Shown: positions 1 through 64,000 of the stretch, piece by piece
Layout: the number at the start of each line of letters is the position of its first letter
Position numbering within the stretch: position 1 is the stretch's first letter
Assembly (NCBI GenBank): GCA_030615625.1
Contig: JAUWYX010000005.1
Location: 62,001 to 126,000 of the forward strand
DNA length: 64,000 nucleotides
Direction of reading: 5' to 3'
Source: Dehalococcoidia bacterium
Lineage (GTDB): Bacteria > Chloroflexota > Dehalococcoidia > GIF9 > AB-539-J10
Made by a program: the position numbers and the translations under genes
Notes under the pieces: model-generated
Seen by the model: only the letters and a program-made list of their open reading frames with translations
Database searches by the model: none
What the model was told of the DNA's origin: nothing

Positions 1-1
1 A

Positions 2-1321
2 AAGAAGGGCGAGGAAAAGACGGCTACGGCTGATGCCAAGGGTAGCTGGACCATGACTTACACCGTGCCAGCCACCCCCGCCGGTGGCTATACCTTCAAT
101 GTCGGACCTCCTAACACAGATGAGATATGGGTGATCAAGTATTTTAAGGTGACCCCCAAAATCACTGCCACGCCGAGTTCGGGGACGGTCGGGCAGACGA
201 TTAAGGTGGATGGTACAGGCTTTGCCAGTGAAGAAGAGGACATTGAGGTTACCTTCGATGGGGAGGTGAGGAAGGAAAACATCACTGCGGATGAAGATGG
301 CTCGTGGACTGCCAATATAATTGTGCCTATTCGCACATGTGACGACTATATCATAAACGCCTCAGGAAAAACGACCAGGGCTCGTGATGTAGATCCTGTT
401 GAGTTCACAGTGGTTGCGGGAATAGCAGTGACGCCTGCCCTGGCTTATGTAGGGGATGAGATTACCGTTACCGGAGGCGGATTCGCGCCCGGGGAAAGCG
501 GCGTCAAGGTTACCCTTGATGGGACGGTTGTAGCTACGAATATTCCCGTTGATATCTATGGTTGTTGGGAATCGTCCTTTAATCTGCCGGGCAGCGCCTA
601 TGGCAGTCATACTGTATCGGCTTCTGGTGAAACAACCGCGGCTGTGACGACTACTGTCGACACTCAAGCTCAAATATTAGAATTCAGCCCGGCTGAGGGA
701 GCTCCTGGCGACTCCATTAGTCTCACCGGCAACGGTTTTCACGGCAGTCAAGATTTAACCGTGACTATTGGTGGCATTGACGTGTCGGAGGATATACAAA
801 CTAAGTCCAATGGCAATATTGTCATTAGCTTCCGAGTGCCCAAAGGAAGCCCTGAGGGCAAACAGACCCTGGTGGTGACCGACGAAGGTGGAGCTACCGA
901 CCAGGTTGACTTCACGGTAACGAGGAAAACCCTATCAACAACTCCTCTGCCCATATCCCCCAAGGAGAGCAAACTAAGGTCAGGGGAGGTGACTTTCAAA
1001 TGGCAAGGGGTAACCGGTGACACCGGTTATACTTACACACTGGAGATAAGCACAACTGCTGGTTCTGGAAACATCTGGTCTAAGTCAGGTATTGCGGAAA
1101 GCAGCTACACACTAACTGAGGAAGAGGCTTTACCCAAGGGTACCTACTACTGGCGAGTTAAGATAGTGGATGATTATGGCAACGAAAGCGCCCGGTCGGA
1201 TTCCATCGAGTTCACGGTATCCCCAATTCCGACCTGGGTATGGGTAGTAGTGGGACTGGTAGTGCTGGTCGTGCTCATGGTCGTGGCCTATCGAGAAACA
1301 AAATTTAAGGTAACAGAATAA
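2..1321 (+). CDS. Cell-surface protein with IPT/TIG-like repeats and C-terminal membrane anchor (5' end outside window)
   Basis: The reading frame is open from base 2, so the gene begins before the window; the ATG at 53 is only the first visible Met. The segment before it ends in GSWTMTY, which resembles GSW-T motifs in the following repeats, so the repeat array continues upstream. At least three beta-sandwich repeats of about 85 residues are seen, each opening with a phrase like VTPALAYVGDEITVTGGGF, which is typical of IPT/TIG immunoglobulin-like folds. A fibronectin-like segment (PISPKESKLRSGEVTFKW, then TYYWRVKIVDDYGNES) follows. One hydrophobic helix near residues 392-412 ends in a short charged tail, giving an outside-in orientation. 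It is probably an adhesion, polymer-binding or envelope protein; the substrate cannot be read from the sequence. Confidence 0.75.
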   Translation, partial: KKGEEKTATADAKGSWTMTYTVPATPAGGYTFNVGPPNTDEIWVIKYFKVTPKITATPSSGTVGQTIKVDGTGFASEEEDIEVTFDGEVRKENITADEDGSWTANIIVPIRTCDDYIINASGKTTRARDVDPVEFTVVAGIAVTPALAYVGDEITVTGGGFAPGESGVKVTLDGTVVATNIPVDIYGCWESSFNLPGSAYGSHTVSASGETTAAVTTTVDTQAQILEFSPAEGAPGDSISLTGNGFHGSQDLTVTIGGIDVSEDIQTKSNGNIVISFRVPKGSPEGKQTLVVTDEGGATDQVDFTVTRKTLSTTPLPISPKESKLRSGEVTFKWQGVTGDTGYTYTLEISTTAGSGNIWSKSGIAESSYTLTEEEALPKGTYYWRVKIVDDYGNESARSDSIEFTVSPIPTWVWVVVGLVVLVVLMVVAYRETKFKVTE

Positions 1322-1435
1322 GCTCAACTCGTTAAGATTTTCCCCCGGTTTTGCAATAACATCTGCAGGGGAGGAAAGTTATTAAGTTGGGGAAAATTGA
1401 CTGCTCGTAACCGCATAATCTCGTATGAAATTGTT

Positions 1436-1489
1436 TAAAAAGAGCAAGGCGAGTTTTCCTCGGTGCATTAAGGAGAGGGGAGCGGTATG
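1436..1489 (+). repeat. Duplicated leader, copy 1
   Basis: About 54 bases ending at the ATG of the 55-residue membrane protein. They match 1685-1738 at a constant offset of 249 bases without gaps. Shared blocks include GAGCAAGGC and TAAGGAGAG, the latter being the ribosome binding site. The match runs a few codons into both genes (GCTGTTTA), so leader and gene start were copied together. Confidence 0.75.
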
Positions 1490-1654
1490 ATAGGCTGTTT
1501 AATAGTCTTCCCAATCGTAGGGTTTTTAGCGATGCTGGGTTTATACATGGGTACTTTGATGGCTTATTTTGTAGGTCTGGCCACAGTCATGGGTATATAT
1601 ATGAGCGGTATGGCAGCTTATTTTACAGCTTTCTTTATTATAATGTTCGGATGA
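1487..1654 (+). CDS. Small hydrophobic membrane protein (55 aa)
   Basis: ATG at 1487 follows a good Shine-Dalgarno sequence (AAGGAG, about 10 bases upstream) and is followed by 55 codons ending in TGA. The product starts MIGCLIVFPIVGF and is almost wholly hydrophobic, with two short helices rich in Met, Gly and aromatic residues and no charged residue. Its leader and first codons are a copy of those of the 285-residue membrane protein that follows, so the two are probably diverged duplicates or one is a truncated copy. I do not recognise a family. The strong ribosome binding site conserved between the copies is the main support for translation. Confidence 0.5.
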   Translation: MIGCLIVFPIVGFLAMLGLYMGTLMAYFVGLATVMGIYMSGMAAYFTAFFIIMFG

Positions 1655-1684
1655 GTCTATGTTAGAGCGTATGTAGGGCGCAAT

Positions 1685-1738
1685 GAAAAAGAGCAAGGCA
1701 AATTTTTCCTGGTGCGCTAAGGAGAGTAGGACGATATG
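1685..1738 (+). repeat. Duplicated leader, copy 2
   Basis: Second copy of the leader at 1436-1489, ending at the ATG of the 285-residue membrane protein. It carries the same TAAGGAGAG ribosome binding site. Confidence 0.75.
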
Positions 1739-2593
1739 AGCTGTTTAGCGCTCTTATTGCTAACCGCGGTTATCATTTACTTCGGTGCGGTGATATCCTT
1801 TTTCCTAGCTGCCGGGATGATCCCTCTAGCTATATTATCTTTGGTGCTGATACCGTTAGCTCTTCTTTTCACGTGGCGCATTATCTATCCCTGGCTGGTG
1901 CGGATGGGAAGGTGGGCAGCTCAACTCAAAAACCTCATCTTCCTTGCCATTGTGCTGGTAGCCGTAGGTTATGGCCTGGGTTATATTATTGATGTTCCAA
2001 GTTTCACAATACCACTAGTAGGAATAACGGCACCGGCCACAGTCCTAATCCTTGGATTGCTCTTCCTCTTCCTGCTCTTACTGGCCATAGCGGTATGGGT
2101 GGTGAGATTGTGGCGCTACGGCTGGCCTACCGTGAGAAATTTCTTTTGGGACATTTCTTTTCGTATTGTTGCCTTATTCTGGAAAATACTGGTGGGGATT
2201 CCTCTAGGTATAACCTGGTTTCTCTACCATCCCCCTCTACGCTGGCTAATAGCAACCCTCCTGTTTTACCTCAGGGGGATTTCAGCCGCAGTAGCCTGGC
2301 TTTTGTACAACCCACCATTGAGGAGCATAACAACTGCCGGCCTTTTCGTTACACGGTTAATCGCTCGACCTATAGGCTGGCTCCTATACAACCCTCCAAT
2401 ACTCTGGGTTATCCAATTTGGGCTCTTCATCCTCAGGCTGATAGCCCGCTTCATCAGCACCATAATTTATGGCATTTGGTCGTGGTGGCCTGTCAAAGGC
2501 GTTAGAGGAACACTAAGGAAAGGGCTAACCGTTGAGAGTAAGTCCTATCAAGACTACAAGTATGCCCAGAATGACGGTAGCGGCGCCGCCTAG
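1736..2593 (+). CDS. Integral membrane protein with internal W-LYNPP repeats
   Basis: 285 residues from an ATG with a strong SD sequence in a duplicated leader. The N-terminal half has about four hydrophobic helices. The second half holds three related units, each beginning with W(F/L)LY(H/N)PP followed by a helix such as LRWLIATLLFYLRGI or ILWVIQFGLFILRLI, with a period near 37 residues; this looks like in-gene tandem duplication. The last ~16 codons, encoding SYQDYKYAQNDGSGAA, lie in a 124-base direct repeat whose opposite strand encodes the C-terminus of the neighbouring membrane protein, so this tail was probably captured. No family recognised; a structural or transport role cannot be told apart. 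Confidence 0.7.
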   Translation: MSCLALLLLTAVIIYFGAVISFFLAAGMIPLAILSLVLIPLALLFTWRIIYPWLVRMGRWAAQLKNLIFLAIVLVAVGYGLGYIIDVPSFTIPLVGITAPATVLILGLLFLFLLLLAIAVWVVRLWRYGWPTVRNFFWDISFRIVALFWKILVGIPLGITWFLYHPPLRWLIATLLFYLRGISAAVAWLLYNPPLRSITTAGLFVTRLIARPIGWLLYNPPILWVIQFGLFILRLIARFISTIIYGIWSWWPVKGVRGTLRKGLTVESKSYQDYKYAQNDGSGAA

Positions 2594-2669
2594 CAAGCCA
2601 GCGGCATCCATATGAGTAAAGACTCGGCCAAATATCTCCTTGCCAAAGGCCGCCATTCGGGGCATTAAC
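2546..2669. repeat. 124-bp direct repeat, copy 1
   Basis: Near-identical to 2691-2814 at a constant offset of 145. The first 48 bases encode the tail of the 285-residue protein on the + strand. On the - strand the copy would encode another version of the C-terminus of the 117-residue protein (MAAFGKEIFGRVFTHMD), now without a start. It is a relic of a duplicated gene end. Confidence 0.85.
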
Positions 2670-3023
2670 CTAGCTTCCGATATAAAGTGATATCAAGACT
2701 ACAAGTATGCCCAGAATGACGGTAGCAGCACCGCCTAGCAAGCCAGCGATGTCCATATGAGTAAAGACTCTGCCAAATATCTCCTTGCCAAAAGCCGCCA
2801 TTCGCGGCGTTAACTTACCTGGTTCCTCAGAGGATTCCGGCGCTCTCTCAGTGGAGTCCCTATCAAACATGGGCAGTACCATTTTTCTCCACTCACGCGA
2901 CTCTCGATAGACTACGCCAGCTATTATTATGCCCACGATGATAAAGAAAAGCCCTAAGATTAGCACCATCGTAGCTAGATCAAGGTCAATTATATTAGCT
3001 GGTAAGGGCTCAGTTGTGCCCAT
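2670..3023 (-). CDS. Small two-helix membrane protein (117 aa)
   Basis: ATG at 3023 is preceded on the - strand by a textbook GGAGAAGGAGGTG. One hydrophobic helix lies near residues 16-41 (LATMVLILGLFFIIVGIII), then a charged linker rich in Glu, Ser and Pro (residues 43-75), then a second helix near the C-terminus (AGLLGGAATVILGILVVLI). The conserved-looking segment MAAFGKEIFGRVFTHMDIAG lies within a 124-base repeat whose other copy is just downstream. The stop codon falls in the 21-base spacer between the copies, so the last five residues come from the repeat junction. Unknown family; convergent with the 285-residue gene. Confidence 0.65.
   Translation of the reverse strand: MGTTEPLPANIIDLDLATMVLILGLFFIIVGIIIAGVVYRESREWRKMVLPMFDRDSTERAPESSEEPGKLTPRMAAFGKEIFGRVFTHMDIAGLLGGAATVILGILVVLISLYIGS
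2691..2814. repeat. 124-bp direct repeat, copy 2
   Basis: The copy that lies inside the 117-residue gene and encodes its last ~40 residues on the - strand. It is separated from copy 1 by 21 bases. Confidence 0.85.
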
Positions 3024-3374
3024 TTTTCACCTCCTTCTCCCATCAAGTTTGTTTAATAATCCTCTCTGTCATTTTGAGGTCGCCTTGGGCGCCCGAAGAA
3101 TCTAGAGACCCTTCCCCTTCGTTTCACTCAGGGTCAGGGTGACAAGTAAACGGTCTCCCATCAAGCGAGTCTCAATTTATTTTAGCGTAGCATAGCTACT
3201 GCAGGGTGTCAATAGCTCTCTTTTGCGGGGGCTGCCCAAAAAACTTCTGTCGGGGAACCTCTTGTGGGCTCCCGCAAATTGGGGGGACAAGTCCCTCCCT
3301 GAGAAGCTGGTGTGGCGCTAGTCATAATTCTTCCTTGCATCCTCCACCTATGCTAAAATCCAGCAAGGCTTCAT
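3024..3374. other. Intergenic stretch with a degenerate palindromic repeat
   Basis: No gene supported. About 3067-3145 runs from TGTCATTTTGAG to CAGGGTGACA, with TGTCA/TGACA ends, and contains the palindrome GGGCGCCC. It resembles a worn relative of the better-preserved inverted-repeat element at 21387-21469. Short reading frames here carry no features of real proteins. Confidence 0.45.
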
Positions 3375-4472
3375 ATGGTAAGTGCTGACGAACTAAAATA
3401 TTGGGTGGCTTTTTCCGGGGTAGCCGGGGTAGGCCGGGTACGGATTTCCCAGCTAAGAGAGTACTTCGGCAGTTTACAGGATGCCTGGAAAGCTCCCGAA
3501 GGCAAGCTAAAGCAAGCAGGACTAGATTCACGAAGCATAGATGCTCTGGTGACCCTCCGTCCGAGAATCTCCCTGGACGCCGAGATGGAAAAACTGGAAC
3601 GCTACAGGGTAAAGGTGTTTGTCTATGAGGACTCTCCTTATCCTTCGAGATTAAAAGAGATTTACGATTATCCCCCGGTACTTTATGTGAGGGGTAGTCT
3701 CCCAGCCGAGGATGAGCCTTACCTGGCCATAGTCGGTACCCGTCGTCCTACTATCTACGGGAGGCAGGTAACTGAGGAGATTGTAGCCGACTTAGCCCAA
3801 AGTAAAATCACTATTGTCAGCGGATTAGCCCGAGGAATTGACTCTGTGGCTCATCGGGCTGCCCTGGATGCCGGGGGCAAAACCGTAGCTGTGTTTGGCT
3901 GCGGTCTGGATATCGTCTATCCCGGGGAAAATGCTAAACTGGCTCAAGTTATCATGGAACACGGCGCTCTGGTCAGTGAATATCCTTTAGGCGTCAAGCC
4001 CAGGGCTGAGAACTTCCCACTCCGCAATCGAATTATGAGTGGCTTGAGCCTGGGGGTGTTGGTGGTGGAAGCTGGAGAAAGGAGTGGGGCTTTGATCACG
4101 GCCCATCAGGCAGTGGAACAGAATCGAGAGGTCTTTGCTATCCCGGGCAGCATCCTTTCCCCGGCCAGCCAGGGAACTAACCGTCTTATTCAAGAAGGAG
4201 CCAAGTTAGTTCGCAATTACACTGATATTCTCCAGGAACTAAACCTGACCATCGTAGTACAGCAAGCAGAAATTAAGGAATTCCCCCCGGCTGACGAAGT
4301 TGAATCCGCTATACTAAAGCAATTGAGCTCCGAGCCCAGTCATATAGATGAAATTTGCCGCCGCAGCGGTTTGACTATGCCGGAAGTAAGCAGCACTCTA
4401 GCGATGCTGGAGTTAAAGGGGATAGCCAGGCAAGTGGGAAATATGAACTATGTGCTGGCTCGAAGGAATTAA
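3375..4472 (+). CDS. dprA: DNA processing protein DprA
   Basis: 365 residues. DprA loads RecA on incoming single-stranded DNA during natural transformation. An N-terminal helix-hairpin-helix/SAM-like region (residues 1-75) precedes the Rossmann-fold DprA domain with IVGTRRPTIYGRQV, VSGLARGIDSVAH, GCGLDIVYP, and the ligand motif FPLRNRIMSGLSLGVLVVEA followed by SGALITA. A C-terminal winged helix (about 305-365) is present, as in full-length DprA. The start at 3375 has little SD sequence but fits the family length. The gene is 13 bases upstream of topA, a common pairing in bacteria. Confidence 0.93.
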   Translation: MVSADELKYWVAFSGVAGVGRVRISQLREYFGSLQDAWKAPEGKLKQAGLDSRSIDALVTLRPRISLDAEMEKLERYRVKVFVYEDSPYPSRLKEIYDYPPVLYVRGSLPAEDEPYLAIVGTRRPTIYGRQVTEEIVADLAQSKITIVSGLARGIDSVAHRAALDAGGKTVAVFGCGLDIVYPGENAKLAQVIMEHGALVSEYPLGVKPRAENFPLRNRIMSGLSLGVLVVEAGERSGALITAHQAVEQNREVFAIPGSILSPASQGTNRLIQEGAKLVRNYTDILQELNLTIVVQQAEIKEFPPADEVESAILKQLSSEPSHIDEICRRSGLTMPEVSSTLAMLELKGIARQVGNMNYVLARRN

Positions 4473-4485
4473 GGCAGGGTAAATC

Positions 4486-6672
4486 ATGGCAAGTAAATTA
4501 GTTATCGTCGAATCTCCAGCCAAAGCAAGGACGCTAAATAAGATTCTCGGACGCAGCTATAGTGTAAAAGCATCTGTGGGGCATGTGCGCGATTTGCCCA
4601 GGGCAAGCCTCGGGGTAGATATAGACAAGGGTTTCATCCCCAAGTATGTCATTCCAGCGGATAAGAAAAAGATAGTTGGCGAAATCAAAAAGGCAGCTAG
4701 TAAGGCTAGTTCTATCTACTTGGCTACTGACCCTGACCGCGAGGGAGAGGCAATTTCCTGGCATCTAGTACAAGCAGCCAGGCTGGACAAGGATGACAAA
4801 CCCCTTCAGCGCGTAGTTTTTCAGGAAATAACCAAGGACGCAGTTCAAGAGGCCTTCCAAAGTCCCCGCCCTATTGATATGAACCTGGTGAATGCCCAGC
4901 AAGCCCGGCGTATCCTCGATAGACTTGTGGGCTACAAGCTGAGCCCGCTCCTGTGGAGAAAGGTGCAGAGGGGACTTTCCGCAGGCAGGGTTCAATCGGT
5001 GGCCGTGAGGATGGTTGTTGACCGCGAGCGGGAGATTCAAAACTTTATTCCCCAGGAATACTGGGTTATCGAAGTTGAGCTGGCCCCGCCTGAAGAAAAA
5101 GAAGCGAGTTTTAAAGCCAGGCTGTTCGCCCTAGCCGATGGCACCAAGCTGGATATTGACAATAAAGATGAAGCAGAAAGAGTTACCGCTGATTTAGAAG
5201 AGGCCGGATATGCAGTTAAGGCGGTAGTAACTAACCAGGTAGCTCGTCAGCCAGCCCCGCCTTTTATCACCAGCACCTTGCAACAAGAGGCCTGGCAGAG
5301 GCTACGCTTCCCCGCCAGGCAAACTATGGCTATTGCCCAGCAACTTTACGAAGGCCTGTCCTTGGGCAAGGAAGGCTCGGTGGGACTTATTACCTATATG
5401 CGCACCGATTCTACCCATGTGGCTGCCTCTGCAATAAGCGAGGCGAGGGAGTTTATCGGCGAGAAATACGGAGCCAAATTTCTCCCACCAAAGCCACGTA
5501 GTTTTGCCAGGAAAGTGAAGTGGGCCCAGGAAGCTCACGAGGCAATTCGGCCCACCAAAATTTACCGACAACCAGAGCAACTCAGGCAATTTCTTAATCC
5601 AGCTCAGCTAAAACTCTACGAGCTTATCTGGAAGCGCATGGTCGCCAGTCAAATGTCAGCAGCTTTATACAACACAACCAACATAGAGATAGAGGCAAGC
5701 AATGCTGCTGTGAGCGAAGCGATTGAGTCCCCAAAAAATTCGCCAAAATTTTTGGGTGAAAAACAACCTCAAGGATATCTACTCAAAGCAAGTAGCTCTG
5801 TGGTTAAATTTCCTGGTTTTATGGGTGTTTACAGCGAAGGCAGGGATGAAGATGAACGAGGGGAAAGCTTTGTTTCCTTGCCCAAGCTGAGAGTTGGAGA
5901 TAAATTGATTTACCTGGGAACCTTTCCCGAACAATGTTTTACCCAGCCGCCACCCCGCTACACTGAGGCTACATTGATAAAAGCACTGGAGCAGAAAGGA
6001 ATCGGACGCCCCAGTACCTATGCCCCTATCCTGTCCACCATTCAAGACAGAGATTACGTTAACAAAGCCGAGGGCAAATTCCACCCTACTGAACTAGGGA
6101 TAACTGTCAACAAAATCTTGACTGAGCATTTCTTTAAAATCGTTGACCCTGGTTTCACAGCTCAGATGGAAGAACAACTAGACGAAATAGCTAAGGGTAA
6201 ATATGAATGGATAGCTGCTTTGCAGGAATTTTATCCCCCCTTCCAAGATATGTTGAATAAAGCTTGGATAAATTTAGAAAAGGTCAGCATGACCCAGGTG
6301 AGCGAGGAGACATGTCCCAATTGCGGTCGCCCCATGGTCATAAAGGTCGGGCGTTTCGGTAAATTTCTCGCCTGTAGCGGCTATCCTGACTGTAAAACAA
6401 CCATGTCCTACGCAGTTAAAACCGGGGTTTCTTGCCCCCAGTGTGGTGGTGAGCTCGTGAAAAGAATCAGTAAGAAGAAGAAAGTATTTTATGGGTGTAG
6501 CAAGTTTCCCAAATGTCAATTCGCCGTAAATCGCAGGCCAATAGCTCAGCCTTGTCCTGGCTGTGGCAATCTTTTAGTACAACACAGAGGGGATTGGGCT
6601 AAATGCGTGGCTTGTCAACGTAAAGTAAAACTATCCGAGCCGGAGAAACAAAAAGAGGAGGTAGCCTTATGA
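4486..6672 (+). CDS. topA: DNA topoisomerase I (type IA)
   Basis: 728 residues. Relaxes negative supercoils through a 5'-phosphotyrosine link. The Toprim domain opens with LVIVESPAKARTL and has the acidic motif TDPDREGEAISWH. The active-site tyrosine is Tyr304 in LITYMRTDS. The C-terminus carries three four-cysteine zinc ribbons (CPNCG...CSGYPDC, CPQCG...CSKFPKC, CPGCG...CVAC), the usual bacterial arrangement. The stop overlaps the aroQ start (ATGA at 6669-6672), so the two genes are translationally coupled; dprA lies just upstream. An insertion rich in Ser and Pro near residues 405-440 may be a flexible loop. Confidence 0.96.
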   Translation: MASKLVIVESPAKARTLNKILGRSYSVKASVGHVRDLPRASLGVDIDKGFIPKYVIPADKKKIVGEIKKAASKASSIYLATDPDREGEAISWHLVQAARLDKDDKPLQRVVFQEITKDAVQEAFQSPRPIDMNLVNAQQARRILDRLVGYKLSPLLWRKVQRGLSAGRVQSVAVRMVVDREREIQNFIPQEYWVIEVELAPPEEKEASFKARLFALADGTKLDIDNKDEAERVTADLEEAGYAVKAVVTNQVARQPAPPFITSTLQQEAWQRLRFPARQTMAIAQQLYEGLSLGKEGSVGLITYMRTDSTHVAASAISEAREFIGEKYGAKFLPPKPRSFARKVKWAQEAHEAIRPTKIYRQPEQLRQFLNPAQLKLYELIWKRMVASQMSAALYNTTNIEIEASNAAVSEAIESPKNSPKFLGEKQPQGYLLKASSSVVKFPGFMGVYSEGRDEDERGESFVSLPKLRVGDKLIYLGTFPEQCFTQPPPRYTEATLIKALEQKGIGRPSTYAPILSTIQDRDYVNKAEGKFHPTELGITVNKILTEHFFKIVDPGFTAQMEEQLDEIAKGKYEWIAALQEFYPPFQDMLNKAWINLEKVSMTQVSEETCPNCGRPMVIKVGRFGKFLACSGYPDCKTTMSYAVKTGVSCPQCGGELVKRISKKKKVFYGCSKFPKCQFAVNRRPIAQPCPGCGNLLVQHRGDWAKCVACQRKVKLSEPEKQKEEVAL

Positions 6673-7115
6673 AAATTCTAGTCATCCATGGACCAAATTT
6701 GAATATGCTGGGCAAAAGAGACAAGTCACTTTACGGAGAAAAAACCCTGGGCGAAATTGATGCCCTGCTGAAGAAAGAAGCCCAGGCCTTAAATGTCGAA
6801 GTGGTGACATTTCAATCTAACCATGAAGGGGCGCTCATAGATTTTATTCAAGAGCAGGCGGATTCCGCCCATGGCATAATAATTAACCCTGGTGCCCTCA
6901 CCCACTACGGATTTTCTCTGCTCGATGCCCTGGCTGACAGCAAATTACCGGTAATGGAAGTCCATTTATCCAATATTTACCGCCGTGAGGAATGGCGAGC
7001 CAGGTCTGTAATTGCCCCCATAGCTGAAGGGCAGATAAGTGGCTTAGGCTGGAGGGGATATATTACTGCCGTGCAAGTCTTGGTTGGCAAGCTGAAGGCA
7101 GAGTCTTCGCGTTAG
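6669..7115 (+). CDS. aroQ: 3-dehydroquinate dehydratase, type II
   Basis: 148 residues, the normal size of the dodecameric type II enzyme that dehydrates 3-dehydroquinate in the shikimate pathway. Signature features are the N-terminal IHGPNLNMLGKRD, the active-site lid Tyr and Arg region (RDKSLYGEKTL), FQSNHEGALIDFI with the catalytic-region His, GIIINPGALTHYGFSLLDAL, and the substrate-binding VHLSNIYRREEWR. It starts inside the topA stop codon (4-base overlap). Other shikimate genes are not in view. Confidence 0.95.
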   Translation: MKILVIHGPNLNMLGKRDKSLYGEKTLGEIDALLKKEAQALNVEVVTFQSNHEGALIDFIQEQADSAHGIIINPGALTHYGFSLLDALADSKLPVMEVHLSNIYRREEWRARSVIAPIAEGQISGLGWRGYITAVQVLVGKLKAESSR

Positions 7116-7139
7116 GATTTTAAGCAGGAGACTTTATTT

Positions 7140-7163
7140 GGAAGTGGCAAAGAGACCACTTCC
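7140..7163. terminator. Hairpin between convergent genes
   Basis: Perfect 8-bp stem GGAAGTGG/CCACTTCC with an 8-base loop, between the convergent ends of aroQ and the DUF151 gene. No T-tract follows on either strand, so it may be a weak bidirectional terminator or a 3'-end stabiliser. Confidence 0.4.
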
Positions 7164-7173
7164 ATTGCCGTTC

Positions 7174-7689
7174 TCAGGATTGGCGTTTCTTAAAATCTTC
7201 TAGGTCAAGCGTATTTATGAAATCCTTATATGCTGATAGCCCTTTCAGCTCTTGTTCATCAACTTTACCTTCGGGTTTGCCTGTTTCCTCATCAAGTATA
7301 ATGCCCGCTTTTTCCAACACCGATTCCTCAGCATATATTGGTGCTCCAACCCTTACAGCCAAGGCCAAAGCATCGCTAGGTCGAGAATCAATATCCAATT
7401 CACCACCATTAATGATGAGAGCAAGTCTGGCATAGAAAGTATCTTCCTTAAGTCCACTTACCACGATATACTCAACTGAAGCCCCCAAGGTAGAAATTAC
7501 AGATTGCAACAAATCATGCGTCAAAGGGCGAGATAGCTCGACATTTTGCAGCTTTACGGCAATAGCATCTGCTTCAGCAGGACCAATCCAAATGGGTAGA
7601 TAACGATTAGTTCCCTTCTCTTTTAAAATCACCACCCGTTGATAATTCATCAAGCTAACTCGGATACTGTCAATCGTCATCTCTACCAT
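7174..7689 (-). CDS. Bifunctional nuclease family protein (DUF151)
   Basis: 171 residues. The DUF151 core spans residues 1-130: a beta-rich start, VVILKEKGTNRYLPIWIGPAEADAIA, then RPLTHDLLQSVISTLGASVEYIVV, and the signature DSRPSDALALAVRVGAPIYAEESVL. Plant and archaeal members have been reported as bifunctional DNase/RNase; in most bacteria the role is unproven. A short C-terminal extension contains an acidic helix. ATG at 7689 is preceded by GGAGG. It is transcribed away from the phosphatase gene and has no operon partner. Confidence 0.85.
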   Translation of the reverse strand: MVEMTIDSIRVSLMNYQRVVILKEKGTNRYLPIWIGPAEADAIAVKLQNVELSRPLTHDLLQSVISTLGASVEYIVVSGLKEDTFYARLALIINGGELDIDSRPSDALALAVRVGAPIYAEESVLEKAGIILDEETGKPEGKVDEQELKGLSAYKDFINTLDLEDFKKRQS

Positions 7690-7833
7690 GCTATGCCTCC
7701 TTTATAGTGTTTATTTTACCCCCATAATCCTAATTAATCAATGAGCTCAAGTCAACTCTCCCGGCTCAAAAATTAAGTTTCTTTCCAGATTGCTATAAAT
7801 TCTCAGACATTAGATAATTATTGTGGGGGAGCC

Positions 7834-8466
7834 ATGGCAAAACTTATCCTGGCAAGACACGGTGAAACCGTGTGGAATGTAGAGAAGATATATCGGGGCA
7901 GAACGGATGTAAATCTTGACGAAGTGGGCATTAAACAGGCAGAGCTATTGGGCAAGTATTTAAGCAATTGGAAATTAGAGGCTATTTATTCCAGCCCTAT
8001 AAAAAGGGCGCTAGACACGGCAAATATTATTGCCCGTTATCAGAAAATCGGCGTAAACATTGCCGAGGGCCTTATAGATTTCGATTATGGGGAATGGCAA
8101 TCTCTGCCAGAGCAGGAAGCGAAGAGGCTATATCCGGCCCTCCACAATGAGTGGCACAATAATCCTCACAAGGTAAGAATGCCCGGAGGAGAGAGCCTCG
8201 AAGATGTAAGAAGGAGAGCTATCGAGGTAGTTAACGATATCCTTTCTAAATATCAGGGTAGCGTAGTATTGGTATCGCATAGGGTTGTGAACAAAGTCTT
8301 GATATGCTCCTTACTGGGACTGGACAACTCACACTTCTGGAATATCAATCAGGATGTCGGTGGAATCACGATTTTCAATTATGGAGATGGACGTTTCGTC
8401 TTGACCAAGCATAACGATACTTCACATCTGAGAGAGTTGCAAAAATCCGTACTTGGTGATTTTTAA
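7834..8466 (+). CDS. Histidine phosphatase family protein (phosphoglycerate mutase-like)
   Basis: 210 residues. The N-terminal RHGET motif (LILARHGETVWNVEKIYRGR) carries the phosphorylated His. The usual second Arg (SSPIKRALDTA), the Glu/Asp region FDYGEWQSL and the distal His (VVLVSHRVVNKVLI) are present. Cofactor-dependent phosphoglycerate mutase, alpha-ribazole phosphatase (CobC) and broad phosphatases share this pattern. An archaeal-type apgM elsewhere in the window makes a glycolytic role less needed, so a phosphatase function is favoured. The start is preceded by GGGGGAG. Confidence 0.85.
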   Translation: MAKLILARHGETVWNVEKIYRGRTDVNLDEVGIKQAELLGKYLSNWKLEAIYSSPIKRALDTANIIARYQKIGVNIAEGLIDFDYGEWQSLPEQEAKRLYPALHNEWHNNPHKVRMPGGESLEDVRRRAIEVVNDILSKYQGSVVLVSHRVVNKVLICSLLGLDNSHFWNINQDVGGITIFNYGDGRFVLTKHNDTSHLRELQKSVLGDF

Positions 8467-8468
8467 GC

Positions 8469-8541
8469 GCGCCTAGAGGGATTTGAACCCACGACCCCCG
8501 GTTCCGAAGACCGGTGCTCTTGTCCGCTGAGCTATAGGCGC
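8469..8541 (-). tRNA. tRNA-Arg (anticodon TCG)
   Basis: Read on the - strand: 7-bp acceptor GCGCCTA/TAGGCGC, D-arm GCTC...GAGC with GCGGA in the loop, anticodon stem CCGGT/ACCGG around loop CTTCGGA giving TCG, and T-loop TTCAAAT. The T-stem has one mismatch. CCA is not encoded. Confidence 0.9.
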
Positions 8542-8551
8542 AAAAATAAAT

Positions 8552-8628
8552 TGGGGTGAACGGTGGGATTTGAACCCACGATCTCCAGGGCCACAACCTG
8601 GCGCCTTAACCACTGGGCTACGCTCACC
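8552..8628 (-). tRNA. tRNA-His (anticodon GTG), with encoded G-1 and CCA
   Basis: Read on the - strand: acceptor GTGAGCG/CGTTCAC with an extra 5' G opposite discriminator C, the tRNA-His identity feature. Anticodon stem CCAGG/CCTGG around TTGTGGC gives GTG. T-arm GTGGG-TTCAAAT-CCCAC is perfect, and the terminal CCA is encoded. It lies 10 bases from tRNA-Arg on the same strand, so the pair is probably one transcript. Confidence 0.93.
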
Positions 8629-8738
8629 ACAACCACAAATATTATACTTTACAATGGCTGTCACTTTCAATCTTGAAAGCGAGCCTTTTTGGCACTTTGT
8701 TGTGGGGGCGAAGTCAAGCTATGCAAACCCAGCAAACA

Positions 8739-8747
8739 TGCTATAAT
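8739..8747 (+). promoter_or_regulatory. Extended -10 promoter for the glycosyltransferase operon
   Basis: TGCTATAAT, a perfect extended -10 box, lies 34 bases upstream of the ATG at 8782. No good -35 element is seen, which extended -10 promoters tolerate. Confidence 0.5.
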
Positions 8748-8781
8748 TATCCGGCCTTAAAGTGCTATCCGAGTAGAAGAT

Positions 8782-10038
8782 ATGAGAATTTGCCTGCTGA
8801 CCTATAGGGGGAATCCTTACAGCGGTGGGCAAGGTATTTATATTTACTACCTATCGCGTGAGTTCCAGCGGATGGGGCATGAAGTGGAGGTAATAGCCAG
8901 TCCACCTCTCCCCGAAGTAAGCAAAGGCGTAATCCTGCACTGCCTCAAGAGCTTAAGCATATATCATCCAGACGGCTCTCTGAGAACCAATCTTCCCAAA
9001 GTAAGGAACCCTGTTGACTTATATGAACTATGTGCCACCCGCCAGGGAATGTTTGTGGAGCCTTTGACATTTAGCCTCAGAGCTTATGCCAAGCTAAGAG
9101 AGCTTTGTAAACAGCGCCGTTTCGACATTATTCATGACAATCAAAGCCTTGGCTATGGACTTCTTTTAATGAAAAGGTTAAACATACCAGTAATAGCTAC
9201 CATACACCACCCACTCCCTATAGATAGGCAAGCTGACCTGGAACAGGCGAATGAGCTGAGGGAGAGATGGAGAACCCGAAAATTCTATTCTTTCATCCAA
9301 ATGCAAGCTTTTGTATCGCGGCGGTTAGAGCGAATAATCACAGTGTCTCAAAGTGCCGCCAAAAAAACAGAACTTTTTTTTAAGGTGCCCGCTGACAAAT
9401 TAAGAGTAGTCTACAATGGCATAGATACCCAAATTTACAGTAGGAATAAAGAGGCAAGCCAGAACCGAAATGGCTTGATCATGGTCGGCAATACCGACGA
9501 TAGGAAGAAGGGGATACTTTATCTACTGAAAGCATTACAATTGCTAAGAGAGGACGGGATAAAGCTAACCATTGTAGACGATGCCGAGCGTCATTCTTTA
9601 TATGCAGATGATGCGGGGCCGTTGCCTTCATACGGTTTGAATTTGGTAAAAAAGCTCAATTTAGACGGGATGGTGCAGTTTAGCGGGCGGCTAAAGCGCG
9701 AGGAACTAGCACGACATTACTCCGCCGCCCAAATCGCAGTAGTGCCCTCCCTTTATGAAGGTTTCGGGCTACCTGCCGCTGAGGCCATGGCCTGCGGCAC
9801 CCCCGTTATAGCCACCACTGGCGGGGCACTGCCTGAGGTAGTAGGCAATGCAGGTATTCTAGTGCCTCCAGGAAGAGCTGATGCACTGGCTGCCACAATT
9901 AAACAATTGCTCAATGATAAACAGGCACAACAGCGGATGAGCGAGGCAGGGAGAAAAAGAGTGGAAGAGAAATTCAGTTGGGAGCAAGCAGCCAGAAAAA
10001 CGCTCGAGGTCTACCAAGAGGTACTGACAACAAGATGA
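8782..10038 (+). CDS. Glycosyltransferase family 4 (GT-B fold)
   Basis: 418 residues. The N-terminal acceptor domain starts MRICLLTYRGNPYSGGQGIYIYYLS, with the Gly-rich loop typical of GT4. The C-terminal nucleotide-sugar domain has VVYNGIDTQIY, VGNTDDRKKGILYLLKAL, and the E-x7-E region VPSLYEGFGLPAAEAMACGTPVIA. The donor is unknown; UDP- or GDP-activated sugars are usual. The stop overlaps the start of a SAM methyltransferase (ATGA), so the two act together, perhaps in making or modifying a surface glycan or glycolipid. Confidence 0.9.
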   Translation: MRICLLTYRGNPYSGGQGIYIYYLSREFQRMGHEVEVIASPPLPEVSKGVILHCLKSLSIYHPDGSLRTNLPKVRNPVDLYELCATRQGMFVEPLTFSLRAYAKLRELCKQRRFDIIHDNQSLGYGLLLMKRLNIPVIATIHHPLPIDRQADLEQANELRERWRTRKFYSFIQMQAFVSRRLERIITVSQSAAKKTELFFKVPADKLRVVYNGIDTQIYSRNKEASQNRNGLIMVGNTDDRKKGILYLLKALQLLREDGIKLTIVDDAERHSLYADDAGPLPSYGLNLVKKLNLDGMVQFSGRLKREELARHYSAAQIAVVPSLYEGFGLPAAEAMACGTPVIATTGGALPEVVGNAGILVPPGRADALAATIKQLLNDKQAQQRMSEAGRKRVEEKFSWEQAARKTLEVYQEVLTTR

Positions 10039-10760
10039 TTACTGTAGAACCTGACCTTTTGGGTATCAAGGATGGGGATATTACTTTAGACGCCGGCTGC
10101 GGCAATGGCAGACACTCTTGGGAAGTCTATAATAAAAATCATTCCTCCATCATCGCCTTTGATATTGATACACTGTGTATCAAAAAGAACAAGTACGTCT
10201 TAAATTCATTAAAGGAGCAAAGGAAAATTAAGGGCATCTATCATCTTCTTATTGCCAATGTGACAAAGTTGCCGTTCAAAGCTGGCACCTTTGATAAGAT
10301 TATTTGTTCTGAAGTTCTGGAGCATATTCCCGAAGACAAGAGCGCAGTTGAGGAATTGATTAGAGTACTGAGCAAAGATGGTACCATTGGGATTAGCGTG
10401 CCTCATTACTTGGCTGAATCTATTTGTTGGAGGTTATCTGGAGATTACTATGGTTTCCCCGGTGGGCATATCAGAAAATACAAAACTCGGGAACTTCTCG
10501 ATCTTGTGGATAGTGCTGGCTTATCCGTTTATACTATTCGCCACAAGCATGCCCTTCACTCTTTTTACTGGGTACTTCGCTGTGTTTTCGGGGTCAAAAA
10601 AGAAAATGCCCCAATCCCTTTCCTCTATAACAGGTTCCTGAACTGGGACTTACGCACTAACCATAGGTTCTTCCGTTGGTTGGAAGACCTATTAAATCAC
10701 TTGTGCCCCAAGAGTGTCGCCATCTATGCCAGGAAAAAAGAATATGTCCCCTCAGAATAA
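10035..10760 (+). CDS. SAM-dependent methyltransferase (class I)
   Basis: The ATG at 10035 overlaps the stop of the glycosyltransferase by 4 bases and is preferred to the in-frame ATG at 9978 inside that gene. This gives 241 residues. Motif I is TLDAGCGNGRHSWEV; the acidic motif II is IAFDIDTLC; motif IV/post-I is FDKIICSEVLEHIPEDKSA, typical of UbiE/Methyltransf_11 proteins. The C-terminal half (YGFPGGHIRKYKTRELLDLV) matches the layout of methyltransferases found beside glycosyltransferases in envelope gene clusters. Substrate unknown; a lipid or glycan is inferred from the coupling. Confidence 0.85.
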   Translation: MITVEPDLLGIKDGDITLDAGCGNGRHSWEVYNKNHSSIIAFDIDTLCIKKNKYVLNSLKEQRKIKGIYHLLIANVTKLPFKAGTFDKIICSEVLEHIPEDKSAVEELIRVLSKDGTIGISVPHYLAESICWRLSGDYYGFPGGHIRKYKTRELLDLVDSAGLSVYTIRHKHALHSFYWVLRCVFGVKKENAPIPFLYNRFLNWDLRTNHRFFRWLEDLLNHLCPKSVAIYARKKEYVPSE

Positions 10761-11089
10761 CATCGCTTTATCCAATTGCCTCAGTTTTCAAGACGCGAAT
10801 TAGCTGCCTAGAGTCAAAGTGCTCTCCGTCCATCCACGGCCTCTTTTTCTTCAAGTTCGTGAAGGTAAGAAGCAATGGATTTTGCTGCGTTCCTTTAGAC
10901 CAATCGTCTTTGACAAGTATGGACTTACAACTTTAGCCAGTTTTTTATCAAGAAATGAGTTGAGCAGGAGCCAAAAATAGACACGAAGTAGCCTCACACG
11001 GCTCCCAGGGGTCGGGACGTCCGTCTCACGCAGGAAAGTCAGAGGCTCAAGTCCTCTACCGCCCGCCAAAAAGTCTCTCCAGCTTCTGG
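10761..11089. other. Intergenic region, no gene seen
   Basis: No convincing reading frame. The right end holds the tRNA 3'-end-like sequence described separately. Confidence 0.5.
11035..11068 (+). other. tRNA 3'-end-like fragment (T-arm, acceptor strand, CCA)
   Basis: AGAGG-CTCAAGT-CCTCT forms a perfect T-stem with a T-like loop, followed by an 11-base acceptor-like strand ending CCGCCCGCCA, so CCA is encoded. No 5' acceptor partner (a GGGCGG-like strand) is found in the 280 bases upstream, so this is not a whole tRNA. It may be a tRNA remnant or old attachment site. Confidence 0.35.
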
Positions 11090-11275
11090 CTAAGTAAAAT
11101 AGGCAATAAGCGCTACTACCCCTATTATGATGAACCAGATGCCCACCAGATAATTGAGGATTTTAGGAAAAATCATTACGATGATACCGAAGATAAGGGT
11201 GATGATTCCTCCAATAAGCCCCAATTGACCCAATTTTGGTAATGAATCAAGAAAACCAAGCGCCATAGGTTCCAT
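11090..11275 (-). CDS. Small membrane protein, DUF3096-like
   Basis: 61 residues with an excellent SD sequence (AGGAGGTGATAATCT before the ATG). Two hydrophobic segments flank a short turn: IGGIITLIFGIIVMIFPKIL, then NYLVGIWFIIIGVVALIAYF. The phrase GI-hydrophobic-FPK-LNYLVGIW is characteristic of DUF3096 proteins. Function unknown. It is divergent from apgM with an inverted repeat between them. Confidence 0.7.
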   Translation of the reverse strand: MEPMALGFLDSLPKLGQLGLIGGIITLIFGIIVMIFPKILNYLVGIWFIIIGVVALIAYFT

Positions 11276-11335
11276 AGATTATCACCTCCTGTAATTGAAT
11301 TGTCACTAGTATGATATGAAAACAAGTATTTCGTC

Positions 11336-11355
11336 AATAGGTATGTTCACCTATT
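11336..11355. promoter_or_regulatory. Inverted repeat in divergent intergenic region
   Basis: AATAGGT-ATGTTC-ACCTATT: 7-bp perfect arms with a 6-base centre, between the divergent DUF3096 and apgM genes. Possible operator; no regulator gene is adjacent. Confidence 0.35.
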
Positions 11356-11407
11356 ACTATCAAGCGGGTTTTGTCTCGGTAGAGTCGGGACAAACTTGAA
11401 CTTGGCT

Positions 11408-12640
11408 ATGCCTCCGAGTAAAATAACAAATACCATGATTGGATTTGAGCACATGAAGAAAATATCCCGGACATCTCCGTCTAAAATAGTGCTTTTGGTG
11501 ATAGACGGCGTAGGCGGTTTACCTCATGCCAAAACCGGTAAAACAGAACTGGAGTCAGCCAGAAAGCCCAACCTGACTCGCATAGCCAGGGACTCCCTTT
11601 GCGGGCTCATTGACCCTGTTGGCCCAGGAATTACGCCGGGGAGTGCGCCAGGTCACCTGGCAATCTTTGGCTATGACCCTGTCAAATATAATATCGGACG
11701 AGGAGTCGTGGAAGCTCTGGGAATAGATTTAGAACTAAAGCCAGACGATATCGCGGCCAGAGGTAATTTCTGCACCGTTGACAACAAGGGAATCATTATC
11801 GACAGGAGGGCAGGACGGCTTTCCACAGATAAAAGTACCGAGTTATGCCGCTTATTGAATAATATCGCCATAGATGGCGCTGAGATTTCCGTGCTGCCTG
11901 TGAAAGAACATAGATTTGCGCTCATCCTCCGCGGCGAAGCTTTATCTCCTGAGTTAGCAGATTCTGACCCCCAGCAAGTAGGGCTAGCCCCCAAAAAGAT
12001 AGAGGCGTTATCGCCGCAGGCACAGGGAACCGCGGAAATTGCCAACGAATTCGTTTCTCAAGCAAGAAGCCTCTTACAAGGTGAAACCCCCGCCAACATA
12101 GTGCTTCTGCGCGGATTCTCCCGCCGCCCCGACATCCCCTCCATATCTGAAATCTACAAATTAAAGCCGGCAGCCATCGCCACGTATCCTATGTACCGGG
12201 GACTGGCCAGGTTGGTGGGGATGCAAGTATTACCAGGGGGTGAAAGCATAACAGAGCAACTGAACAGCCTGCGTCGCTACTATGCCGATTACGATTTTTT
12301 CTTCGTCCATTTTAAGAACACCGATGCCAGAGGGGAGGACGGCAACTTCCGGGCTAAAGTTCAGGCCATTGAGGAACTTGATAATGCCCTCCCCAGCTTG
12401 CTCAGCTTAGGCCCGGAGGTCCTGATTATTACTGGAGACCACTCTACCCCCGCAACTTTAGCCATGCATAGCTGGCATCCAGTCCCTTTCATGCTAAAGT
12501 CCAAATGGTGCCGCCCCGATAATGTCGCTGAGTTCTCGGAACAAGCCTGCCTTGCTGGTGGTATGGGGCGTTTTCCAGCTACGGAAATCATGCCCTTAGC
12601 TATGGCTAATGCTTTAAAACTGGATAAGTTTGGCGCCTAA
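11408..12640 (+). CDS. apgM: 2,3-bisphosphoglycerate-independent phosphoglycerate mutase, archaeal type
   Basis: About 410 residues. Interconverts 3- and 2-phosphoglycerate in glycolysis/gluconeogenesis. Alkaline-phosphatase-fold features are seen: IVLLVIDGVGGLP (metal Asp), the phosphoserine region GITPGSAPGHLAIFGYDP, VHFKNTDARGEDGNF, and LIITGDHSTPATLAMHSWHPVPFML (metal Asp and His). The archaeal family is about 400 residues, shorter than GpmI. The start is uncertain: ATGs at 11408, 11435 and 11453 and a TTG at 11396 are in frame and none has a clear SD sequence; homology begins near 11490. Confidence 0.9.
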   Translation: MPPSKITNTMIGFEHMKKISRTSPSKIVLLVIDGVGGLPHAKTGKTELESARKPNLTRIARDSLCGLIDPVGPGITPGSAPGHLAIFGYDPVKYNIGRGVVEALGIDLELKPDDIAARGNFCTVDNKGIIIDRRAGRLSTDKSTELCRLLNNIAIDGAEISVLPVKEHRFALILRGEALSPELADSDPQQVGLAPKKIEALSPQAQGTAEIANEFVSQARSLLQGETPANIVLLRGFSRRPDIPSISEIYKLKPAAIATYPMYRGLARLVGMQVLPGGESITEQLNSLRRYYADYDFFFVHFKNTDARGEDGNFRAKVQAIEELDNALPSLLSLGPEVLIITGDHSTPATLAMHSWHPVPFMLKSKWCRPDNVAEFSEQACLAGGMGRFPATEIMPLAMANALKLDKFGA

Positions 12641-12750
12641 AGAAAATCAAAAGTCAAAGGTCAAAAGTCAAAATTACAACTCAAAATGCAAAACTTTTAA
12701 CTTTTGCTTTGTCAATTTGCATTTTTATTTTTGCTTTTTGCATTTTAGAC
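12641..12750. repeat. AT-rich dispersed repeat, copy 1
   Basis: Intergenic tract of short phrases such as GGTCAAAAGTCAAAATTAC and AACTCAAAATGCAAAAC, followed by TTTGCTTTGTCAATTTGC. Related tracts occur at about 19455, 19870, 21545 and 38275, some inverted. It lies between the convergent apgM and ftsK genes. Confidence 0.6.
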
Positions 12751-12778
12751 GGATTTGCTCAGGATTTACTAGCCGGGC

Positions 12779-14905
12779 TTAGCTTTCTCGCTCGGGCTGA
12801 GCCGCCTCCACCAAACCTGCTTGTTGCAGTGCTTCCATAAGGCGGGCAGCTCTAGGATAGCCAATACGAAGACGGCGCTGTAAGAAAGAAGTGGAGATAT
12901 GTTTATGCTCTTGTGCCAGGCGCTTTGCCTCTCCCAAAAGAGGGTCGGGGGGAGCAGCTATCTGGGCACTTAAGGGGCGCTCAGCCACCTCATCAAAGTC
13001 GACAGAGCTCATCTCAATCTGCCGCTGGTTTCCCCAGAAATACACCAATCTCTCGATCTCAACATCAGCAACAAAGCTTCCTTGAAGACGTTTAGGCTTG
13101 CTAGCTTCAGTAGGCATGTAGAGCATATCCCCTCTACCTAGCAATTTCTCAGCACCTACCATGTCAAGTATGGTCCTGGAATCTACGTGAGAAGTGACTG
13201 CGAAACTAATGCGGGTAGGAAAGTTAGCTTTAATAAGCCCAGTAATTACATCTACTGAAGGGCGTTGTGTAGCTACGACGAGATGAATGCCTGTAGCCCG
13301 AGACAATTGAGCTAACCGACAAAGCGCATGTTCCACCTCATCGAAAGCTGTCATCATTAAATCAGCCAGCTCATCGATGATGAGCACTAAATATGGCAAC
13401 TCTTCTCCAGGTGAGCGGTCTTTATTATAACCCTCAATATTGCGTGCTCCCGCCTGAGCAAACTGACGATATCGACTATCCATCTCCTGACTAAGCCATC
13501 TTAAAGCTTTTATCGCCTTATCAGTATCCACAACCACAGGAGCAAGTAGATGGGGCACTCCATTAAAAGTCACTAACTCCACCCTCTTGGGGTCAACCAT
13601 GATGAACCGAACGTCGTCGGGGCTGTTGTGTAAAAGCAAGCAACAAATAACAGAATTAATACACACAGTTTTACCACTGCCAGTAGCTCCAGCGATAAGC
13701 AAATGTGGCATCCTGGTTAGGTCTGCTGCCATCGCCTCACCACCAGCACCTTTACCCAAAGCGATAGCTAGCTTGGAGCGGGCTTTAATCTTCTGAAAAG
13801 CAGCGCTCTCTATCGCACTGCGAAGGGCAACTGAGCCAAACACAGTGTTAGGAACCTCAATACCCACCACCGATGCCCCGGGCACGGGAGCCTCAATCCT
13901 GATGCTGGAAGCAGCTAGGGCTAAAGCTAAATCATTGCCCAAAGAGGTAATGCGTTCTACCCTTACCCTGGTTCTGGATACTTCTTCCGATTTCGTTTCA
14001 TAGCTACCATTCCTCCCCTTTTCGCGTACTTCTCTATATTTTCTGTCCCAACCAGGCTCAACACCAAACTGTGTCACGGTAGGCCCTATATTTATCTGCA
14101 CAACCTTGGCTTCTACACCATAGCTCGCTAGAGCTTCCTCAATCAATCGGGCTCGCTGGTCAATGTCTGCCCTGTCCAATTTCACCTCAGCTGGCTTATC
14201 CAAGATATCAATCGGTGGAAGATGCCACCCCCCGGGGGTGAGAATTGGTTCGTGCTCTGATTGCCACACGGGGGGAGAAGGAAGTAGAGCAGGCCTTGCC
14301 TCCAGTTCATTAACTGCCCCTACTTCAGAGGAGGTCGCTGCAAGAGGAATAGCTTTAGCAGGAGCTCGCCGGGGGAAGATGACCTTGGGACGGAGTTGGA
14401 AAACTCTGGTCAAGAGACGCCAGCTATTCTTAGCAGCGCTCCAAGACTTCCGAGGGCTGACAAAAATAATACCCAGAAGGACAAGTCCGGCTACCCGAAG
14501 TCCTCCCACGATATTAGAGGCACCTATTATGCTTTGCCCGAATGTGCCTCCCAGTGTGGCTTGCCTCAAAATACCTTCCCCAGGGAAGAAAGAAAGAATT
14601 CCCCATACAGCAAAAGCCAGGCTAATGCCCCCAAGAACCCAATTCCACCTATGTTTCGCAATAGAGAACTGCCGCCGCCATGCCACCCAGACCAGCGAGC
14701 CCAAAGCGATGGCTATTATTATTATTCCATAACCAAACAATGCGAGCATGCCTTCCCATAACACATACAGCAAGACTACTATTACGCCAATTAAGATAAG
14801 CCTTCGTACCACTGGTGAAGCGATGAAGCTAAAGAATCGCTTCCCTGCTGGCCGGCTTTCTTTTGCCTTCCGCCTCGGCTTAGACCTACTTCTTGCTTTA
14901 GCCAC
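12779..14905 (-). CDS. ftsK: DNA translocase FtsK/SpoIIIE
   Basis: 708 residues. Hexameric ATPase that pumps chromosome ends through the division septum. A basic N-terminus is followed by about four membrane helices (residues 35-165), a linker, then the motor: alpha region DRADIDQRARLIEEALASYG, Walker A GATGSGKT, Walker B LVLIIDELADLMM, and ATQRPSVDVITGLIKANFPT. The C-terminal gamma winged helix (residues 640-700; STSFLQRRLRIGYPRAARLM) would read polar DNA motifs. The linker is short compared with E. coli FtsK, as in SpoIIIE-like forms. The gene starts 12 bases after the RNase J gene and is probably co-transcribed with it. Confidence 0.95.
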   Translation of the reverse strand: MAKARSRSKPRRKAKESRPAGKRFFSFIASPVVRRLILIGVIVVLLYVLWEGMLALFGYGIIIIAIALGSLVWVAWRRQFSIAKHRWNWVLGGISLAFAVWGILSFFPGEGILRQATLGGTFGQSIIGASNIVGGLRVAGLVLLGIIFVSPRKSWSAAKNSWRLLTRVFQLRPKVIFPRRAPAKAIPLAATSSEVGAVNELEARPALLPSPPVWQSEHEPILTPGGWHLPPIDILDKPAEVKLDRADIDQRARLIEEALASYGVEAKVVQINIGPTVTQFGVEPGWDRKYREVREKGRNGSYETKSEEVSRTRVRVERITSLGNDLALALAASSIRIEAPVPGASVVGIEVPNTVFGSVALRSAIESAAFQKIKARSKLAIALGKGAGGEAMAADLTRMPHLLIAGATGSGKTVCINSVICCLLLHNSPDDVRFIMVDPKRVELVTFNGVPHLLAPVVVDTDKAIKALRWLSQEMDSRYRQFAQAGARNIEGYNKDRSPGEELPYLVLIIDELADLMMTAFDEVEHALCRLAQLSRATGIHLVVATQRPSVDVITGLIKANFPTRISFAVTSHVDSRTILDMVGAEKLLGRGDMLYMPTEASKPKRLQGSFVADVEIERLVYFWGNQRQIEMSSVDFDEVAERPLSAQIAAPPDPLLGEAKRLAQEHKHISTSFLQRRLRIGYPRAARLMEALQQAGLVEAAQPERES

Positions 14906-14917
14906 GGATTTATGCCC

Positions 14918-16621
14918 CTAGCTCGTCGTCTTCCTCTGGGTTTTCCCTACCTCCACAACCACAGGAATGATGACAGGACGACGATGAATTCGTTCATAAA
15001 AGAATCTGCTCAGGGAATCCTTTACTTTGGCATCAACGAAGCTTGGTTCAACCAAGCGTCTTCTAGAAGTGAATGTTTTTTCTTTCTCTAAAGCAGCTAG
15101 CACCACATCCCGGCCTTTCTCAATCAATGTCTGTCCCTCTCCAGCATCAACAAAGCCTCGCGTTATAATACGTGGCTTTTCAGCTAGTTTACCACTTTCA
15201 GCATCAACAGCAATGGTCACCACAACGACGCCGTCTCGCGAAAGTAATTTGCGGTCCCGAAGCACAACGCCATCCAGCTCGCCTGTTATCAGGCCGCTTA
15301 CATAGATAACTCCGACATGGGTTCTAGCAACCACCTTTCCTGAATCTTGCCCGAGCTCAAGCACATCCCCGTCCTCAAGGACAAAAATGTTATCTTTGGG
15401 TATGCCCATAGTTTGAGCTAAGCTGGCATGCAAGCTTAAATGGCGATACTCACCATGAACAGGCACAAAGAATTTAGGCTTAACCAAACTAAGCAAAAGC
15501 TTCAACTCCTCTTGACTACCATGCCCGTGGACATGAACTTGAGCCAGCTTGTTATAAATTACATTGGCACCTTGACGGAAAAGGCTGTCTGTAGTCTTGC
15601 TAACCAATGTCTCATTGCCGGGAATAGGAGTTGCTGAAATCACCACGGTGTCGCCAGGGACTATCTGAACTCGACTACTGGGGTCGCGATTAGCCATGCG
15701 CACCAAGGCGGAGGTGGGCTCACCTTGACTTCCCGTGCTCAATACGATAACTCGATTGTGAGGCAACGTCTTAAGTTCGTCCAAGCGACAAATAATGCCG
15801 GGGGGAGCAGTAAGATAACCCGTTTTCAATGCCATGCTCACTATCTCCTTCATGCTTCGCCCGATGATAAATACACGGCGACCATGTTTAACGGCAACAT
15901 CAAACACTTGCTGCACGCGAGATATGAGAGAGGCAAATGTAGTTACGATTACCCTCCCCTTTGCCTCGCTTACAATCCGATCTAAAGTATCTCTAACCAC
16001 CCTCTCAGAAGGAGTATATCCAGGAAGCTCGGCATAGGTGGAGTCAGAAAGAAGAAGCAAAACACCTTTTGCCCCTAGCGAAGCTAATTGGTTAAAGTTA
16101 GTAGCCTCGCAAATGACCGGGGTATAATCGATCTTAAAATCACCACTGTGAACTACAATTCCCAGGGGAGTGTGAATTATCAGCCCTACACAATCAGGAA
16201 TACTATGGCAAACAGAGAAAAACTCTATTGTGAAATTACCTAGTGTAATCCTGCTCCCGGGGCTAACTAAATTCAATTTTGCGTCAGTTTTCACCCCTCG
16301 TTGCTTGAGCTCCACAAGAATCAGCTCTCGCGTGAACTTGGTAGCATAAATGGGAGGGGCGATGCGAGATAAAACGTAAGGCAGCGCCCCAATGTGGTCT
16401 TCGTGCCCATGAGTAATCACTATCCCCCTTAAATTTCTCTGTCTCGCTAAAAGATAGCTAATATCTGGGATAAGCAAGTCAACTCCCAGCATCTCTTCGC
16501 TGGGGAACATAAGTCCAGCATCAATGACGATGATGTCATTGCCATATTCCAGTGCCATCATGTTCTTACCGATTTCACCTAATCCGCCTAGAGGGATGAC
16601 TCTTAATTTATGTTTTGGCAT
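14918..16621 (-). CDS. rnj: Ribonuclease J
   Basis: 567 residues, the usual RNase J length. A metallo-beta-lactamase/beta-CASP endo- and 5'-exoribonuclease for mRNA decay and rRNA maturation. The zinc motif is GIVITHGHEDHIGALPYVL; further metal ligands are in VCHSIPDCVGLIIHT and VVHSGDFKIDYTP. The beta-CASP region includes FASLISRVQQV and VLSTGSQGEPTSAL; VHVHGHGSQEELKLLL and FFVPVHGEYRHL supply the last His residues. A C-terminal domain (from about residue 450) is present. First gene of an apparent rnj-ftsK pair; GAAAGGAAAAACC precedes the ATG. Confidence 0.95.
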   Translation of the reverse strand: MPKHKLRVIPLGGLGEIGKNMMALEYGNDIIVIDAGLMFPSEEMLGVDLLIPDISYLLARQRNLRGIVITHGHEDHIGALPYVLSRIAPPIYATKFTRELILVELKQRGVKTDAKLNLVSPGSRITLGNFTIEFFSVCHSIPDCVGLIIHTPLGIVVHSGDFKIDYTPVICEATNFNQLASLGAKGVLLLLSDSTYAELPGYTPSERVVRDTLDRIVSEAKGRVIVTTFASLISRVQQVFDVAVKHGRRVFIIGRSMKEIVSMALKTGYLTAPPGIICRLDELKTLPHNRVIVLSTGSQGEPTSALVRMANRDPSSRVQIVPGDTVVISATPIPGNETLVSKTTDSLFRQGANVIYNKLAQVHVHGHGSQEELKLLLSLVKPKFFVPVHGEYRHLSLHASLAQTMGIPKDNIFVLEDGDVLELGQDSGKVVARTHVGVIYVSGLITGELDGVVLRDRKLLSRDGVVVVTIAVDAESGKLAEKPRIITRGFVDAGEGQTLIEKGRDVVLAALEKEKTFTSRRRLVEPSFVDAKVKDSLSRFFYERIHRRPVIIPVVVEVGKTQRKTTS

Positions 16622-16654
16622 GGTTTTTCCTTTCCTTTCATTCAGGACATGGTT

Positions 16655-17251
16655 CTAAAACAAGCTTAATTGTTGAGATTCAACTTCATCTTGAGGCAGG
16701 TCTTTACCTTGGGCTAATATCTGCGGAATCCTGAGCATATCCGCTTCGATGGTCCGGCGCAGAGAGCCTTGATGGAGAGCCGCCGCAGGATGATACATGG
16801 GGTAATAAATGACTCCTCCCAAGTTTCGCGGCTTCCCATGAATCTTTCCTATGCTCTCATTGGGGAAATATCGAGCTAGAGAGTAACGTCCCAAAGTAAT
16901 AATCATTTGGGGGTGAATTATCTCTATTTGACGGTCAAGCCATTTGCGGCAACTTTGTATCTCTGCTGGTAGCGGGTCTCGGTTTTGGGGCGGACGGCAC
17001 TTAATCACATTAGCAATATAAACTTCTTCCCGCCGTAAACCAATTGAGGCTAACAGTTGATCCAAAAACTGCCCTGCTGGCCCGACGAAAGGACGCCCTT
17101 GCTGGTCTTCGTGCCACCCTGGTGCCTCACCTATAAAAAGTAAGTCCGCGTCCTCGGCCCCCTCACCAGGTACCACCTTAGTGCGATACTTAGCTAGCTC
17201 ACAATCCCGGCAAGCTATAATTTCCTCACAAAGCTGAGCTAAAGCTGACAT
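16655..17251 (-). CDS. Uracil-DNA glycosylase, type 4 (iron-sulfur)
   Basis: 198 residues. Removes uracil from deaminated DNA. Motif A is GEAPGWHEDQQGRPFVGPAGQFLD, motif B YHPAAALHQ. The four cluster cysteines are at about 14 and 17 (IACRDCELA), 85 (VIKCRPPQNRDP) and 101 (IQSCRKWLD), as in Thermotoga-type family 4 enzymes. It lies 33 bases upstream of rnj on the same strand. Family 4 is common in thermophiles, archaea and Chloroflexota. Confidence 0.93.
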   Translation of the reverse strand: MSALAQLCEEIIACRDCELAKYRTKVVPGEGAEDADLLFIGEAPGWHEDQQGRPFVGPAGQFLDQLLASIGLRREEVYIANVIKCRPPQNRDPLPAEIQSCRKWLDRQIEIIHPQMIITLGRYSLARYFPNESIGKIHGKPRNLGGVIYYPMYHPAAALHQGSLRRTIEADMLRIPQILAQGKDLPQDEVESQQLSLF

Positions 17252-17324
17252 CTAATTCGATGGTAGCATATCTACCTTTGTCGGTCAATTTGGACTCTTG
17301 CTAGATCAGGACTGCTCAACTTAT

Positions 17325-18119
17325 TTACTCTTCCTCTTCATCCTCATCCTGCTCCCAAATAGGCTCGGTGAATTGGTCAATAAATTCAGCAGTAACTCTC
17401 TTCGCTATTCTATCCATCTCCTCGTCTACTTGCTCAGCCAGATTGCTAAGCTCGGTCAAGTCAAGTGTAATCCCTAACATTTTAGTTAGGATACCAAGCA
17501 CAGCCAGGGAGGCTTTGGGATTTGCTATTTGCGTGGCATACGCTGGCACTTCACCCAGCAAGCAAATGCCTTCCATCCCCCTTTCCTTAGCCATTCCCAA
17601 TATCAATCCATTCAATCCAGCGATGCGAAGATTACCTCTAAGAACCACATTATTTTTGCTTAACTCGTCAACCAAGTTGGCTGTTGTCGCTGCTCCCCAA
17701 ACCTTCATTTCTTCACTATGGTGGATGCGTGTCACCGCAGCAGCACAACTATATACCCTTGCCACCTTAAACCTTTGCGCTACGTCCAAAACACAGTTAA
17801 CCAGCTCATACCCTTTGAAACCAGGCTGTTCCTCACCAATAAAAATCACCAAGCTTTTCTCCGCCTTAGCAGACTGCCAATAATAAAACTTGCTCTCAGG
17901 AAAACGAGGGCTTTCAACCACGTCGTCTCTGACTGTGACACCCATTGGTTCAAAGAAGTTAATAGGTTCAATCTCCCCTATTTCTACAGCATTTAGCTTC
18001 TCCACAAGATACTTCGCTGCGGTTATGGAAACGTCGCCAATGCCAGGCCATGAGGCAATCATGGAACAATTCTTAGGGCGTGGTTGCTTATAAAGCTTTA
18101 TTACGTCTTTCGTATCCAT
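17325..18119 (-). CDS. PAC2 family protein
   Basis: 264 residues. The PAC2 fold (proteasome assembly chaperone 2-like) is suggested by SMIASWPGIGDVSITAAKYL near the N-terminus, VVESPRFPESKFYYWQS, the central LVIFIGEEQPGFKGYELVNCVLDVA, and GLNGLILGMAKERGMEGICLLGEVP. Bacterial and archaeal PAC2 proteins are of unproven function. The C-terminus is strongly acidic (DEDEEEE). It starts 1 base beyond the pmbA stop, so the two are co-transcribed. Confidence 0.85.
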   Translation of the reverse strand: MDTKDVIKLYKQPRPKNCSMIASWPGIGDVSITAAKYLVEKLNAVEIGEIEPINFFEPMGVTVRDDVVESPRFPESKFYYWQSAKAEKSLVIFIGEEQPGFKGYELVNCVLDVAQRFKVARVYSCAAAVTRIHHSEEMKVWGAATTANLVDELSKNNVVLRGNLRIAGLNGLILGMAKERGMEGICLLGEVPAYATQIANPKASLAVLGILTKMLGITLDLTELSNLAEQVDEEMDRIAKRVTAEFIDQFTEPIWEQDEDEEEE

Positions 18120-18120
18120 C

Positions 18121-19437
18121 TTAGCTTCCCTTTGTCGCTACTGATACACGAGAGCAATATAAAGGAGGAGTTTGCAAAATCCCGCCAACCCGCCTTGCTT
18201 CCTTCCCTACGCCAAGAAGCTCTTTTAGCACTTGATACACGTTACCGGCAATCATAGTATCCTTAACTCTCCCCATTATCTCTCCATTCTCTACCTTATA
18301 TCCCAGCAAAACGTTGCCACCGAAGTCACCACCCAGAAGATTACCCTGGTCAGCACCAATAAGTTGCTCCACAATTAACCCTTCTTTCATATCTTCCACC
18401 ATCGCCTGGAAAGAAACATCTCCTCCGCTTAAAATAAGAGAGCTTATAGCTGGGCTGGGAAAACCACCACCTACTCGCTGGCCGTTACCGGTACTGTGCG
18501 TGCCAGCTAAAGCTGCTGTTTGTAAATCATAAAGGAAATTCGCCACTACTCCATTTGTAACAAGCGGTAGACGCTGGCTGGACACCCCCTCATCATCAAA
18601 AGGATAACTCCCTACGCCGTAAGCTATGGTAGCATCATCCCATAAGCTCAGCTTTTTGTCAAAAACTTGCTCCCCCAGTTTATTTTCTAAAGGCGAAGCC
18701 CCCTCGAGGACTGATTTGCCGTTAAATGCCAGCACTAGAGGACTCAGTAAAGCACTAGCTACTCCATTAGGTGTAAAAATTATTGGCAGCAGCTTTGTGG
18801 ACACGGTAGCTTTTTTCTTAGCCATTTCCAGTTGCCATATCACTCTATCAGCCAGGTCATCAATATTGTCAGAAAAACGACATGAGCTTTCGCTATCACC
18901 CACAAAAAGCATATCTGTATCCCGAACAAGAATGCCTTCCAGGCTAAGGCTAAAAAAACTCATGTCATACCTTCCCTCACCGCCTTGAGAATTAATTAAG
19001 GAGATGGAGCTTGTCCCCTTGGTTACTTGAACATCGCAAAGGATATCAGGAGTATGCCCCCTAATCTTGGCTATAAGCTCCTTCCCGATCTCAACCATCC
19101 TCTCCATAGCTATTCCTTCTACTTCAGGGTCGACGATGCACACTTCCGAATAGTCCTGGGAGGAAGGAAATTGAAAATTGGCCGGACTGCCAAATTGAGA
19201 GGTTTCCACGGCCATGTCAACCAAAGCTTCCAAACCACCCCCTTCACTAGCAGTAGCAAAGCCAATTCTACCTTCCCTGAAAATTCGCAAGGCACTACTC
19301 CTGCTCTCTTTGGTCTGAACTTGTTTTAGTTCATTGGCTTCAAACTGTATCGGCATTGCCCGAGAAGAAACCGAGAAAACTTCAGCTTGCTCAGCTTTCC
19401 TCCGAGCAGAGCGGAGAACCTCCAAAAGACCTTCCAT
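18121..19437 (-). CDS. pmbA: TldD/PmbA family metallopeptidase subunit, PmbA-like
   Basis: 438 residues. PmbA (TldE) pairs with TldD to form a heterodimeric protease with roles in peptide modification and antitoxin turnover. The family layout is clear: QFEANELKQVQTKESRSSALRIF, TPNGVASALLSPLVLAFNG, DDEGVSSQRLPLVTNGVVANFLYDL, and a C-terminal Gly-rich region ending in GGILQTPPLYCSRVSVATKG. As in PmbA proteins the HExxxH metal motif is missing; TldD at 19963 has it. An insertion with a four-helix-bundle gene separates the two partners. Confidence 0.9.
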   Translation of the reverse strand: MEGLLEVLRSARRKAEQAEVFSVSSRAMPIQFEANELKQVQTKESRSSALRIFREGRIGFATASEGGGLEALVDMAVETSQFGSPANFQFPSSQDYSEVCIVDPEVEGIAMERMVEIGKELIAKIRGHTPDILCDVQVTKGTSSISLINSQGGEGRYDMSFFSLSLEGILVRDTDMLFVGDSESSCRFSDNIDDLADRVIWQLEMAKKKATVSTKLLPIIFTPNGVASALLSPLVLAFNGKSVLEGASPLENKLGEQVFDKKLSLWDDATIAYGVGSYPFDDEGVSSQRLPLVTNGVVANFLYDLQTAALAGTHSTGNGQRVGGGFPSPAISSLILSGGDVSFQAMVEDMKEGLIVEQLIGADQGNLLGGDFGGNVLLGYKVENGEIMGRVKDTMIAGNVYQVLKELLGVGKEARRVGGILQTPPLYCSRVSVATKGS

Positions 19438-19454
19438 CTTAAATCTTAATCCCT

Positions 19455-19518
19455 AATATCTAAACAACATTAAAACTCAAAGATAAAAAATCAAAATTAC
19501 AATTTAAAATGCAAAAAC
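19455..19518. repeat. AT-rich dispersed repeat, copy 2 (left of four-helix-bundle gene)
   Basis: Contains AATCAAAATTACAATTTAAA followed by ATGCAAAAAC. It is in inverted orientation to the copy at 19870-19918, so the two flank the four-helix-bundle gene. Confidence 0.55.
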
Positions 19519-19521
19519 ACT

Positions 19522-19893
19522 TCATCTCTTTCCTTTCAGGGTCAATATACTGCTGGCAAGGACATTCGCGATCTCTGTAGCTTCTCTCAGAAGTTTATTA
19601 ACGCTCTCTTTATCACCTCTACCGGAATCTCTGAGCAGTCCCAACCAAAACTTGCATTCGTTTGCTGACTTCAATGCATAAGCAAAGAAATTGGTATAGT
19701 CCTTTCTTGAAGAAGCCGCTTGAGCCTCAATGACATTAGCCCCGATACTGGTGGTGCTTCTTAAGAGCTGGTCAGTGATAATCCGCGAAGTCTGTTCTAC
19801 TGGCAATCGGTCTACGAATGCTATTACATCCAATGCGAATCTGTAAACACGCGCCTGAAATTCATCTTTAAATTTTGCATTGTCATTTTGCAT
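19522..19893 (-). CDS. Four helix bundle protein (23S rRNA intervening-sequence protein family)
   Basis: 123 residues. The family signature is YRFALDVIAFVDRLP, then SRIITDQLLRSTTSIGANVIEAQ, SRKDYTNFFAYALKSANECKFWLGLL, and a Leu/Ile-rich last helix. Such proteins are found inside 23S rRNA intervening sequences and as lone genes; the related Avd protein serves diversity-generating retroelements. No retroelement is seen here. The start codon lies within an AT-rich repeat (ATGCAAAAT occurs twice in a row) and the stop is next to an inverted copy, so the gene seems to have arrived with its flanks. It splits the pmbA-tldD pair. Confidence 0.85.
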   Translation of the reverse strand: MQNDNAKFKDEFQARVYRFALDVIAFVDRLPVEQTSRIITDQLLRSTTSIGANVIEAQAASSRKDYTNFFAYALKSANECKFWLGLLRDSGRGDKESVNKLLREATEIANVLASSILTLKGKR

Positions 19894-19918
19894 TTTTATT
19901 TTTACTCTTTTATTTTCT
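19870..19918. repeat. AT-rich dispersed repeat, copy 3 (right of four-helix-bundle gene)
   Basis: TTTTGCATTGTCATTTTGC followed by TTTTTATTTTTACTC; inverted relative to the copy at 19455-19518. It overlaps the first codons of the four-helix-bundle gene. Confidence 0.55.
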
Positions 19919-19962
19919 CAAGCGGTGGCGTTTGTTTAGGATTTCGTGCTTAGGATTTATCG

Positions 19963-21321
19963 CTATTTTCCTCCTATCACACAATGACGAATTCTGATAT
20001 GTGGGCTACCGTTAGAAACGGGTAGCGGATATTGCCCCCCCTTGCCACAGCCACCACCCTGATTCATCTCCAGGTCACTGCCTATGGCATCTATATTTTG
20101 CAGGGTAGTAAAAACATTACCGGTTAGCACCACGGGGCGCAATAACTCTGCTAATCTCCCCCGGCGAATCATGTAAGCTTCCCCAGCGGAGAAGGTAAAC
20201 ATCTCCAGGCTAGTCATCCCGCCGTACCAATCCTTAACATAGACGCCTTCCTCAATGTCACCAAGCATTGCCTCGAACGAAGCACTACCTGGCTCAATAA
20301 AGGTATTGCTCATTCGCACTATGGGGGGAAAGAGGTAATTAATGGCTCGAGCATTCCCCGTAGCCCGTTCTCCCATCTTAGCCGCTGTTTCCCGGGAATG
20401 AAGCCTTCCCTCCAGAACGCCCTCCCGGATAAGATAGGTTTTCGTTGCCGGCGTCCCTTCATCATCGTATTTATAGCTTCCCCGCAAATTGGGAATGGTA
20501 GGGTCATCAATGATATTGAGATGCTTGCCGCCAAATCTTTTCCCCAGGGCCATGATTTGCCGCAGGCTTTCATTTTGATATACAAAATCCGACTCGGATA
20601 AATGCCCAAAGGCTTCATGAGCAAAGACCCCAGCCAGAATAGGATTCAAAATTACGGTATACTCTCCACCTTTTACCTGGGGGGCGGAAAGAAGGGCTGC
20701 GGCACGCCTTGCTATCTCCCTGGCTTGCTTATGTAGCCTCTCCACGGCGGAAAACTCACCATTACCTCCCAGGCTTAGTCCTGCTTGTTGAACCTCGTTA
20801 TCCTCACGAGCTATGGCGGTCAATCGTAAAGTAAGGTCGGTTTTAGCTTGCTCTATGTAACTACCTTCAGAATTGGCGAAAATACTTTGCCTCCCGGCAT
20901 CACGGTAATTGATTCTTGAGCTTTGAATCTTCGGACTGCCTAATATAATGTCGTTGTATTCATCTAGAAGCTCTTTCTTCGCTGCTAACGGCATAGCCGT
21001 GGAACCCTTTTCCAATTGTGGCACCACCGTCTCCACTACAGACTCCGTAGGGAAAAGCTTAAATGGTCCCCTGCTTGCTAACCTTGCCTCCTCCAGCGCC
21101 AGAGCTACCTTGTCCCGCAGTCCGCCAAGACGATTAAAGCTGACGAATCCCCAACTACCCTGGACTAACGCACGAACATTGCCACCGGAATTACGAGCCC
21201 TGCTTATCTCCTCCAGTCTTTCCCCTCTATAGGCAATGTTGGTAGCCTGGCTCTCCTCAAAATGGATTTCAAGATAGTCGGCATCATGGCCTTTCAAGGC
21301 ATCAGCAATCACGTCCCGCAC
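19963..21321 (-). CDS. tldD: TldD family metallopeptidase
   Basis: Catalytic partner of PmbA. The zinc motif is HEAFGHLSESD, with the downstream metal Cys region NQGGGCGKGGQYPLPVSNG. Other family segments are GGNVRALVQGSWGFVSFN and TPATKTYLIREGVLEGRLHSRETAAKM. The frame is open to 21426, but the first ~20 codons lie in an inverted-repeat element and look like translated repeat (RLPRTFQVLAMTKERRLR). Homology begins at VRDVIADALKGHDADYLEI, so the GTG at 21321 is preferred, giving 452 residues; the ATG at 21369 is the alternative. Confidence 0.88.
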   Translation of the reverse strand: MRDVIADALKGHDADYLEIHFEESQATNIAYRGERLEEISRARNSGGNVRALVQGSWGFVSFNRLGGLRDKVALALEEARLASRGPFKLFPTESVVETVVPQLEKGSTAMPLAAKKELLDEYNDIILGSPKIQSSRINYRDAGRQSIFANSEGSYIEQAKTDLTLRLTAIAREDNEVQQAGLSLGGNGEFSAVERLHKQAREIARRAAALLSAPQVKGGEYTVILNPILAGVFAHEAFGHLSESDFVYQNESLRQIMALGKRFGGKHLNIIDDPTIPNLRGSYKYDDEGTPATKTYLIREGVLEGRLHSRETAAKMGERATGNARAINYLFPPIVRMSNTFIEPGSASFEAMLGDIEEGVYVKDWYGGMTSLEMFTFSAGEAYMIRRGRLAELLRPVVLTGNVFTTLQNIDAIGSDLEMNQGGGCGKGGQYPLPVSNGSPHIRIRHCVIGGK

Positions 21322-21386
21322 GCCTTTATTGTAGCCCTTGACACGAATAAAGGCAAAGAGCCCTGTCATTCTGAGCCGCCTCTCTT

Positions 21387-21469
21387 TTGTCATTGCGAGC
21401 ACCTGAAAGGTGCGTGGCAATCTCACATCGAGCTTGCTTCGGCTGACTTCGTCAGCCTCGCAATGACAA
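21387..21469. mobile_element. Palindromic MITE/REP-like element
   Basis: Perfect 13-bp terminal inverted repeats TTGTCATTGCGAG (21387-21399) and CTCGCAATGACAA (21457-21469) enclose two smaller hairpins: CACCT-GAA-AGGTG (21400-21412) and GGCTGAC-TTC-GTCAGCC (21441-21457). The element is 83 bases, non-coding, and sits at the 5' end of tldD. A shorter related piece (GTCATTCTGAG) is at about 21365. Confidence 0.65.
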
Positions 21470-21544
21470 GGGGATTGTCATAGCTTTTTGAAGCGTGAAG
21501 GAATCCCTTTCTTCACGGTTGAAATGGTGAACAATACGGTTGCT

Positions 21545-21610
21545 CCTTCTTGAAATTTTTACATTTTGAGTTGTCATTTTGATTTTTACCCTTTGATTTT
21601 TGAATTTCAA
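21545..21610. repeat. AT-rich dispersed repeat, copy 4
   Basis: ACATTTTGAGTTGTCATTTTG followed by TTTTTACCCTTTGATTTTTG; the inverse of the copy at 12641 (AACTCAAAATGC, CAAAGGTCAAAAG). It lies between tldD and pyrF. Confidence 0.55.
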
Positions 21611-21627
21611 TGACCTCCCAGTATAGT
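21600..21627 (+). promoter_or_regulatory. Candidate sigma70-type promoter of pyrF
   Basis: TTGAAT (21600-21605), 16-base spacer, TATAGT (21622-21627), ending 58 bases before the pyrF ATG. The -35 box is borrowed from the edge of the AT-rich repeat. Confidence 0.35.
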
Positions 21628-21685
21628 AGAATGTTGTCCAAGCTTTAATTTATACTCATCTCCTGATATTATCTAGGTTACGGTA

Positions 21686-22486
21686 ATGAAATTCATCGAT
21701 AAACTGCTTAATATCAGCCAAAAAAACAAAAGCTGGCTTTGCATCGGACTTGACCCCGACCCCGAGCTTATGCCCGGGGCAGACGTTCTACAATTCAACA
21801 AAGCCATTATCGAGGCTACCTCCGACCTGGTCTGTGCCTATAAGCCCAATCTAGCTTTCTATGAAGCTTTAGGGACCGAAGGGCTTGCTATCCTGGAGAA
21901 GACCGTTAAAGATATACCCGGTGATATTCCTGTAATCGGCGATGCCAAGCGCGGCGATATCGGTAACACTGCCAAGGCTTATGCCAAAGCTCTCTTTTCG
22001 GTTCTGGGCTTCGATGCCGCTACCGTCAATCCCTACCTTGGCTACGACTCCATAGAGCCTTTTATTAACTACCAAGACAAAGGGGTATTTATCCTATGCC
22101 GAACATCAAACAAGGGAGCCACGGATTTCCAGAACCTTCGCACCAATGGCCTACCACTGTACGAAGCAGTGGCTCAAAAAGCCAAAGAATGGAATATTTA
22201 TGGCAATATTGGCCTGGTGGTGGGGGCTACCTATCCTGAAGAATTAAAAAGAGTCCGCTCAATTTGCCCCGAAATGCCTTTACTTATCCCCGGCATTGGT
22301 GCTCAGGGAGGAGACCTGGCTTCAGCAGTCGGCTACGGAGTGGATGCCCGGGGCGAGAAGGCGATTATCAATGTGTCGCGGCAAATCCTCTACGCCTCCA
22401 AGGAAAAGGATTTCGCCCGGGCGGCTAGAAACATGGCTGAAAAAATCCGCAACCAAATCAATGACTATAGAAATAAACCTCGGTGA
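21686..22486 (+). CDS. pyrF: Orotidine 5'-phosphate decarboxylase (type 2)
   Basis: 266 residues, the longer type 2 form. Makes UMP from OMP in the last pyrimidine step. Seen are [27 protein letters not shown], the catalytic Asp-Lys-Asp loop [37 protein letters not shown], and the phosphate-binding [12 protein letters not shown]. The stop lies inside the start of the DUF951 gene (26-base overlap), indicating coupled translation. Confidence 0.95.
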
Positions 22487-22655
22487 CGTAGTCCGGCTGC
22501 GCAAAGCGCACCCCTGCGGCAGCCACGAATGGGAGGTGGTGAGGGTGGGCGCCGACATTGGCCTTAAATGCCTCAAATGCCAGAGAAGGGTGCTTTTGGA
22601 GAGAGGGGTGTTTGAGAGAAGGGTGAAAAGTTTGTCTCCAAAAGTGACTAACTAG
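22461..22655 (+). CDS. DUF951 family protein
   Basis: 64 residues starting at ATG 22461, overlapping the pyrF end by 26 bases in another frame. The product begins [20 protein letters not shown] and continues [20 protein letters not shown], then [11 protein letters not shown]. The VRLRKxHPCGxxxWxVxRxGxDIxLKCxxC pattern is the DUF951 signature; the three Cys suggest metal binding, and the size suggests an RNA-binding or OB/SH3-like beta barrel. Function unknown. Its 3' half is duplicated at 29478-29600 and fused there to a dinB fragment. Confidence 0.88.
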
Positions 22656-22899
22656 CCAGCCTCGCAACAATAAAAGCACCCCGCGATGTTTTGTATAGCG
22701 AGGTAACAAAACGATGGATTGTGCAATGGCGTAGACGGAAAGATGAATTGTGACTTGTCAAGAAGATCCAAATGAGGTAGGTTCAGGTCGAATAACGGGA
22801 CATTGATGGGCGATAGGTAGAACTTTCAAATTGGCTTAACGGTTATTACGAAAAAGTATACATGACCTCTCACACTTTTAATAATCACGAGGCAGATCG

Positions 22900-25800
22900 C
22901 TACAAAATGTCCTCTCTCAATAAGTAACCTGTGGTTGAGCCTTTTTCAAGTAGAAAGTTTAATATGACAATGACTTGGTTCTTGAGACTCAACGTAGCTT
23001 TGATTTTTTGACGGTTTATTAATATAAATCGTCTCATGATATTTTCGATGTAATAAACGGTATTAGTCTCTAATTCGGTTGAAATGTATTGGGGATTTTC
23101 CCGTAAGATATTGCTGATCCAAACTACACCATCATCAATAAAAGAACTCCCAATCTCGTTTAAAACCTTTGAGATTGAGTAGAGGACTGAAGGATGATGA
23201 CCGATATCCGTCGAAACCCTTTCATAGAATTGTTTGTCTTTTTCTTTCAAGGTATGCCATTCTCTTATATCTTTTTTCCAGTAGGGCCAAGCTAAAAGAT
23301 AGTTATGTATGAGTCTATTTGAGTAGTAGTCAGAAGCATGCTTTTTATAAGTCTTGACTACGCAATCATAGAAGGCATTCCATATTATCCAGAACTCATC
23401 ATAATGATTTAATGCATCTTCCGCCAAAATAAACTCTTCAAAGAGTTGAGCCATATCCCTTGAATTATTGAATTTGTCAATGAAAGGTTGTATATATGTA
23501 CATATCTCGTCCTCTGATGAACAAAGAATAAAATTTGCGAATTTTTTCATAAACGCTCCTTTGGCATAATAGCCAACTCCACCTCGGTCTTTACCAATCT
23601 CCTCGGCACCCATAGGAAGAAATATGTTCAAGAAAGATTTATGATCCGCATTTTGTGTATTTGGTGGTATAAGTTCAAACGCTATCTCCAAAGTCGTGAA
23701 ATCCAAGTCGCTTAGGCTTTGTAAGTCACTAAAGGTAATCTTATTTGTAGCAACCTTTTCAAGTTCTACCTTATGTTTCTTCGTAAAGAGTTCCACAATC
23801 TCAGTTTCTTGAATATCAAATACATGATTCTCTCGCTTTTTCCTTATGACCTCTTTTCTTAAATCACCGTATTTTGGTCTCAGCAAAAGATATCCTAAGA
23901 AGATGGCGTGAGCATCATCAAAATGGGTTTCCCAAAGCCAGTTGACAATCCCTCTAGTAGCAAAGGTCGCTATATCCCTCCACGGATTAAGGAGTAATAA
24001 TATCAGTGATGATTTAATTTCTTTACTCTCTTCTGGGAAATGTTGCATAAGCTTGGGTAATGTAGAAATTGAAGGCTCTGTTCCATCACCAATTTGATAC
24101 TGGTAATCTCGGATCCTAAGTGGTGTTTTTGCGAACTGTATAATTATGTCTCTGCAAAATTCCATATCTTTAGCACTCAACTTGTCTACAAAATCCCGGA
24201 TCAACACGGAACACGTATAAGCAGGTATTGTTCGATTGAACTCGGGGAAAGGATCCTCCCCTTTCTCTAAGTTTTCAAGGATTTCCCTGGTCTCTGCAAT
24301 TACAGATTCAGGATTGTCTTCAAATTTTTTATATTGTTGATAGTCAGGACTCCTAGTAAACCGATAATTTGCCCACAGTTTTAGCGATGAATGTTTTATT
24401 GCAGCTGCAGCGGTGCCGGTAGAGTCTTCGCTAAATTTCCTTAAATTAGGGTCAATTTCCGGATTGAACGTTACTATAACACCTTCGTTGCTCTCTTTAA
24501 ATTCTGTCTTCATTTTCCTTGTATCCATCCGTGCCAGGTAAAGTCTCCAAGTTTTGTCTGCACCTGTTTCGATAGACTGTTCAGGAAGAGCTTCATAGTG
24601 TTTATCTAGGATTTTCCATATTACCTCTCGTCGCTTCCTAACCTCATCTGCACTTTCCCCTTCAAATCGTTCTAGCTGATATTTAAACGCCAGATGCTCC
24701 AGTGAAAGCTCTCTATGTGAATCGTCACAAGTCCTAATTCTTTCATCTTGATAAATATCAGTTTCATAATTCAAACCATATCCGATAGAATAAGTATCTC
24801 TAGCGTTTTGGTCCCGTAACATCCTTCCCGTGTCGTAAAGAAAAAACTCTTTTATCTTAAATAAGATACTTGCGACATTGAAAAGTTTAGGAGGATAAGC
24901 AAGGCAAACGCTGATTACTATTGCCGTTATTGAAGCAGATTTTGTCTCTCTCAAGAGATAAAGGCACCAACTTTCAATAGTTTCCTTTGTGGCAACCTTT
25001 GCATTCATTAACAGCCATCTTTCCAAAGCCATATGCATTGATTGAAGTAAATCGGTCGATACGTGAGTACCTCGATAGATGTTCCACAGTCTGCCGCTTA
25101 CATATTGTTCTCTTGACTGATTGTCATCGAAAATTACTTTCACCACAGACACTTCACGCCCAAGTTTGGACTTTCTGTAATATTCTACGGCTCTATTGGT
25201 AAATGATAATATAAATTTCGCCGTCTCAACCGGGGCAGCCTGAAGCAGTTGGAAAATTGGCGTCTGGAATGCACTTGAGGGAAAATAGTTCAAGTCATGT
25301 TTCTCAGATATACCAAAATGCGGTTCAATACCAAGAGAATAATCGTAATGCGTTTCAGGAGGCTGGTGCCAAAATAATTCTGCTAATTGAATTACGCAAT
25401 TTGGGAGAACCTTAATAACTTCGGAGCCGTCAGTAATGGAGCTTAGTATCATCACAATAATGTCGTAGTATTTATCTGTGTACTTAGTCAGTCTTTTATC
25501 GATCACTTCATCGAATATTGCCTTCAATTCCTCCGAAATTTCTAAAGCTCCATTCAATATTACTCCTATTAACTGTGCTTTATCCTGGTCGCGAGAGCTG
25601 TATCGATATTTGCTATTTTTCGCAATTTCTTCGTAATGATCGTAATAATATAATGCTATCTGGCTTGCTCTCTTGGTTGTATCGCCATTTTTATTCTTGT
25701 TATTCCAATCACCGAGTAGTGGAATAATGATATTTGCGTTACTTAGTTCGATTTCCTCCTTATTGTCATAAATAAAGTGAATTATCGAATCCCAACCATT

Positions 25801-27678
25801 GCCCTTTGGTTTAGTGAAGACAATTCTTGATATATCTTGCTCTATTTTTGTTATGCCCAACATCGCGAAAAATTCTTCATCGATTTCCTTACAAGCTATC
25901 CTTAGCAAGAAGACGAGTCTCATTAAAAGCCTCGCATTATCTTCCATAAGCTTATCTTTAAATGATTGAAGAAATACCCCTGCATAGTCAGATAGCAATA
26001 CTGATATGCAGACTTCGTCTTTCCAATAGCTTGCTACATCCTTATCATTGATTATGCACTCAATTAGTCCTTTCACCTCAGTTGTGCTGTCATGCAACTT
26101 CTCCGAGAGCCAGCTTCTCAAAGCCCTGCGAATTGGCAAAGATGTTCCGATATCTTGGAGAAACTCTTGATGGTCTTTTGTTCGATGGAACGCTCTTTCA
26201 ATAACCCTATCTAGTGCCCATTCTTCATAAATATCCTGTGTGATGAAGTAACCACCTATCACTGGATCATGCTTAATGATTTCATCGGATACTAGCCGAT
26301 GTAAAGTTTCATCATCACATTCGATTGCATCTACAACCAGACGCCCCTTATTAGCTCTATTATGTGCAATCTTTAAGAAGCACTCTTCTCTCCTTACGTG
26401 AGCATTATTCGTTCGATATTCAATTTTAACTATTTGTTTATTCCACAAAGTGTCTTTGAAATCATGGTAGCTAATGGTTTCATCAAGTTTATCACTTATC
26501 CGCAAGTGTTCATTGAGATAGAACGGCGTTGTTAGCAGTTCAAGCAACCTGTTATTTTGCGGAAGATTGAAGTTATATTTTTCTGCAAGGTCGTAAAGAT
26601 ATGCGAGTTTGAGCCTTTCAATTATTATTGATTGGAATGCAACACGATGAATATCAGTTAATTGGAATTTTAGAGCATCTATGTATCCATATCTCGTAGT
26701 TATAATTACCTTCCAATTCGCTGATAGCAATGTGGATAGAAATTCAGTAAACAACTCAATGTGCTCAATATCCGAAAGTTTCTCAGCGGAATCTATTACG
26801 ATGATTTTATCTTTATGAGCTTGATGTTCTTCAATAAAATCCTGGAATGTGAACTGCCCATAATTTTCGAAAAGTGCATTTATATTGGCGATATTAAATT
26901 CTATGGCTCTAAAGACAAAGAATGGTGCCGTTTCTTTTACCATATCATAATAGTCTTTTATGATCGCAGTCTTACCTACACCCGCTTCGCCACTCAACAC
27001 CACCAACGAATACTCACTCAACTTGGATATAAGTTCTTCGAATGTCTGCGATCTATCAATCTTTATTTCGGTGCCTTTAAACTGTATACTCGAATGTATA
27101 GGCGCAAGAACTGATTCTGTATGATTATTTAGCTCTCCAACGAAGTCAATAATACTTTTTTCAAAACTGAAGAGGTGTTTGGCTATGGCGGCATTCTTAT
27201 CGCAGACAAAAAGAGATTCAAAAAAACTCTTGCTTCTCCAGTCAATTTCTATCCCTAAGGTTGACGCATACTCTTCTATTTCGATTTTGTATTTTGGTCC
27301 CTTTTGTCCTTTTATACTGCTCTCTGAGAATTCTTGATTTATGTAGAAAATAATCTTATCGATTGTAGGATTTCGGTCTTTTGCTTTTTTGATTGAGTCT
27401 TTTATCTTCACCTTATTACCACTGATGTTGGTTTCAAAGTATTTTGCCTGGAAGCCAATTACTCTGCCATCACGCTCAATAGGCTCTGTTTCTATTCCAG
27501 CTTGGTTCTTATATCTAAGTATTCCTGTGGGTTTATTAAACTCGTCACAAAATAGAAGATAACAGAGCCATTCAAAAGAACTCTGCTCTTTCCCATTGAA
27601 TTTTGCTGCAAACTTATTCCAGTTTATTTCCTGCATTTCTACTGCACTCTCATCGCTTCTTATTGCACTCAGCCACAT
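22900..27678 (-). CDS. Avs4-like anti-phage STAND NTPase with N-terminal PD-(D/E)XK nuclease domain
   Basis: 1592 residues. The N-terminal ~170 residues look like an Mrr-type nuclease: FEWLCYLLFCDEF, Glu63/Glu65 in AGIETEPI, then GFQAKYFE, where Gln77-x-Lys79 is the (E/Q)xK metal motif. A P-loop NTPase follows: Walker A GEAGVGKT at 230-237 and Walker B KIIVIDSAEK with Asp296, in STAND/NACHT layout. About 1,000 C-terminal residues are helical repeats that would sense a ligand. In Avs (AVAST) proteins, phage terminase or portal binding triggers tetramerisation and DNA cleavage; the Mrr-STAND order and size best match Avs4. The gene is AT-rich against its neighbours and stands alone. The start may be the ATG at 27636. 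Confidence 0.75.
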   Translation of the reverse strand: MWLSAIRSDESAVEMQEINWNKFAAKFNGKEQSSFEWLCYLLFCDEFNKPTGILRYKNQAGIETEPIERDGRVIGFQAKYFETNISGNKVKIKDSIKKAKDRNPTIDKIIFYINQEFSESSIKGQKGPKYKIEIEEYASTLGIEIDWRSKSFFESLFVCDKNAAIAKHLFSFEKSIIDFVGELNNHTESVLAPIHSSIQFKGTEIKIDRSQTFEELISKLSEYSLVVLSGEAGVGKTAIIKDYYDMVKETAPFFVFRAIEFNIANINALFENYGQFTFQDFIEEHQAHKDKIIVIDSAEKLSDIEHIELFTEFLSTLLSANWKVIITTRYGYIDALKFQLTDIHRVAFQSIIIERLKLAYLYDLAEKYNFNLPQNNRLLELLTTPFYLNEHLRISDKLDETISYHDFKDTLWNKQIVKIEYRTNNAHVRREECFLKIAHNRANKGRLVVDAIECDDETLHRLVSDEIIKHDPVIGGYFITQDIYEEWALDRVIERAFHRTKDHQEFLQDIGTSLPIRRALRSWLSEKLHDSTTEVKGLIECIINDKDVASYWKDEVCISVLLSDYAGVFLQSFKDKLMEDNARLLMRLVFLLRIACKEIDEEFFAMLGITKIEQDISRIVFTKPKGNGWDSIIHFIYDNKEEIELSNANIIIPLLGDWNNKNKNGDTTKRASQIALYYYDHYEEIAKNSKYRYSSRDQDKAQLIGVILNGALEISEELKAIFDEVIDKRLTKYTDKYYDIIVMILSSITDGSEVIKVLPNCVIQLAELFWHQPPETHYDYSLGIEPHFGISEKHDLNYFPSSAFQTPIFQLLQAAPVETAKFILSFTNRAVEYYRKSKLGREVSVVKVIFDDNQSREQYVSGRLWNIYRGTHVSTDLLQSMHMALERWLLMNAKVATKETIESWCLYLLRETKSASITAIVISVCLAYPPKLFNVASILFKIKEFFLYDTGRMLRDQNARDTYSIGYGLNYETDIYQDERIRTCDDSHRELSLEHLAFKYQLERFEGESADEVRKRREVIWKILDKHYEALPEQSIETGADKTWRLYLARMDTRKMKTEFKESNEGVIVTFNPEIDPNLRKFSEDSTGTAAAAIKHSSLKLWANYRFTRSPDYQQYKKFEDNPESVIAETREILENLEKGEDPFPEFNRTIPAYTCSVLIRDFVDKLSAKDMEFCRDIIIQFAKTPLRIRDYQYQIGDGTEPSISTLPKLMQHFPEESKEIKSSLILLLLNPWRDIATFATRGIVNWLWETHFDDAHAIFLGYLLLRPKYGDLRKEVIRKKRENHVFDIQETEIVELFTKKHKVELEKVATNKITFSDLQSLSDLDFTTLEIAFELIPPNTQNADHKSFLNIFLPMGAEEIGKDRGGVGYYAKGAFMKKFANFILCSSEDEICTYIQPFIDKFNNSRDMAQLFEEFILAEDALNHYDEFWIIWNAFYDCVVKTYKKHASDYYSNRLIHNYLLAWPYWKKDIREWHTLKEKDKQFYERVSTDIGHHPSVLYSISKVLNEIGSSFIDDGVVWISNILRENPQYISTELETNTVYYIENIMRRFILINRQKIKATLSLKNQVIVILNFLLEKGSTTGYLLREDIL

Positions 27679-28007
27679 GTCATAGATAACTTACAAAGAT
27701 GTCTTCTGGTCATTTGAATCAGATTACATCCCACAGCAAAGTGAGTCAAGTAGTCTACATCCTAGACTTCGGAACAAGTCGAATATTTCAAGGCGAAAGG
27801 GGCGATATTGGCGGAAAGAAGTCCCTTTGGCCAGTCCAATTATTCACCTGCCTCAGAATTTCAACGACTCGAACTCATTTTGTAGAGCGTCCGATAGTAA
27901 GAACGGGAACCTTTTCAGACCACACAATATGATGATTGGTGCAGTTTCCCAGTCGCTTTAAGCGCTAGAGGTCCTTTCCCTAGCCATGACACAAGAGAGT
28001 TAACGAT
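27679..28007. other. Intergenic stretch upstream of the Avs4-like gene
   Basis: No gene supported. A 77-codon + frame at 27699 has no SD sequence and no protein-like features. I see no promoter strong enough to assign. Confidence 0.4.
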
Positions 28008-28010
28008 CCA

Positions 28011-28159
28011 ACTAAAAGTTGGCTTTATCAGCTCTGTGTGCTAGTTTATATACTGTTTCATGGCTCGTTGTATCTTCCATATTGATTTGGATGCCTTCTT
28101 CGTTTCTGTGGAGCAGGTGCTTAACCCGAAGCTAAAGGGAAAGCCGGTAATCGTCGGCC
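28011..28159 (+). pseudogene. dinB 5' fragment A with upstream region
   Basis: Matches the intact dinB locus from AAAGTTGGCTTTATCAG (upstream) through ATG 28061 to codon 33 (GKPVIVG). Only 4 differences are seen in the 99 coding bases. After CGTCGGC it breaks off into CAATAAGG, which gives a stop within two codons. It therefore encodes at most a 34-residue peptide, and a terminator follows at once. Confidence 0.88.
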
Positions 28160-28169
28160 AATAAGGAAA

Positions 28170-28199
28170 GGGGGCTGCTGTTGATCAGCCCCCGTTTTT
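28170..28199 (+). terminator. Rho-independent terminator
   Basis: GGGGGCTG (28170-28177), 8-base loop, CAGCCCCC (28186-28193), then GTTTTT. It would stop transcription from the dinB fragment promoter and lies between that fragment and the convergent caspase gene. Confidence 0.8.
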
Positions 28200-28218
28200 A
28201 CTGCCTAAACTATTTATT

Positions 28219-29157
28219 CTACGGGATCAGCTCACCATCGTACTGATCGTTCAGTTGCGGGTGCGAATCAGACCGCTCATCTGTGACCTCTGAGTAGGCA
28301 TAGGCATGAGCCTCTTCGATGGAATCATCGCCCTGCGTATCAGCGAGACCCTGGAGGAGCCCTTCGTCGACAAAATACTTACCCCAGAGAGTGTTCCCAA
28401 GCAAAAGATAGTCCCAGGCATACTCATCTGCCCGGCATGCTGAAGCGATCACACGGTTCGCTCCCTGCAAGTCACTGGCATCGTCGAACATGCCACCTGA
28501 GTGACATGAACCAAAACACAAGGCGACTTTCTGTGACTCCAGAGCTGAGAGCTTCTGCTGTAAGAAACCATCAGGAAGCCCATAGAAATCATGACTCACT
28601 ATTCCTTCATCTTGGCCGTCCGATTCCGTATCGCTATCCCAACCTTCACTATCAACTGCTCTGAACCCATGACCGCTGAAGAAGAACACTACAGTTGACT
28701 CAGCATCTTCGTTTTTGATCAACCAGTCTATTGCTGAAACTATGGCCCCGTAGGTTGCTTTCCTATTGAGCAGCAACTTGACATTCCCCTTATCAAAACC
28801 GTAGTTCTCTATCAGGGCGCTTGCCATTTCCTTAGCATCCTCGTCCGTGTGCCACAGGTCGTATTGGGATCCTTCGTAGTCAGCGATGCCCACCACCACA
28901 GCCCATTTATTGGCTGGAGGTTCTTTGTCTGGCTTCCCTGGTTTGTCTGGCTTTCCTTCCTGGCCTGGCGGCGCGCCGTGGGGGTTTCCTGTGGGTGTAG
29001 AGGGTCCCCCGACCAACTCCATGGGCGGCTTCACAACCGGCAAATCATCAGGAGTTACCTTGGATGGTCCTCCCATGGCTTGGGTCATCGAAGTAGCAGG
29101 GACTGCAATACTCAATGCCAACACCAGCACAAGAACAATGACTAGTATTCGCCTCAT
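28219..29157 (-). CDS. Secreted caspase-like peptidase (C14 family)
   Basis: 312 residues from ATG 29157, chosen because AAGGAGGTG sits 6 bases upstream; an in-frame GTG at 29166 overlaps that SD. A signal peptide is clear (RRILVIVLVLVLALSIAVPATS). A Pro/Gly/Lys-rich linker (residues 30-80) leads to the caspase fold: NKWAVVVGIADYEG, DAKEMASALIENYGF, the catalytic His163 in VFFFSGHGF, and Cys218 in CFGSCHSGGM. Exported C14 peptidases of this type occur in Chloroflexota and archaea; substrates are unknown. It has its own near-consensus promoter and sits between two dinB 5' fragments. Confidence 0.88.
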   Translation of the reverse strand: MRRILVIVLVLVLALSIAVPATSMTQAMGGPSKVTPDDLPVVKPPMELVGGPSTPTGNPHGAPPGQEGKPDKPGKPDKEPPANKWAVVVGIADYEGSQYDLWHTDEDAKEMASALIENYGFDKGNVKLLLNRKATYGAIVSAIDWLIKNEDAESTVVFFFSGHGFRAVDSEGWDSDTESDGQDEGIVSHDFYGLPDGFLQQKLSALESQKVALCFGSCHSGGMFDDASDLQGANRVIASACRADEYAWDYLLLGNTLWGKYFVDEGLLQGLADTQGDDSIEEAHAYAYSEVTDERSDSHPQLNDQYDGELIP

Positions 29158-29189
29158 CGCTTTCACCTCCTTAATGTGTGTTCCTTTCC

Positions 29190-29220
29190 ATTATACAGTG
29201 TTTCTAATGTTCTTTGTCAA
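29190..29220 (-). promoter_or_regulatory. Promoter of the caspase-like gene
   Basis: On the - strand: consensus TTGACA (29215-29220), a 19-base spacer, and consensus TATAAT (29190-29195), 32 bases upstream of the ATG. Both hexamers are perfect; the spacer is 2 longer than optimal. Confidence 0.65.
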
Positions 29221-29243
29221 GCGTGCTGACAGGTTAACATTTG

Positions 29244-29315
29244 TCAGAATTGTTGGGTCACTTTTCGATGAAAGTTGGTTTTATCAGCTCTGTGTGCTAG
29301 TTTATATACCGTTTC
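29244..29315 (+). repeat. dinB upstream region, copy B
   Basis: From GTCAGAATTGTTGGG to the ATG at 29316 this matches 37021-37094 upstream of intact dinB, including CTTTTCGATGAAAG, TTTATCAGCTCTGTGTGCTA and TTTATATAC. The palindrome present at 37039 is damaged here. Confidence 0.85.
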
Positions 29316-29621
29316 ATGGCTCGCTGTATTTTCCATATTGATTTGGATGCCTTCTTCGTTTCTGTGGAGCAGGTGCTTAACCCGAATCTAAAGGGAAAGC
29401 CGGTGATCGTCGACGGAGACCCTGAGCGCCGCGGCGTAGTTGCCTCTGCTTCCTATGAAGCCCGACCTTTCGGCATTCACGAGTGGGAAGTGGTGAGGGT
29501 GGGCGCCGACATCGGCCTTAAATGCCTCAAATGCCAGAGAAGGGTGCTTCTGGCAAGAGACGTGTTCAGCAGAAGGGTGAAAGAATTTGTCTCCAATACA
29601 AAATCAACTGGAAGACTATAA
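29316..29621 (+). pseudogene. Chimeric reading frame: DinB N-terminus fused to DUF951 C-terminus
   Basis: 101 codons. Residues 1-55 are DinB ([20 protein letters not shown] through RPFGIH), with Lys24 and Gly33 changed to Asn and Asp and Val49 to Ala. Residues 55-90 are the last half of the DUF951 protein ([19 protein letters not shown] then [11 protein letters not shown]). The join lies at 29471-29481, where dinB (CGGCATCCACG) and the DUF951 gene (CGGCAGCCACG) differ at one base, and both frames are kept. It has neither the polymerase active site beyond Asp8/Asp10 nor a complete DUF951 fold. It is probably a recombination scar, but it is intact and carries the dinB upstream region. Its end overlaps the MFS stop. 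Confidence 0.85.
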
Positions 29622-30839
29622 ACGAAATCGGCGACCCCACCAGTAGTATCCTGCCGCAGCAATTAATGCTATCAGTGCAACGGGTGCCCATATTAGTTCG
29701 GGATTAAAGGGGAACGCATCAATTAGCACTCCTCCAATTAGAGGACCTACTGCTATACCTATGGTTTGGCTTAACCCGAAAAGTCCCATATATCGTCCCC
29801 TCTGATCTTCTGGAGAAAGCTCCCCTATCACTGAGAGTGAAACCGGAGCATGTATAATCTCACCTCCTGTAATAACCGCCATAGCTACAAGCGCCCATCC
29901 GAATTGTGTAATCCAACCTAAGGACAGATAGCCAAACGCGTAAAGCAAGCTTCCAAGTATGAGAGCCCGGAATTTCGCTATTCGCCTGAGAGCAAGAGTC
30001 ATCGGATATTGAAATAAAATCACAATCAATCCATTCAAAGCGAGTAGTAGCCCAAATTGGGGGGGAGAGAAGCCAAGCATATCCACAGTAAAGATGGACA
30101 AAGTACTGACCATTTGCCCCATAACTATGAACAGCAGGATACTTATCACTATGAAGACCAAGAAGGGCCGGTTGTCAGTAGTGGGAAGCAGGCTACGAAA
30201 GCTTATCTTTTTACCGACCGTGTGCGAAGACTCGCGGATGAAAAAGAAAATAATGAGGAAAACGATGCCACAGGTTAAAGGCGCAATCCCAAATAGCCAA
30301 CCATATGGTAAAAAAGTCGTCAGATATCCCCCTAGGGCAGGACCAGCAGCCCAGCCCATGTTAGCCCCTATACGAAGTATTCCATATGCTTCCATCAGCT
30401 TCTCTTTCGAGGTAAAGTCTGCCACCATGGCTGAGATGACAGGACGTGTAGTAGTGAGTATTGAGCGACCAGCGGTGTAGACAATTGCAATGGCCCACAC
30501 TGGAGCTGAAATCCCAATAAGAGCAGCTAGCCCTGAAAACGAGAATACACTTACTAGAGCAGCTATAAGTAGAATCGGACGCCGACCAAATCTGTCTGAA
30601 AGCGCTCCTCCAAGTGCCTGGCTGATGGCTGAGCAAAGCCCAGCAGCCAGTAGGATCATTCCGACCAGAGTCATGGAAAGACCTCTATCCTGATAAAGAT
30701 GTAAACTTAGAAACGGTATACAAATGGAGAAACCGATTGCTGTGAAAAATTGAGTGACAGTTATTACCCATAGTTCAGGCTCAAATCGGTGAAAGATATT
30801 TCGGAATGGGCTGTTAGCTTTTTCTAATAATTTTTCCAT
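29616..30839 (-). CDS. MFS transporter
   Basis: 407 residues with about 12 hydrophobic segments. Motif A between TM2 and TM3 is clear: [17 protein letters not shown]. The second half repeats the fold ([21 protein letters not shown]). [20 protein letters not shown] resembles motif C of drug:proton antiporters, so multidrug export is possible; the substrate cannot be read. The final codons overlap the chimeric dinB/DUF951 frame by 6 bases, placing it right at the duplication scar. Confidence 0.9.
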
Positions 30840-31118
30840 GGCTCACGTTAAACACATGATTATAACCTTTTTGGGTCCGTTTGCCTTCTAGTCTAACTAA
30901 TAATCCTTGCGGCAGGCTCAGCCTATAAAGGACTTGTTGTGCGTTAACTAATATAACAATCAGTTCCAACCCTTTGTTGCCTCAAAACGGGTAGCTAGGT
31001 TAGTGCCCGTTCTTAGTAGCAACGCTAACCGCTAGCAATGTAACACTGCTGGTGGACATTTGACACAGTATCCCTCAACATCAAAAAATTTCATTCGTAG
31101 GTTGAATAAAACGCACGC
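30840..31118. other. Intergenic region, nothing recognised
   Basis: AT-rich, no supported gene, RNA or repeat. A promoter for the DUF3795 gene follows. Confidence 0.4.
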
Positions 31119-31147
31119 TTGCGGCATTGATGATGGTTATGTATAAT
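31119..31147 (+). promoter_or_regulatory. Candidate promoter of the DUF3795 gene
   Basis: TTGCGG (31119-31124), 17-base spacer, TATAAT (31142-31147), 77 bases before ATG 31225. Confidence 0.45.
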
Positions 31148-31224
31148 TGCGGCTAGTTGGCTAACTGCCAGTAGACAAACACCTGAGTTCCATTCGTAGT
31201 AGTGGTATTAGAGAGGGAGGAAAT

Positions 31225-31569
31225 ATGCAAGAAATAGTGGCTTATTGTGGTCTCGTTTGTACTGAATGCCCAGCGTATGAAGCAACCAAAAAAAACGATA
31301 ATAAGGCCAAGGCTGAGATTGCCGAAGAATGGAGTAAACAATTTCAACATACCTTCAAGACTGAAGATATCAATTGCAATGGTTGCCTGCCAATCGGTGA
31401 GGTACAGTTTAGTTATTGCAGTATGTGCGATATAAGAAAATGTGGTTCTGGTAGAAAAGTATTGAACTGTGCCTACTGCTTAGAGTACCCATGTGACAAG
31501 CTGAATAACTTCCACGCCACAGTCGTTGAGGCCAAGGCTAAGTTGGAAGCTATCAGAAATAGAAAATAG
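31225..31569 (+). CDS. DUF3795 cysteine-rich protein
   Basis: 114 residues. DUF3795 hallmarks are the N-terminal YCGLVCTECPAY and many Cys in pairs: NCNGCLPIG, YCSMCDIRKCG, LNCAYCLEYPCDKL. The pattern suggests a zinc or iron-sulfur protein. Function unknown; the family is frequent in anaerobic bacteria and methanogens. GGGAGGAAAT precedes the ATG. It has its own promoter-like sequence and no operon partner. Confidence 0.88.
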   Translation: MQEIVAYCGLVCTECPAYEATKKNDNKAKAEIAEEWSKQFQHTFKTEDINCNGCLPIGEVQFSYCSMCDIRKCGSGRKVLNCAYCLEYPCDKLNNFHATVVEAKAKLEAIRNRK

Positions 31570-31670
31570 GGATGCTGCCCGCTCTAACTTCGAGAGAGAG
31601 ATTACTATTCTCTATTCGATTCTTCAATTCCCATCATGATAAGAGTTCTAAGCTGATCACCCTCCTATTT

Positions 31671-32222
31671 TTACGCCAAATCCTGTGGTATTAGTGAAAA
31701 CACCACAGCGTTACAAGGAGTATTGTTCTTTGTTAGCCTGTTTCTGAGGATTCCTTCTTTAATCGCGCCTGCTTTCTCCACAACACGCAGGCTAGCTTGA
31801 TTATCCACTGCTACAGCAATCTCGACCCTATTCAGTCTCAATTCATTGAATGCAAACCGAGCTAAAAGGAGTGTCGCTGCTGTTGCAATTCCTTTATCTG
31901 TCTGGCTTGTCCTCACCCAATAACCGATGTTTGCTATACCAATATCACGGTCGATAACGCGAAGCCCACAACCACCGAGATATAACCCCCCAGTATTATA
32001 GGATATGGCAAAGTTGTACTCTTCTCCCTTTTCCCACTTGTCAGGTTGCGATTCAATCCAAGTCCTGCTCTCCTCGATGGTATAGTCAGGATGACACCAG
32101 GGCATCCATTCAACCAGTTCGGAGATAGACTCACGCACCGCCTCATATACAGAATCGATGTCACTTACCTGATATGGGTGGAGCATTATTACTCCGTCGG
32201 TCAACCGAATATCTTTTTCCAT
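31671..32222 (-). CDS. GNAT acetyltransferase (RimJ/RimL type)
   Basis: 183 residues. The order MLHPYQVSDIDSVYEAVRES, NFAISYNTGGLYLGGCGLR, NIGYWVRTSQTDKGIATAAT (acetyl-CoA pyrophosphate loop) and RVEIAVAVDNQASLRVVEKAG is characteristic of the RimJ/RimL N-acetyltransferase group, which acetylates protein N-termini, antibiotics or amino acids. The Q/R-x-x-G-x-A loop is present as QTDKGIA. A single gene in an AT-rich stretch; the substrate is unknown. Confidence 0.9.
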   Translation of the reverse strand: MEKDIRLTDGVIMLHPYQVSDIDSVYEAVRESISELVEWMPWCHPDYTIEESRTWIESQPDKWEKGEEYNFAISYNTGGLYLGGCGLRVIDRDIGIANIGYWVRTSQTDKGIATAATLLLARFAFNELRLNRVEIAVAVDNQASLRVVEKAGAIKEGILRNRLTKNNTPCNAVVFSLIPQDLA

Positions 32223-32630
32223 ACGTTATCCTAGTAACAGTTATTTATATATCACTTGTTAGAACGACTACTTGTTGCCTTACTTTAGTGCAGTATATGC
32301 AAGTATCGCGCCGACTTCAATATCATACTAGAAAATATTGGTTCTACACCTATCCTCCACCAGAAGTATGGAATATCATGGTGTACCCAGAAACAACCGC
32401 CAGGATTGACAGGAAATAGCATAATAAAACGCTATTTCCTGTGATACCGACTGGCCGTCACAATATACTAAATTGTCATGATTCAACAAACATCGGCCTC
32501 ACTTTTCAACCATATATAGCATTGCCGTTTAGGATTATAGTATAAAAATAGCGGTTTCTTAACTGATATAGTGAGATAATCCCTTTGTAAGAAATGAATT
32601 TGAGAACGTTAATATGCAAGATGAAAATGA
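32223..32630. other. Intergenic region with a hairpin and a weak small reading frame
   Basis: The main feature is the 12-bp hairpin at 32409-32442, listed separately. A 40-codon + frame (32297-32419) beginning MQVSRRLQYHTRKYWFYTYP looks protein-like but has no SD sequence and no recognised family; it ends inside the hairpin stem. Confidence 0.35.
32409..32442. other. Perfect 12-bp inverted repeat
   Basis: ACAGGAAATAGC (32409-32420), 10-base loop, GCTATTTCCTGT (32431-32442). No T-tract follows. Possible terminator, mobile-element end or regulatory hairpin. Confidence 0.5.
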
Positions 32631-33053
32631 CTATAACCGGAATTGTTTCATGCCTGACGGGGTAACATATTGCATTTCATCAGGTAAAATTTCTAGTAAG
32701 GTGTAATCGGGGTCTTCGGGGCTAGACCAATGATCTTTGAAAAAACGAATCCGTTTTGCGATGCTGGTTTTTGTCTCCCTATCTTTAATTATTCTAGCTT
32801 TCCCCAGTATTCGTATACAACAGTCCTCGCTATTTTCATTGAATTGATAGGTAAACTCTACATTTGCATTCTTCTTAATTTGCATAACTTTGTTACTGGA
32901 AGTGGAGGTCACCATCCAGAACCTACGATCCAAATATATCAGTGTCATTGGCCTTACTCTTGGTCGTATTTCATCAATAGTGGCCAATGCAACAAATTGA
33001 GTTTCCTTAAATTGATTCAATATTTGCCCTACTTCATAGTTTGTGTAAGTCAT
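32631..33053 (-). CDS. Pyridoxamine 5'-phosphate oxidase-like flavin-binding protein
   Basis: 140 residues from the ATG at 33053, chosen because AGAAGG lies 6 bases upstream; an ATG at 33071 would add MPRRTK. The split-barrel FMN fold is suggested by VALATIDEIRPRVRPMTLIY, FWMVTSTSSNKVMQIKKNANVEF and the C-terminal LLEILPDEMQYVTPSG. Members bind FMN or F420 and many reduce quinones or act in detoxification; the substrate is not evident. A single gene in the accessory island. Confidence 0.85.
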   Translation of the reverse strand: MTYTNYEVGQILNQFKETQFVALATIDEIRPRVRPMTLIYLDRRFWMVTSTSSNKVMQIKKNANVEFTYQFNENSEDCCIRILGKARIIKDRETKTSIAKRIRFFKDHWSSPEDPDYTLLEILPDEMQYVTPSGMKQFRL

Positions 33054-33071
33054 TTTTGTCCTTCTTGGCAT

Positions 33072-33494
33072 TTATTTCAAACTAATAGCAGGGGCATTAT
33101 AGATAGAGGTACCGACTAAATCAAACTATGAATTATTTAACTTCGAATTTTATATATTGTTCGCCAAACATCGAGATGTCGATATGCACTTAATTGTAAA
33201 AAGCTCTTTTCCTCATTCAGAATCAGTGTAACAACTTGAGTGGAATTGACCCGTAAAGCCGGTTTTAAGCGAGACAATACCTAGAACCATCCCGCTTAGT
33301 AAAGACCACATCTTCCTTTTTCAGTAACCCTCACATAGATTTCGTCTGAGTAAATATCGCCCCACAACTGCATACTGTTGTTTCTCTTTAGGGTCAAAGA
33401 GTTCTCACTTGTGCTTAAACTATCTAATTTGCTAGTATGCAGTTAGCCTTAACCTCTCTCGTTATTCCGTGTATTTCAAGTTAAGGAGTAACAA
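33072..33494. other. Intergenic region, possible relic coding segment
   Basis: On the - strand 33296-33373 reads MQLWGDIYSDEIYVRVTEKG plus five residues and a stop, and the same frame stays open upstream to about 33445. It reads like the end of a small protein but has no start signal I can support. Otherwise nothing seen. Confidence 0.3.
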
Positions 33495-34268
33495 ATGCTG
33501 ATTGATGCTCATTGTCACCTCGATAGATATAAAGAGAATCTGGGACATGCATTAGAGCAAATAAAGCAGCACCGAATTTTCACAATCAGTAATTCCATGG
33601 ACCTTCCCTCATACAAACAAAATGTGAAAATAGCTGCGACTTCCGACTTTATCTTACCTATTTTTGGTATCCATCCCTGGAATGCTTCCGAATATGTCGG
33701 TTGTCTGAAAGATTTGGATTGGGCTATTTCTGAGAGTCCAATGATCGGTGAGATTGGTTTGGATTATTACTTTGTTAGCGAAACCTCGCGATACGACGAT
33801 CAGAGAGACGTATTTGAATACTTGCTCAGAGCCGCCAGCAGGCAAAAGAAAATTGTCATCGTACACACCAAAGGCGCAGAAAGCGAAACCTTTCAGCTTT
33901 TGAATCAATACAATACAGAGCGCGTAATCATCCACTGGTACTCAGGTCCATGGCATATTCTTAAAGCAATGGTAGAGCATGGATTTTACTTTACCATCGG
34001 AGTTGAAGTGCTTTTTTCACAGCATATTCAGGACATTGCCCGATACTTACCAGCGGAGCTAATGCTTACAGAAACGGATAACCCTGGAGGAAAACAATCA
34101 ATTACCGGGACTATCGGGACCCCATTGCTAATAAAGGACGTTATCGGAAAACTGGCAGAAATTAGAGGGACTTCTGCCCAGATTATTATTACTACAGTTC
34201 AGAATAATTTAGTAAGGGTTGGGGACAATGACCCTTGGTTAACAAGAGTAGGAGCTTCTAGTGTTTAG
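33495..34268 (+). CDS. TatD family metal-dependent hydrolase
   Basis: 257 residues. TatD motifs: N-terminal LIDAHCHLDRY (metal His-x-His), FGIHPWNA, IGEIGLDYYF (metal Glu), IVIVHTKGAES, IIHWYSG and the late metal Asp in LMLTETDNPGG. TatD enzymes are 3'-5' exo-DNases or deoxyribonucleases; this member is somewhat diverged (WYSG in place of the usual FSG). AAGGAG lies 6 bases before the ATG. TatD-like proteins also serve as QatD in the Qat defence system, but the other Qat genes are absent. Confidence 0.88.
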   Translation: MLIDAHCHLDRYKENLGHALEQIKQHRIFTISNSMDLPSYKQNVKIAATSDFILPIFGIHPWNASEYVGCLKDLDWAISESPMIGEIGLDYYFVSETSRYDDQRDVFEYLLRAASRQKKIVIVHTKGAESETFQLLNQYNTERVIIHWYSGPWHILKAMVEHGFYFTIGVEVLFSQHIQDIARYLPAELMLTETDNPGGKQSITGTIGTPLLIKDVIGKLAEIRGTSAQIIITTVQNNLVRVGDNDPWLTRVGASSV

Positions 34269-34367
34269 AAAACCACGTTTTTGGACAATTCTCTATAGGT
34301 AGACCGGTGTTAGTGCCCAGGTGCTTCAGTTGATCGGCCCTCTTGTTAATCGTTATCAACATACAGT

Positions 34368-34529
34368 TTACTCTTTAGGCAGCTTTGTATACTTCATCTC
34401 ATCCATGTGGATTCGAACGCTATCCAGTTTCGCATAGTGTGAGTGAAACATCCTTCTAGCCGTTGAATAAACCTCAGTAACGTAACCTTCTCGCTGGGGA
34501 GGCTTTTGGTTTCTTTCATTTCTTTTCAT
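34368..34529 (-). CDS. Hypothetical small basic protein (53 aa)
   Basis: ATG 34529 to TAA 34368. The product starts MKRNERNQKPPQREGYVTEV and continues with ARRMFHSHYAKLDSVRIHMD. It is basic and hydrophilic with a regular, protein-like composition. The ribosome binding site is weak (GAGG close to the ATG). No family recognised. It lies in a 555-base gap between genes on the other strand and could be an accessory small gene or the end of a decayed one. Confidence 0.35.
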   Translation of the reverse strand: MKRNERNQKPPQREGYVTEVYSTARRMFHSHYAKLDSVRIHMDEMKYTKLPKE

Positions 34530-34823
34530 AGCCTCGGGGGTAGTGATAAACGTACTAGTGTTTGAAATATCTCATTTTGTCTTGCTGTTGAATTCGAGTG
34601 ACACTTAACAACCCCGAGAATTGTTGTGGACAAGACAATTTCACACAACTCACGGGTATGTAGGTAGATATTCCACTGTCTGCCTAAGAGAAAAACACTA
34701 CCGCCTGTGACCTGCAGCAAAGTAATTATCTTCCCGATGACACTTCTACATTTGCTGACGATACTTTAATTACTAGGCGAAAAGGGATATAATCTGACAT
34801 CGCTTAATGTAAGAGGTTAACCG
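34530..34823. other. Intergenic region upstream of the QueG-like gene
   Basis: TATAAT at 34788-34793 (in GGGATATAATC) is a possible -10 box 30 bases before the ATG at 34824, without a clear -35. Nothing else seen. Confidence 0.35.
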
Positions 34824-35738
34824 ATGACTCCCGATCAAACAGCAGAACTCATCTGCTCCAAGCTGGAGGAAAACGGTTATCGTGGCATAGTACTGCCCAT
34901 TGAGCATGTTGCTCAACTCAAACATGAGATAGAAGAGTGCAACAGCCAGGGGAAAATAGACGCGGAATTGTATGACAAATACCTGACTTATTTTGAATTC
35001 GATATTACCACCAGTCTTCCAAGGGCTTGTTCAATTATAATAACTGCAGCTCCACAACCTCAGCGCAAAATCACCTTCCATCTCAACGGGCACACCTATT
35101 TGGTCATAATCCCTCCTACTTACTATGCTGACACAGATAATCAAATTAGGAACATGCTTCAAGACATCCTTAATTCTAACGACTACCAGCTTTACCCGGC
35201 TGCGTTGCCGCTGAAGTTATTGGCCGTATACAGCGGAATGGCAAAGTATGGGAAGAACAACATTGCCTACGTAGAAGGTTTGGGTAGCTTTGTTCGACTC
35301 AAAGCCTTTCTTTCAGACATGTCGACTGGCAGAAGTGACTCGTTGGAACCGCGGGTAATGAAAGAATGTGATAGGTGCAAGGCATGTCTTAATGAATGTC
35401 CTACCAGAGCGATTGTCCCGGACCGCTTCTTGATTCATGCGGAGAGATGCATTACCTTCCTTAATGAAGGGAGAGAAGAGTTTCCTGGATGGGTGGACTC
35501 AGCTTGGCACAATAGCCTTATAGGCTGCATGAAGTGCCAGCTTGTCTGCCCTGTAAACAAGCGTTTTATCAAATGGGTGGAAGAGGGAGAAGATTTCAAT
35601 GAAGCCGAGACCCAGTTAATCCTGAATGGAGTACCACTTGATCGCGTCCCACCTGAAACAGCTCACAAACTCAATCGTTGCTATATGCTGGAATACCTGG
35701 ACGTGCTACCAAGAAACTTGCGTGCCCTCTTAGAGTGA
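34824..35738 (+). CDS. QueG-like 4Fe-4S double-cluster protein
   Basis: 304 residues. The C-terminal half has two ferredoxin-type clusters: CDRCKACLNECPTRAI and, after CITFLNEG, GCMKCQLVCPVNKRF. The spacing and the sequence AERCITFLNEGREEFPGW match epoxyqueuosine reductase (QueG) and its relatives, which use a cobalamin and two 4Fe-4S clusters. The N-terminal half (SIIITAAPQPQRKITFHLNG) is diverged from true QueG, so a paralogue of unknown substrate is more likely than tRNA modification. Such proteins are frequent in anaerobes. AGAGGTTAACC precedes the ATG. Confidence 0.8.
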   Translation: MTPDQTAELICSKLEENGYRGIVLPIEHVAQLKHEIEECNSQGKIDAELYDKYLTYFEFDITTSLPRACSIIITAAPQPQRKITFHLNGHTYLVIIPPTYYADTDNQIRNMLQDILNSNDYQLYPAALPLKLLAVYSGMAKYGKNNIAYVEGLGSFVRLKAFLSDMSTGRSDSLEPRVMKECDRCKACLNECPTRAIVPDRFLIHAERCITFLNEGREEFPGWVDSAWHNSLIGCMKCQLVCPVNKRFIKWVEEGEDFNEAETQLILNGVPLDRVPPETAHKLNRCYMLEYLDVLPRNLRALLE

Positions 35739-36093
35739 TGATTCAAAACAGCGGGTTTTTGTTGTTTCCATCTCTGAGTGCCCTGTTATCTCTCTCCGCC
35801 GTGCCAGATTACGCGCTAGCAATACACCAACTGCACAAAAGTCAGTTTTGTTCAATGATAATGCGATACATCACACAGTTCGCTATATTGTTACGCCAGA
35901 GATAACAAAAAAACGAGATCCTATTGCTTGAGCTGAACAATATGGGCTTATGTGACATCATCGAACCTTCAGTCTCTTATTCGACTCCGAGACTCTATTT
36001 CAGGATATCACCTTAATGTTACAATGCAACCCTGTAATTTAACCCCGACCATCTTATTCGTATCGATAGCAGAAAGGGATAAGAGTATAGGCA
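35739..36093. other. Intergenic region with one half of a short direct repeat
   Basis: No gene supported. AACTGCACAAAAGTCAGTTT at 35829 matches AATTGCACAAAAGTCAAAAT at 37009 (20 of 24 bases including the following TGTT), so the copies flank the methyltransferase gene. Confidence 0.4.
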
Positions 36094-36873
36094 ATGAACA
36101 TTCGAGAGTCCAATAGAGACGCCTGGGATCGTGAGGTGAAAAAAAGCAACAAATGGACCATCCCGGTGAGTGCTGAGACCATCGTAAAGGCACGCCAAGG
36201 TGACTGGCAGATTGTTCTCACGCCAACTATACCTGTTCCGGTAGACTGGTTTCCTCAACTCAAGGGAGCGGATGTACTATGCCTCGCAAGCGGCGGCGGG
36301 CAGCAAGGTCCGGTGTTAGCAGCGGCAGGTGCCAATGTAACTGTCTTCGACAATTCACCGCTGCAGTTAGAGCAGGATCGTTTCATAGCGGAAAGGGATG
36401 GTCTGAGCATCCGCCTAATAGAAGGAGATATGGCGGACCTCCATATGTTCGATTTCATGAGTTACGACCTGATAGTTCATCCAGTCTCAAATACGTTCGT
36501 GCCAGACGTGCGGCCAGTCTGGCGGGAAGCGTTCCGTGTGTTACGGCACGGGGGTATACTTCTGGCAGGTTTCATGAACCCTGCCGCCTACTTGGTGGAC
36601 TACGAACTAGCGGAACGTACAGGTGTGTTGCAAGTGAAATACCGCATTCCTTATTCGGACGTTTACGATCTACCGGAAGAGGAGAAGAAACACCGGCTGG
36701 AACAAGGTGAGCCGATGGAATTTAGCCACACCCTTGACGATCAAATAGGCGGGCAACTTGCCGCCGGTTTTATTATTACGGGTTTCTTTGAAGACAGGAC
36801 TCCTCCTTCACAGAAGGAACCCCTGACTATGTATATGCCTAATTGCATGGCGACCCGGGCAGTCAAGCCATAA
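36094..36873 (+). CDS. SAM-dependent methyltransferase (Methyltransf_11 type)
   Basis: 259 residues. Motif I is [20 protein letters not shown], motif [16 protein letters not shown], motif III region [12 protein letters not shown], and motif [18 protein letters not shown]. The N-terminal [20 protein letters not shown] is typical of a group of stand-alone bacterial and archaeal small-molecule methyltransferases of unknown substrate. It is richer in G+C than the neighbouring island genes and is flanked by a short direct repeat, both hinting at separate arrival. Confidence 0.88.
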
Positions 36874-36995
36874 TGAGTGCCTTGCCGTATCCTCTGAAGC
36901 GTCATCACAGGACTCGACCGATGGTAAACCAAAATATAAGTTGCTCAACTGAGAAGACAATTCAGATGTCTTCTATTTTAAGAATATGAGTTATC

Positions 36996-37016
36996 GTGCA
37001 ATTCGGCAAATTGCAC
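36996..37016. promoter_or_regulatory. Inverted repeat upstream of dinB
   Basis: GTGCAATT-CGGCA-AATTGCAC: 8-bp perfect arms, just before the part of the upstream region shared with dinB copy B. It is not present in copies A or B. Confidence 0.45.
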
Positions 37017-37038
37017 AAAAGTCAAAATTGTTGGGGCA

Positions 37039-37053
37039 CTTTTCGACGAAAAG
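37039..37053. promoter_or_regulatory. Palindromic operator candidate upstream of dinB
   Basis: CTTTTCG-A-CGAAAAG, a perfect 15-base palindrome ending 41 bases before the dinB ATG. Copy B has CTTTTCG-A-TGAAAG (damaged) and copy A lacks the left arm. Since dinB is often an SOS gene and lexA lies 3 kb away, a LexA operator is possible but unproven. Confidence 0.45.
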
Positions 37054-37094
37054 TTGGCTTTATCAGCTCTGTGTGCTAGTTTATATACTGTTTC

Positions 37095-38264
37095 ATGGCC
37101 CGCTGTATTTTCCATATTGATTTGGATGCCTTCTTCGTTTCTGTGGAGCAGGTGCTTAACCCAAAGCTAAAGGGAAAGCCGGTAATCGTCGGCGGAGACC
37201 CTGAGCGCCGCGGCGTAGTTGCCTCTGCTTCCTATGAAGTGCGACCTTTCGGCATCCACGCCGGTATGCCGTCATCCAAGGCACGCCGACTTTGTCCCCA
37301 GGCAATTTTCATACGGGCTCACTTCGCTCGCTATAAAGATGCTTCAGCTAAGTTTATGGAAATTCTAGGCGATTTTTCTCCCTATATTGAACCTTTAGGG
37401 CTGGACGAAGCCTACCTTGATGTTACTGGATGTGAAGAACCTTATGGTTCTCCCCAGAAACTGGCGCTGGCGATAAAGGAAAGAATATATAAGGAACTCA
37501 AGATCACAGCTTCAGTGGGTATCGCTACCTGCAAGGTAGTAGCTAAGATCGCTTCCGACCTATGTAAGCCCGATGGGCTGCTCCAGATAGCCCCGGGGGA
37601 GGAGCAGGCTTTCCTCAATCCACTCCCCGTAGCCAAATTACCCGGGGTGGGCAAGAAAACGGAGCAGGCATTAAAAGAGATGGGTGTAACCACGATAGGA
37701 GAATTAGCCAGCCTTCCTTTGGGCACGATAAAAAGACAGTTCGGAGCAACTGGAGCAGTGATTCATAGCTATGCCAGGGGAATAGATGACCGGGAGGTAG
37801 AAGCGCCAGGCGAAGCTAAATCTATTAGCCAGCAGCTTACTTTTGCCCGCGATACCCTGGACCGTAATTTTCTTGAGGCTAATCTCCATAATTTATGCCA
37901 GGAGGTTTGCCAGGAGTTGCGCAGCCAAAATAAAAGGACAAAATGTGTAGCTATAAGACTGAGGTACGCTGACTTTAAGACAATCACCCGCCAGGTCATC
38001 TTAAGAGAAGCTAGCGACGTTACCCAAGTTGTTTTTGCCACAGCTCAGCAGTTGCTGAGTAAAGCTCTGTCAGAACAAGAAAAACCAATACGCCTCATAG
38101 GTATTCGAATATCAAGCCTGGTTGGCGAAGAGAAACAACTCCCTATGTTTGATTCCAGGATGGAAAAGCCGGAGCACCTGGATAAAGCTATAGACAAAAT
38201 TCGAAGTAAATACGGCTCAACGGCGATAAAAACAGGCAACGGCATTTTTTCTGAAGGCAGCTAG
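37095..38264 (+). CDS. dinB: DNA polymerase IV (Y-family)
   Basis: 389 residues, complete. Translesion polymerase. Metal Asp8 in [14 protein letters not shown], the dNTP-binding ASYEVRPFGIHAGMPS, the catalytic DEAYLDVTG, and ASVGIATCKVVAKIASD are present, followed by thumb (LPGVGKKTEQALKEMG) and little-finger domains. It lacks a clear C-terminal sliding-clamp peptide, although QLPMF near residue 348 could serve. TATACT 8 bases before the ATG and no SD sequence suggest a leaderless transcript or a start signal not recognised here. Its 5' end is duplicated twice upstream, at 28061 and 29316. Confidence 0.95.
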   Translation: MARCIFHIDLDAFFVSVEQVLNPKLKGKPVIVGGDPERRGVVASASYEVRPFGIHAGMPSSKARRLCPQAIFIRAHFARYKDASAKFMEILGDFSPYIEPLGLDEAYLDVTGCEEPYGSPQKLALAIKERIYKELKITASVGIATCKVVAKIASDLCKPDGLLQIAPGEEQAFLNPLPVAKLPGVGKKTEQALKEMGVTTIGELASLPLGTIKRQFGATGAVIHSYARGIDDREVEAPGEAKSISQQLTFARDTLDRNFLEANLHNLCQEVCQELRSQNKRTKCVAIRLRYADFKTITRQVILREASDVTQVVFATAQQLLSKALSEQEKPIRLIGIRISSLVGEEKQLPMFDSRMEKPEHLDKAIDKIRSKYGSTAIKTGNGIFSEGS

Positions 38265-38274
38265 GAGAACAGGA

Positions 38275-38390
38275 AATCCTAAATTCCAAACAATATTCAA
38301 TTCAAAAATTAAAGGTCAAAAATAAAAATAACAAATCAAAAAGCAAAATTATTAACCTTTGCTCTGTCATTTTTCATTTTGCGAGGTGGC
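38275..38390. repeat. AT-rich dispersed repeat, copy 5
   Basis: GGTCAAAAATAAAAATAAC, CAAATCAAAAAGCAAAATT, then TTTGCTCTGTCATTTTTC. Same order of phrases as the copy at 12641, between dinB and ilvE. Confidence 0.55.
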
Positions 38391-38471
38391 TTAGAATGGC
38401 GGAGGGGCTTGTTTTGGGCTTACAATACGAAGTATAATTGACTACCTTTACCTATAATAGAAAGGAGAAAG

Positions 38472-39404
38472 ATGCCGGACTATGCCTTCTTCCACAAACA
38501 ATTTATGCCACTACCTGAAGCCAAAATCGGCATCCTGACCCATGCCCTCCACTACGGCACCGCTTGCTTCGAGGGCATCCGCGGTAACTGGGATAGCGAG
38601 CAAGAAAGATTTTGCATTTTTAGAATCCAAGACCACTATAAACGCATGTTTGACGGCTGCCGCATCCTAAAAATAAATCTCCCCTACTCCATTGCTGAGC
38701 TTTGCCAATTTACCAAGGAGCTTCTGGAAAGAAGTGGCTACCAGGAAGACGTATACATCCGCCCTTTAGCCTATAAAAGCTCCGAAACTGTAGGACTCCG
38801 TCTCCACGATCTGGAGGATGATTTCTTTATTGTCGTGACCACACTCCCTCCTTACCTTGATATAGATAATGGTGTTAGTTGCTGCACCTCATCGTGGCGT
38901 CGCGTGGATGATACCATGATTCCACCTCGAGGCAAGATTTGTGGCATTTATGTAAATAGCGCTCTGGCTAAAACCGAGGCCCAGGAAAGTGGCTTTGATG
39001 AAGCAATATTGCTAACTCAGGATGGACATGTCTGCGAGGGCAGTGGTGAGAATATCTTTCTCATCTTAGGGGGGAAACTGATAACTCCTCCGTCATCCGA
39101 TAACATCCTCATGGGCATCACCAGGGACACGGTCATAAAATTAGCTAAAAATGAGTTAGGCATAGATACAATTGAAAGGCAAGTTGACAGAAGCGAACTT
39201 TATGTGGCTGAAGAATGCTTCTTTACCGGGACAGCAGCCAACATAGCGCCAATATTGGAAATCGACCATCGCCCTATAGGCACGGGCGAGATTGGCAAAA
39301 TGACCGCCAAATTACAAAAGCTCTTCGCCGAAGTGATACTGGGAAGAAATCCTAAATATCCTGACTGGTATTACCTGGTTTCCCCTAAAGCCGTAACGGC
39401 ATAA
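38472..39404 (+). CDS. ilvE: Branched-chain amino acid aminotransferase
   Basis: 310 residues, fold-type IV PLP enzyme that makes Leu, Ile and Val from their keto acids. Seen are ILTHALHYGTACFEGIRG, YIRPLAYKSSETVGLRL, the PLP Lys region PRGKICGIYVNSALAKTEAQ, GFDEAILLTQDGHVCEGSGENIF, and FFTGTAANIAPI. The length fits BCAT group I. GAAAGGAGAAAG precedes the ATG. It may be co-oriented with dinB but a 200-base repeat tract lies between, so it is probably transcribed separately. Confidence 0.93.
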   Translation: MPDYAFFHKQFMPLPEAKIGILTHALHYGTACFEGIRGNWDSEQERFCIFRIQDHYKRMFDGCRILKINLPYSIAELCQFTKELLERSGYQEDVYIRPLAYKSSETVGLRLHDLEDDFFIVVTTLPPYLDIDNGVSCCTSSWRRVDDTMIPPRGKICGIYVNSALAKTEAQESGFDEAILLTQDGHVCEGSGENIFLILGGKLITPPSSDNILMGITRDTVIKLAKNELGIDTIERQVDRSELYVAEECFFTGTAANIAPILEIDHRPIGTGEIGKMTAKLQKLFAEVILGRNPKYPDWYYLVSPKAVTA

Positions 39405-39413
39405 CCGAATTTC

Positions 39414-39986
39414 TTAAACGGGAGTTATCCCGGGATCCACCTGTAAAGCCTTGAGCAGGTAGAGGAGGCGACAACTCTGCTCCAAGACAACAGTATAGTA
39501 ATAGGCTTCCTCTAACAACTGGCTGGCAGCAAAAGTTCCATGCCCTCGCACTAAAACCACTTTGTGCTCTCCCATCAACCTGGCTATCTCATCGGCAAGT
39601 TCTCTCGGCTTCGCCACCATTTCTGCACTTAAGATAGGCACCTTAGACAACAGAGCCTGCCCTTCTACATCGCGGGGCACAATCTCCTTTTCCATGAAGG
39701 ACAAAGCAACAGCATAGGGCGGATGAGCATGAACCACTGCTAATGCCGAGGTATTTTTATAGATACAGCGATGAACTTCCAGCTCCGTTGAAGCCAAGGG
39801 TGTAGCCCGATTGTTCTTACTTATCCCCGTCTCCACCAAATCCCCTTCCTGAATGAAGCCCAACAGGCTGCCCCGATGGGTAATAACTAGATGCTCTCCA
39901 AGTTTGACGCTGAGATTACCTCCTTGGGGAGAAACCAATCCTTGAGTAAAGAGAGCTTGCCCCACCGCTTGGAATTGGAACAGCAT
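39414..39986 (-). CDS. Class II aldolase/adducin family protein (fuculose-phosphate aldolase-like)
   Basis: 190 residues. The zinc ligands are in VVHAHPPYAVAL (His-x-His) and VLVRGHGTFAAS; Glu/Asp near RDVEGQALL completes the site. GGNLSVKLGEHLVITHRGS is the phosphate-binding N-terminal part. L-fuculose-1-phosphate aldolase, ribulose-5-phosphate epimerase and methylthioribulose dehydratase share this fold; the substrate is not clear. Last gene of the relA-rpsT-lexA run, 8 bases after lexA. Confidence 0.85.
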   Translation of the reverse strand: MLFQFQAVGQALFTQGLVSPQGGNLSVKLGEHLVITHRGSLLGFIQEGDLVETGISKNNRATPLASTELEVHRCIYKNTSALAVVHAHPPYAVALSFMEKEIVPRDVEGQALLSKVPILSAEMVAKPRELADEIARLMGEHKVVLVRGHGTFAASQLLEEAYYYTVVLEQSCRLLYLLKALQVDPGITPV

Positions 39987-39994
39987 TTTAACAC

Positions 39995-40633
39995 CTATGA
40001 TATACGCCGTATCACAGCCACCACCCTCCCCTGAATCTCGACATTATCTGGAGTAGTATAAATGGGTTTCATCTGACTATTGGCTGGCTCCAGGCGGATG
40101 CGATTTGGTTCAGCGAAAAACCTCTTAAGTGTGACCTCTTGTTCTTCCTTAAGCCAGACCGCCACCATATCGCCATTCTCAGCACTGCCCACATAGTCCA
40201 TTAAAACTATGTCCCCGTCTCCTATCAGGGCATCCATCATGGAATCTCCTCTTACTCGAAGGGCATAAATATCTTGCTTGCCTCGAACTAATTCCTCACT
40301 GACTTCCAATCCCTCATTGGGAATAATAGTTCCTGTGTCAGGCACAGGAATAGGCTCACCAGCAGCTATTACCCCCACTATGGGAATATAAACAAGTTTC
40401 CCTCCTTTTTTCTGTGGGGTCAAGAACTTAATTCCCCGAGATATGTCACTGTGGCGGCGAATATATCCTGCTTGGTCTAATTTGTTCAGGTTATAAGCTA
40501 CCACCGAGGTGGAGCTTATCCCACATCCAGCAGCAATATCTCTAATAGTAGGAGGATAACCTTTGTCATGCAAAAATTCGGTGACAAAGTTGATAATTCG
40601 TTCCTGCTTTGGCGAAAGCGACTTAATAGCCAT
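39995..40633 (-). CDS. lexA: LexA repressor
   Basis: 212 residues. SOS repressor with autoproteolysis. The N-terminal winged helix (LSPKQERIINFVTEFLHDKG, TIRDIAAGCGISSTSVVAYN) is followed by the peptidase domain with cleavage site Ala-Gly in VIAAGEPIPVP, nucleophile Ser in RVRGDSMMDALIGDGD, and catalytic Lys in EEQEVTLKRFF. It starts 14 bases after rpsT, so its transcription may depend on the relA-rpsT transcript. Confidence 0.95.
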   Translation of the reverse strand: MAIKSLSPKQERIINFVTEFLHDKGYPPTIRDIAAGCGISSTSVVAYNLNKLDQAGYIRRHSDISRGIKFLTPQKKGGKLVYIPIVGVIAAGEPIPVPDTGTIIPNEGLEVSEELVRGKQDIYALRVRGDSMMDALIGDGDIVLMDYVGSAENGDMVAVWLKEEQEVTLKRFFAEPNRIRLEPANSQMKPIYTTPDNVEIQGRVVAVIRRIS

Positions 40634-40647
40634 CGGTTACCAGTTGA

Positions 40648-40905
40648 CTACTTCTTATTTAGCTTCTTCATTAAGCGAGACTTAATTCTGGCGCCTTTAT
40701 TTCTATGAATAATCCCTTTGCTCACTGCTTTATCTATACCACTTATAGCCAGCATTGTTTTCGGGTATGCCGATTCTTCCCCGGCGTCAGCTGAACTTTT
40801 CGCTTTACCTATATATGTCTTAACACTACGGCGCACTAAGCGATTCCGTAACCGTTTTCTCTCTGCTGTCCTAGCTACTTTGCTACTCGACTTACTAGTT
40901 GACAC
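40648..40905 (-). CDS. rpsT: 30S ribosomal protein S20
   Basis: 85 residues, basic, with three long helices as in S20: AERKRLRNRLVRRSVKTYIG, a middle helix around KTMLAISGIDKAVSKGIIHR, and NKGARIKSRLMKKLNKK. The start is GTG at 40905, preceded by GGGGGAAG and overlapping the end of relA/spoT by 11 bases. S20 binds 16S rRNA early in assembly. A position between relA/spoT and lexA is unusual. Confidence 0.93.
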   Translation of the reverse strand: MSTSKSSSKVARTAERKRLRNRLVRRSVKTYIGKAKSSADAGEESAYPKTMLAISGIDKAVSKGIIHRNKGARIKSRLMKKLNKK

Positions 40906-43045
40906 TTACTTCCCCCTTTCTCATTACACTTACTACGTTCCATACTGAATAAATTCTAGACATTATTTTACTTAGCTGAGCAGCACCTTTCACCTCTAAG
41001 GTAAAATACAATGTGACGCTACCATCCTGGTGGTTGCCCATGCTTACCTCGCCAAGGTTTACCCCTTCCTCTGCTATAATAGCACTAATATCCCGAACAA
41101 GGCCAACTCTATCCCAAGCATCAACCTGAATCATAACGGGGTAAACCTGTGCCACATCACCCCACTCTACCTTGACCAACCTTTCTTTCTCCTCTTCATG
41201 GATAATATTAGGGCAATCCCTCCGGTGCACAGTGATACCCCGGCCTTGAGTAATATATCCAATAATCTTATCCCCAGGCAAGGGATGACAGCAATTAGCC
41301 AAACGAGTAAGTAAGTCCCCCACACCCAATACATTAATACTTACAGGGCTGACCTTCCGCGGAGGCAGAACTTCAACCCCCTCTCCAGTCGACTCCAACT
41401 CTCCGCTTAATTTAAGCATTATTTGAGAGGAATTGATGCTGCCACTGCCCAAGGCAGCAAAAAGGTCATCTGCGCCGTCATAGTCAAGTAGACGTGCTAC
41501 TTTGTCAACACCGGGCAAACCGATGCCTAACCTCTTAAGCTCCCTATCCCAAATTTGCTTGCCGGTTTCAATACTTTGACTTCGTTCTTGTTTGTTAAAC
41601 CATTGCCGAACCTTGCTTCGCGCGTGAGACGTCTTAATATAGCCAAGCATGGGATTAAGCCAGTCCAAACTCGGGCCTTTATCTCCCTTGCTGGCCATAA
41701 TCTCCACCACATCACCATTCTTAAGAGTATAATTCAAGGGTTCAAGCTTGCCATTCACTTTCGCTCCAATACACCTATAGCCCAAGTCCGTATGAACTCG
41801 GAAGGCGAAATCTAGAGGAGTAGCGCCCCTGGGCAACTCTTTTATCTCTCCCTTAGGAGTATATATAAACACTCGATCCACAAGAACATCGGTTTTAATA
41901 GATTCCAGAAATTCTTCACTATCAAGCTCCTCCCTCCAATCACCAAGCTGCTGCAGCCAAGCTAGTTCATCATTAAACTGCTCACCTACTTTCCCTTCTT
42001 TATAAAGCCAGTGAGCAGCCACTCCATATTCGTTGACACGATGCATATCATGGGTCCGAATTTGTATTTCTAGCGGTCTTGTACCTTGACACATTACCGT
42101 AGTATGCAAAGCTTGATAGCCATTATCCTTGGGATTAGCAATAAAATCGTCGAACTCTTCAGGAATAGGACGCCAAAGATTATGAAGTACACCTAATGCC
42201 TTATAACAATCTGAAACCGAGTCCACCAACACACGTAAGGCGAAAAGGTCATGGATATCGCCAAAATTCTTACCCTGCGCATCATACTTGCCCATCTTTT
42301 GATATATACTGTAAATATGTTTTGGCCGGCCATAAACCTTGGCTTTTATATCGACCTTATCTAATTCCTGGCATAGTATCTGACTAACCTCAGCTATGAA
42401 GCCTTCCCTCTCGGCTCGCTTGCCAGCTACTAAACGAGCAATCCGATGGTACAAACGTGGCTTCAGATAGCGAAAAGCTAAATCCTCTAATTGCCATTTC
42501 GCATCCCTCATACCTAAACGATGCGCCAAGGGAGCATATATCTCCATGGTCTCTTGAGCGATAGCACGCCGTTTCTCTGCGGGTAAAGCACCTAGTGTAC
42601 GCATGTTATGTAACCTGTCTGCCAATTTGATAAGAACCACCCGTAGGTCTTCAGCCGTAGCCAGGAACATTTTGCGTAAGTTTTCCGCCTGAACTTTCGA
42701 CTTTGTTTCCCTCGTTCGAGCTCGACTTGTAAGCCTGTTCAGCTTCGTAACTCCATCAACAAGTTTAACTACCTGTAAACCAAAGTCGGCCTCGATCTCG
42801 TCTAATGATACGCCACAATCCTCGGGGACATCGTGCAACAAGGCAGCAGCTAAGGTTTCAGCATCAAGGTGAAACTCAGCCAAACTCATAGCTGTATTTA
42901 AAGGATGTTCTAAATAAGGCTCTCCTGTTTTACGCACCTGCCCTTGGTGAGCTCTCGAAGCGAATTCGTAAGCTGCTTTAACCAGAGCTACCTTATCATC
43001 AGGCAGGTAAGCGCTAGCCTGTTCTATAAGCGCATTAACTTCCAT
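40895..43045 (-). CDS. relA: Bifunctional (p)ppGpp synthetase/hydrolase, RelA/SpoT family
   Basis: 716 residues in full-length Rsh order. HD hydrolase (residues 25-180: AHQGQVRKTGEPYLEHP, LLHDVPEDCGVSLDEIEADF, ADRLHNMRTL, the last two with intact His/Asp), synthetase (about 230-345: GRPKHIYSIYQKM, DLFALRVLVDSVSDCY, KDNGYQALHTTV), TGS (around 385-445), zinc-finger/helical region with CCHPLPGD, and ACT (645-716). Both catalytic halves look active. Divergent from hisS with about 80 bases between. Confidence 0.95.
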   Translation of the reverse strand: MEVNALIEQASAYLPDDKVALVKAAYEFASRAHQGQVRKTGEPYLEHPLNTAMSLAEFHLDAETLAAALLHDVPEDCGVSLDEIEADFGLQVVKLVDGVTKLNRLTSRARTRETKSKVQAENLRKMFLATAEDLRVVLIKLADRLHNMRTLGALPAEKRRAIAQETMEIYAPLAHRLGMRDAKWQLEDLAFRYLKPRLYHRIARLVAGKRAEREGFIAEVSQILCQELDKVDIKAKVYGRPKHIYSIYQKMGKYDAQGKNFGDIHDLFALRVLVDSVSDCYKALGVLHNLWRPIPEEFDDFIANPKDNGYQALHTTVMCQGTRPLEIQIRTHDMHRVNEYGVAAHWLYKEGKVGEQFNDELAWLQQLGDWREELDSEEFLESIKTDVLVDRVFIYTPKGEIKELPRGATPLDFAFRVHTDLGYRCIGAKVNGKLEPLNYTLKNGDVVEIMASKGDKGPSLDWLNPMLGYIKTSHARSKVRQWFNKQERSQSIETGKQIWDRELKRLGIGLPGVDKVARLLDYDGADDLFAALGSGSINSSQIMLKLSGELESTGEGVEVLPPRKVSPVSINVLGVGDLLTRLANCCHPLPGDKIIGYITQGRGITVHRRDCPNIIHEEEKERLVKVEWGDVAQVYPVMIQVDAWDRVGLVRDISAIIAEEGVNLGEVSMGNHQDGSVTLYFTLEVKGAAQLSKIMSRIYSVWNVVSVMRKGEVSVN

Positions 43046-43124
43046 CTAATTCATAATAATGCAATAGCAAAAGTAACGCAAATTAATAATATGGTAAACT
43101 ACAAGATAGACAAGGAGGATTTCT

Positions 43125-44384
43125 TTGCACAAAGCACCTCGGGGGACATTCGACATCCTACCACCAGAGCATGCCTACTGGAAATACGTAGAGGAAAAGG
43201 CTACTTCCTTATGCCAGCTCTATGGTTACCAACCATTGAGCACGCCGATATTCGAAGATGCCCAGCTTTTCACTAAAACTGTGGCCGGGGGGACAGATAT
43301 CGTCGACAAGGAAATGTATATCTTCGAAGATAAAAGTGGACAAGAATTGGCTTTAAGGGCAGAGTTAACAGCGCCAGTTTGCCGAGCTTATCTAGAGCAT
43401 GGATTATTTAACTTAGCTCAACCCGTGAAGCTTTATTACATTGGACCGGCCTTCAGGTATGAGCGTCCCCAATTTGGGAGGTACCGCCAGCATCACCAAT
43501 TTGGCTTTGAGGCTTTAGGGGAGGCAGACCCCGCCCTCGATGCTGAAGTAATTGAAATGTCACGACAATTCTTTTATTCGCTAGGGCTCTCTCGATTTTC
43601 TATTCAACTCAATAGCATTGGCTGTAAGCTTTGCCGACCCGGGTATTTAGAAGTACTGAGGCAGCATTATTCAAGTTATACAGACCATCTTTGCCCTGAC
43701 TGCAAAGCCAGGCTGGTCAAGAACCCGCTACGCCTGCTTGATTGCAAGAAAACCTCCTGCCAAAAGATAGCTAAAACCGCACCGAAAATTCCAGATTATC
43801 TATGCCCTGAATGCCAACTCCACTTCCAAAGCGTTCAAAAATATTTAGGGGCAATGAGCATCCCCTTTCAATTGAATCATAGATTGGTCCGTGGCCTGGA
43901 TTATTACACCAGGACAGTGTTCGAGGTTGAACCTCGAGAGAAAAGAGGACAAAGCACGCTTGGCGGAGGTGGTCGCTATGATAACCTCATCGAGTCATTA
44001 GGAGGAAAACCAACTCCTGCGGTGGGCTTTGCGGCCGGGCTGGAAAGAATAATATTGAATCTAAAGAACCGGAAATTAGATATTCCGGCATTGCCCAAGC
44101 CCGATGCTTTCATCGCCTACTTGGAGGAAGAAGCCAAGATTGAGGCGATGAAGATTGCCTCGGAGCTACGGAAAGCTGGCATTGCTGTTATCATAGCTAC
44201 AGGTGATAAGAGCCTGAGAGGGCAAATGAGACAAGCTAATTCCTTAGGCAGTGCCTACGCCCTTATCCTCGGCGAACAAGAGATCAGCAACCAGAATATA
44301 ATATTGCGAGATATGAGAACTGGAGAACAAAAACCCATCCCTTTGGCTGAAATAGCCAGAATGCTTAAACAAGGTCAAAAGTAA
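43125..44384 (+). CDS. hisS: Histidyl-tRNA synthetase
   Basis: 419 residues. The start is TTG at 43125, 6 bases after AAGGAGGA; the N-terminus HKAPRGTFDILPPEHAYW fits the family. Class II motifs: FRYERPQFGRYRQHHQFG (motif 2), histidine-specific RGLDYYTRTVFE, and GGGGRYDNLIESLGGKPTPAVGFAAGLER (motif 3). Four Cys in LCPDCKARLVKN...LCPEC suggest an insertion with a zinc site. The C-terminal anticodon-binding domain is complete. tRNA-His is encoded at 8552. Confidence 0.95.
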   Translation: MHKAPRGTFDILPPEHAYWKYVEEKATSLCQLYGYQPLSTPIFEDAQLFTKTVAGGTDIVDKEMYIFEDKSGQELALRAELTAPVCRAYLEHGLFNLAQPVKLYYIGPAFRYERPQFGRYRQHHQFGFEALGEADPALDAEVIEMSRQFFYSLGLSRFSIQLNSIGCKLCRPGYLEVLRQHYSSYTDHLCPDCKARLVKNPLRLLDCKKTSCQKIAKTAPKIPDYLCPECQLHFQSVQKYLGAMSIPFQLNHRLVRGLDYYTRTVFEVEPREKRGQSTLGGGGRYDNLIESLGGKPTPAVGFAAGLERIILNLKNRKLDIPALPKPDAFIAYLEEEAKIEAMKIASELRKAGIAVIIATGDKSLRGQMRQANSLGSAYALILGEQEISNQNIILRDMRTGEQKPIPLAEIARMLKQGQK

Positions 44385-44402
44385 CACCTACAATGTCAGA
44401 TA

Positions 44403-44411
44403 TGGTATAAT
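44403..44411 (+). promoter_or_regulatory. Extended -10 promoter for gyrB
   Basis: TGGTATAAT, 76 bases upstream of the gyrB ATG and just after hisS. No clear -35. Confidence 0.45.
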
Positions 44412-44487
44412 ATAGACATATTGTCATTGTTATCGACCACAAATGAAAGCCTAAATTGTTTCCTACCATTACTTACAATTTTGCATT

Positions 44488-46410
44488 ATGCCTCAGCATG
44501 ACATGAATAACGACGTAAATCGAGAATATACCGCCAAAGATATCCAAATTTTAGATGAAATCAAAGCCGTACGCCTGCGACCAGGAATGTATATTGGCGG
44601 CACCGATCGACACGGATTACACCAACTCCTCTACGAGATAGTGTATAACAGCATAGACGAAGCCATGGCTGGTTACTGTGACCAAATTGAAGTAACAATC
44701 CATGAAGATAATAGCGTCACCGTAACTGATAATGGACGAGGTATCCCTACAGAAACTATCCCGGGACAAGATATCACAGCCTTGGAAGCAGTCATGACTC
44801 GCCTGCACGCCGGAGCCAAGTTTAGCAATTATGTCTATGGTGTATCCAGTGGTCTCCACGGCGTTGGTGCTTCGGTAGTAAATGCCTTATCCGCCTGGCT
44901 TAAAGCTGAAGTTAAACGCCAAGGAAAAATCTACCGCCACGAATATCACCAAGGGATTCCCCAAGGCGACATAGAAACTGCTGGCGACGCCCAAGACACA
45001 GGCACTTCAATTACTTTCCTTGCTGATAAGGAAATCTTCGAGAACATTGACTATGATTTCGACCTGGCCTGCCAGCGATTAAGGGAACTAGCTTACCTGA
45101 ATAAAGGGGTAGAAATAGCTATTAAAGACGAGAGAAACAATCAAGAGAAAGCGTTCTACTTCGATGGGGGAATAGCTAGCTTTATTCGCCGCCTCAATAG
45201 AAATAGAGATGTTGTTCACCCCTACCCCATTTATATCTCCACTATGGTAGATAGCACTATCATAGAAGCAGCTCTACAATATAATGATAGCTTTACAGAA
45301 TCCCTTCTCTCCTTCGCCAACTGTGTCAATACCAGAGACGGGGGCAGCCACCTTACCGGCTTCCGCTCAGCATTAACCCGGGTTTTAAATGATTATGCCC
45401 GGAGTACTAAATTTTTAAAGGATACAGACCCCAACTTAAGCGGGGAAGATGTACGTGAAGGGGCAGCGGTCATCATCAGTGTAAAACTGCCCCAGCCCCA
45501 GTTTGAGGGGCAAACTAAGGCCAGGTTGGGAAATCCCGAGGTAAAAAGTCAGGTTGAATCGGCTGTAGCAAATGGCTTGTCCCTGTACCTCGAGCAACAC
45601 CCCAACGAAGCAAAGGCAATCATAGAGAAGTGCCTCACCGCCGCCAAAGCCAGAGAGGCAGCACGCAAGGCTCGTGACCTCGTTCTTAAGAGGACTGGAT
45701 TCGAAACATCAACTCTGCCAGGGAAACTAGCCGATTGTTCCGAGAAAGAGCCAGCAAAATGCGAGCTTTACTTGGTTGAAGGTGACTCAGCCGGCGGCTC
45801 AGCTAAACAAGGACGAGACCGCCGTTTTCAAGCTATTCTCCCTCTCAGGGGCAAAATACTTAATGTGGAGAAGGCTGCCAAAGACAAGATTATAGAACAT
45901 GAAGAGCTAAGAGCCATCGTCACAGCGTTAAAAGCAAATAGTGACGAACAATTTGATAGCTCCAAACTTCGCTACCACAGAATAATCATCATGACCGATG
46001 CCGATGTTGATGGCTCCCATATTCGTACTTTGCTCCTTACCTTCTTTTACCGCCATATGACAGAGCTAATTAACCAGGGCTATCTCTACATTGCTCAACC
46101 ACCCCTTTATCGCATCAAATCTGGCAAACAGGAGTTCTGGCTTTACTCTGAACAGGAAAAGGAAGAAAGGCTTAAAGGACTAAGAGAAGCCAAAATAGAT
46201 ATTCAGAGATATAAAGGGCTGGGGGAGATGACTCCCGTACAACTATGGGAGACAACCATGAACCCCGCTAACAGGACCCTGCTCCAAGTAGAGGTAAAGG
46301 ATGCCATAGCCGCTGACCAGGCTTTTCATATGTTAATGGGTGACGAAGTTCCGCCTCGCAAAAGATTCATCCAGGCCCACGCTCAGAATGTGAGAAACCT
46401 CGATGTTTAG
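44488..46410 (+). CDS. gyrB: DNA gyrase subunit B
   Basis: 640 residues, the usual short GyrB. GHKL ATPase: EIVYNSIDEAMAGYCD, VTDNGRGIPTE, and GVSSGLHGVGASVVNAL. Toprim: CELYLVEGDSAGGSAKQGRD and IIMTDADVDGSHIRTLLLTFF. The C-terminal RYKGLGEMTPVQLWETTMNP is highly conserved. gyrA is not in the window. Several in-frame Met near the start (MPQHDMNND) make the exact start uncertain by five codons. dnaA is 2 kb away on the other strand. Confidence 0.95.
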   Translation: MPQHDMNNDVNREYTAKDIQILDEIKAVRLRPGMYIGGTDRHGLHQLLYEIVYNSIDEAMAGYCDQIEVTIHEDNSVTVTDNGRGIPTETIPGQDITALEAVMTRLHAGAKFSNYVYGVSSGLHGVGASVVNALSAWLKAEVKRQGKIYRHEYHQGIPQGDIETAGDAQDTGTSITFLADKEIFENIDYDFDLACQRLRELAYLNKGVEIAIKDERNNQEKAFYFDGGIASFIRRLNRNRDVVHPYPIYISTMVDSTIIEAALQYNDSFTESLLSFANCVNTRDGGSHLTGFRSALTRVLNDYARSTKFLKDTDPNLSGEDVREGAAVIISVKLPQPQFEGQTKARLGNPEVKSQVESAVANGLSLYLEQHPNEAKAIIEKCLTAAKAREAARKARDLVLKRTGFETSTLPGKLADCSEKEPAKCELYLVEGDSAGGSAKQGRDRRFQAILPLRGKILNVEKAAKDKIIEHEELRAIVTALKANSDEQFDSSKLRYHRIIIMTDADVDGSHIRTLLLTFFYRHMTELINQGYLYIAQPPLYRIKSGKQEFWLYSEQEKEERLKGLREAKIDIQRYKGLGEMTPVQLWETTMNPANRTLLQVEVKDAIAADQAFHMLMGDEVPPRKRFIQAHAQNVRNLDV

Positions 46411-46524
46411 CAGTTGGGCTTCCACGAACCCAAGTAGTTACGTGATATGGGGAGTATTCGCCAGGGAATCTCGACAATGGCACATCCGAACTAACGCCGT
46501 GCGGTGAGTGAACTTGGTCGTTAG

Positions 46525-47130
46525 TTATCTGGCAGATGTCGGATATATCTTGTGTTCTGTTATATATTTTCCTACCTCAGCGGGCACCAGGTAACGAATA
46601 GACAGCCGCTGAGCTATACGCTGGCGGATTCCTGAGGAGCTAATCCCGATTACAGGCATATCAAGCTGAATAACCTTGTCCAGCAGCCCGGGTATCGATG
46701 TTTCTAAGTGCTTCAAATCTTTTGAGCCTAATCTAGGGGCAACCACTAGCCTGCATAATTGAACTAATTTCTTCGGTTCCTTCCACAAAGGCAACTCGGC
46801 TAAGGTATCACGCCCAATGATGAAGAAAAGGCTTGCTTCACTGCCTAGCTGCTTTCGTAGCATCGTCAGGGTATCCACGGTGTAAGAGGGACCGGGGCGC
46901 TCTACTTCGAGAGTGCAAAGCTTAAAATGAGGGTTGTCAGCTATGGCACGGTGTACCATCTCTACCCTGTGGGCTGCCAGGGTAATATTACGGTCTAGCT
47001 TAAGCCAGGGCTGCCCAGCAGGCACGAAAAGAACTTCCCTAAATCCCAACTTTATTCTTGCTTCCTCAGCGACAACAAGGTGACCTATATGGATAGGGTC
47101 AAATGTACCACCAAGAACGCCTATATTCAC
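46525..47130 (-). CDS. nadD: Nicotinate-nucleotide adenylyltransferase
   Basis: 201 residues. Makes deamido-NAD. Nucleotidyltransferase motifs are GVLGGTFDPIHIGHLVVAEEA (HxGH) and GISSSGIRQRIAQ. Also seen are VLFVPAGQPWLK and LFFIIGRDTLAELPLW. The ATG lies 4 bases after the obg stop, a common obg-nadD pairing. Confidence 0.94.
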   Translation of the reverse strand: MNIGVLGGTFDPIHIGHLVVAEEARIKLGFREVLFVPAGQPWLKLDRNITLAAHRVEMVHRAIADNPHFKLCTLEVERPGPSYTVDTLTMLRKQLGSEASLFFIIGRDTLAELPLWKEPKKLVQLCRLVVAPRLGSKDLKHLETSIPGLLDKVIQLDMPVIGISSSGIRQRIAQRLSIRYLVPAEVGKYITEHKIYPTSAR

Positions 47131-47134
47131 TTCT

Positions 47135-48187
47135 TTACTTTCTCGGTTTGGGACGAAATACCGTTATTTGTGCCTGCGAAATTATTTCCTCATCCCGGCT
47201 TGCCTGGTCCACCGTTTCCATGGCTTTCCTCACCAATTCTAACACAGCTTGGCCGCTAACTGCAGAGATGTAAAAGACAGGCACCCCAAGCTTGGCAAAG
47301 CGCTGCTTCACTTCAGGCAAACGAGCTTGAACCTCAGGCAAATCTACCTTATTTACCGCCACGATTTTTGGCTTATGTGATAAGCCTTTGTATAAGGCTA
47401 TCTCTTTATCCAACGTGCTGAGGTCATCGATAACGGTCGGCGAACTGCCATCCAATAAATAAATCAGCAGCTTGGTTCTTTCCGCATGGCGCAAAAACTC
47501 ATTTCCCAATCCTTTGCCAAGATGGGCACCTTCAACAAGACCGGGAATCTCGGCAACAATAAAGTCTCTCCTATCGTCTGGCATAACTCCTAAAATTGGC
47601 TGGCGGGTGGTAAAGGGGTAATCGGCAATTTCGGGTTTGGCTCTCGATATCGCAGATAATAAAGTGGATTTCCCCGAGTTTGGATGACCAACAATGCAGA
47701 TATCGGTAATGAGTTTTAGCTCAAGGACAATATGCCGCTCTTCTCCTGATTCACCCTTGCTAGCTATCTCAGGAGCTTGATTTACCGCTGTAGCAAAACG
47801 GGCATTACCCAGCCCTCCCCGGCCCCCTTTAGCCACCAAAACCTTTTGCCCGGGGGTACTCAGGTCCGCCAGAAGTATCTCCTCTCCCGCCTCAGCTTTA
47901 GTGAAAACCAGTGTACCCACGGGCACTGAAATAGCTAAATCCTCCCCTTTCTTGCCATGCTTCCGCCAACCACCTCCGTGGCGGCCGTTTCCAGCTACAA
48001 ATTCCTTCTTCCACCCCATCAAGCCCAAATCAACCATGTTGGGACTAGCCATAACAACCACATTCCCACCATCCCCACCATCCCCACCATCCGGACCACC
48101 AAAAGGAACATACTTCTCCCTTCGGAAGCTGACACAGCCATCCCCACCACATCCACCCCCAACCATAATTTCTCTTTTATATATCAT
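47135..48187 (-). CDS. obg: GTPase Obg/CgtA
   Basis: 350 residues. Ribosome-assembly GTPase. The Gly-rich Obg fold (residues 1-158; GGCGGDGCVSFRREKYVPFG, GGPDGGDGGDGGNVV) is followed by the G domain: G1 GHPNSGKSTLL, switch region FTTRQPILGV, G3 EIPGLVEGAHLGKG, G4 NKVDLPE, G5 ISAVSG. The variable OCT C-terminal domain is absent; the protein ends after a short basic tail. No SD sequence is obvious before the ATG. Confidence 0.95.
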   Translation of the reverse strand: MIYKREIMVGGGCGGDGCVSFRREKYVPFGGPDGGDGGDGGNVVVMASPNMVDLGLMGWKKEFVAGNGRHGGGWRKHGKKGEDLAISVPVGTLVFTKAEAGEEILLADLSTPGQKVLVAKGGRGGLGNARFATAVNQAPEIASKGESGEERHIVLELKLITDICIVGHPNSGKSTLLSAISRAKPEIADYPFTTRQPILGVMPDDRRDFIVAEIPGLVEGAHLGKGLGNEFLRHAERTKLLIYLLDGSSPTVIDDLSTLDKEIALYKGLSHKPKIVAVNKVDLPEVQARLPEVKQRFAKLGVPVFYISAVSGQAVLELVRKAMETVDQASRDEEIISQAQITVFRPKPRK

Positions 48188-48322
48188 AAGTTAATAACCT
48201 AACATAGGCTTAATTATATTAATAGATAAGTACTAATCATTATAAACAATGTTGTTGCGAGGGGAATAAACAATGAGGGAGATCAGAGCTCAGAGGGCAG
48301 TGCGGGCGGGATAAGCAACAAT

Positions 48323-48331
48323 TTATCCACA
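48323..48331 (+). promoter_or_regulatory. Consensus DnaA box
   Basis: TTATCCACA, a perfect DnaA box, 6 bases beyond the dnaA stop in the 149-base dnaA-obg gap. The gap also holds a long A+T-rich stretch (48188-48250). Only this one perfect box is seen. Confidence 0.5.
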
Positions 48332-48336
48332 AATTA

Positions 48337-49725
48337 TTAGTAATTCTGCACAGCTTGGTATGCCTCTCTATAACCTTTCTGTGAATTAATTTTCTCTTTG
48401 ATTTCCGCAATTTGCTTAGAAAGGTTAGGATTAATGCTCAATTCGCTAGCTATTTTTTCGTAGCCATGAAGAATTGTGGCGTGGTTTCTGCCCCCTAATT
48501 CTTTGCCGATTTCGGTTAGAGAGCAGTTGTGTCCTTCGCGCATAAGATAGATGGCCACGTGTCGTGCCAATGTAGTTTTTCTATCTCTTTTCTTGTTAAT
48601 TAGCTCTTCTGCTGAAAGGTTGAAATGGTCCGCTACCACCCGTAAGAGCAACTTTATGTCTTGTTTACGGGTCGTGCTTGTTAATAACTTGTTGATTGTT
48701 TCGGGAGTGAGCTTGGTTCCACTTAATTTAGCCTGGGCAGTTAGATATACCAAAGCACCTTCAAGCTGGCGGACATTCTCGCATACTTTCTCCGCTACAA
48801 TGTGCAGCACCCCTTCCAAGTCTGAAGTCATCATTGTTTCTGCTTTAGCCCGTAAGATATTCAGGCGTGTTTCAAAGTCGGGTGGTTGTATGTCAACGAC
48901 AAGAGCCCCTTCAAGGCGTGATTTTAGCTTGCTGCTAAGTGGATGCATGTCTTTGGGAGCACAGTCGGCGGTGATGACAATTTGAAGGTTATAGCTGTAT
49001 AGCTCGTTGAAGGTGTGGAAAAAACATTGTAAGGTTTGTTTCTTGTCGATCAGGAAGTGAACATCGTCGAATAGAAAGATATGGATATTTCTGAATTTGC
49101 TGCGGAACTTGTCAACTTGATTTTCTCGCACAGCTAATACAAATTCATTGGCGAATTGTTCCGCGGTAATATAGGCCGCTTGCAGCCCATTGTTTGTCGT
49201 TAAATGCCCGATAGCATGTAGTAAATGAGTCTTACCTTGCCCGGTGCTGCTGTGAATGAAAAGAGGGTTATAACTGCTTCCTGGATTTTCAGCTACTTCT
49301 ACAGCGGCAGCATAAGCTAACCGGTTAGAATCGCTGACAACAAAGTTATCAAAGGTATACCTTGGATTGAATCTATACTGTGTAGCTTTGCTGCTTGTCC
49401 CGCCATCGGTTTGCTTGGCCAAAGGGCTAGCTGATAGTTGTTCGCGATTGTGGACCGCGAATTGGACGTCGACATCCTTACCCATAATATCAACCAAGGT
49501 CTTCCTTACCAGAGGATAAAGGCGCTTGGATAGCCATTCAGCGACAAAAATGTTAGGGACACTGACGACAAAGGTATTATCTTGGCAGCTTAGACCTTGG
49601 CTATTGCTAAGCCAGGTAGTATAATTTGCCTTGCTGACCTGAATTTGAAGCTTGCCTAGGGCGCTATTCCAAATTTCTTTCGCTGGTTCCAATCTATCCC
49701 CATTCCCAACAATGCTCAGCCACAA
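48337..49725 (-). CDS. dnaA: Chromosomal replication initiator DnaA
   Basis: 462 residues in four domains. N-terminal domain I has WNSALGKLQIQVSKANYTTW. AAA+ domain III has NPLFIHSSTGQGKTHLLHAI (Walker A), IFLFDDVHFLI (Walker B) and SRLEGALVVDIQPPDFETR. DNA-binding domain IV ends with ARHVAIYLMREGHNCSLTEI and GGRNHATILHGYEKI, the DnaA-box recognition signature. Upstream of obg-nadD on the same strand; gyrB lies beyond those on the other strand. Confidence 0.96.
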   Translation of the reverse strand: MWLSIVGNGDRLEPAKEIWNSALGKLQIQVSKANYTTWLSNSQGLSCQDNTFVVSVPNIFVAEWLSKRLYPLVRKTLVDIMGKDVDVQFAVHNREQLSASPLAKQTDGGTSSKATQYRFNPRYTFDNFVVSDSNRLAYAAAVEVAENPGSSYNPLFIHSSTGQGKTHLLHAIGHLTTNNGLQAAYITAEQFANEFVLAVRENQVDKFRSKFRNIHIFLFDDVHFLIDKKQTLQCFFHTFNELYSYNLQIVITADCAPKDMHPLSSKLKSRLEGALVVDIQPPDFETRLNILRAKAETMMTSDLEGVLHIVAEKVCENVRQLEGALVYLTAQAKLSGTKLTPETINKLLTSTTRKQDIKLLLRVVADHFNLSAEELINKKRDRKTTLARHVAIYLMREGHNCSLTEIGKELGGRNHATILHGYEKIASELSINPNLSKQIAEIKEKINSQKGYREAYQAVQNY

Positions 49726-49857
49726 AGATAGCTGAAAAGAGTAGTAAGACGCGGTTAAGAATTTAAGAGCTTACTAGTTATAGAATATCAAGTTTTCTCA
49801 AACCTTCGCTAGGCAATGTTTGACATAATGAAAAAATTAATTAAAAATAGTTTTGCT

Positions 49858-50802
49858 ATGAAAGTGCGCACCGTTTTTATGGGCACTCCGCAATTTGCTG
49901 TGACCATACTGGAGTCTTTGCTCCAGGGTTCCTATCAGGTGCTTGCTGTGTATACTCAGCCCGATAAGCCGGCTGGCAGGGGGCGCCCGGTTGTTTTTCC
50001 TCCGGTGAAAAAGCTGGCTCTGGAGCGACAAATACCAGTTATTCAACCAAAGACTTTTAAATCAAGCGAGGTGGTGGAGAAGCTGGCCAGCTTTCAGCCC
50101 GAGCTAATAATTGTGGCAGCCTTCGGTTCTATTCTTCCCCCAGAAGTGCTTTCCTTGCCCAGATTTGCCTGTCTTAACGTTCATCCTTCACTATTGCCGC
50201 GGCATCGAGGTCCATCTCCAGTCGCTAATACCATTCTCTGCGGAGATGAAATTACTGGTGTTACCATAATGTTAATGGACGCTGGACTGGATACCGGGCC
50301 GATTTTAGCTCAGGAGAAAGCGGGGATTTCCTTTATGAATACCACCGGCTCGCTTAGCTCCACGCTGGCTGATGTGGGAGCCAAGCTTTTGCTGGAGACC
50401 TTACCCAAATGGCTTGGGGGCGAACTCAGACCACAAGCTCAAGATGAGTCCCAGGCTACTTGTAGTAAGTTGATAACTAGTAAAGATGCCGAGATTGATT
50501 GGCACCTTTCCACACTCGAGCTTTGGCGGAGAGTAAGGGCGTACAATCCCTGGCCAAGCTGCTATACTTGGTATCAGGGGAAACGACTAAAAATCCATAG
50601 AGCTATTCCTTTTGGCGATGTAGCAGAGGGGGAGATAGGGGAAGTAATCGCCTTGCCAGAGCCACCTGGAGTTGGGGTGGTAACTAGGCACGGTATTTTA
50701 GGGCTTTGCCAGGTTCAGTTAGAAGGAAGGCGCGAAATGTCGGCAAATGATTTTGTCCGTGGGAAAAGAGATTTTATTGGTTGCGTTCTGGGGCGGAGGT
50801 AG
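49858..50802 (+). CDS. fmt: Methionyl-tRNA formyltransferase
   Basis: About 314 residues from ATG 49858 (MKVRTVFMGTPQFAVTILES); the frame is open to an ATG at 49816 but the extra 14 residues are not part of the family. Formylates initiator Met-tRNA with 10-formyl-THF. The catalytic region is LNVHPSLLPRHRGPSPVANT, with AAFGSILPPEVLS before it and MLMDAGLDTGPILAQ after. The C-terminal OB domain starts near residue 205 (RAYNPWPSCYTWYQGKRLKI). Divergent from dnaA. Confidence 0.94.
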   Translation: MKVRTVFMGTPQFAVTILESLLQGSYQVLAVYTQPDKPAGRGRPVVFPPVKKLALERQIPVIQPKTFKSSEVVEKLASFQPELIIVAAFGSILPPEVLSLPRFACLNVHPSLLPRHRGPSPVANTILCGDEITGVTIMLMDAGLDTGPILAQEKAGISFMNTTGSLSSTLADVGAKLLLETLPKWLGGELRPQAQDESQATCSKLITSKDAEIDWHLSTLELWRRVRAYNPWPSCYTWYQGKRLKIHRAIPFGDVAEGEIGEVIALPEPPGVGVVTRHGILGLCQVQLEGRREMSANDFVRGKRDFIGCVLGRR

Positions 50803-50817
50803 CTTCTCTTGCCAGCA

Positions 50818-51048
50818 TTATTCTGCAAACATTTCCACAAAATCTAGGATAATAGCCAAAACAGCATCGGATGCCCGAATTATGCCACACTTGCTAAAAG
50901 CAGCGTCATACACCTTGCCTCTGCCCATCACTTTCCAGTGCCATGCTGAAGAATGCTTGGCGGAGGCAAAGGCGCTAAGAGGGGTCAGGGTGGATCCCTC
51001 TATACGGTATAAGCAAGCTCCTTTGACTTCGGGACTATTGGCTAGTGA
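50818..51048 (-). pseudogene. Possible relic of an NDP-forming acyl-CoA synthetase
   Basis: On the - strand a frame without a start codon runs 76 codons to TAA at 50818. Its end, VYDAAFSKCGIIRASDAVLA, resembles the YDAAFxQAGVIRVxxxxEL segment of acetyl-CoA synthetase (ADP-forming) alpha chains, and an HSSAWHW stretch lies where HTGALAG would be. Stops lie directly upstream. If right, it is a decayed gene fragment filling this 348-base gap. The match is by eye and short. Confidence 0.3.
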
Positions 51049-51150
51049 CTAAGATGCCGGCTACCACCGAGGATACATAGTGGAGACGCTGGCAAACAAA
51101 GGCATTAGGACAGTTCCCTTGAGATAAGTAGCAATTTGCTTACTAACTGT

Positions 51151-51978
51151 TCAACGACCGCGCTCTCGTTCTCTCCATCGCTCACGCAATCTCTCCTGAA
51201 AGGGTGGCACGCTGTCCTTCCAGAATATCGTGAATCCACCACCATAATCCCTTCTTATCGCGCCTATCAATAAATGATTATTCAGCATGTCCATGAGTAT
51301 CTTTATTCGCTGTTTTTCACTCCTGATGACCACATAACCCCTAAAGAACTCATTATCTCCTGTGTCTGTGGGGATCGCTGTATCTGATGTAAGAAATACA
51401 ACAACATGCCTGCAAACGCGCTTCATATTAAGTAGGTAGTTGCGTGGACGTTGGTACCGCCTATCGTCTAAGTAACCTTCAATCAGCCTATTTCCCAACA
51501 CTACGCAGATGGCACCTCTCATCACCTCGGTGGAAGCCTTGAAAGCCTCATCATCTGTACGTACGCCACTCGGCAACAGCTGAGCAAGCTGCATGCCTGT
51601 CTCTTCCAAGAATACATCATCGCCTACCCTACGTGCGATGCGGCTCTCTTCAAGCAGTGCCATTATATCGTCCACTTCGCTTTGGGCACGATTTATCAGC
51701 TCCTGTAGTTCAACAACTGGGATAGGCGCATTCGGATAGTCGCGCATCGACCTAAAGATAAGCTCGTCAGCTACAACAAAATAGCGTCTAGCTCTGGAGT
51801 CTCGATTAAATGTAAAGCTCAATTCTCGCACAAAATTGCGAGCAACATCATCATTTTGGATTTCCCCTGTAGCACAAGCTTCATAGAGCACGTCGGTTGC
51901 CAGCATGACTAGGTCGCACTCAGGGCAGAAGTTATCTCTGTTTCTTTCTCCACATAGAGGGCAAGGCATCTCCGTCAC
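51151..51978 (-). CDS. Zinc-ribbon protein of the AAA+/SMC-like operon
   Basis: 275 residues, no family recognised. An N-terminal four-Cys ribbon is clear (Cys6, 9, 18 and 21: CPLCGERNRDNFCPEC). Residues 75-135 contain a helical stretch (VVELQELINRAQSEVDDIMA then LLEESRIARRVGDDVFLEE) that reads like a winged helix. A long middle region has RRYQRPRNYLLNMKRVCRHV and the C-terminus is very basic (RERWRERERGR). Zinc ribbon, possible winged helix and basic tail suggest nucleic-acid binding. It is the last gene of a five-gene operon; its ATG overlaps the stop of the SMC-like gene by 4 bases. Confidence 0.75.
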   Translation of the reverse strand: MTEMPCPLCGERNRDNFCPECDLVMLATDVLYEACATGEIQNDDVARNFVRELSFTFNRDSRARRYFVVADELIFRSMRDYPNAPIPVVELQELINRAQSEVDDIMALLEESRIARRVGDDVFLEETGMQLAQLLPSGVRTDDEAFKASTEVMRGAICVVLGNRLIEGYLDDRRYQRPRNYLLNMKRVCRHVVVFLTSDTAIPTDTGDNEFFRGYVVIRSEKQRIKILMDMLNNHLLIGAIRRDYGGGFTIFWKDSVPPFQERLRERWRERERGR

Positions 51979-53864
51979 CTCGCTTTCACAGTTATTTCTT
52001 CCTCTCCTTTTTCAGCAAGTCTGGTAACTATGACATACAGACTTTTTTCTTGCGCCATTCGGTCAAGATAGTTCAAAATCCTTCCCGTCTTCGTACCATC
52101 ATAGCTAACCATCACCTCGTCAACTATAAAGAATGGAATGTCAGGGACATAAGTCTCTTTCAGAGCAACCTGCAAAACTATAGCTAATGAGTATTTCTCT
52201 GAAGTGCTCAAAGATTCAATGGGCTGTCTTACAAACCCAGGTCGAAAGATTTTCAGCTGCTTGTCATCCTTGTCAATGGCTATTTGGTCAAATTCAGAAA
52301 ACCCCAAATCAACCATGACCTTTTTAACATTATTGTTGAAATCTGCGATAGCCTTCATCTCATGGTCATGCTGCTTCTGATCAAGGTATTCTCTCATATC
52401 GCACAACTTATCCTGTAATTTACGCCACACATTTTGAGCCTGGTGGAAGGACAACCTCCTCTCCCGAATGTCAACCAAGGAGCTTTCCTTGATCTTCTTC
52501 GTTTGGTCGGCAATCTCGTTAGCTACCGCTTCAATACTTCTCTCAATCTTTTGTAAAGTCTCGTGAACTTCTGCCTCCCACTGCTCTGTCTCCTGCTCTA
52601 ACTTCGCTTTCTCTGTATTGAGGTCAGCTTGTTCGCGCTCGATTCTAGCCAGAGCCTTCTTTGTTTCATCCAATGTTTTCGTTTCTATGGATTTTCTTAC
52701 TTCTAACTCTCTCTTTTCTTTCTGGATATTGATTATTACCTTATTAAGGTCGTCAATTTGTCTTATCGCGGTGGCTTCCTTTTGTAACTCTCTGGTTCTT
52801 TCGCTCGCTAACGCCTGAATTTCCTTTTCCCTGTCTCGAATACTCCCGTTAAGTTCTATTATCTTCTCATTAAGGAAGGTCAAAGTGACAGTGGAAACCT
52901 CACACACTGGGCACGAGCCTTCCTCTTCTCCTCGCTGAGCCAGTACATTCTTGGCATCAGTAAATGTCGATCTCTTGCTATTCAGCGAAGCTACCTCCGA
53001 ACGTAAACCGCCTATTTTGCTATCAATTACAGGGACAGTTTGGCGAACCTCTTTCCTAATTGTGTCTAAGTCAATGCTCTCAAGCTGCCGTTTAATTTCC
53101 CGCAGATTTCGCTCATTGCTTTCTAGCCGCCCTTCGAGATACTTAATATTTTGCTTAGATTTGGAAATGCTACCTTCGTGTTGTGCGATTAGCCCTCTCT
53201 TGACATCAATCTCGTGTTCAAGGCTTTTTATTTTCTCTATATGCTCTCTTTTTTGCTGGTCAAGTTTTTGAGCAAGTTGATCTCTCTCTCGGTCAAGTTT
53301 TGCCCTTTCTTCTTTCTTCGCTTGTAACTTTCTATCTTGCTCGACTAGCGTCTCTTGCCTCTTAACTATTTTCTCAACCTCTTGCTCAGCATTTGTCAGC
53401 TTGGAATCTATGAATGCTTTGGCGATAGCATACCATTGCGCATACGAAAGTAGTCTTGTCACCCATGAAAAGTCAGAAGCGCCCTCAATGAGCTGGCGAA
53501 TGCCTCTTGCTTCCTGGGTTAACATACCAGTCAGCAGAAAGCGTTGGTCGCCCTTAGTGGCGCCAAAACTACCATCGCTCTTCATATACCATTCTTGTTT
53601 CTGTCCATTGTAGCTCAGCAAAACTGTAGCATCTTTCTCATAAATGTTCTTAAGGCTTTCTCTCGAAACTCCTTGATTTGTGCCCTCACGGATTATTTCA
53701 TCATGAGTAAGTCTTCCGCTCAGGACTGCGCCTAAACCGCGCATTATAGAGGTCTTGCCTGTAGCATTGCCTGCCACCACCTCGTTCACCATTCCTTTCT
53801 CAAATTCAAATTGCTTGGTTCCTTTAAAGCCACCTATGTTCTGTAATTCAAGCACTGCCTTCAT
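51975..53864 (-). CDS. Rad50/SMC-like ATPase with zinc hook
   Basis: 629 residues. ABC-type head halves at both ends: VLELQNIGGFKGTKQFEFEK and Walker A AGNATGKTS near residue 34, and C-terminal signature IESLSTSEKYSLAIVLQ with Walker B PFFIVDEVMVSYDG. Between them two long coiled-coil arms (about 180-310 and 330-470, rich in Lys, Glu and Gln) meet at Cys318-Pro-Val-Cys321, a Rad50-type zinc hook. The arms are short compared with Rad50 or SMC. No Mre11-like nuclease is nearby. The ATG lies inside the end of the 50-residue gene (17-base overlap). Likely binds and clamps DNA; related ATPases occur in Lamassu-type defence and in repair. Confidence 0.85.
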   Translation of the reverse strand: MKAVLELQNIGGFKGTKQFEFEKGMVNEVVAGNATGKTSIMRGLGAVLSGRLTHDEIIREGTNQGVSRESLKNIYEKDATVLLSYNGQKQEWYMKSDGSFGATKGDQRFLLTGMLTQEARGIRQLIEGASDFSWVTRLLSYAQWYAIAKAFIDSKLTNAEQEVEKIVKRQETLVEQDRKLQAKKEERAKLDRERDQLAQKLDQQKREHIEKIKSLEHEIDVKRGLIAQHEGSISKSKQNIKYLEGRLESNERNLREIKRQLESIDLDTIRKEVRQTVPVIDSKIGGLRSEVASLNSKRSTFTDAKNVLAQRGEEEGSCPVCEVSTVTLTFLNEKIIELNGSIRDREKEIQALASERTRELQKEATAIRQIDDLNKVIINIQKEKRELEVRKSIETKTLDETKKALARIEREQADLNTEKAKLEQETEQWEAEVHETLQKIERSIEAVANEIADQTKKIKESSLVDIRERRLSFHQAQNVWRKLQDKLCDMREYLDQKQHDHEMKAIADFNNNVKKVMVDLGFSEFDQIAIDKDDKQLKIFRPGFVRQPIESLSTSEKYSLAIVLQVALKETYVPDIPFFIVDEVMVSYDGTKTGRILNYLDRMAQEKSLYVIVTRLAEKGEEEITVKAR

Positions 53865-54000
53865 TAGTTGTGTCCTCCCTATTTATGGTTTCATCCAATA
53901 TCTGGTCATATAGCTTTTGCAGTTCTCGTTGCAATTTAGCCCTTTCCGGGTTCTCAATAACTACATGCTCCAATACCTGCTTGTCTTCTTCGTTCAACAT
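53848..54000 (-). CDS. Small helical protein of the AAA+/SMC-like operon (50 aa)
   Basis: ATG 54000, 5 bases after a perfect AGGAGG, runs 50 codons to TGA at 53848. It begins MLNEEDKQVLEHVVIENPER and continues AKLQRELQKLYDQILDETIN, predicted helical and highly charged, like a short coiled-coil adaptor. It sits 10 bases after the 171-residue gene and overlaps the SMC-like gene by 17 bases. The strong SD sequence and the tight packing support it as a real gene. No family recognised; it could stabilise or recruit the SMC-like ATPase. Confidence 0.7.
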   Translation of the reverse strand: MLNEEDKQVLEHVVIENPERAKLQRELQKLYDQILDETINREDTTNEGSA

Positions 54001-54010
54001 AGTATTCCTC

Positions 54011-54526
54011 CTAACTGCGAAGTTTGAAAGTCTTAACTAGCACACCGTCGTGGTATACCCTGAGATCTTCACTATCTATTAGAAGCTCTACATATTCACC
54101 TCGCAGGCGTTCGCCTACGCGGTATCTTCGATTTCTAAAATGAATGCGTCCATCCGTAGTCACTAGGCGTTTGCTCTCGTTCTGTGACCTAACTGTTAGC
54201 CCCGAACCTATGTCAATCCAGCTTGCTCTCATAAGATCGAACGTCCAGTTGTCATGTTCTCTAAGCTCGCTGACTATCTTTGTGATAGTTGCCCTCATTT
54301 GCGGAATGGTGTCAAACCTCAAGAGCGCTAACAGGCCAATTGGTTCCTCGAGTGGAGGCTTCCCTCTAATGTCGGCTGTAACGACTACTTCAACGCCTAA
54401 ACTGGCTGATGCCTTTTCAAACCAGTCTCTTACGCCGTCGGTTTCGCTTGCGCTTACCATTAGCAAAATATATTGTTTTTCACCTTGAATTTTCACTTCG
54501 CCTTGCTCAACACTTATCAATCCCAT
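54011..54526 (-). CDS. Unknown protein of the AAA+/SMC-like operon, C-terminus like Mu-transposase C barrel
   Basis: 171 residues. Residues 1-100 form an alpha/beta unit (KQYILLMVSASETDGVRDWF, ASLGVEVVVTADI, LLALLRFDTIPQMRATITKI), unrecognised. Residues 125-171 (TTDGRIHFRNRRYRVGERLR, then GEYVELLIDSEDLRVYHDGV) resemble the small beta-barrel that follows the catalytic core in Mu/IS481-type transposases. There is no DDE core, so it is not a transposase, though the barrel may bind DNA. Its start overlaps the AAA+ gene by 10 bases. Confidence 0.65.
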   Translation of the reverse strand: MGLISVEQGEVKIQGEKQYILLMVSASETDGVRDWFEKASASLGVEVVVTADIRGKPPLEEPIGLLALLRFDTIPQMRATITKIVSELREHDNWTFDLMRASWIDIGSGLTVRSQNESKRLVTTDGRIHFRNRRYRVGERLRGEYVELLIDSEDLRVYHDGVLVKTFKLRS

Positions 54527-55308
54527 ACCCCCCTCTCAACACACTCCATAATGGCGAGCCTTTCTATGTCTCTAATCGTCGGCGACTTCCGTCGGTCTAG
54601 CTCGCCTTCGATTGCCTTTAGAATTGCCGCGCGGTGTCGCTCTGGCACGTCACCCATTGCCCTCAACTGGTACTCAGCTATTTCGAGTAGGGATTCTCTG
54701 CTAGGAGGATGAAATTCTACGGGGTAAAGCCTGTCTCTCAATGCCTCGTCAATCAAATCAGGCCTATTTGTGGTAGCAAAGACAAAGGTCTTGCTCGGGT
54801 CAACGCGGTCTAATTCATGGAATAGAATAGCATTGATTGAGTAATGCCACTCCTTAGCAATTTCAGAACTGCGTGCCAGCATAAGCGATTCTATATCATC
54901 AAAAAGCAATATGACTCGCGCGTCAGCAATCTTCTCTTGTCTTTTTAAAATCTCCCCGAATGAAAAAACTTCTCTTAAAATTGCCTCAGCGTCTCCCCAT
55001 CTAGGAGAGGCTATGCTTGCTCCGTCTAAGAATAAAAGGAATGGTTCATCCTTTCCTGGTTCTGTCCAGATACCAAATTCTCTGGCTATTTGTCTAACTA
55101 GTTCTGTTTTACCTGTCCCAGGCGGTCCTTCAAAAAGAAATCCCTTGAGAGCAGCCTTTGTTCCAACACCTCTCGCAAAAAAATGTCTAAGGACAGCCAA
55201 ACACTTGTGATAGGCAGGCTTATTATCAGCGATGATATCTACTTTTGATATTTGTGAGACTCGCTGGTATTTGAATCTTGTTTGCGTCTCATTAAAGATA
55301 CTGTGCAT
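54517..55308 (-). CDS. AAA+ ATPase, first gene of the SMC-like operon
   Basis: 263 residues, one AAA+ module: Walker A GPPGTGKT at 61-68, Walker B ILLFDDIE near 132-141, sensor-1 Asn181 in FVFATTNRPDLIDEAL, arginine-finger-like RDRLYP, and a C-terminal lid helical domain. It resembles the AAA domains of FtsH/Cdc48-type proteins but has no protease or N-domain of those families. The N-terminus has RFKYQRVSQISKVDIIADNK. First gene of the operon. On the - strand a TATAAT (55389-55394) lies about 80 bases upstream, after the degenerate tRNA-Pro. Confidence 0.85.
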   Translation of the reverse strand: MHSIFNETQTRFKYQRVSQISKVDIIADNKPAYHKCLAVLRHFFARGVGTKAALKGFLFEGPPGTGKTELVRQIAREFGIWTEPGKDEPFLLFLDGASIASPRWGDAEAILREVFSFGEILKRQEKIADARVILLFDDIESLMLARSSEIAKEWHYSINAILFHELDRVDPSKTFVFATTNRPDLIDEALRDRLYPVEFHPPSRESLLEIAEYQLRAMGDVPERHRAAILKAIEGELDRRKSPTIRDIERLAIMECVERGVWD

Positions 55309-55408
55309 GGCTTTTATAAACTTATCTAAGAACCAAAAATCTACATGAAAGCTAAATAGCTAACCTCCTTTTTATTGTACAACAATATTATATCATGTCC
55401 GCCTATTG
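55309..55408. promoter_or_regulatory. Upstream region of the AAA+/SMC-like operon
   Basis: On the - strand a possible -10 TATAAT (55389-55394) is followed by a poly-A-rich leader and GGAGGTTAGC about 45 bases before the ATG at 55308. AT-rich; no other feature seen. Confidence 0.3.
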
Positions 55409-55494
55409 CTCAAGGTGGGGGGATTTGAACCTCTGGCCTCAGCGTCCCGAACGCTATACGCTATGGCAAATTCTCTACCGCATCCCTCATTGAG
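55409..55494 (-). pseudogene. Degenerate tRNA-Pro (anticodon CGG)
   Basis: Read on the - strand: anticodon arm TAGCG-TTCGGGA-CGCTG (anticodon CGG, the usual Pro loop), T-loop TTCAAAT, and an acceptor CTCAATG/CCTTGAG with one mismatch. The T-stem AGAGG/CCCCC is poor, the D-arm cannot be folded well, and the whole is 86 bases, about 10 too many; TAGCGTA is repeated before the anticodon stem. Probably a decayed tRNA. It bounds the five-gene operon. Confidence 0.5.
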
Positions 55495-55652
55495 TATTAT
55501 GCTCCTCTATCTTTTCATGAACACGAAGACGGCCGGGCTCGGCAGTCCAGAGTTTATTCAGGGCGATTCTTTGACTAAGGCGTCAATTATAATCAATGAC
55601 AGTAGTGAAGGGGCTCGCAAAAAGGATTGCCACGCGCCTTTGAAATGGCTGC

Positions 55653-56327
55653 TTAGTCGAAACCGAGCCAGGCAGTGACGTTTTTTATAGGCTCCCGCTC
55701 AGTTTCCAGTTTGTTCGCAGGGAAATCCCAGTCAGGGTAGCCAATGGCGATGGCTATGACTATCCGCTTGGCCTCCGGTATGTGGGCGTATTTTCTTAAC
55801 ACATCGGGATACATCGTTCCCTGGTCTTCGATGCAGGTCCCCAGGCCGAAGTGCAGCGCGGCAAGACAGATAGTCTGTATCAAAGCGCCCATGTCGAGCA
55901 GTGGCCCACTTTCGCTCAGACAGCGATCAGTGGACATGATGATCGCCGCTGGCGCATCAAAGTAACGAAATCCGCGCTCCAGCCATTTTGCCCTTTTCTC
56001 CCTGTCTTCCCTGGGTATGTCCATAAGCTGGAAAAGCTGCTTGGCGAGGTCTACCTGGCGTTGGCGGTAAATGCTCTCCCTCGGCCAGCCCGCAACCACG
56101 TGCTCGGGGTTAGGCGGCGCTCCGGAATTGAGCAGCTCAACGTTGCTCTGTCTTACATTTTCCAAAACCTCACCAGTGAGCACGGTGAACTCCCAGGGTT
56201 GGGTGTTCATAGCGGACGGGGCATGGCTCGCCAATTCCAGTATTTCCTCTAAAACCTCTTTAGGCACAGGGTCGGGTTTGTAGCCCCTGATACTCTTACG
56301 CTTTTTCACGGCTTCGATGACATCCAT
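55653..56327 (-). CDS. Nitroreductase family protein
   Basis: 224 residues. FMN-dependent NADPH reductase fold: the N-terminal FMN-binding KKRKSIRGYKPDPVPKEVLE, PSAMNTQPWEFTVLTG, and GALIQTICLAALHFGLGTCI then AIAIGYPD. Substrates are nitroaromatics, quinones or flavins. The central insert ESIYRQRQVDLAKQLFQLMD is typical of one subgroup. The gene stands next to an acyl-CoA dehydrogenase on the same strand, 140 bases away. Confidence 0.9.
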   Translation of the reverse strand: MDVIEAVKKRKSIRGYKPDPVPKEVLEEILELASHAPSAMNTQPWEFTVLTGEVLENVRQSNVELLNSGAPPNPEHVVAGWPRESIYRQRQVDLAKQLFQLMDIPREDREKRAKWLERGFRYFDAPAAIIMSTDRCLSESGPLLDMGALIQTICLAALHFGLGTCIEDQGTMYPDVLRKYAHIPEAKRIVIAIAIGYPDWDFPANKLETEREPIKNVTAWLGFD

Positions 56328-56468
56328 AAATTTGTTCCTTTTTCGTAATAGTTTCGTTTTTCCAAAAACTTAAGCTGTACTATCCCCCGCCTTGCATTGT
56401 CACGTATTTTTCGGCTGGATATCGATGTAAACCCAATATTTGGGACCTGTATCCGAGGCCTTTCCATA

Positions 56469-57728
56469 TTATGGGGCAGCAGTTATGGGTTCTGATTCGT
56501 AAATCCTTTCCTCCGCCAGCTCTGCTTGGGTGAGAGGAACGTCGGCTTCAATATCTCTGCCCTCGATTCCTTTAGCCAGGATTTCCTTATAATATTCATG
56601 CTGTATTATTAAGTTCATGATTTCGTTGCTACCGGTCCAGATCATGATAAGTCTGGCTTCCCGGAGTGCCCGTTCCACCGGGTAGACGTGAGTATACCCA
56701 ATGCCGCCGAGAATCTGCATGGCATCATTCACCACTTCCCAATGTGTCTGGGTAGCCAGTTTCTTCACCTCTGACACCAGTCTCCTTTGATAAGCCGGAG
56801 TGCCTACTCCATCATCGATGGTTTTAGCCACGGCGTATGCCAGAGCGCTGACAGCATCGAGCTTGGTGACGCAGTCGGCTATCTTGAAGCTCACTCCTTC
56901 AAAATTCCTTATGGTCTGGCCGAAGGCCTTCCGTTTGTTGGCATACCGGGCGGCCAATTCCAGAATAGCTCTGGAGCCACCCACTCCGCCACCGAGAAGC
57001 CTTTCCGGCACCATCAATTTATAGAATACCTTTGCCCCTTCGTTCTCTTTCCCCAGCAGATTCTCCTCGGGCACAGGCACATCGCGGAAGACCAATCTAC
57101 CTGTGCCTGTACCCCGGCAGCCCATCAAGCCGTAGACATGCTTTACCTCCACGCCCATATCCCTCTCGACGATGAAGGCGCTGAGAGAGTCACGGCCGGC
57201 TCCGGGGTTGGTGACGGCGAAAACAAGGAAGAAATCGGCACCTTCAGAGCCGACGACAAAGCGCTTCTGTCCGGTAAGGTAATAGTGATTTCCTTTCTTT
57301 CGAGCCACGGTGGTGGCGCCGAAGAAGTCAGAACCGCCTCTTGGCTCGGTGAGCGCTTCGCCAGCCCATTGTGTGCCGGCGATTAATGGTTTGAGGTACT
57401 TCTCTTTTTGAGTCTCGGTCCCAAACACGTTTAAGCCTTCTCCAACAATGGAGGTAACTGAGACGAGACAGGCAAAAGGCACCCCGAGCTTATTAACCTC
57501 TCCCACCTCGATGAGTTCATCCACCCATTTGAGGTCTCTGCCGCCATATTTCTTGGGGAACCTGCTGCCTAGCAGGTTTCTCCTGCCGGCTTCCCTGACA
57601 AATTCGTAGGGGAACTCGATTTTATCGGCATCCATGTCCAGTATAAGCTGCCGTGGTATGCTCTTGACCAGGTCCTGAACCTCTTGTCTGAACTTTTTGC
57701 GCTCTTCAGTTAAAAATACCTCTAACAT
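56469..57728 (-). CDS. Acyl-CoA dehydrogenase
   Basis: 419 residues. FAD enzyme of beta-oxidation-type pathways. Seen are EALTEPRGGSDFFGATTVAR, the FAD-binding QKRFVVGSEGADFFLV, RLLGGGVGGSRAILELAARYA, KAFGQTIRNFEGVSFKIAD, QILGGIGYTHVYPVERALRE and the active-site region ARLIMIWTGSNEIMNLII. The catalytic-base position differs among subfamilies and cannot be fixed here. No electron-transfer flavoprotein genes are adjacent. GGAGGCAGC precedes the ATG. Confidence 0.93.
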   Translation of the reverse strand: MLEVFLTEERKKFRQEVQDLVKSIPRQLILDMDADKIEFPYEFVREAGRRNLLGSRFPKKYGGRDLKWVDELIEVGEVNKLGVPFACLVSVTSIVGEGLNVFGTETQKEKYLKPLIAGTQWAGEALTEPRGGSDFFGATTVARKKGNHYYLTGQKRFVVGSEGADFFLVFAVTNPGAGRDSLSAFIVERDMGVEVKHVYGLMGCRGTGTGRLVFRDVPVPEENLLGKENEGAKVFYKLMVPERLLGGGVGGSRAILELAARYANKRKAFGQTIRNFEGVSFKIADCVTKLDAVSALAYAVAKTIDDGVGTPAYQRRLVSEVKKLATQTHWEVVNDAMQILGGIGYTHVYPVERALREARLIMIWTGSNEIMNLIIQHEYYKEILAKGIEGRDIEADVPLTQAELAEERIYESEPITAAP

Positions 57729-57860
57729 TGCTGCCTCCTTTTTAGATTTAATAAGCGGGTGTTATGATCCTGGACCAACCGACACAGTCATAGTTCAGTT
57801 TTTCCAGAATCCTGGCCACTAGTATAGCACGTATCAAATTATCTAAAAAAAGGGTAGTGT

Positions 57861-57890
57861 TTGACGATGGAGGTAAAAAGTTATTATAAT
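57861..57890 (+). promoter_or_regulatory. Promoter of the carboxylesterase gene
   Basis: TTGACG (57861-57866), 18-base spacer, TATAAT (57885-57890), 28 bases before the ATG at 57919. Confidence 0.6.
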
Positions 57891-57918
57891 TCAGTCCGCC
57901 TTTAGGTCAAGAAAAGCC

Positions 57919-59466
57919 ATGATTGAGGCTTCAACAGCAGTTGTCGAGACTACCTCAGGCAAAACCGAAGGTGTTTTCAGGAAGGGTCTATACATTTTCC
58001 GTGGCATACCTTATGCAGCACCGCCAGTAGGCGAGCGCCGCTGGTTGCCGCCTGGGCCTCCCGAACCCTGGGGCGGAGTTAGACCGGCGAAGGAGTTTGC
58101 CCCCACCGCTCCACAGGCACCCATGGAGATCCAGTTTCTGGAACCACCAGAGAAACAGCCACAAAGCGAAGACTGTCTTTACCTTAATATCTGGACTCTC
58201 GGGCTGGATGGTGCTAAGCGCCCGGTTATGGTCTGGGTCCATGGCGGCTTCTTCACCACCGGTGCCGGCTCGTGGTTGATCTACAATGGGCGGACTCTGT
58301 CTACACGCGGTGATGTGGTGATAGTGACTATTAATTATCGACTGGGCGTACTGGGTTTCCTTAATCTAAATGAGGTCACAAAAAGCAAGATACCAGCTAC
58401 AGGAAATGAGGGACTGCTTGACCAGGTCTTTGCGCTGGAGTGGGTGCGGGATAACATCTCGCGCTTCGGCGGGGACCCGGATAATGTGACCATCTTCAGC
58501 GAGTCCGCCGGGGCCATGGGCGTGGGGGTGCTACTGGCGATGCCCAAGGTGCGCGGGCTCTTTCACAGAGCTATCCTCCAAAGTGGGGCGGCTCATCATG
58601 TGAACTCGCTAGAGCGTGCTGAAAAGCTGGGGGCTATCTTTCTCGACATTCTAGATATAAAGCCGACCGAGGTTAACAAATTACGGTCGCTTACCGAGCA
58701 GCAGATCCTCAATGCTCAGGTGGAAGTTATGGCTAAAGCGAGTGATCCGAAATTGGCTATGGATGGCTTGCCTCTCAAGCCCGTGGTTGATGGCAATGTG
58801 ATTCCAGAATTGCCGATCCAGGCTATTGCTGGCGGCTCGGCAGACAATGTGGCAGTCTTGATCGGCACCACCTTGGATGAATGGAAACTTTTTGCCGTTT
58901 CGGATAAAAATCTTGCCAACTTGAACGAGGCTGGCCTGCTGCGGCGTTGCCAGCGTCTCATCCCAGGTGGGGATGTGACCGGGCTGGTAGAAGCCTACCG
59001 CCAGGCTCGTAGCCAGAGCAACCTTCTGGTCACCCCTGCTGAATTGTTTATTGCTATCCAATCGGACAGGGTTTTCCGCATGCCGGCGATTCGGCTTGCC
59101 GAGGCACATTATCGCCGTCAACAGCCGACTTACATGTATCTGTTCAACTGGGTTTCACCGCTAATGAACGGAATTCTTGGTGCTTGCCATGCACTGGATC
59201 TGGGGTTTGTGTTCGGGACTCTGGATGACAATTTCACCGGTTCTGGCGAAGAAGCCCGGGCTCTGTCGAGGAAAATCCAAGATGCCTGGGCGGGTTTTGC
59301 CCGTCATGGGGGCACCAGTTGCGAGAGCATGGGTAAGTGGAAACACTATGGTGAGCGGCGGGAGACCATGGTTCTGGGAAAGCAATGCGTATTGGTAGCA
59401 GCCCCGTATGATGAGGAGCGACGTGCCTGGGAACCTTTCGCCGATTCTGTCCTTGGCTCCTTTTAG
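57919..59466 (+). CDS. Carboxylesterase, type B
   Basis: 515 residues, alpha/beta hydrolase of the cholinesterase-like family. FRGIPYAAPPVGERRWLPP, SEDCLYLNIWTLG, the oxyanion region VMVWVHGGFFTTGAGS, the nucleophile Ser in VTIFSESAGAMGVGVL (G-x-S-x-G variant with Ser at the first position), Asp/Glu in LIGTTLDEWKLF, and the catalytic His in GACHALDLGFVFGT are present. No signal peptide. It hydrolyses esters of unknown type; it has its own promoter. Confidence 0.92.
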   Translation: MIEASTAVVETTSGKTEGVFRKGLYIFRGIPYAAPPVGERRWLPPGPPEPWGGVRPAKEFAPTAPQAPMEIQFLEPPEKQPQSEDCLYLNIWTLGLDGAKRPVMVWVHGGFFTTGAGSWLIYNGRTLSTRGDVVIVTINYRLGVLGFLNLNEVTKSKIPATGNEGLLDQVFALEWVRDNISRFGGDPDNVTIFSESAGAMGVGVLLAMPKVRGLFHRAILQSGAAHHVNSLERAEKLGAIFLDILDIKPTEVNKLRSLTEQQILNAQVEVMAKASDPKLAMDGLPLKPVVDGNVIPELPIQAIAGGSADNVAVLIGTTLDEWKLFAVSDKNLANLNEAGLLRRCQRLIPGGDVTGLVEAYRQARSQSNLLVTPAELFIAIQSDRVFRMPAIRLAEAHYRRQQPTYMYLFNWVSPLMNGILGACHALDLGFVFGTLDDNFTGSGEEARALSRKIQDAWAGFARHGGTSCESMGKWKHYGERRETMVLGKQCVLVAAPYDEERRAWEPFADSVLGSF

Positions 59467-59577
59467 AGCTGATGAAGGTCGAGCCTGTTGGAGAATAAGG
59501 AAAGGCTAGATTAAACTCTCACGTCTTTAATCGAGTCTAAGTATGGCTGATGGGCTTGCTTTATGCTCTTGGTGAAG

Positions 59578-60264
59578 CTACGGATTATAGCCCTCACGAA
59601 ACATCAGAGCACCAACAGGACAAACGGCAACACACTCGCTACAGTCCTGACAACGGGACTTACCCATAGGCTCATCCCCAAAAGTGGTGACTATCCTCCG
59701 GAAACCACGGTAAGCAAAGCCAATGGTTCCTTTGCCCAGTTTTTCCTGGCATACCCAAACGCATCTGCCGCAGAGCACACACTTATTAGGGTCGTAAATG
59801 AACAGGGGACTGCTAGAATCTACGGGGAGCTCAGGCAGGATTTTCCTGAACCTTTTTGTTTTGAGCTTCACGCCGAGATGCTTAGCTATCCTCTGAAGTT
59901 CGCAGGAACCACTTTTTGGACAATGGGTGCAATCTACAGGATGACTAGCCAAGAGTAATGCCAAAGCGGTGCGGGCTAGCCTCAATGCCTTTGCCCCCTT
60001 GGTATTAACCACCATTCCCTCTGCCACAGGAGTAGTGCAGGCTGCAACCGGCACATCTTTACCTTCTACCTCCACAAAGCAGAGGCGACAGGAGGCAAAC
60101 GGTTCGCTCCTTTCCCGAATGGCGCAAAGGTTGGGAATGTAGATGTCGTTATCCAGAGCTGCCCACAGGACCTTTTTACCTGGGGCAGCTCCTACTGTCT
60201 TGCCATCAATCGTCAAAGAAACGCTTTTAACTTTTACCAGTACCCTTCCCCTTATTCTCTCCAT
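59578..60264 (-). CDS. NuoG/HoxU-like iron-sulfur subunit (2Fe-2S and several 4Fe-4S)
   Basis: 228 residues. An N-terminal 2Fe-2S ferredoxin domain (SLTIDGKTVGAAPGKKVLWA, PNLCAIRERSEPFASCRLCF, then VAACTTPV), the His/Cys 4Fe-4S segment HPVDCTHCPKSGSCELQRIA, and two ferredoxin clusters (CVLCGRCVWVCQ and CQDCSECVAVCPVG). This order is that of the N-terminus of complex I NuoG, HoxU and Fe-hydrogenase/formate dehydrogenase subunits. It ends before any molybdopterin or hydrogenase domain, so it is a separate electron-transfer chain. It lies between the carboxylesterase and fhs and may serve a partner oxidoreductase not in view. Confidence 0.9.
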   Translation of the reverse strand: MERIRGRVLVKVKSVSLTIDGKTVGAAPGKKVLWAALDNDIYIPNLCAIRERSEPFASCRLCFVEVEGKDVPVAACTTPVAEGMVVNTKGAKALRLARTALALLLASHPVDCTHCPKSGSCELQRIAKHLGVKLKTKRFRKILPELPVDSSSPLFIYDPNKCVLCGRCVWVCQEKLGKGTIGFAYRGFRRIVTTFGDEPMGKSRCQDCSECVAVCPVGALMFREGYNP

Positions 60265-60320
60265 TGAGGGAGAGAATATCGTAAAGCAGAAGTTATCTTC
60301 CCAGACCGTTCTATCATCCT

Positions 60321-62084
60321 TTAGAAGAGCCCTTGTACCTTGCCAGTCTTCGTATCAACATCTACCCTTCTGAAGGCCGGATTGGAGCTGGTTCCTGGCA
60401 TCAGGCTGATTGTCCCGGCGCAGGGGCAGAGGAATTTCGCCCCGGAATAAATCAACACATCGCGGATAGGCAGAGCCCATCCTTTAGGGGTACCCTTAAT
60501 GGCCGGGTCATGTGTCAAGCTCAGATGGGTCTTCACCATCATGGTAGCGTATTCATTATATTTAGAATTGGCCTCGAGCATCTTGGCCTTGGCCTCGGCA
60601 TCAGGGGTCCATGACACGCCATCGGCTCCATAGACTACTTTGGCAATCTTGTCCACCCGCTCTCGCAGCTTCATTTCCGAGGGGTAAAGGAATTTGAAGT
60701 CGTTCTTTTCTTCGCAGGCTTCCATAACTGTATCGGCAAGCTCCAGGGCGCCATCACCACCCTTGAGCCAGTGTTCGCTGAGCGCACAACGTGCCCCGGC
60801 CGCCTCGGCTGCCTTGCGCACCATGGCAATCTCTTCCTTAGTATCGGTGTAGAAGGAGTTGATGCACACCACGGGATTGATGCCTGATGTCCTGATGGTG
60901 TTGATGTGGTGCAGCATATTGGGAAGGCCTTTCTCCAGAAGTCCTAGGTCTTCCTTAGTGTAGGACTCGGGCAGGGGCAGACCGGCCACTACCTTGGGGC
61001 CGCCACCATGCATCTTCAGTGCCCTGATGGTGGTGGTAAGTACCGACACATGCGGCTTGAGCCCGCTGAGTCGGCATTTTACATTCCAGAACTTCTCGAA
61101 TCCTATGTCTGCAGCAAAGCCGCTCTCGGTGACATGATAGTCAAACATCTTCAGCCCGATGCGGTCGCCGATGATGGAGGATTGTCCTACGGCGATGTTG
61201 GCAAAGGGGCCGGCATGCACCAGGCAAGGCTGATACTCCGCGGTGCACATTAGGGTGGGGTTGATTGTATTGCGCATCCAGGCAGTCATAGCGCCTCCCA
61301 CTTCCAGATCGCCGGTAGTAACAGGATTGCCATCCCTGTCAAAGGCTACGGTAATTTCATCCATCCTTTTGCGCAGGTCCGCCAGGTCCGTGACAATAGA
61401 TAACATAGCCATAAGCTCTGAGCTCACGGCAATGCCGAACTTGGACTGCATTGGGTAGCCATCCATGCGACCACCGAGGCCTATTACGATGTTCCTGAGG
61501 CTCTGGGCGCAGAAGTCCATGATCCAACCCATCTCCACCCTTGTAGGGTCAATGTTCAGGCGGCGCATTCTGCTGCGCTTGGCCAGCTCTTCGTCGTTGT
61601 AATTACGCTCATGCTGCATCCTGGAGGTAAGCGCCACCATGGCCAGATTGTGGGCATTCATTATATCGTTAATGTCGCCGGTAAGACCCAAAGAAAATTC
61701 CGTCATGGGAATAAGCAACGCATTGCCACCGCCAGCAGCAGTACCCTTGATATTCATACTCGGACCACCGGAGGGCTGACGTATACAACCGCCCACATTC
61801 TTACCCCGTTTGCCCATACCTTCCAAGATACCCATGGTGGTTGTTGTTTTCCCCTCGCCCAGTGGTGTGGGGGTAATTGCAGTTACCTCAACATATTTGC
61901 CGTCCGGCTTGTCCTTGAGGCGCTCGATAATTTTCAAGAAATCGAGCCTGCATAGTCTCCCGTAAGGAATCATTTCACCCTTCTGCAAGTTCAGTCTTTC
62001 TCGCCACTCATCAGGGGTCGGCATGTTTTCTTCGGCAGATTCCGCAATCTGCCAATCTTTCAGTTTTGTCGCATCGTAAGCCAT
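60321..62084 (-). CDS. fhs: Formate-tetrahydrofolate ligase
   Basis: 587 residues. Joins formate to THF with ATP, the first THF step of the Wood-Ljungdahl methyl branch. The P-loop is [54 protein letters not shown] and [17 protein letters not shown] are characteristic. The protein is slightly longer than the usual 555-560, mainly at the N-terminus. folD follows the same strand 22 bases upstream, with the CooC gene before it; all three are probably one operon. Confidence 0.95.
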
Positions 62085-62105
62085 GGTAATCTCCTTTGTG
62101 ATTTA

Positions 62106-63014
62106 TTATTTTCCCATACGCTCGGCCCTGCGCTCAGCCGCTACTACTGTGTTGACCATAAGCATGGTGACAGTCATTGGGCCAACCCCTCCGGGCACCG
62201 GGGTAATAGCGCTGGCCTTCTCTTTAACCGTCTCGAACTCTACATCCCCTCTGAGGTCGCGGACCTGCTTGCTGGGGTCCGTCTTGCTGGGTTTCCATCC
62301 CACCTGGTTTACACCGACATCAATAACAACTACCCCCTCTTTTACCATATCTGCTTTAATAACTTCGGCAGAGCCCATGGCAGCAACCAGGATATCTGCC
62401 TGTCTGGTGATTTCGGCCATGTTTTTGGTCCCCGTGTGGACGACGGTCACGGTGGCATTGGCACGCTCGGTTTTCTGCACCAGCATGGCCATGAGGGGCT
62501 TGCCCACTATGTTACTCCGACCGCATATGACCACATGTTTGCCTGCAGGGGGGTTGCCGCTGCGGATCATTAACTCCACCGCGCCATGGGGTGTGCAGGG
62601 CATGAAATACGGGTCTCCGATGAGCATCTTGCCCACGTTGATGGGGTGGAAGCCATCCACGTCTTTAACGGGGTCGATGAGATTTAGCACTTTATCCGCA
62701 TTGATGTGTTTTGGCAATGGCAATTGAACCAGTATGCCATCAACGTGCTCTGCTTTATTCATTTCCTCCACTTTGGAGAGTAGTTCCTCCTCTGAGGAGC
62801 TCTCAGGCAGGACGAAGGTTTGTGACCACACGCCTATCTCTTCGGCCGCCTTTTCCTTGCCCGAGACGTAGGAAACGGATGCCGGATCCTCTCCCACGCG
62901 AATCATGACGAGGCCCGGCGTTACGCCCTGTTTCTTGAGGTTGGATACTCGCTCCGTCAGCTCAGCCCTGATCTCCTTGGCTATCTCGCTTCCAGAAATT
63001 ATCTTTGCCGTCAT
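62106..63014 (-). CDS. folD: Bifunctional methylene-THF dehydrogenase/methenyl-THF cyclohydrolase
   Basis: 302 residues. Interconverts 10-formyl-, methenyl- and methylene-THF. The catalytic Lys is in SYVSGKEKAAEEIG, the Gln-Leu-Pro-Leu-Pro loop in GILVQLPLPKHIN, PCTPHGAVELM follows, and the NAD(P) site is VICGRSNIVGKPLMAMLVQ. The C-terminal TPVPGGVGPMTVTMLMVNTV is conserved. Between the cooC and fhs genes. Confidence 0.95.
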   Translation of the reverse strand: MTAKIISGSEIAKEIRAELTERVSNLKKQGVTPGLVMIRVGEDPASVSYVSGKEKAAEEIGVWSQTFVLPESSSEEELLSKVEEMNKAEHVDGILVQLPLPKHINADKVLNLIDPVKDVDGFHPINVGKMLIGDPYFMPCTPHGAVELMIRSGNPPAGKHVVICGRSNIVGKPLMAMLVQKTERANATVTVVHTGTKNMAEITRQADILVAAMGSAEVIKADMVKEGVVVIDVGVNQVGWKPSKTDPSKQVRDLRGDVEFETVKEKASAITPVPGGVGPMTVTMLMVNTVVAAERRAERMGK

Positions 63015-63035
63015 CTAAACCTCCTTTCTTAATTC

Positions 63036-63830
63036 TTAACTTATCGGTTTACCGATAATTCCCGACTTAACAGCACTAAGGCGTGCCGCAATATCCTGCA
63101 CTCGGCTGATGACCTCTGAACTTGAATTGATGAGAGGAAAATTGCCAAGACCAGCCTCTATTATGCTCTGGTCGTAGGGAATAAAGCCCAGAAATTCAAA
63201 ATCTGGCATGGAGGAAACAAGAAAATCCCTGTCCTGTTCGTTGCGAATCTTGTTAGCCACCACCGCGATGTTTTCCAAACCTATGTCTTTTGCCAGCTCT
63301 CTTATCCTGTAGGCTGTTTCAATACTTCCTTTACCTGGCTCCACCACAATAATCATCTTGTCCACGGCTCTCGCTGTCGCCCGCCCCAGATGCTCGACCC
63401 CGGCCTCCATATCTATTATGACTACTTCATCCCTCCGCAGGAGTATGTGGGCAACTAAAGCCTCCAGTAAGGCATTTTCGGGACAATAACAACCACTACC
63501 GCCCTTCTTTAACCGCCCCATTACCATTAGTTTGATTCCATTATGCTCCACCCAATACTTTTCCGGTATATCATCAACCCTGGGATTTAATTTGAAATAA
63601 GATGCTGCTTGGCCAGGACGTGCTCCTGTCCTTTCTTCAATCAGGTCTCCCATCTCAGATATAGGAGTTATCGTCTCTGGGTAGGGAAAGCCGAGGGCAG
63701 TTGCCAGGGTAGCATTTGGGTCGGCATCTATGGCCAGAACAGAGTAACCAAACTGGGCAAGTATAGTAGAAAAGAGGGAGGTTAACATTGTTTTGCCCAC
63801 CCCCCCTTTACCACTAACGGCAAGTTTCAT
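63036..63830 (-). CDS. cooC: CooC-type ATPase (CO dehydrogenase maturation)
   Basis: 264 residues from ATG 63830 (MKLAVSGKGGVGKTMLTSLF); a TTG start at 63860 would add a poor N-terminus. The deviant Walker A GKGGVGKT and ADPNATLATALGFPYP place it in the MinD/CooC group. A Cys-x-Cys (GSGCYCPENAL) matches the metal-binding pair of CooC, which helps insert nickel into CO dehydrogenase. MEAGVEHLGRATARAVDKMI (Walker B region) and ANKIRNEQD (guanine/adenine-binding Asn) follow. First gene of the cooC-folD-fhs run. Confidence 0.88.
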   Translation of the reverse strand: MKLAVSGKGGVGKTMLTSLFSTILAQFGYSVLAIDADPNATLATALGFPYPETITPISEMGDLIEERTGARPGQAASYFKLNPRVDDIPEKYWVEHNGIKLMVMGRLKKGGSGCYCPENALLEALVAHILLRRDEVVIIDMEAGVEHLGRATARAVDKMIIVVEPGKGSIETAYRIRELAKDIGLENIAVVANKIRNEQDRDFLVSSMPDFEFLGFIPYDQSIIEAGLGNFPLINSSSEVISRVQDIAARLSAVKSGIIGKPIS

Positions 63831-63932
63831 TTCCAAATGGAGAATTATATCCTGTATCAATGGGAGAAATCAAGATGTGGACAGGAGCTGTATTCAAATA
63901 GAGTGTGGTTGCCCTGTTTATTGAGTCAACAG

Positions 63933-63948
63933 GCCTGATAAATCAGGC
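63933..63948. other. Short inverted repeat near the window end
   Basis: GCCTGAT-AA-ATCAGGC, 7-bp perfect arms, upstream of cooC. Could be an operator or the end of a gene beyond the window. Confidence 0.3.
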
Positions 63949-64000
63949 AACTACAGAAATGTTGAGGCAAGGTTTATAAAATTACGGCACCTCCGCGCTC

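Follow-up and report, generated by a model that had tools for sequence, protein, structure and literature searches.

A compact operon in a Dehalococcoidia bacterium joins an SMC-like ATPase, most similar to the archaea-specific SMC-related proteins (ASRPs; coalescin of Sulfolobus and Sph of haloarchaea), to an AAA+ ATPase and small partner proteins. This combination is a conserved unit that occurs at different loci and was inserted into the bacterial chromosome. It lies in a window of 64,000 nt, the whole stretch of DNA analysed here (Chloroflexota; GCA_030615625.1, contig JAUWYX010000005.1, positions 62,001–126,000 of the forward strand), and our literature search found no published description of it. 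The best explanation, to which we give about even chances, is that this bacterial lineage gained, by lateral transfer, an operon for a compact SMC-like machine of the ASRP kind. More tentatively, it may stand for an undescribed class of SMC-like complexes that travel as mobile units between archaea and bacteria and whose ASRP motor has an AAA+ ATPase of its own for loading or recycling.

Operon layout, relatives and insertion site

The open reading frames confirm the five-gene unit proposed in a first-pass annotation of this DNA, with all genes on the minus strand, overlaps of 10, 17 and 4 bases and one 10-base gap (Table 1). The 17-base overlap joins the 50-aa gene, whose start is preceded by AGGAGG, to the ASRP gene directly after it. 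No Rfam match was found within positions 48000–58500 of the window, and promoter and terminator scans gave results no better than chance.

Table 1. Features of the operon and of the inserted segment in the window.
Feature	Position	Strand	Basis
AAA+ ATPase, 263 aa	54517..55308	-	ORF; PF00004
171-aa protein	54011..54526	-	ORF; Mu-transpos_C_2 match at C-terminus
50-aa protein	53848..54000	-	ORF
SMC-like ATPase of the ASRP type (coalescin/Sph), 629 aa, CPVC zinc hook	51975..53864	-	NF045487
275-aa protein, predicted zinc ribbon and winged helix	51151..51978	-	ORF, fold model
Segment missing from relatives	50957..55624		Comparison with G007, G001, G019 and G010
tRNA-Pro(CGG) fragment, 43 bp	55421..55463	-	86% identity to host tRNA-Pro(CGG)

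A search of 84,980 species genomes for short peptide patterns returned one close relative, a Dehalococcoidia MAG contig (L006) that carries all five genes in order and in which the 50-aa gene has exactly the same 10-base gap on one side and 17-base overlap on the other. Its flanks differ from those of the window: an XerA-like tyrosine recombinase lies directly upstream and a homoserine dehydrogenase downstream, and none of the window's flanking genes that were tested is found there. A divergent form of the operon was present in one genome of the same genus (G016) and one of the same order (G057), with the gene order 242–244 aa, AAA+ (241–242 aa), 129 aa, 93 aa, ASRP (613–615 aa) and 126–134 aa. 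These two share with the window the succession of AAA+, two small genes and ASRP, but the small genes are others. Between these two genomes and the window or L006, identity is 36–39% for the AAA+ proteins and about 25% for the ASRPs, and no similarity is detectable between the small proteins.

Conservation of gene order, suggested earlier as a check, was thus observed both at a second locus and in divergent form, and the arrangement is not restricted to close relatives at one site, since the L006 locus differs and two divergent genomes carry it as well. Within the order, AAA+ and ASRP co-occurred in 3 of the 84 genomes and neither was found alone, in searches whose alignments were built from these very loci. 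These data support a conserved operon of an SMC-like ATPase and an AAA+ partner. Between the window and L006, dN/dS was 0.06 for the AAA+ gene, 0.25 for the 171-aa gene, 0.28 for the 50-aa gene and 0.07 for the ASRP gene; because these values are low, the coding of these four of the five genes is real and under purifying selection. The 275-aa gene was too diverged for such an estimate, its synonymous sites being saturated. The start of the AAA+ gene is uncertain: the ATG in the window has no clear ribosome-binding site ahead of it, and the L006 protein begins three residues further in.

The operon is flanked by fmt and a nitroreductase gene, with 4.85 kb between them in the window. The same gap measures 54 bp (G007) and 63 bp (G001) in congeners and about 94 bp in G019, and similarity to the gap of G010 ends near position 50956, while that to G019 resumes near 55625. 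In G010, G014 and G002 the gap holds an ORF of roughly 409 aa with many hydrophobic stretches instead; the gap with such an ORF was noted, in three congeners, at L057 (1674–3862), L059 (1622–2977) and L060 (1830–3316). Given the short gaps in three relatives, the operon was therefore inserted into the bacterial chromosome, or replaced the ∼409-aa ORF, in the lineage of the window. The tRNA-Pro fragment within the missing segment is possibly the remnant of an attachment site. Base composition was considered as a sign of foreign origin and dropped, since the GC content of the operon (0.446; mean 0.462) does not set it apart. Contamination is excluded for the window copy, since its contig carries dnaA, obgE, fmt and many ordinary bacterial genes; it is ruled out less firmly for the G016 and G057 copies, whose contigs measure 7.8 and 14.9 kb.

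Family assignment and distribution of the SMC-like ATPase

By far the best family for the 629-aa ATPase was NF045487, the archaea-specific SMC-related protein, at 259.3 bits (E 7.7e-77), which makes it an ASRP-type protein, although the score falls below the curated cut-off of 300 bits and so does not certify membership. The L006 protein scored similarly (257.8 bits, also below 300), and the G057 relative exceeded the cut-off (365.8 bits). An N-terminal Walker A (GNATGKTS), a central CPVC zinc hook and a C-terminal signature (LSTSE) and Walker B (FFIVDE) follow one another in the domain order of ASRPs; the host, by contrast with the archaeal one that goes with the family, is a bacterial chromosome. 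Of the earlier label 'Rad50/SMC-like ATPase with zinc hook', the SMC-like character and the hook hold, but Rad50 gives way to ASRP, as the best Rad50 model reached 43 bits. The remark that no Mre11 nuclease is present proved correct, with no Mre11 or SbcD recognised in a domain search of the five proteins.

ASRPs were defined in a 2022 survey, which found no consensus among their flanking genes and left three bacterial sequences open as contamination or lateral transfer (PMC9389158). An ASRP in a well-bounded bacterial locus with empty sites bears on that question. A branch (97/96) of a 16-row tree separated the four bacterial ASRPs from the methanogen and haloarchaeal ones. Because this tree carries a long-branch warning and has no reliable root, we infer the direction of transfer from the known, mostly archaeal, distribution of ASRPs.

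The window's own genome was the only one of 393 sampled from the class to contain an ASRP, and 1 of 400 did so in a sample of the phylum. No relatives were found among viral contigs in three scans (with the window ASRP, alignment A1 and the G057 ASRP) or in a phage collection queried with the G057 ASRP. Canonical SMC (TIGR02168) did not reach its cut-off in the host (G000) or in 19 relatives, and did so in 10 of 14 control genomes; genomes without an SMC above this cut-off include several that are at least 97% complete. As rare as it is in the class, the ASRP is no general SMC substitute there, and such rarity would equally suit a function in defence or in a mobile element.

Archaeal ASRPs often have a recurrent neighbour: 42 of 50 haloarchaeal SMC-like genes adjoin RdfA family genes (PMC10869688). 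Similarly, RdfA adjoined the ASRP in 10 of the 12 archaeal plasmid loci that we inspected and was missing from two; one of the 10 was called from a PF21811 score of 26.5 bits, just under the cut-off of 27. No AAA+ gene was annotated beside the ASRP in these 12 loci, whose gene table is incomplete. Many archaeal ASRPs were plasmid-borne, in a collection that consists of plasmids only. Neither a domain search nor profile comparison detected RdfA (PF21811) in the five operon proteins.

The AAA+ ATPase and the small partner proteins

The 263-aa protein has a single classical AAA domain (PF00004, 71.8 bits) with Walker A GPPGTGKT, Walker B LLFDDIES and conserved LRDRLY and TIRD motifs. In all four relatives, Asp replaces the usual catalytic Glu of Walker B. 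A Pch2/TRIP13-like identity (PADLOC TRIP13, 39 bits) was dropped, CDC48-type chains being the best among solved structures.

The Mu-transposase-C-like barrel noted earlier in the 171-aa protein was recovered as a Mu-transpos_C_2 match of 28.7 bits (cut-off 27), below the cut-off in the L006 ortholog (23.2 bits); this C-terminal barrel appears to resemble the C-terminal domain of Mu and IstA transposases. It is the only part that matches, and the domain search recognised no DDE catalytic domain. Residues 18–101 are predicted to form a ferredoxin/ACT-like beta-alpha-beta-beta-alpha-beta fold, and a fold search returned ACT domains with Z 9.9–10.6 over residues 8–105; the mean pLDDT of the model is only 51.6, with residues 18–101 mostly at about 55–83. 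Neither this protein nor the 242-aa protein of G057 had a plasmid match. The 50-aa protein is probably helical.

The description of the 275-aa protein as zinc-ribbon and basic also agrees with our data: a CPLC...CPEC motif with a weak Pfam match lies at the N-terminus, and the C-terminus is very basic. The model places a winged helix at about residues 55–132 (pLDDT about 72–83, against a mean of 53.7), the second half of the protein is poorly modelled, and the fold search found winged-helix chains with Z 8–9.4 over residues 55–155. The L006 counterpart is 31% identical. Two winged helices each may, hypothetically, be read by hand into this protein and the 244-aa protein.

KITE subunits serve DNA contact in other SMC complexes (PMC10512200). 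KITE-type features of the 275-aa protein amount to one winged helix with fair model confidence and a weak second one, KITE folds were absent from its fold-search rows, which cover mainly residues 55–155, and no kleisin was recognised. Profile comparisons did not support homology among RdfA, the winged-helix proteins of Methanosarcinales, the 275-aa protein and the small proteins of G016 and G057; the strongest of the 11, between RdfA and the 50-aa protein, reached P 0.01. A KITE-like reading is tentative, as the second winged helix is not reliably predicted and no homology to the archaeal partners was detected.

Possible functions and comparison with known systems

If the operon encodes an SMC-like machine of the ASRP kind, two ASRP heads would dimerise on ATP and their zinc hooks would join, giving a rod that tethers or bridges DNA segments. 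DNA binding could come from the zinc-ribbon/winged-helix protein, in the manner of a KITE subunit, and the 50-aa protein might dock on the ASRP neck, two roles suggested by gene position and low-confidence models. The AAA+ ATPase, with the help of the 171-aa protein as a putative adaptor, would load, unload or remodel the complex. The machine would likely serve chromosome structure or recombination by tethering DNA, in a host where no canonical SMC was detected. Recurring with deeply diverged ASRPs, the AAA+ proteins are candidate partners for a family of little-known biochemistry, and the operon offers a small system for DNA-tethering tests in an ordinary laboratory host.

Work on archaeal ASRPs is consistent with such a role: coalescin is needed for chromosome compartments, as reported in PMC9389158, and efficient gene conversion in Haloferax requires all four Sph proteins (PMC11276520). 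These functions, together with one in cell shape, count against an anti-phage or anti-plasmid system, a reading that we consider unlikely, with the ASRP as a sensor of foreign DNA, comparable to LmuB of Lamassu or JetC of Wadjet, and either the AAA+ or one of the small proteins as effector. The patchy presence of the operon at a variable site, the recombinase next to the L006 operon, an Avs4 gene 23 kb away in the window and the weak resemblance of the SMC-like protein to LmuB and JetC (PADLOC; LmuB-type up to 40.6 bits) would fit this reading, but no nuclease, TOPRIM, protease or membrane effector was recognised in the five proteins and the PADLOC models of LmuA, LmuC and JetA/B/D had no match. 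The first-pass annotation had named the 171- or 275-residue protein as possible effector and neighbouring defence genes as a check. Neither protein has a recognisable effector domain, and the L006 flanking genes tested contain no defence system, only a lone macro-domain protein with weak DarG similarity (L006:12286–12807, 40 bits, about 4 kb from the operon). Its 'DNA-sensing or remodelling machine, perhaps defence' therefore survives as a conserved operon with SMC-like and AAA+ proteins, while the defence part gained no positive support; no PADLOC model fits the set beyond generic SMC and AAA+ similarity. The Avs4 gene itself (window 22900–27678, minus strand) encodes a 1592-aa protein that matches the PADLOC Avs4 model from end to end (1988.7 bits); the GC content of this stretch is low, at about 0.38, and about 540 bp from the Avs4 gene lies a gene for a 315-aa caspase (Peptidase_C14) domain protein (28219–29166, minus strand).

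We regard it as improbable that the operon is a module by which a mobile element is maintained or integrated, with the AAA+ and the transposase-type barrel acting like IstB/IstA or TnsC/TnsB and the ASRP protecting or segregating the element. The Mu-transpos_C_2 match, the XerA-like recombinase at L006, the tRNA-Pro fragment and the plasmid-borne ASRPs of archaea all suit this idea. Against it, no DDE domain was recognised and the AAA+ is of the PF00004 rather than the IstB or TnsC type; the barrel is not recognisable in the G057 counterpart of the 171-aa protein, and no recombinase was seen beside the operon at L007 or L008, only a transposase fragment in L007. A cytoskeletal or cell-shape role, as reported for Haloferax Sph3-RdfA, whose deletions abolish rods (PMC10869688), and for Arcadin-4, is very improbable for an operon with no RdfA match in a bacterial genome.

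Among known systems, Rad50-Mre11 and SbcCD share with the operon the zinc hook and SMC-type heads but include an Mre11/SbcD gene, and their Rad50 models score far below ASRP (43 against 259 bits). Lamassu and Wadjet likewise place an SMC-like ATPase in a compact accessory operon, whereas ours has a classical AAA+ and matches neither LmuA nor LmuC; of JetABCD, the kleisin JetA, KITE JetB and TOPRIM nuclease JetD are unmatched and JetC matches only weakly. IS21 (IstA/IstB) and Tn7 (TnsB/TnsC) are alike in combining an AAA+ with a Mu-type C-terminal barrel and differ in the class of the AAA+ and in having a DDE catalytic domain. The closest likeness is to the ASRP family (coalescin/ClsN, Sph1–4), in domain order, zinc hook and top family match, although the present operon lies in a bacterial chromosome and the bacterial operons have an AAA+ and small proteins as partners instead of the RdfA seen in 10 of 12 archaeal loci. 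In the RdfA-Sph pairs and the ASRP-RdfA-winged-helix operons of Methanosarcinales, the ASRP likewise stands beside small protein genes, and in Methanohalobium and Methanomethylovorans a winged-helix-domain protein follows, as does the 275-aa protein with its predicted winged helix here.
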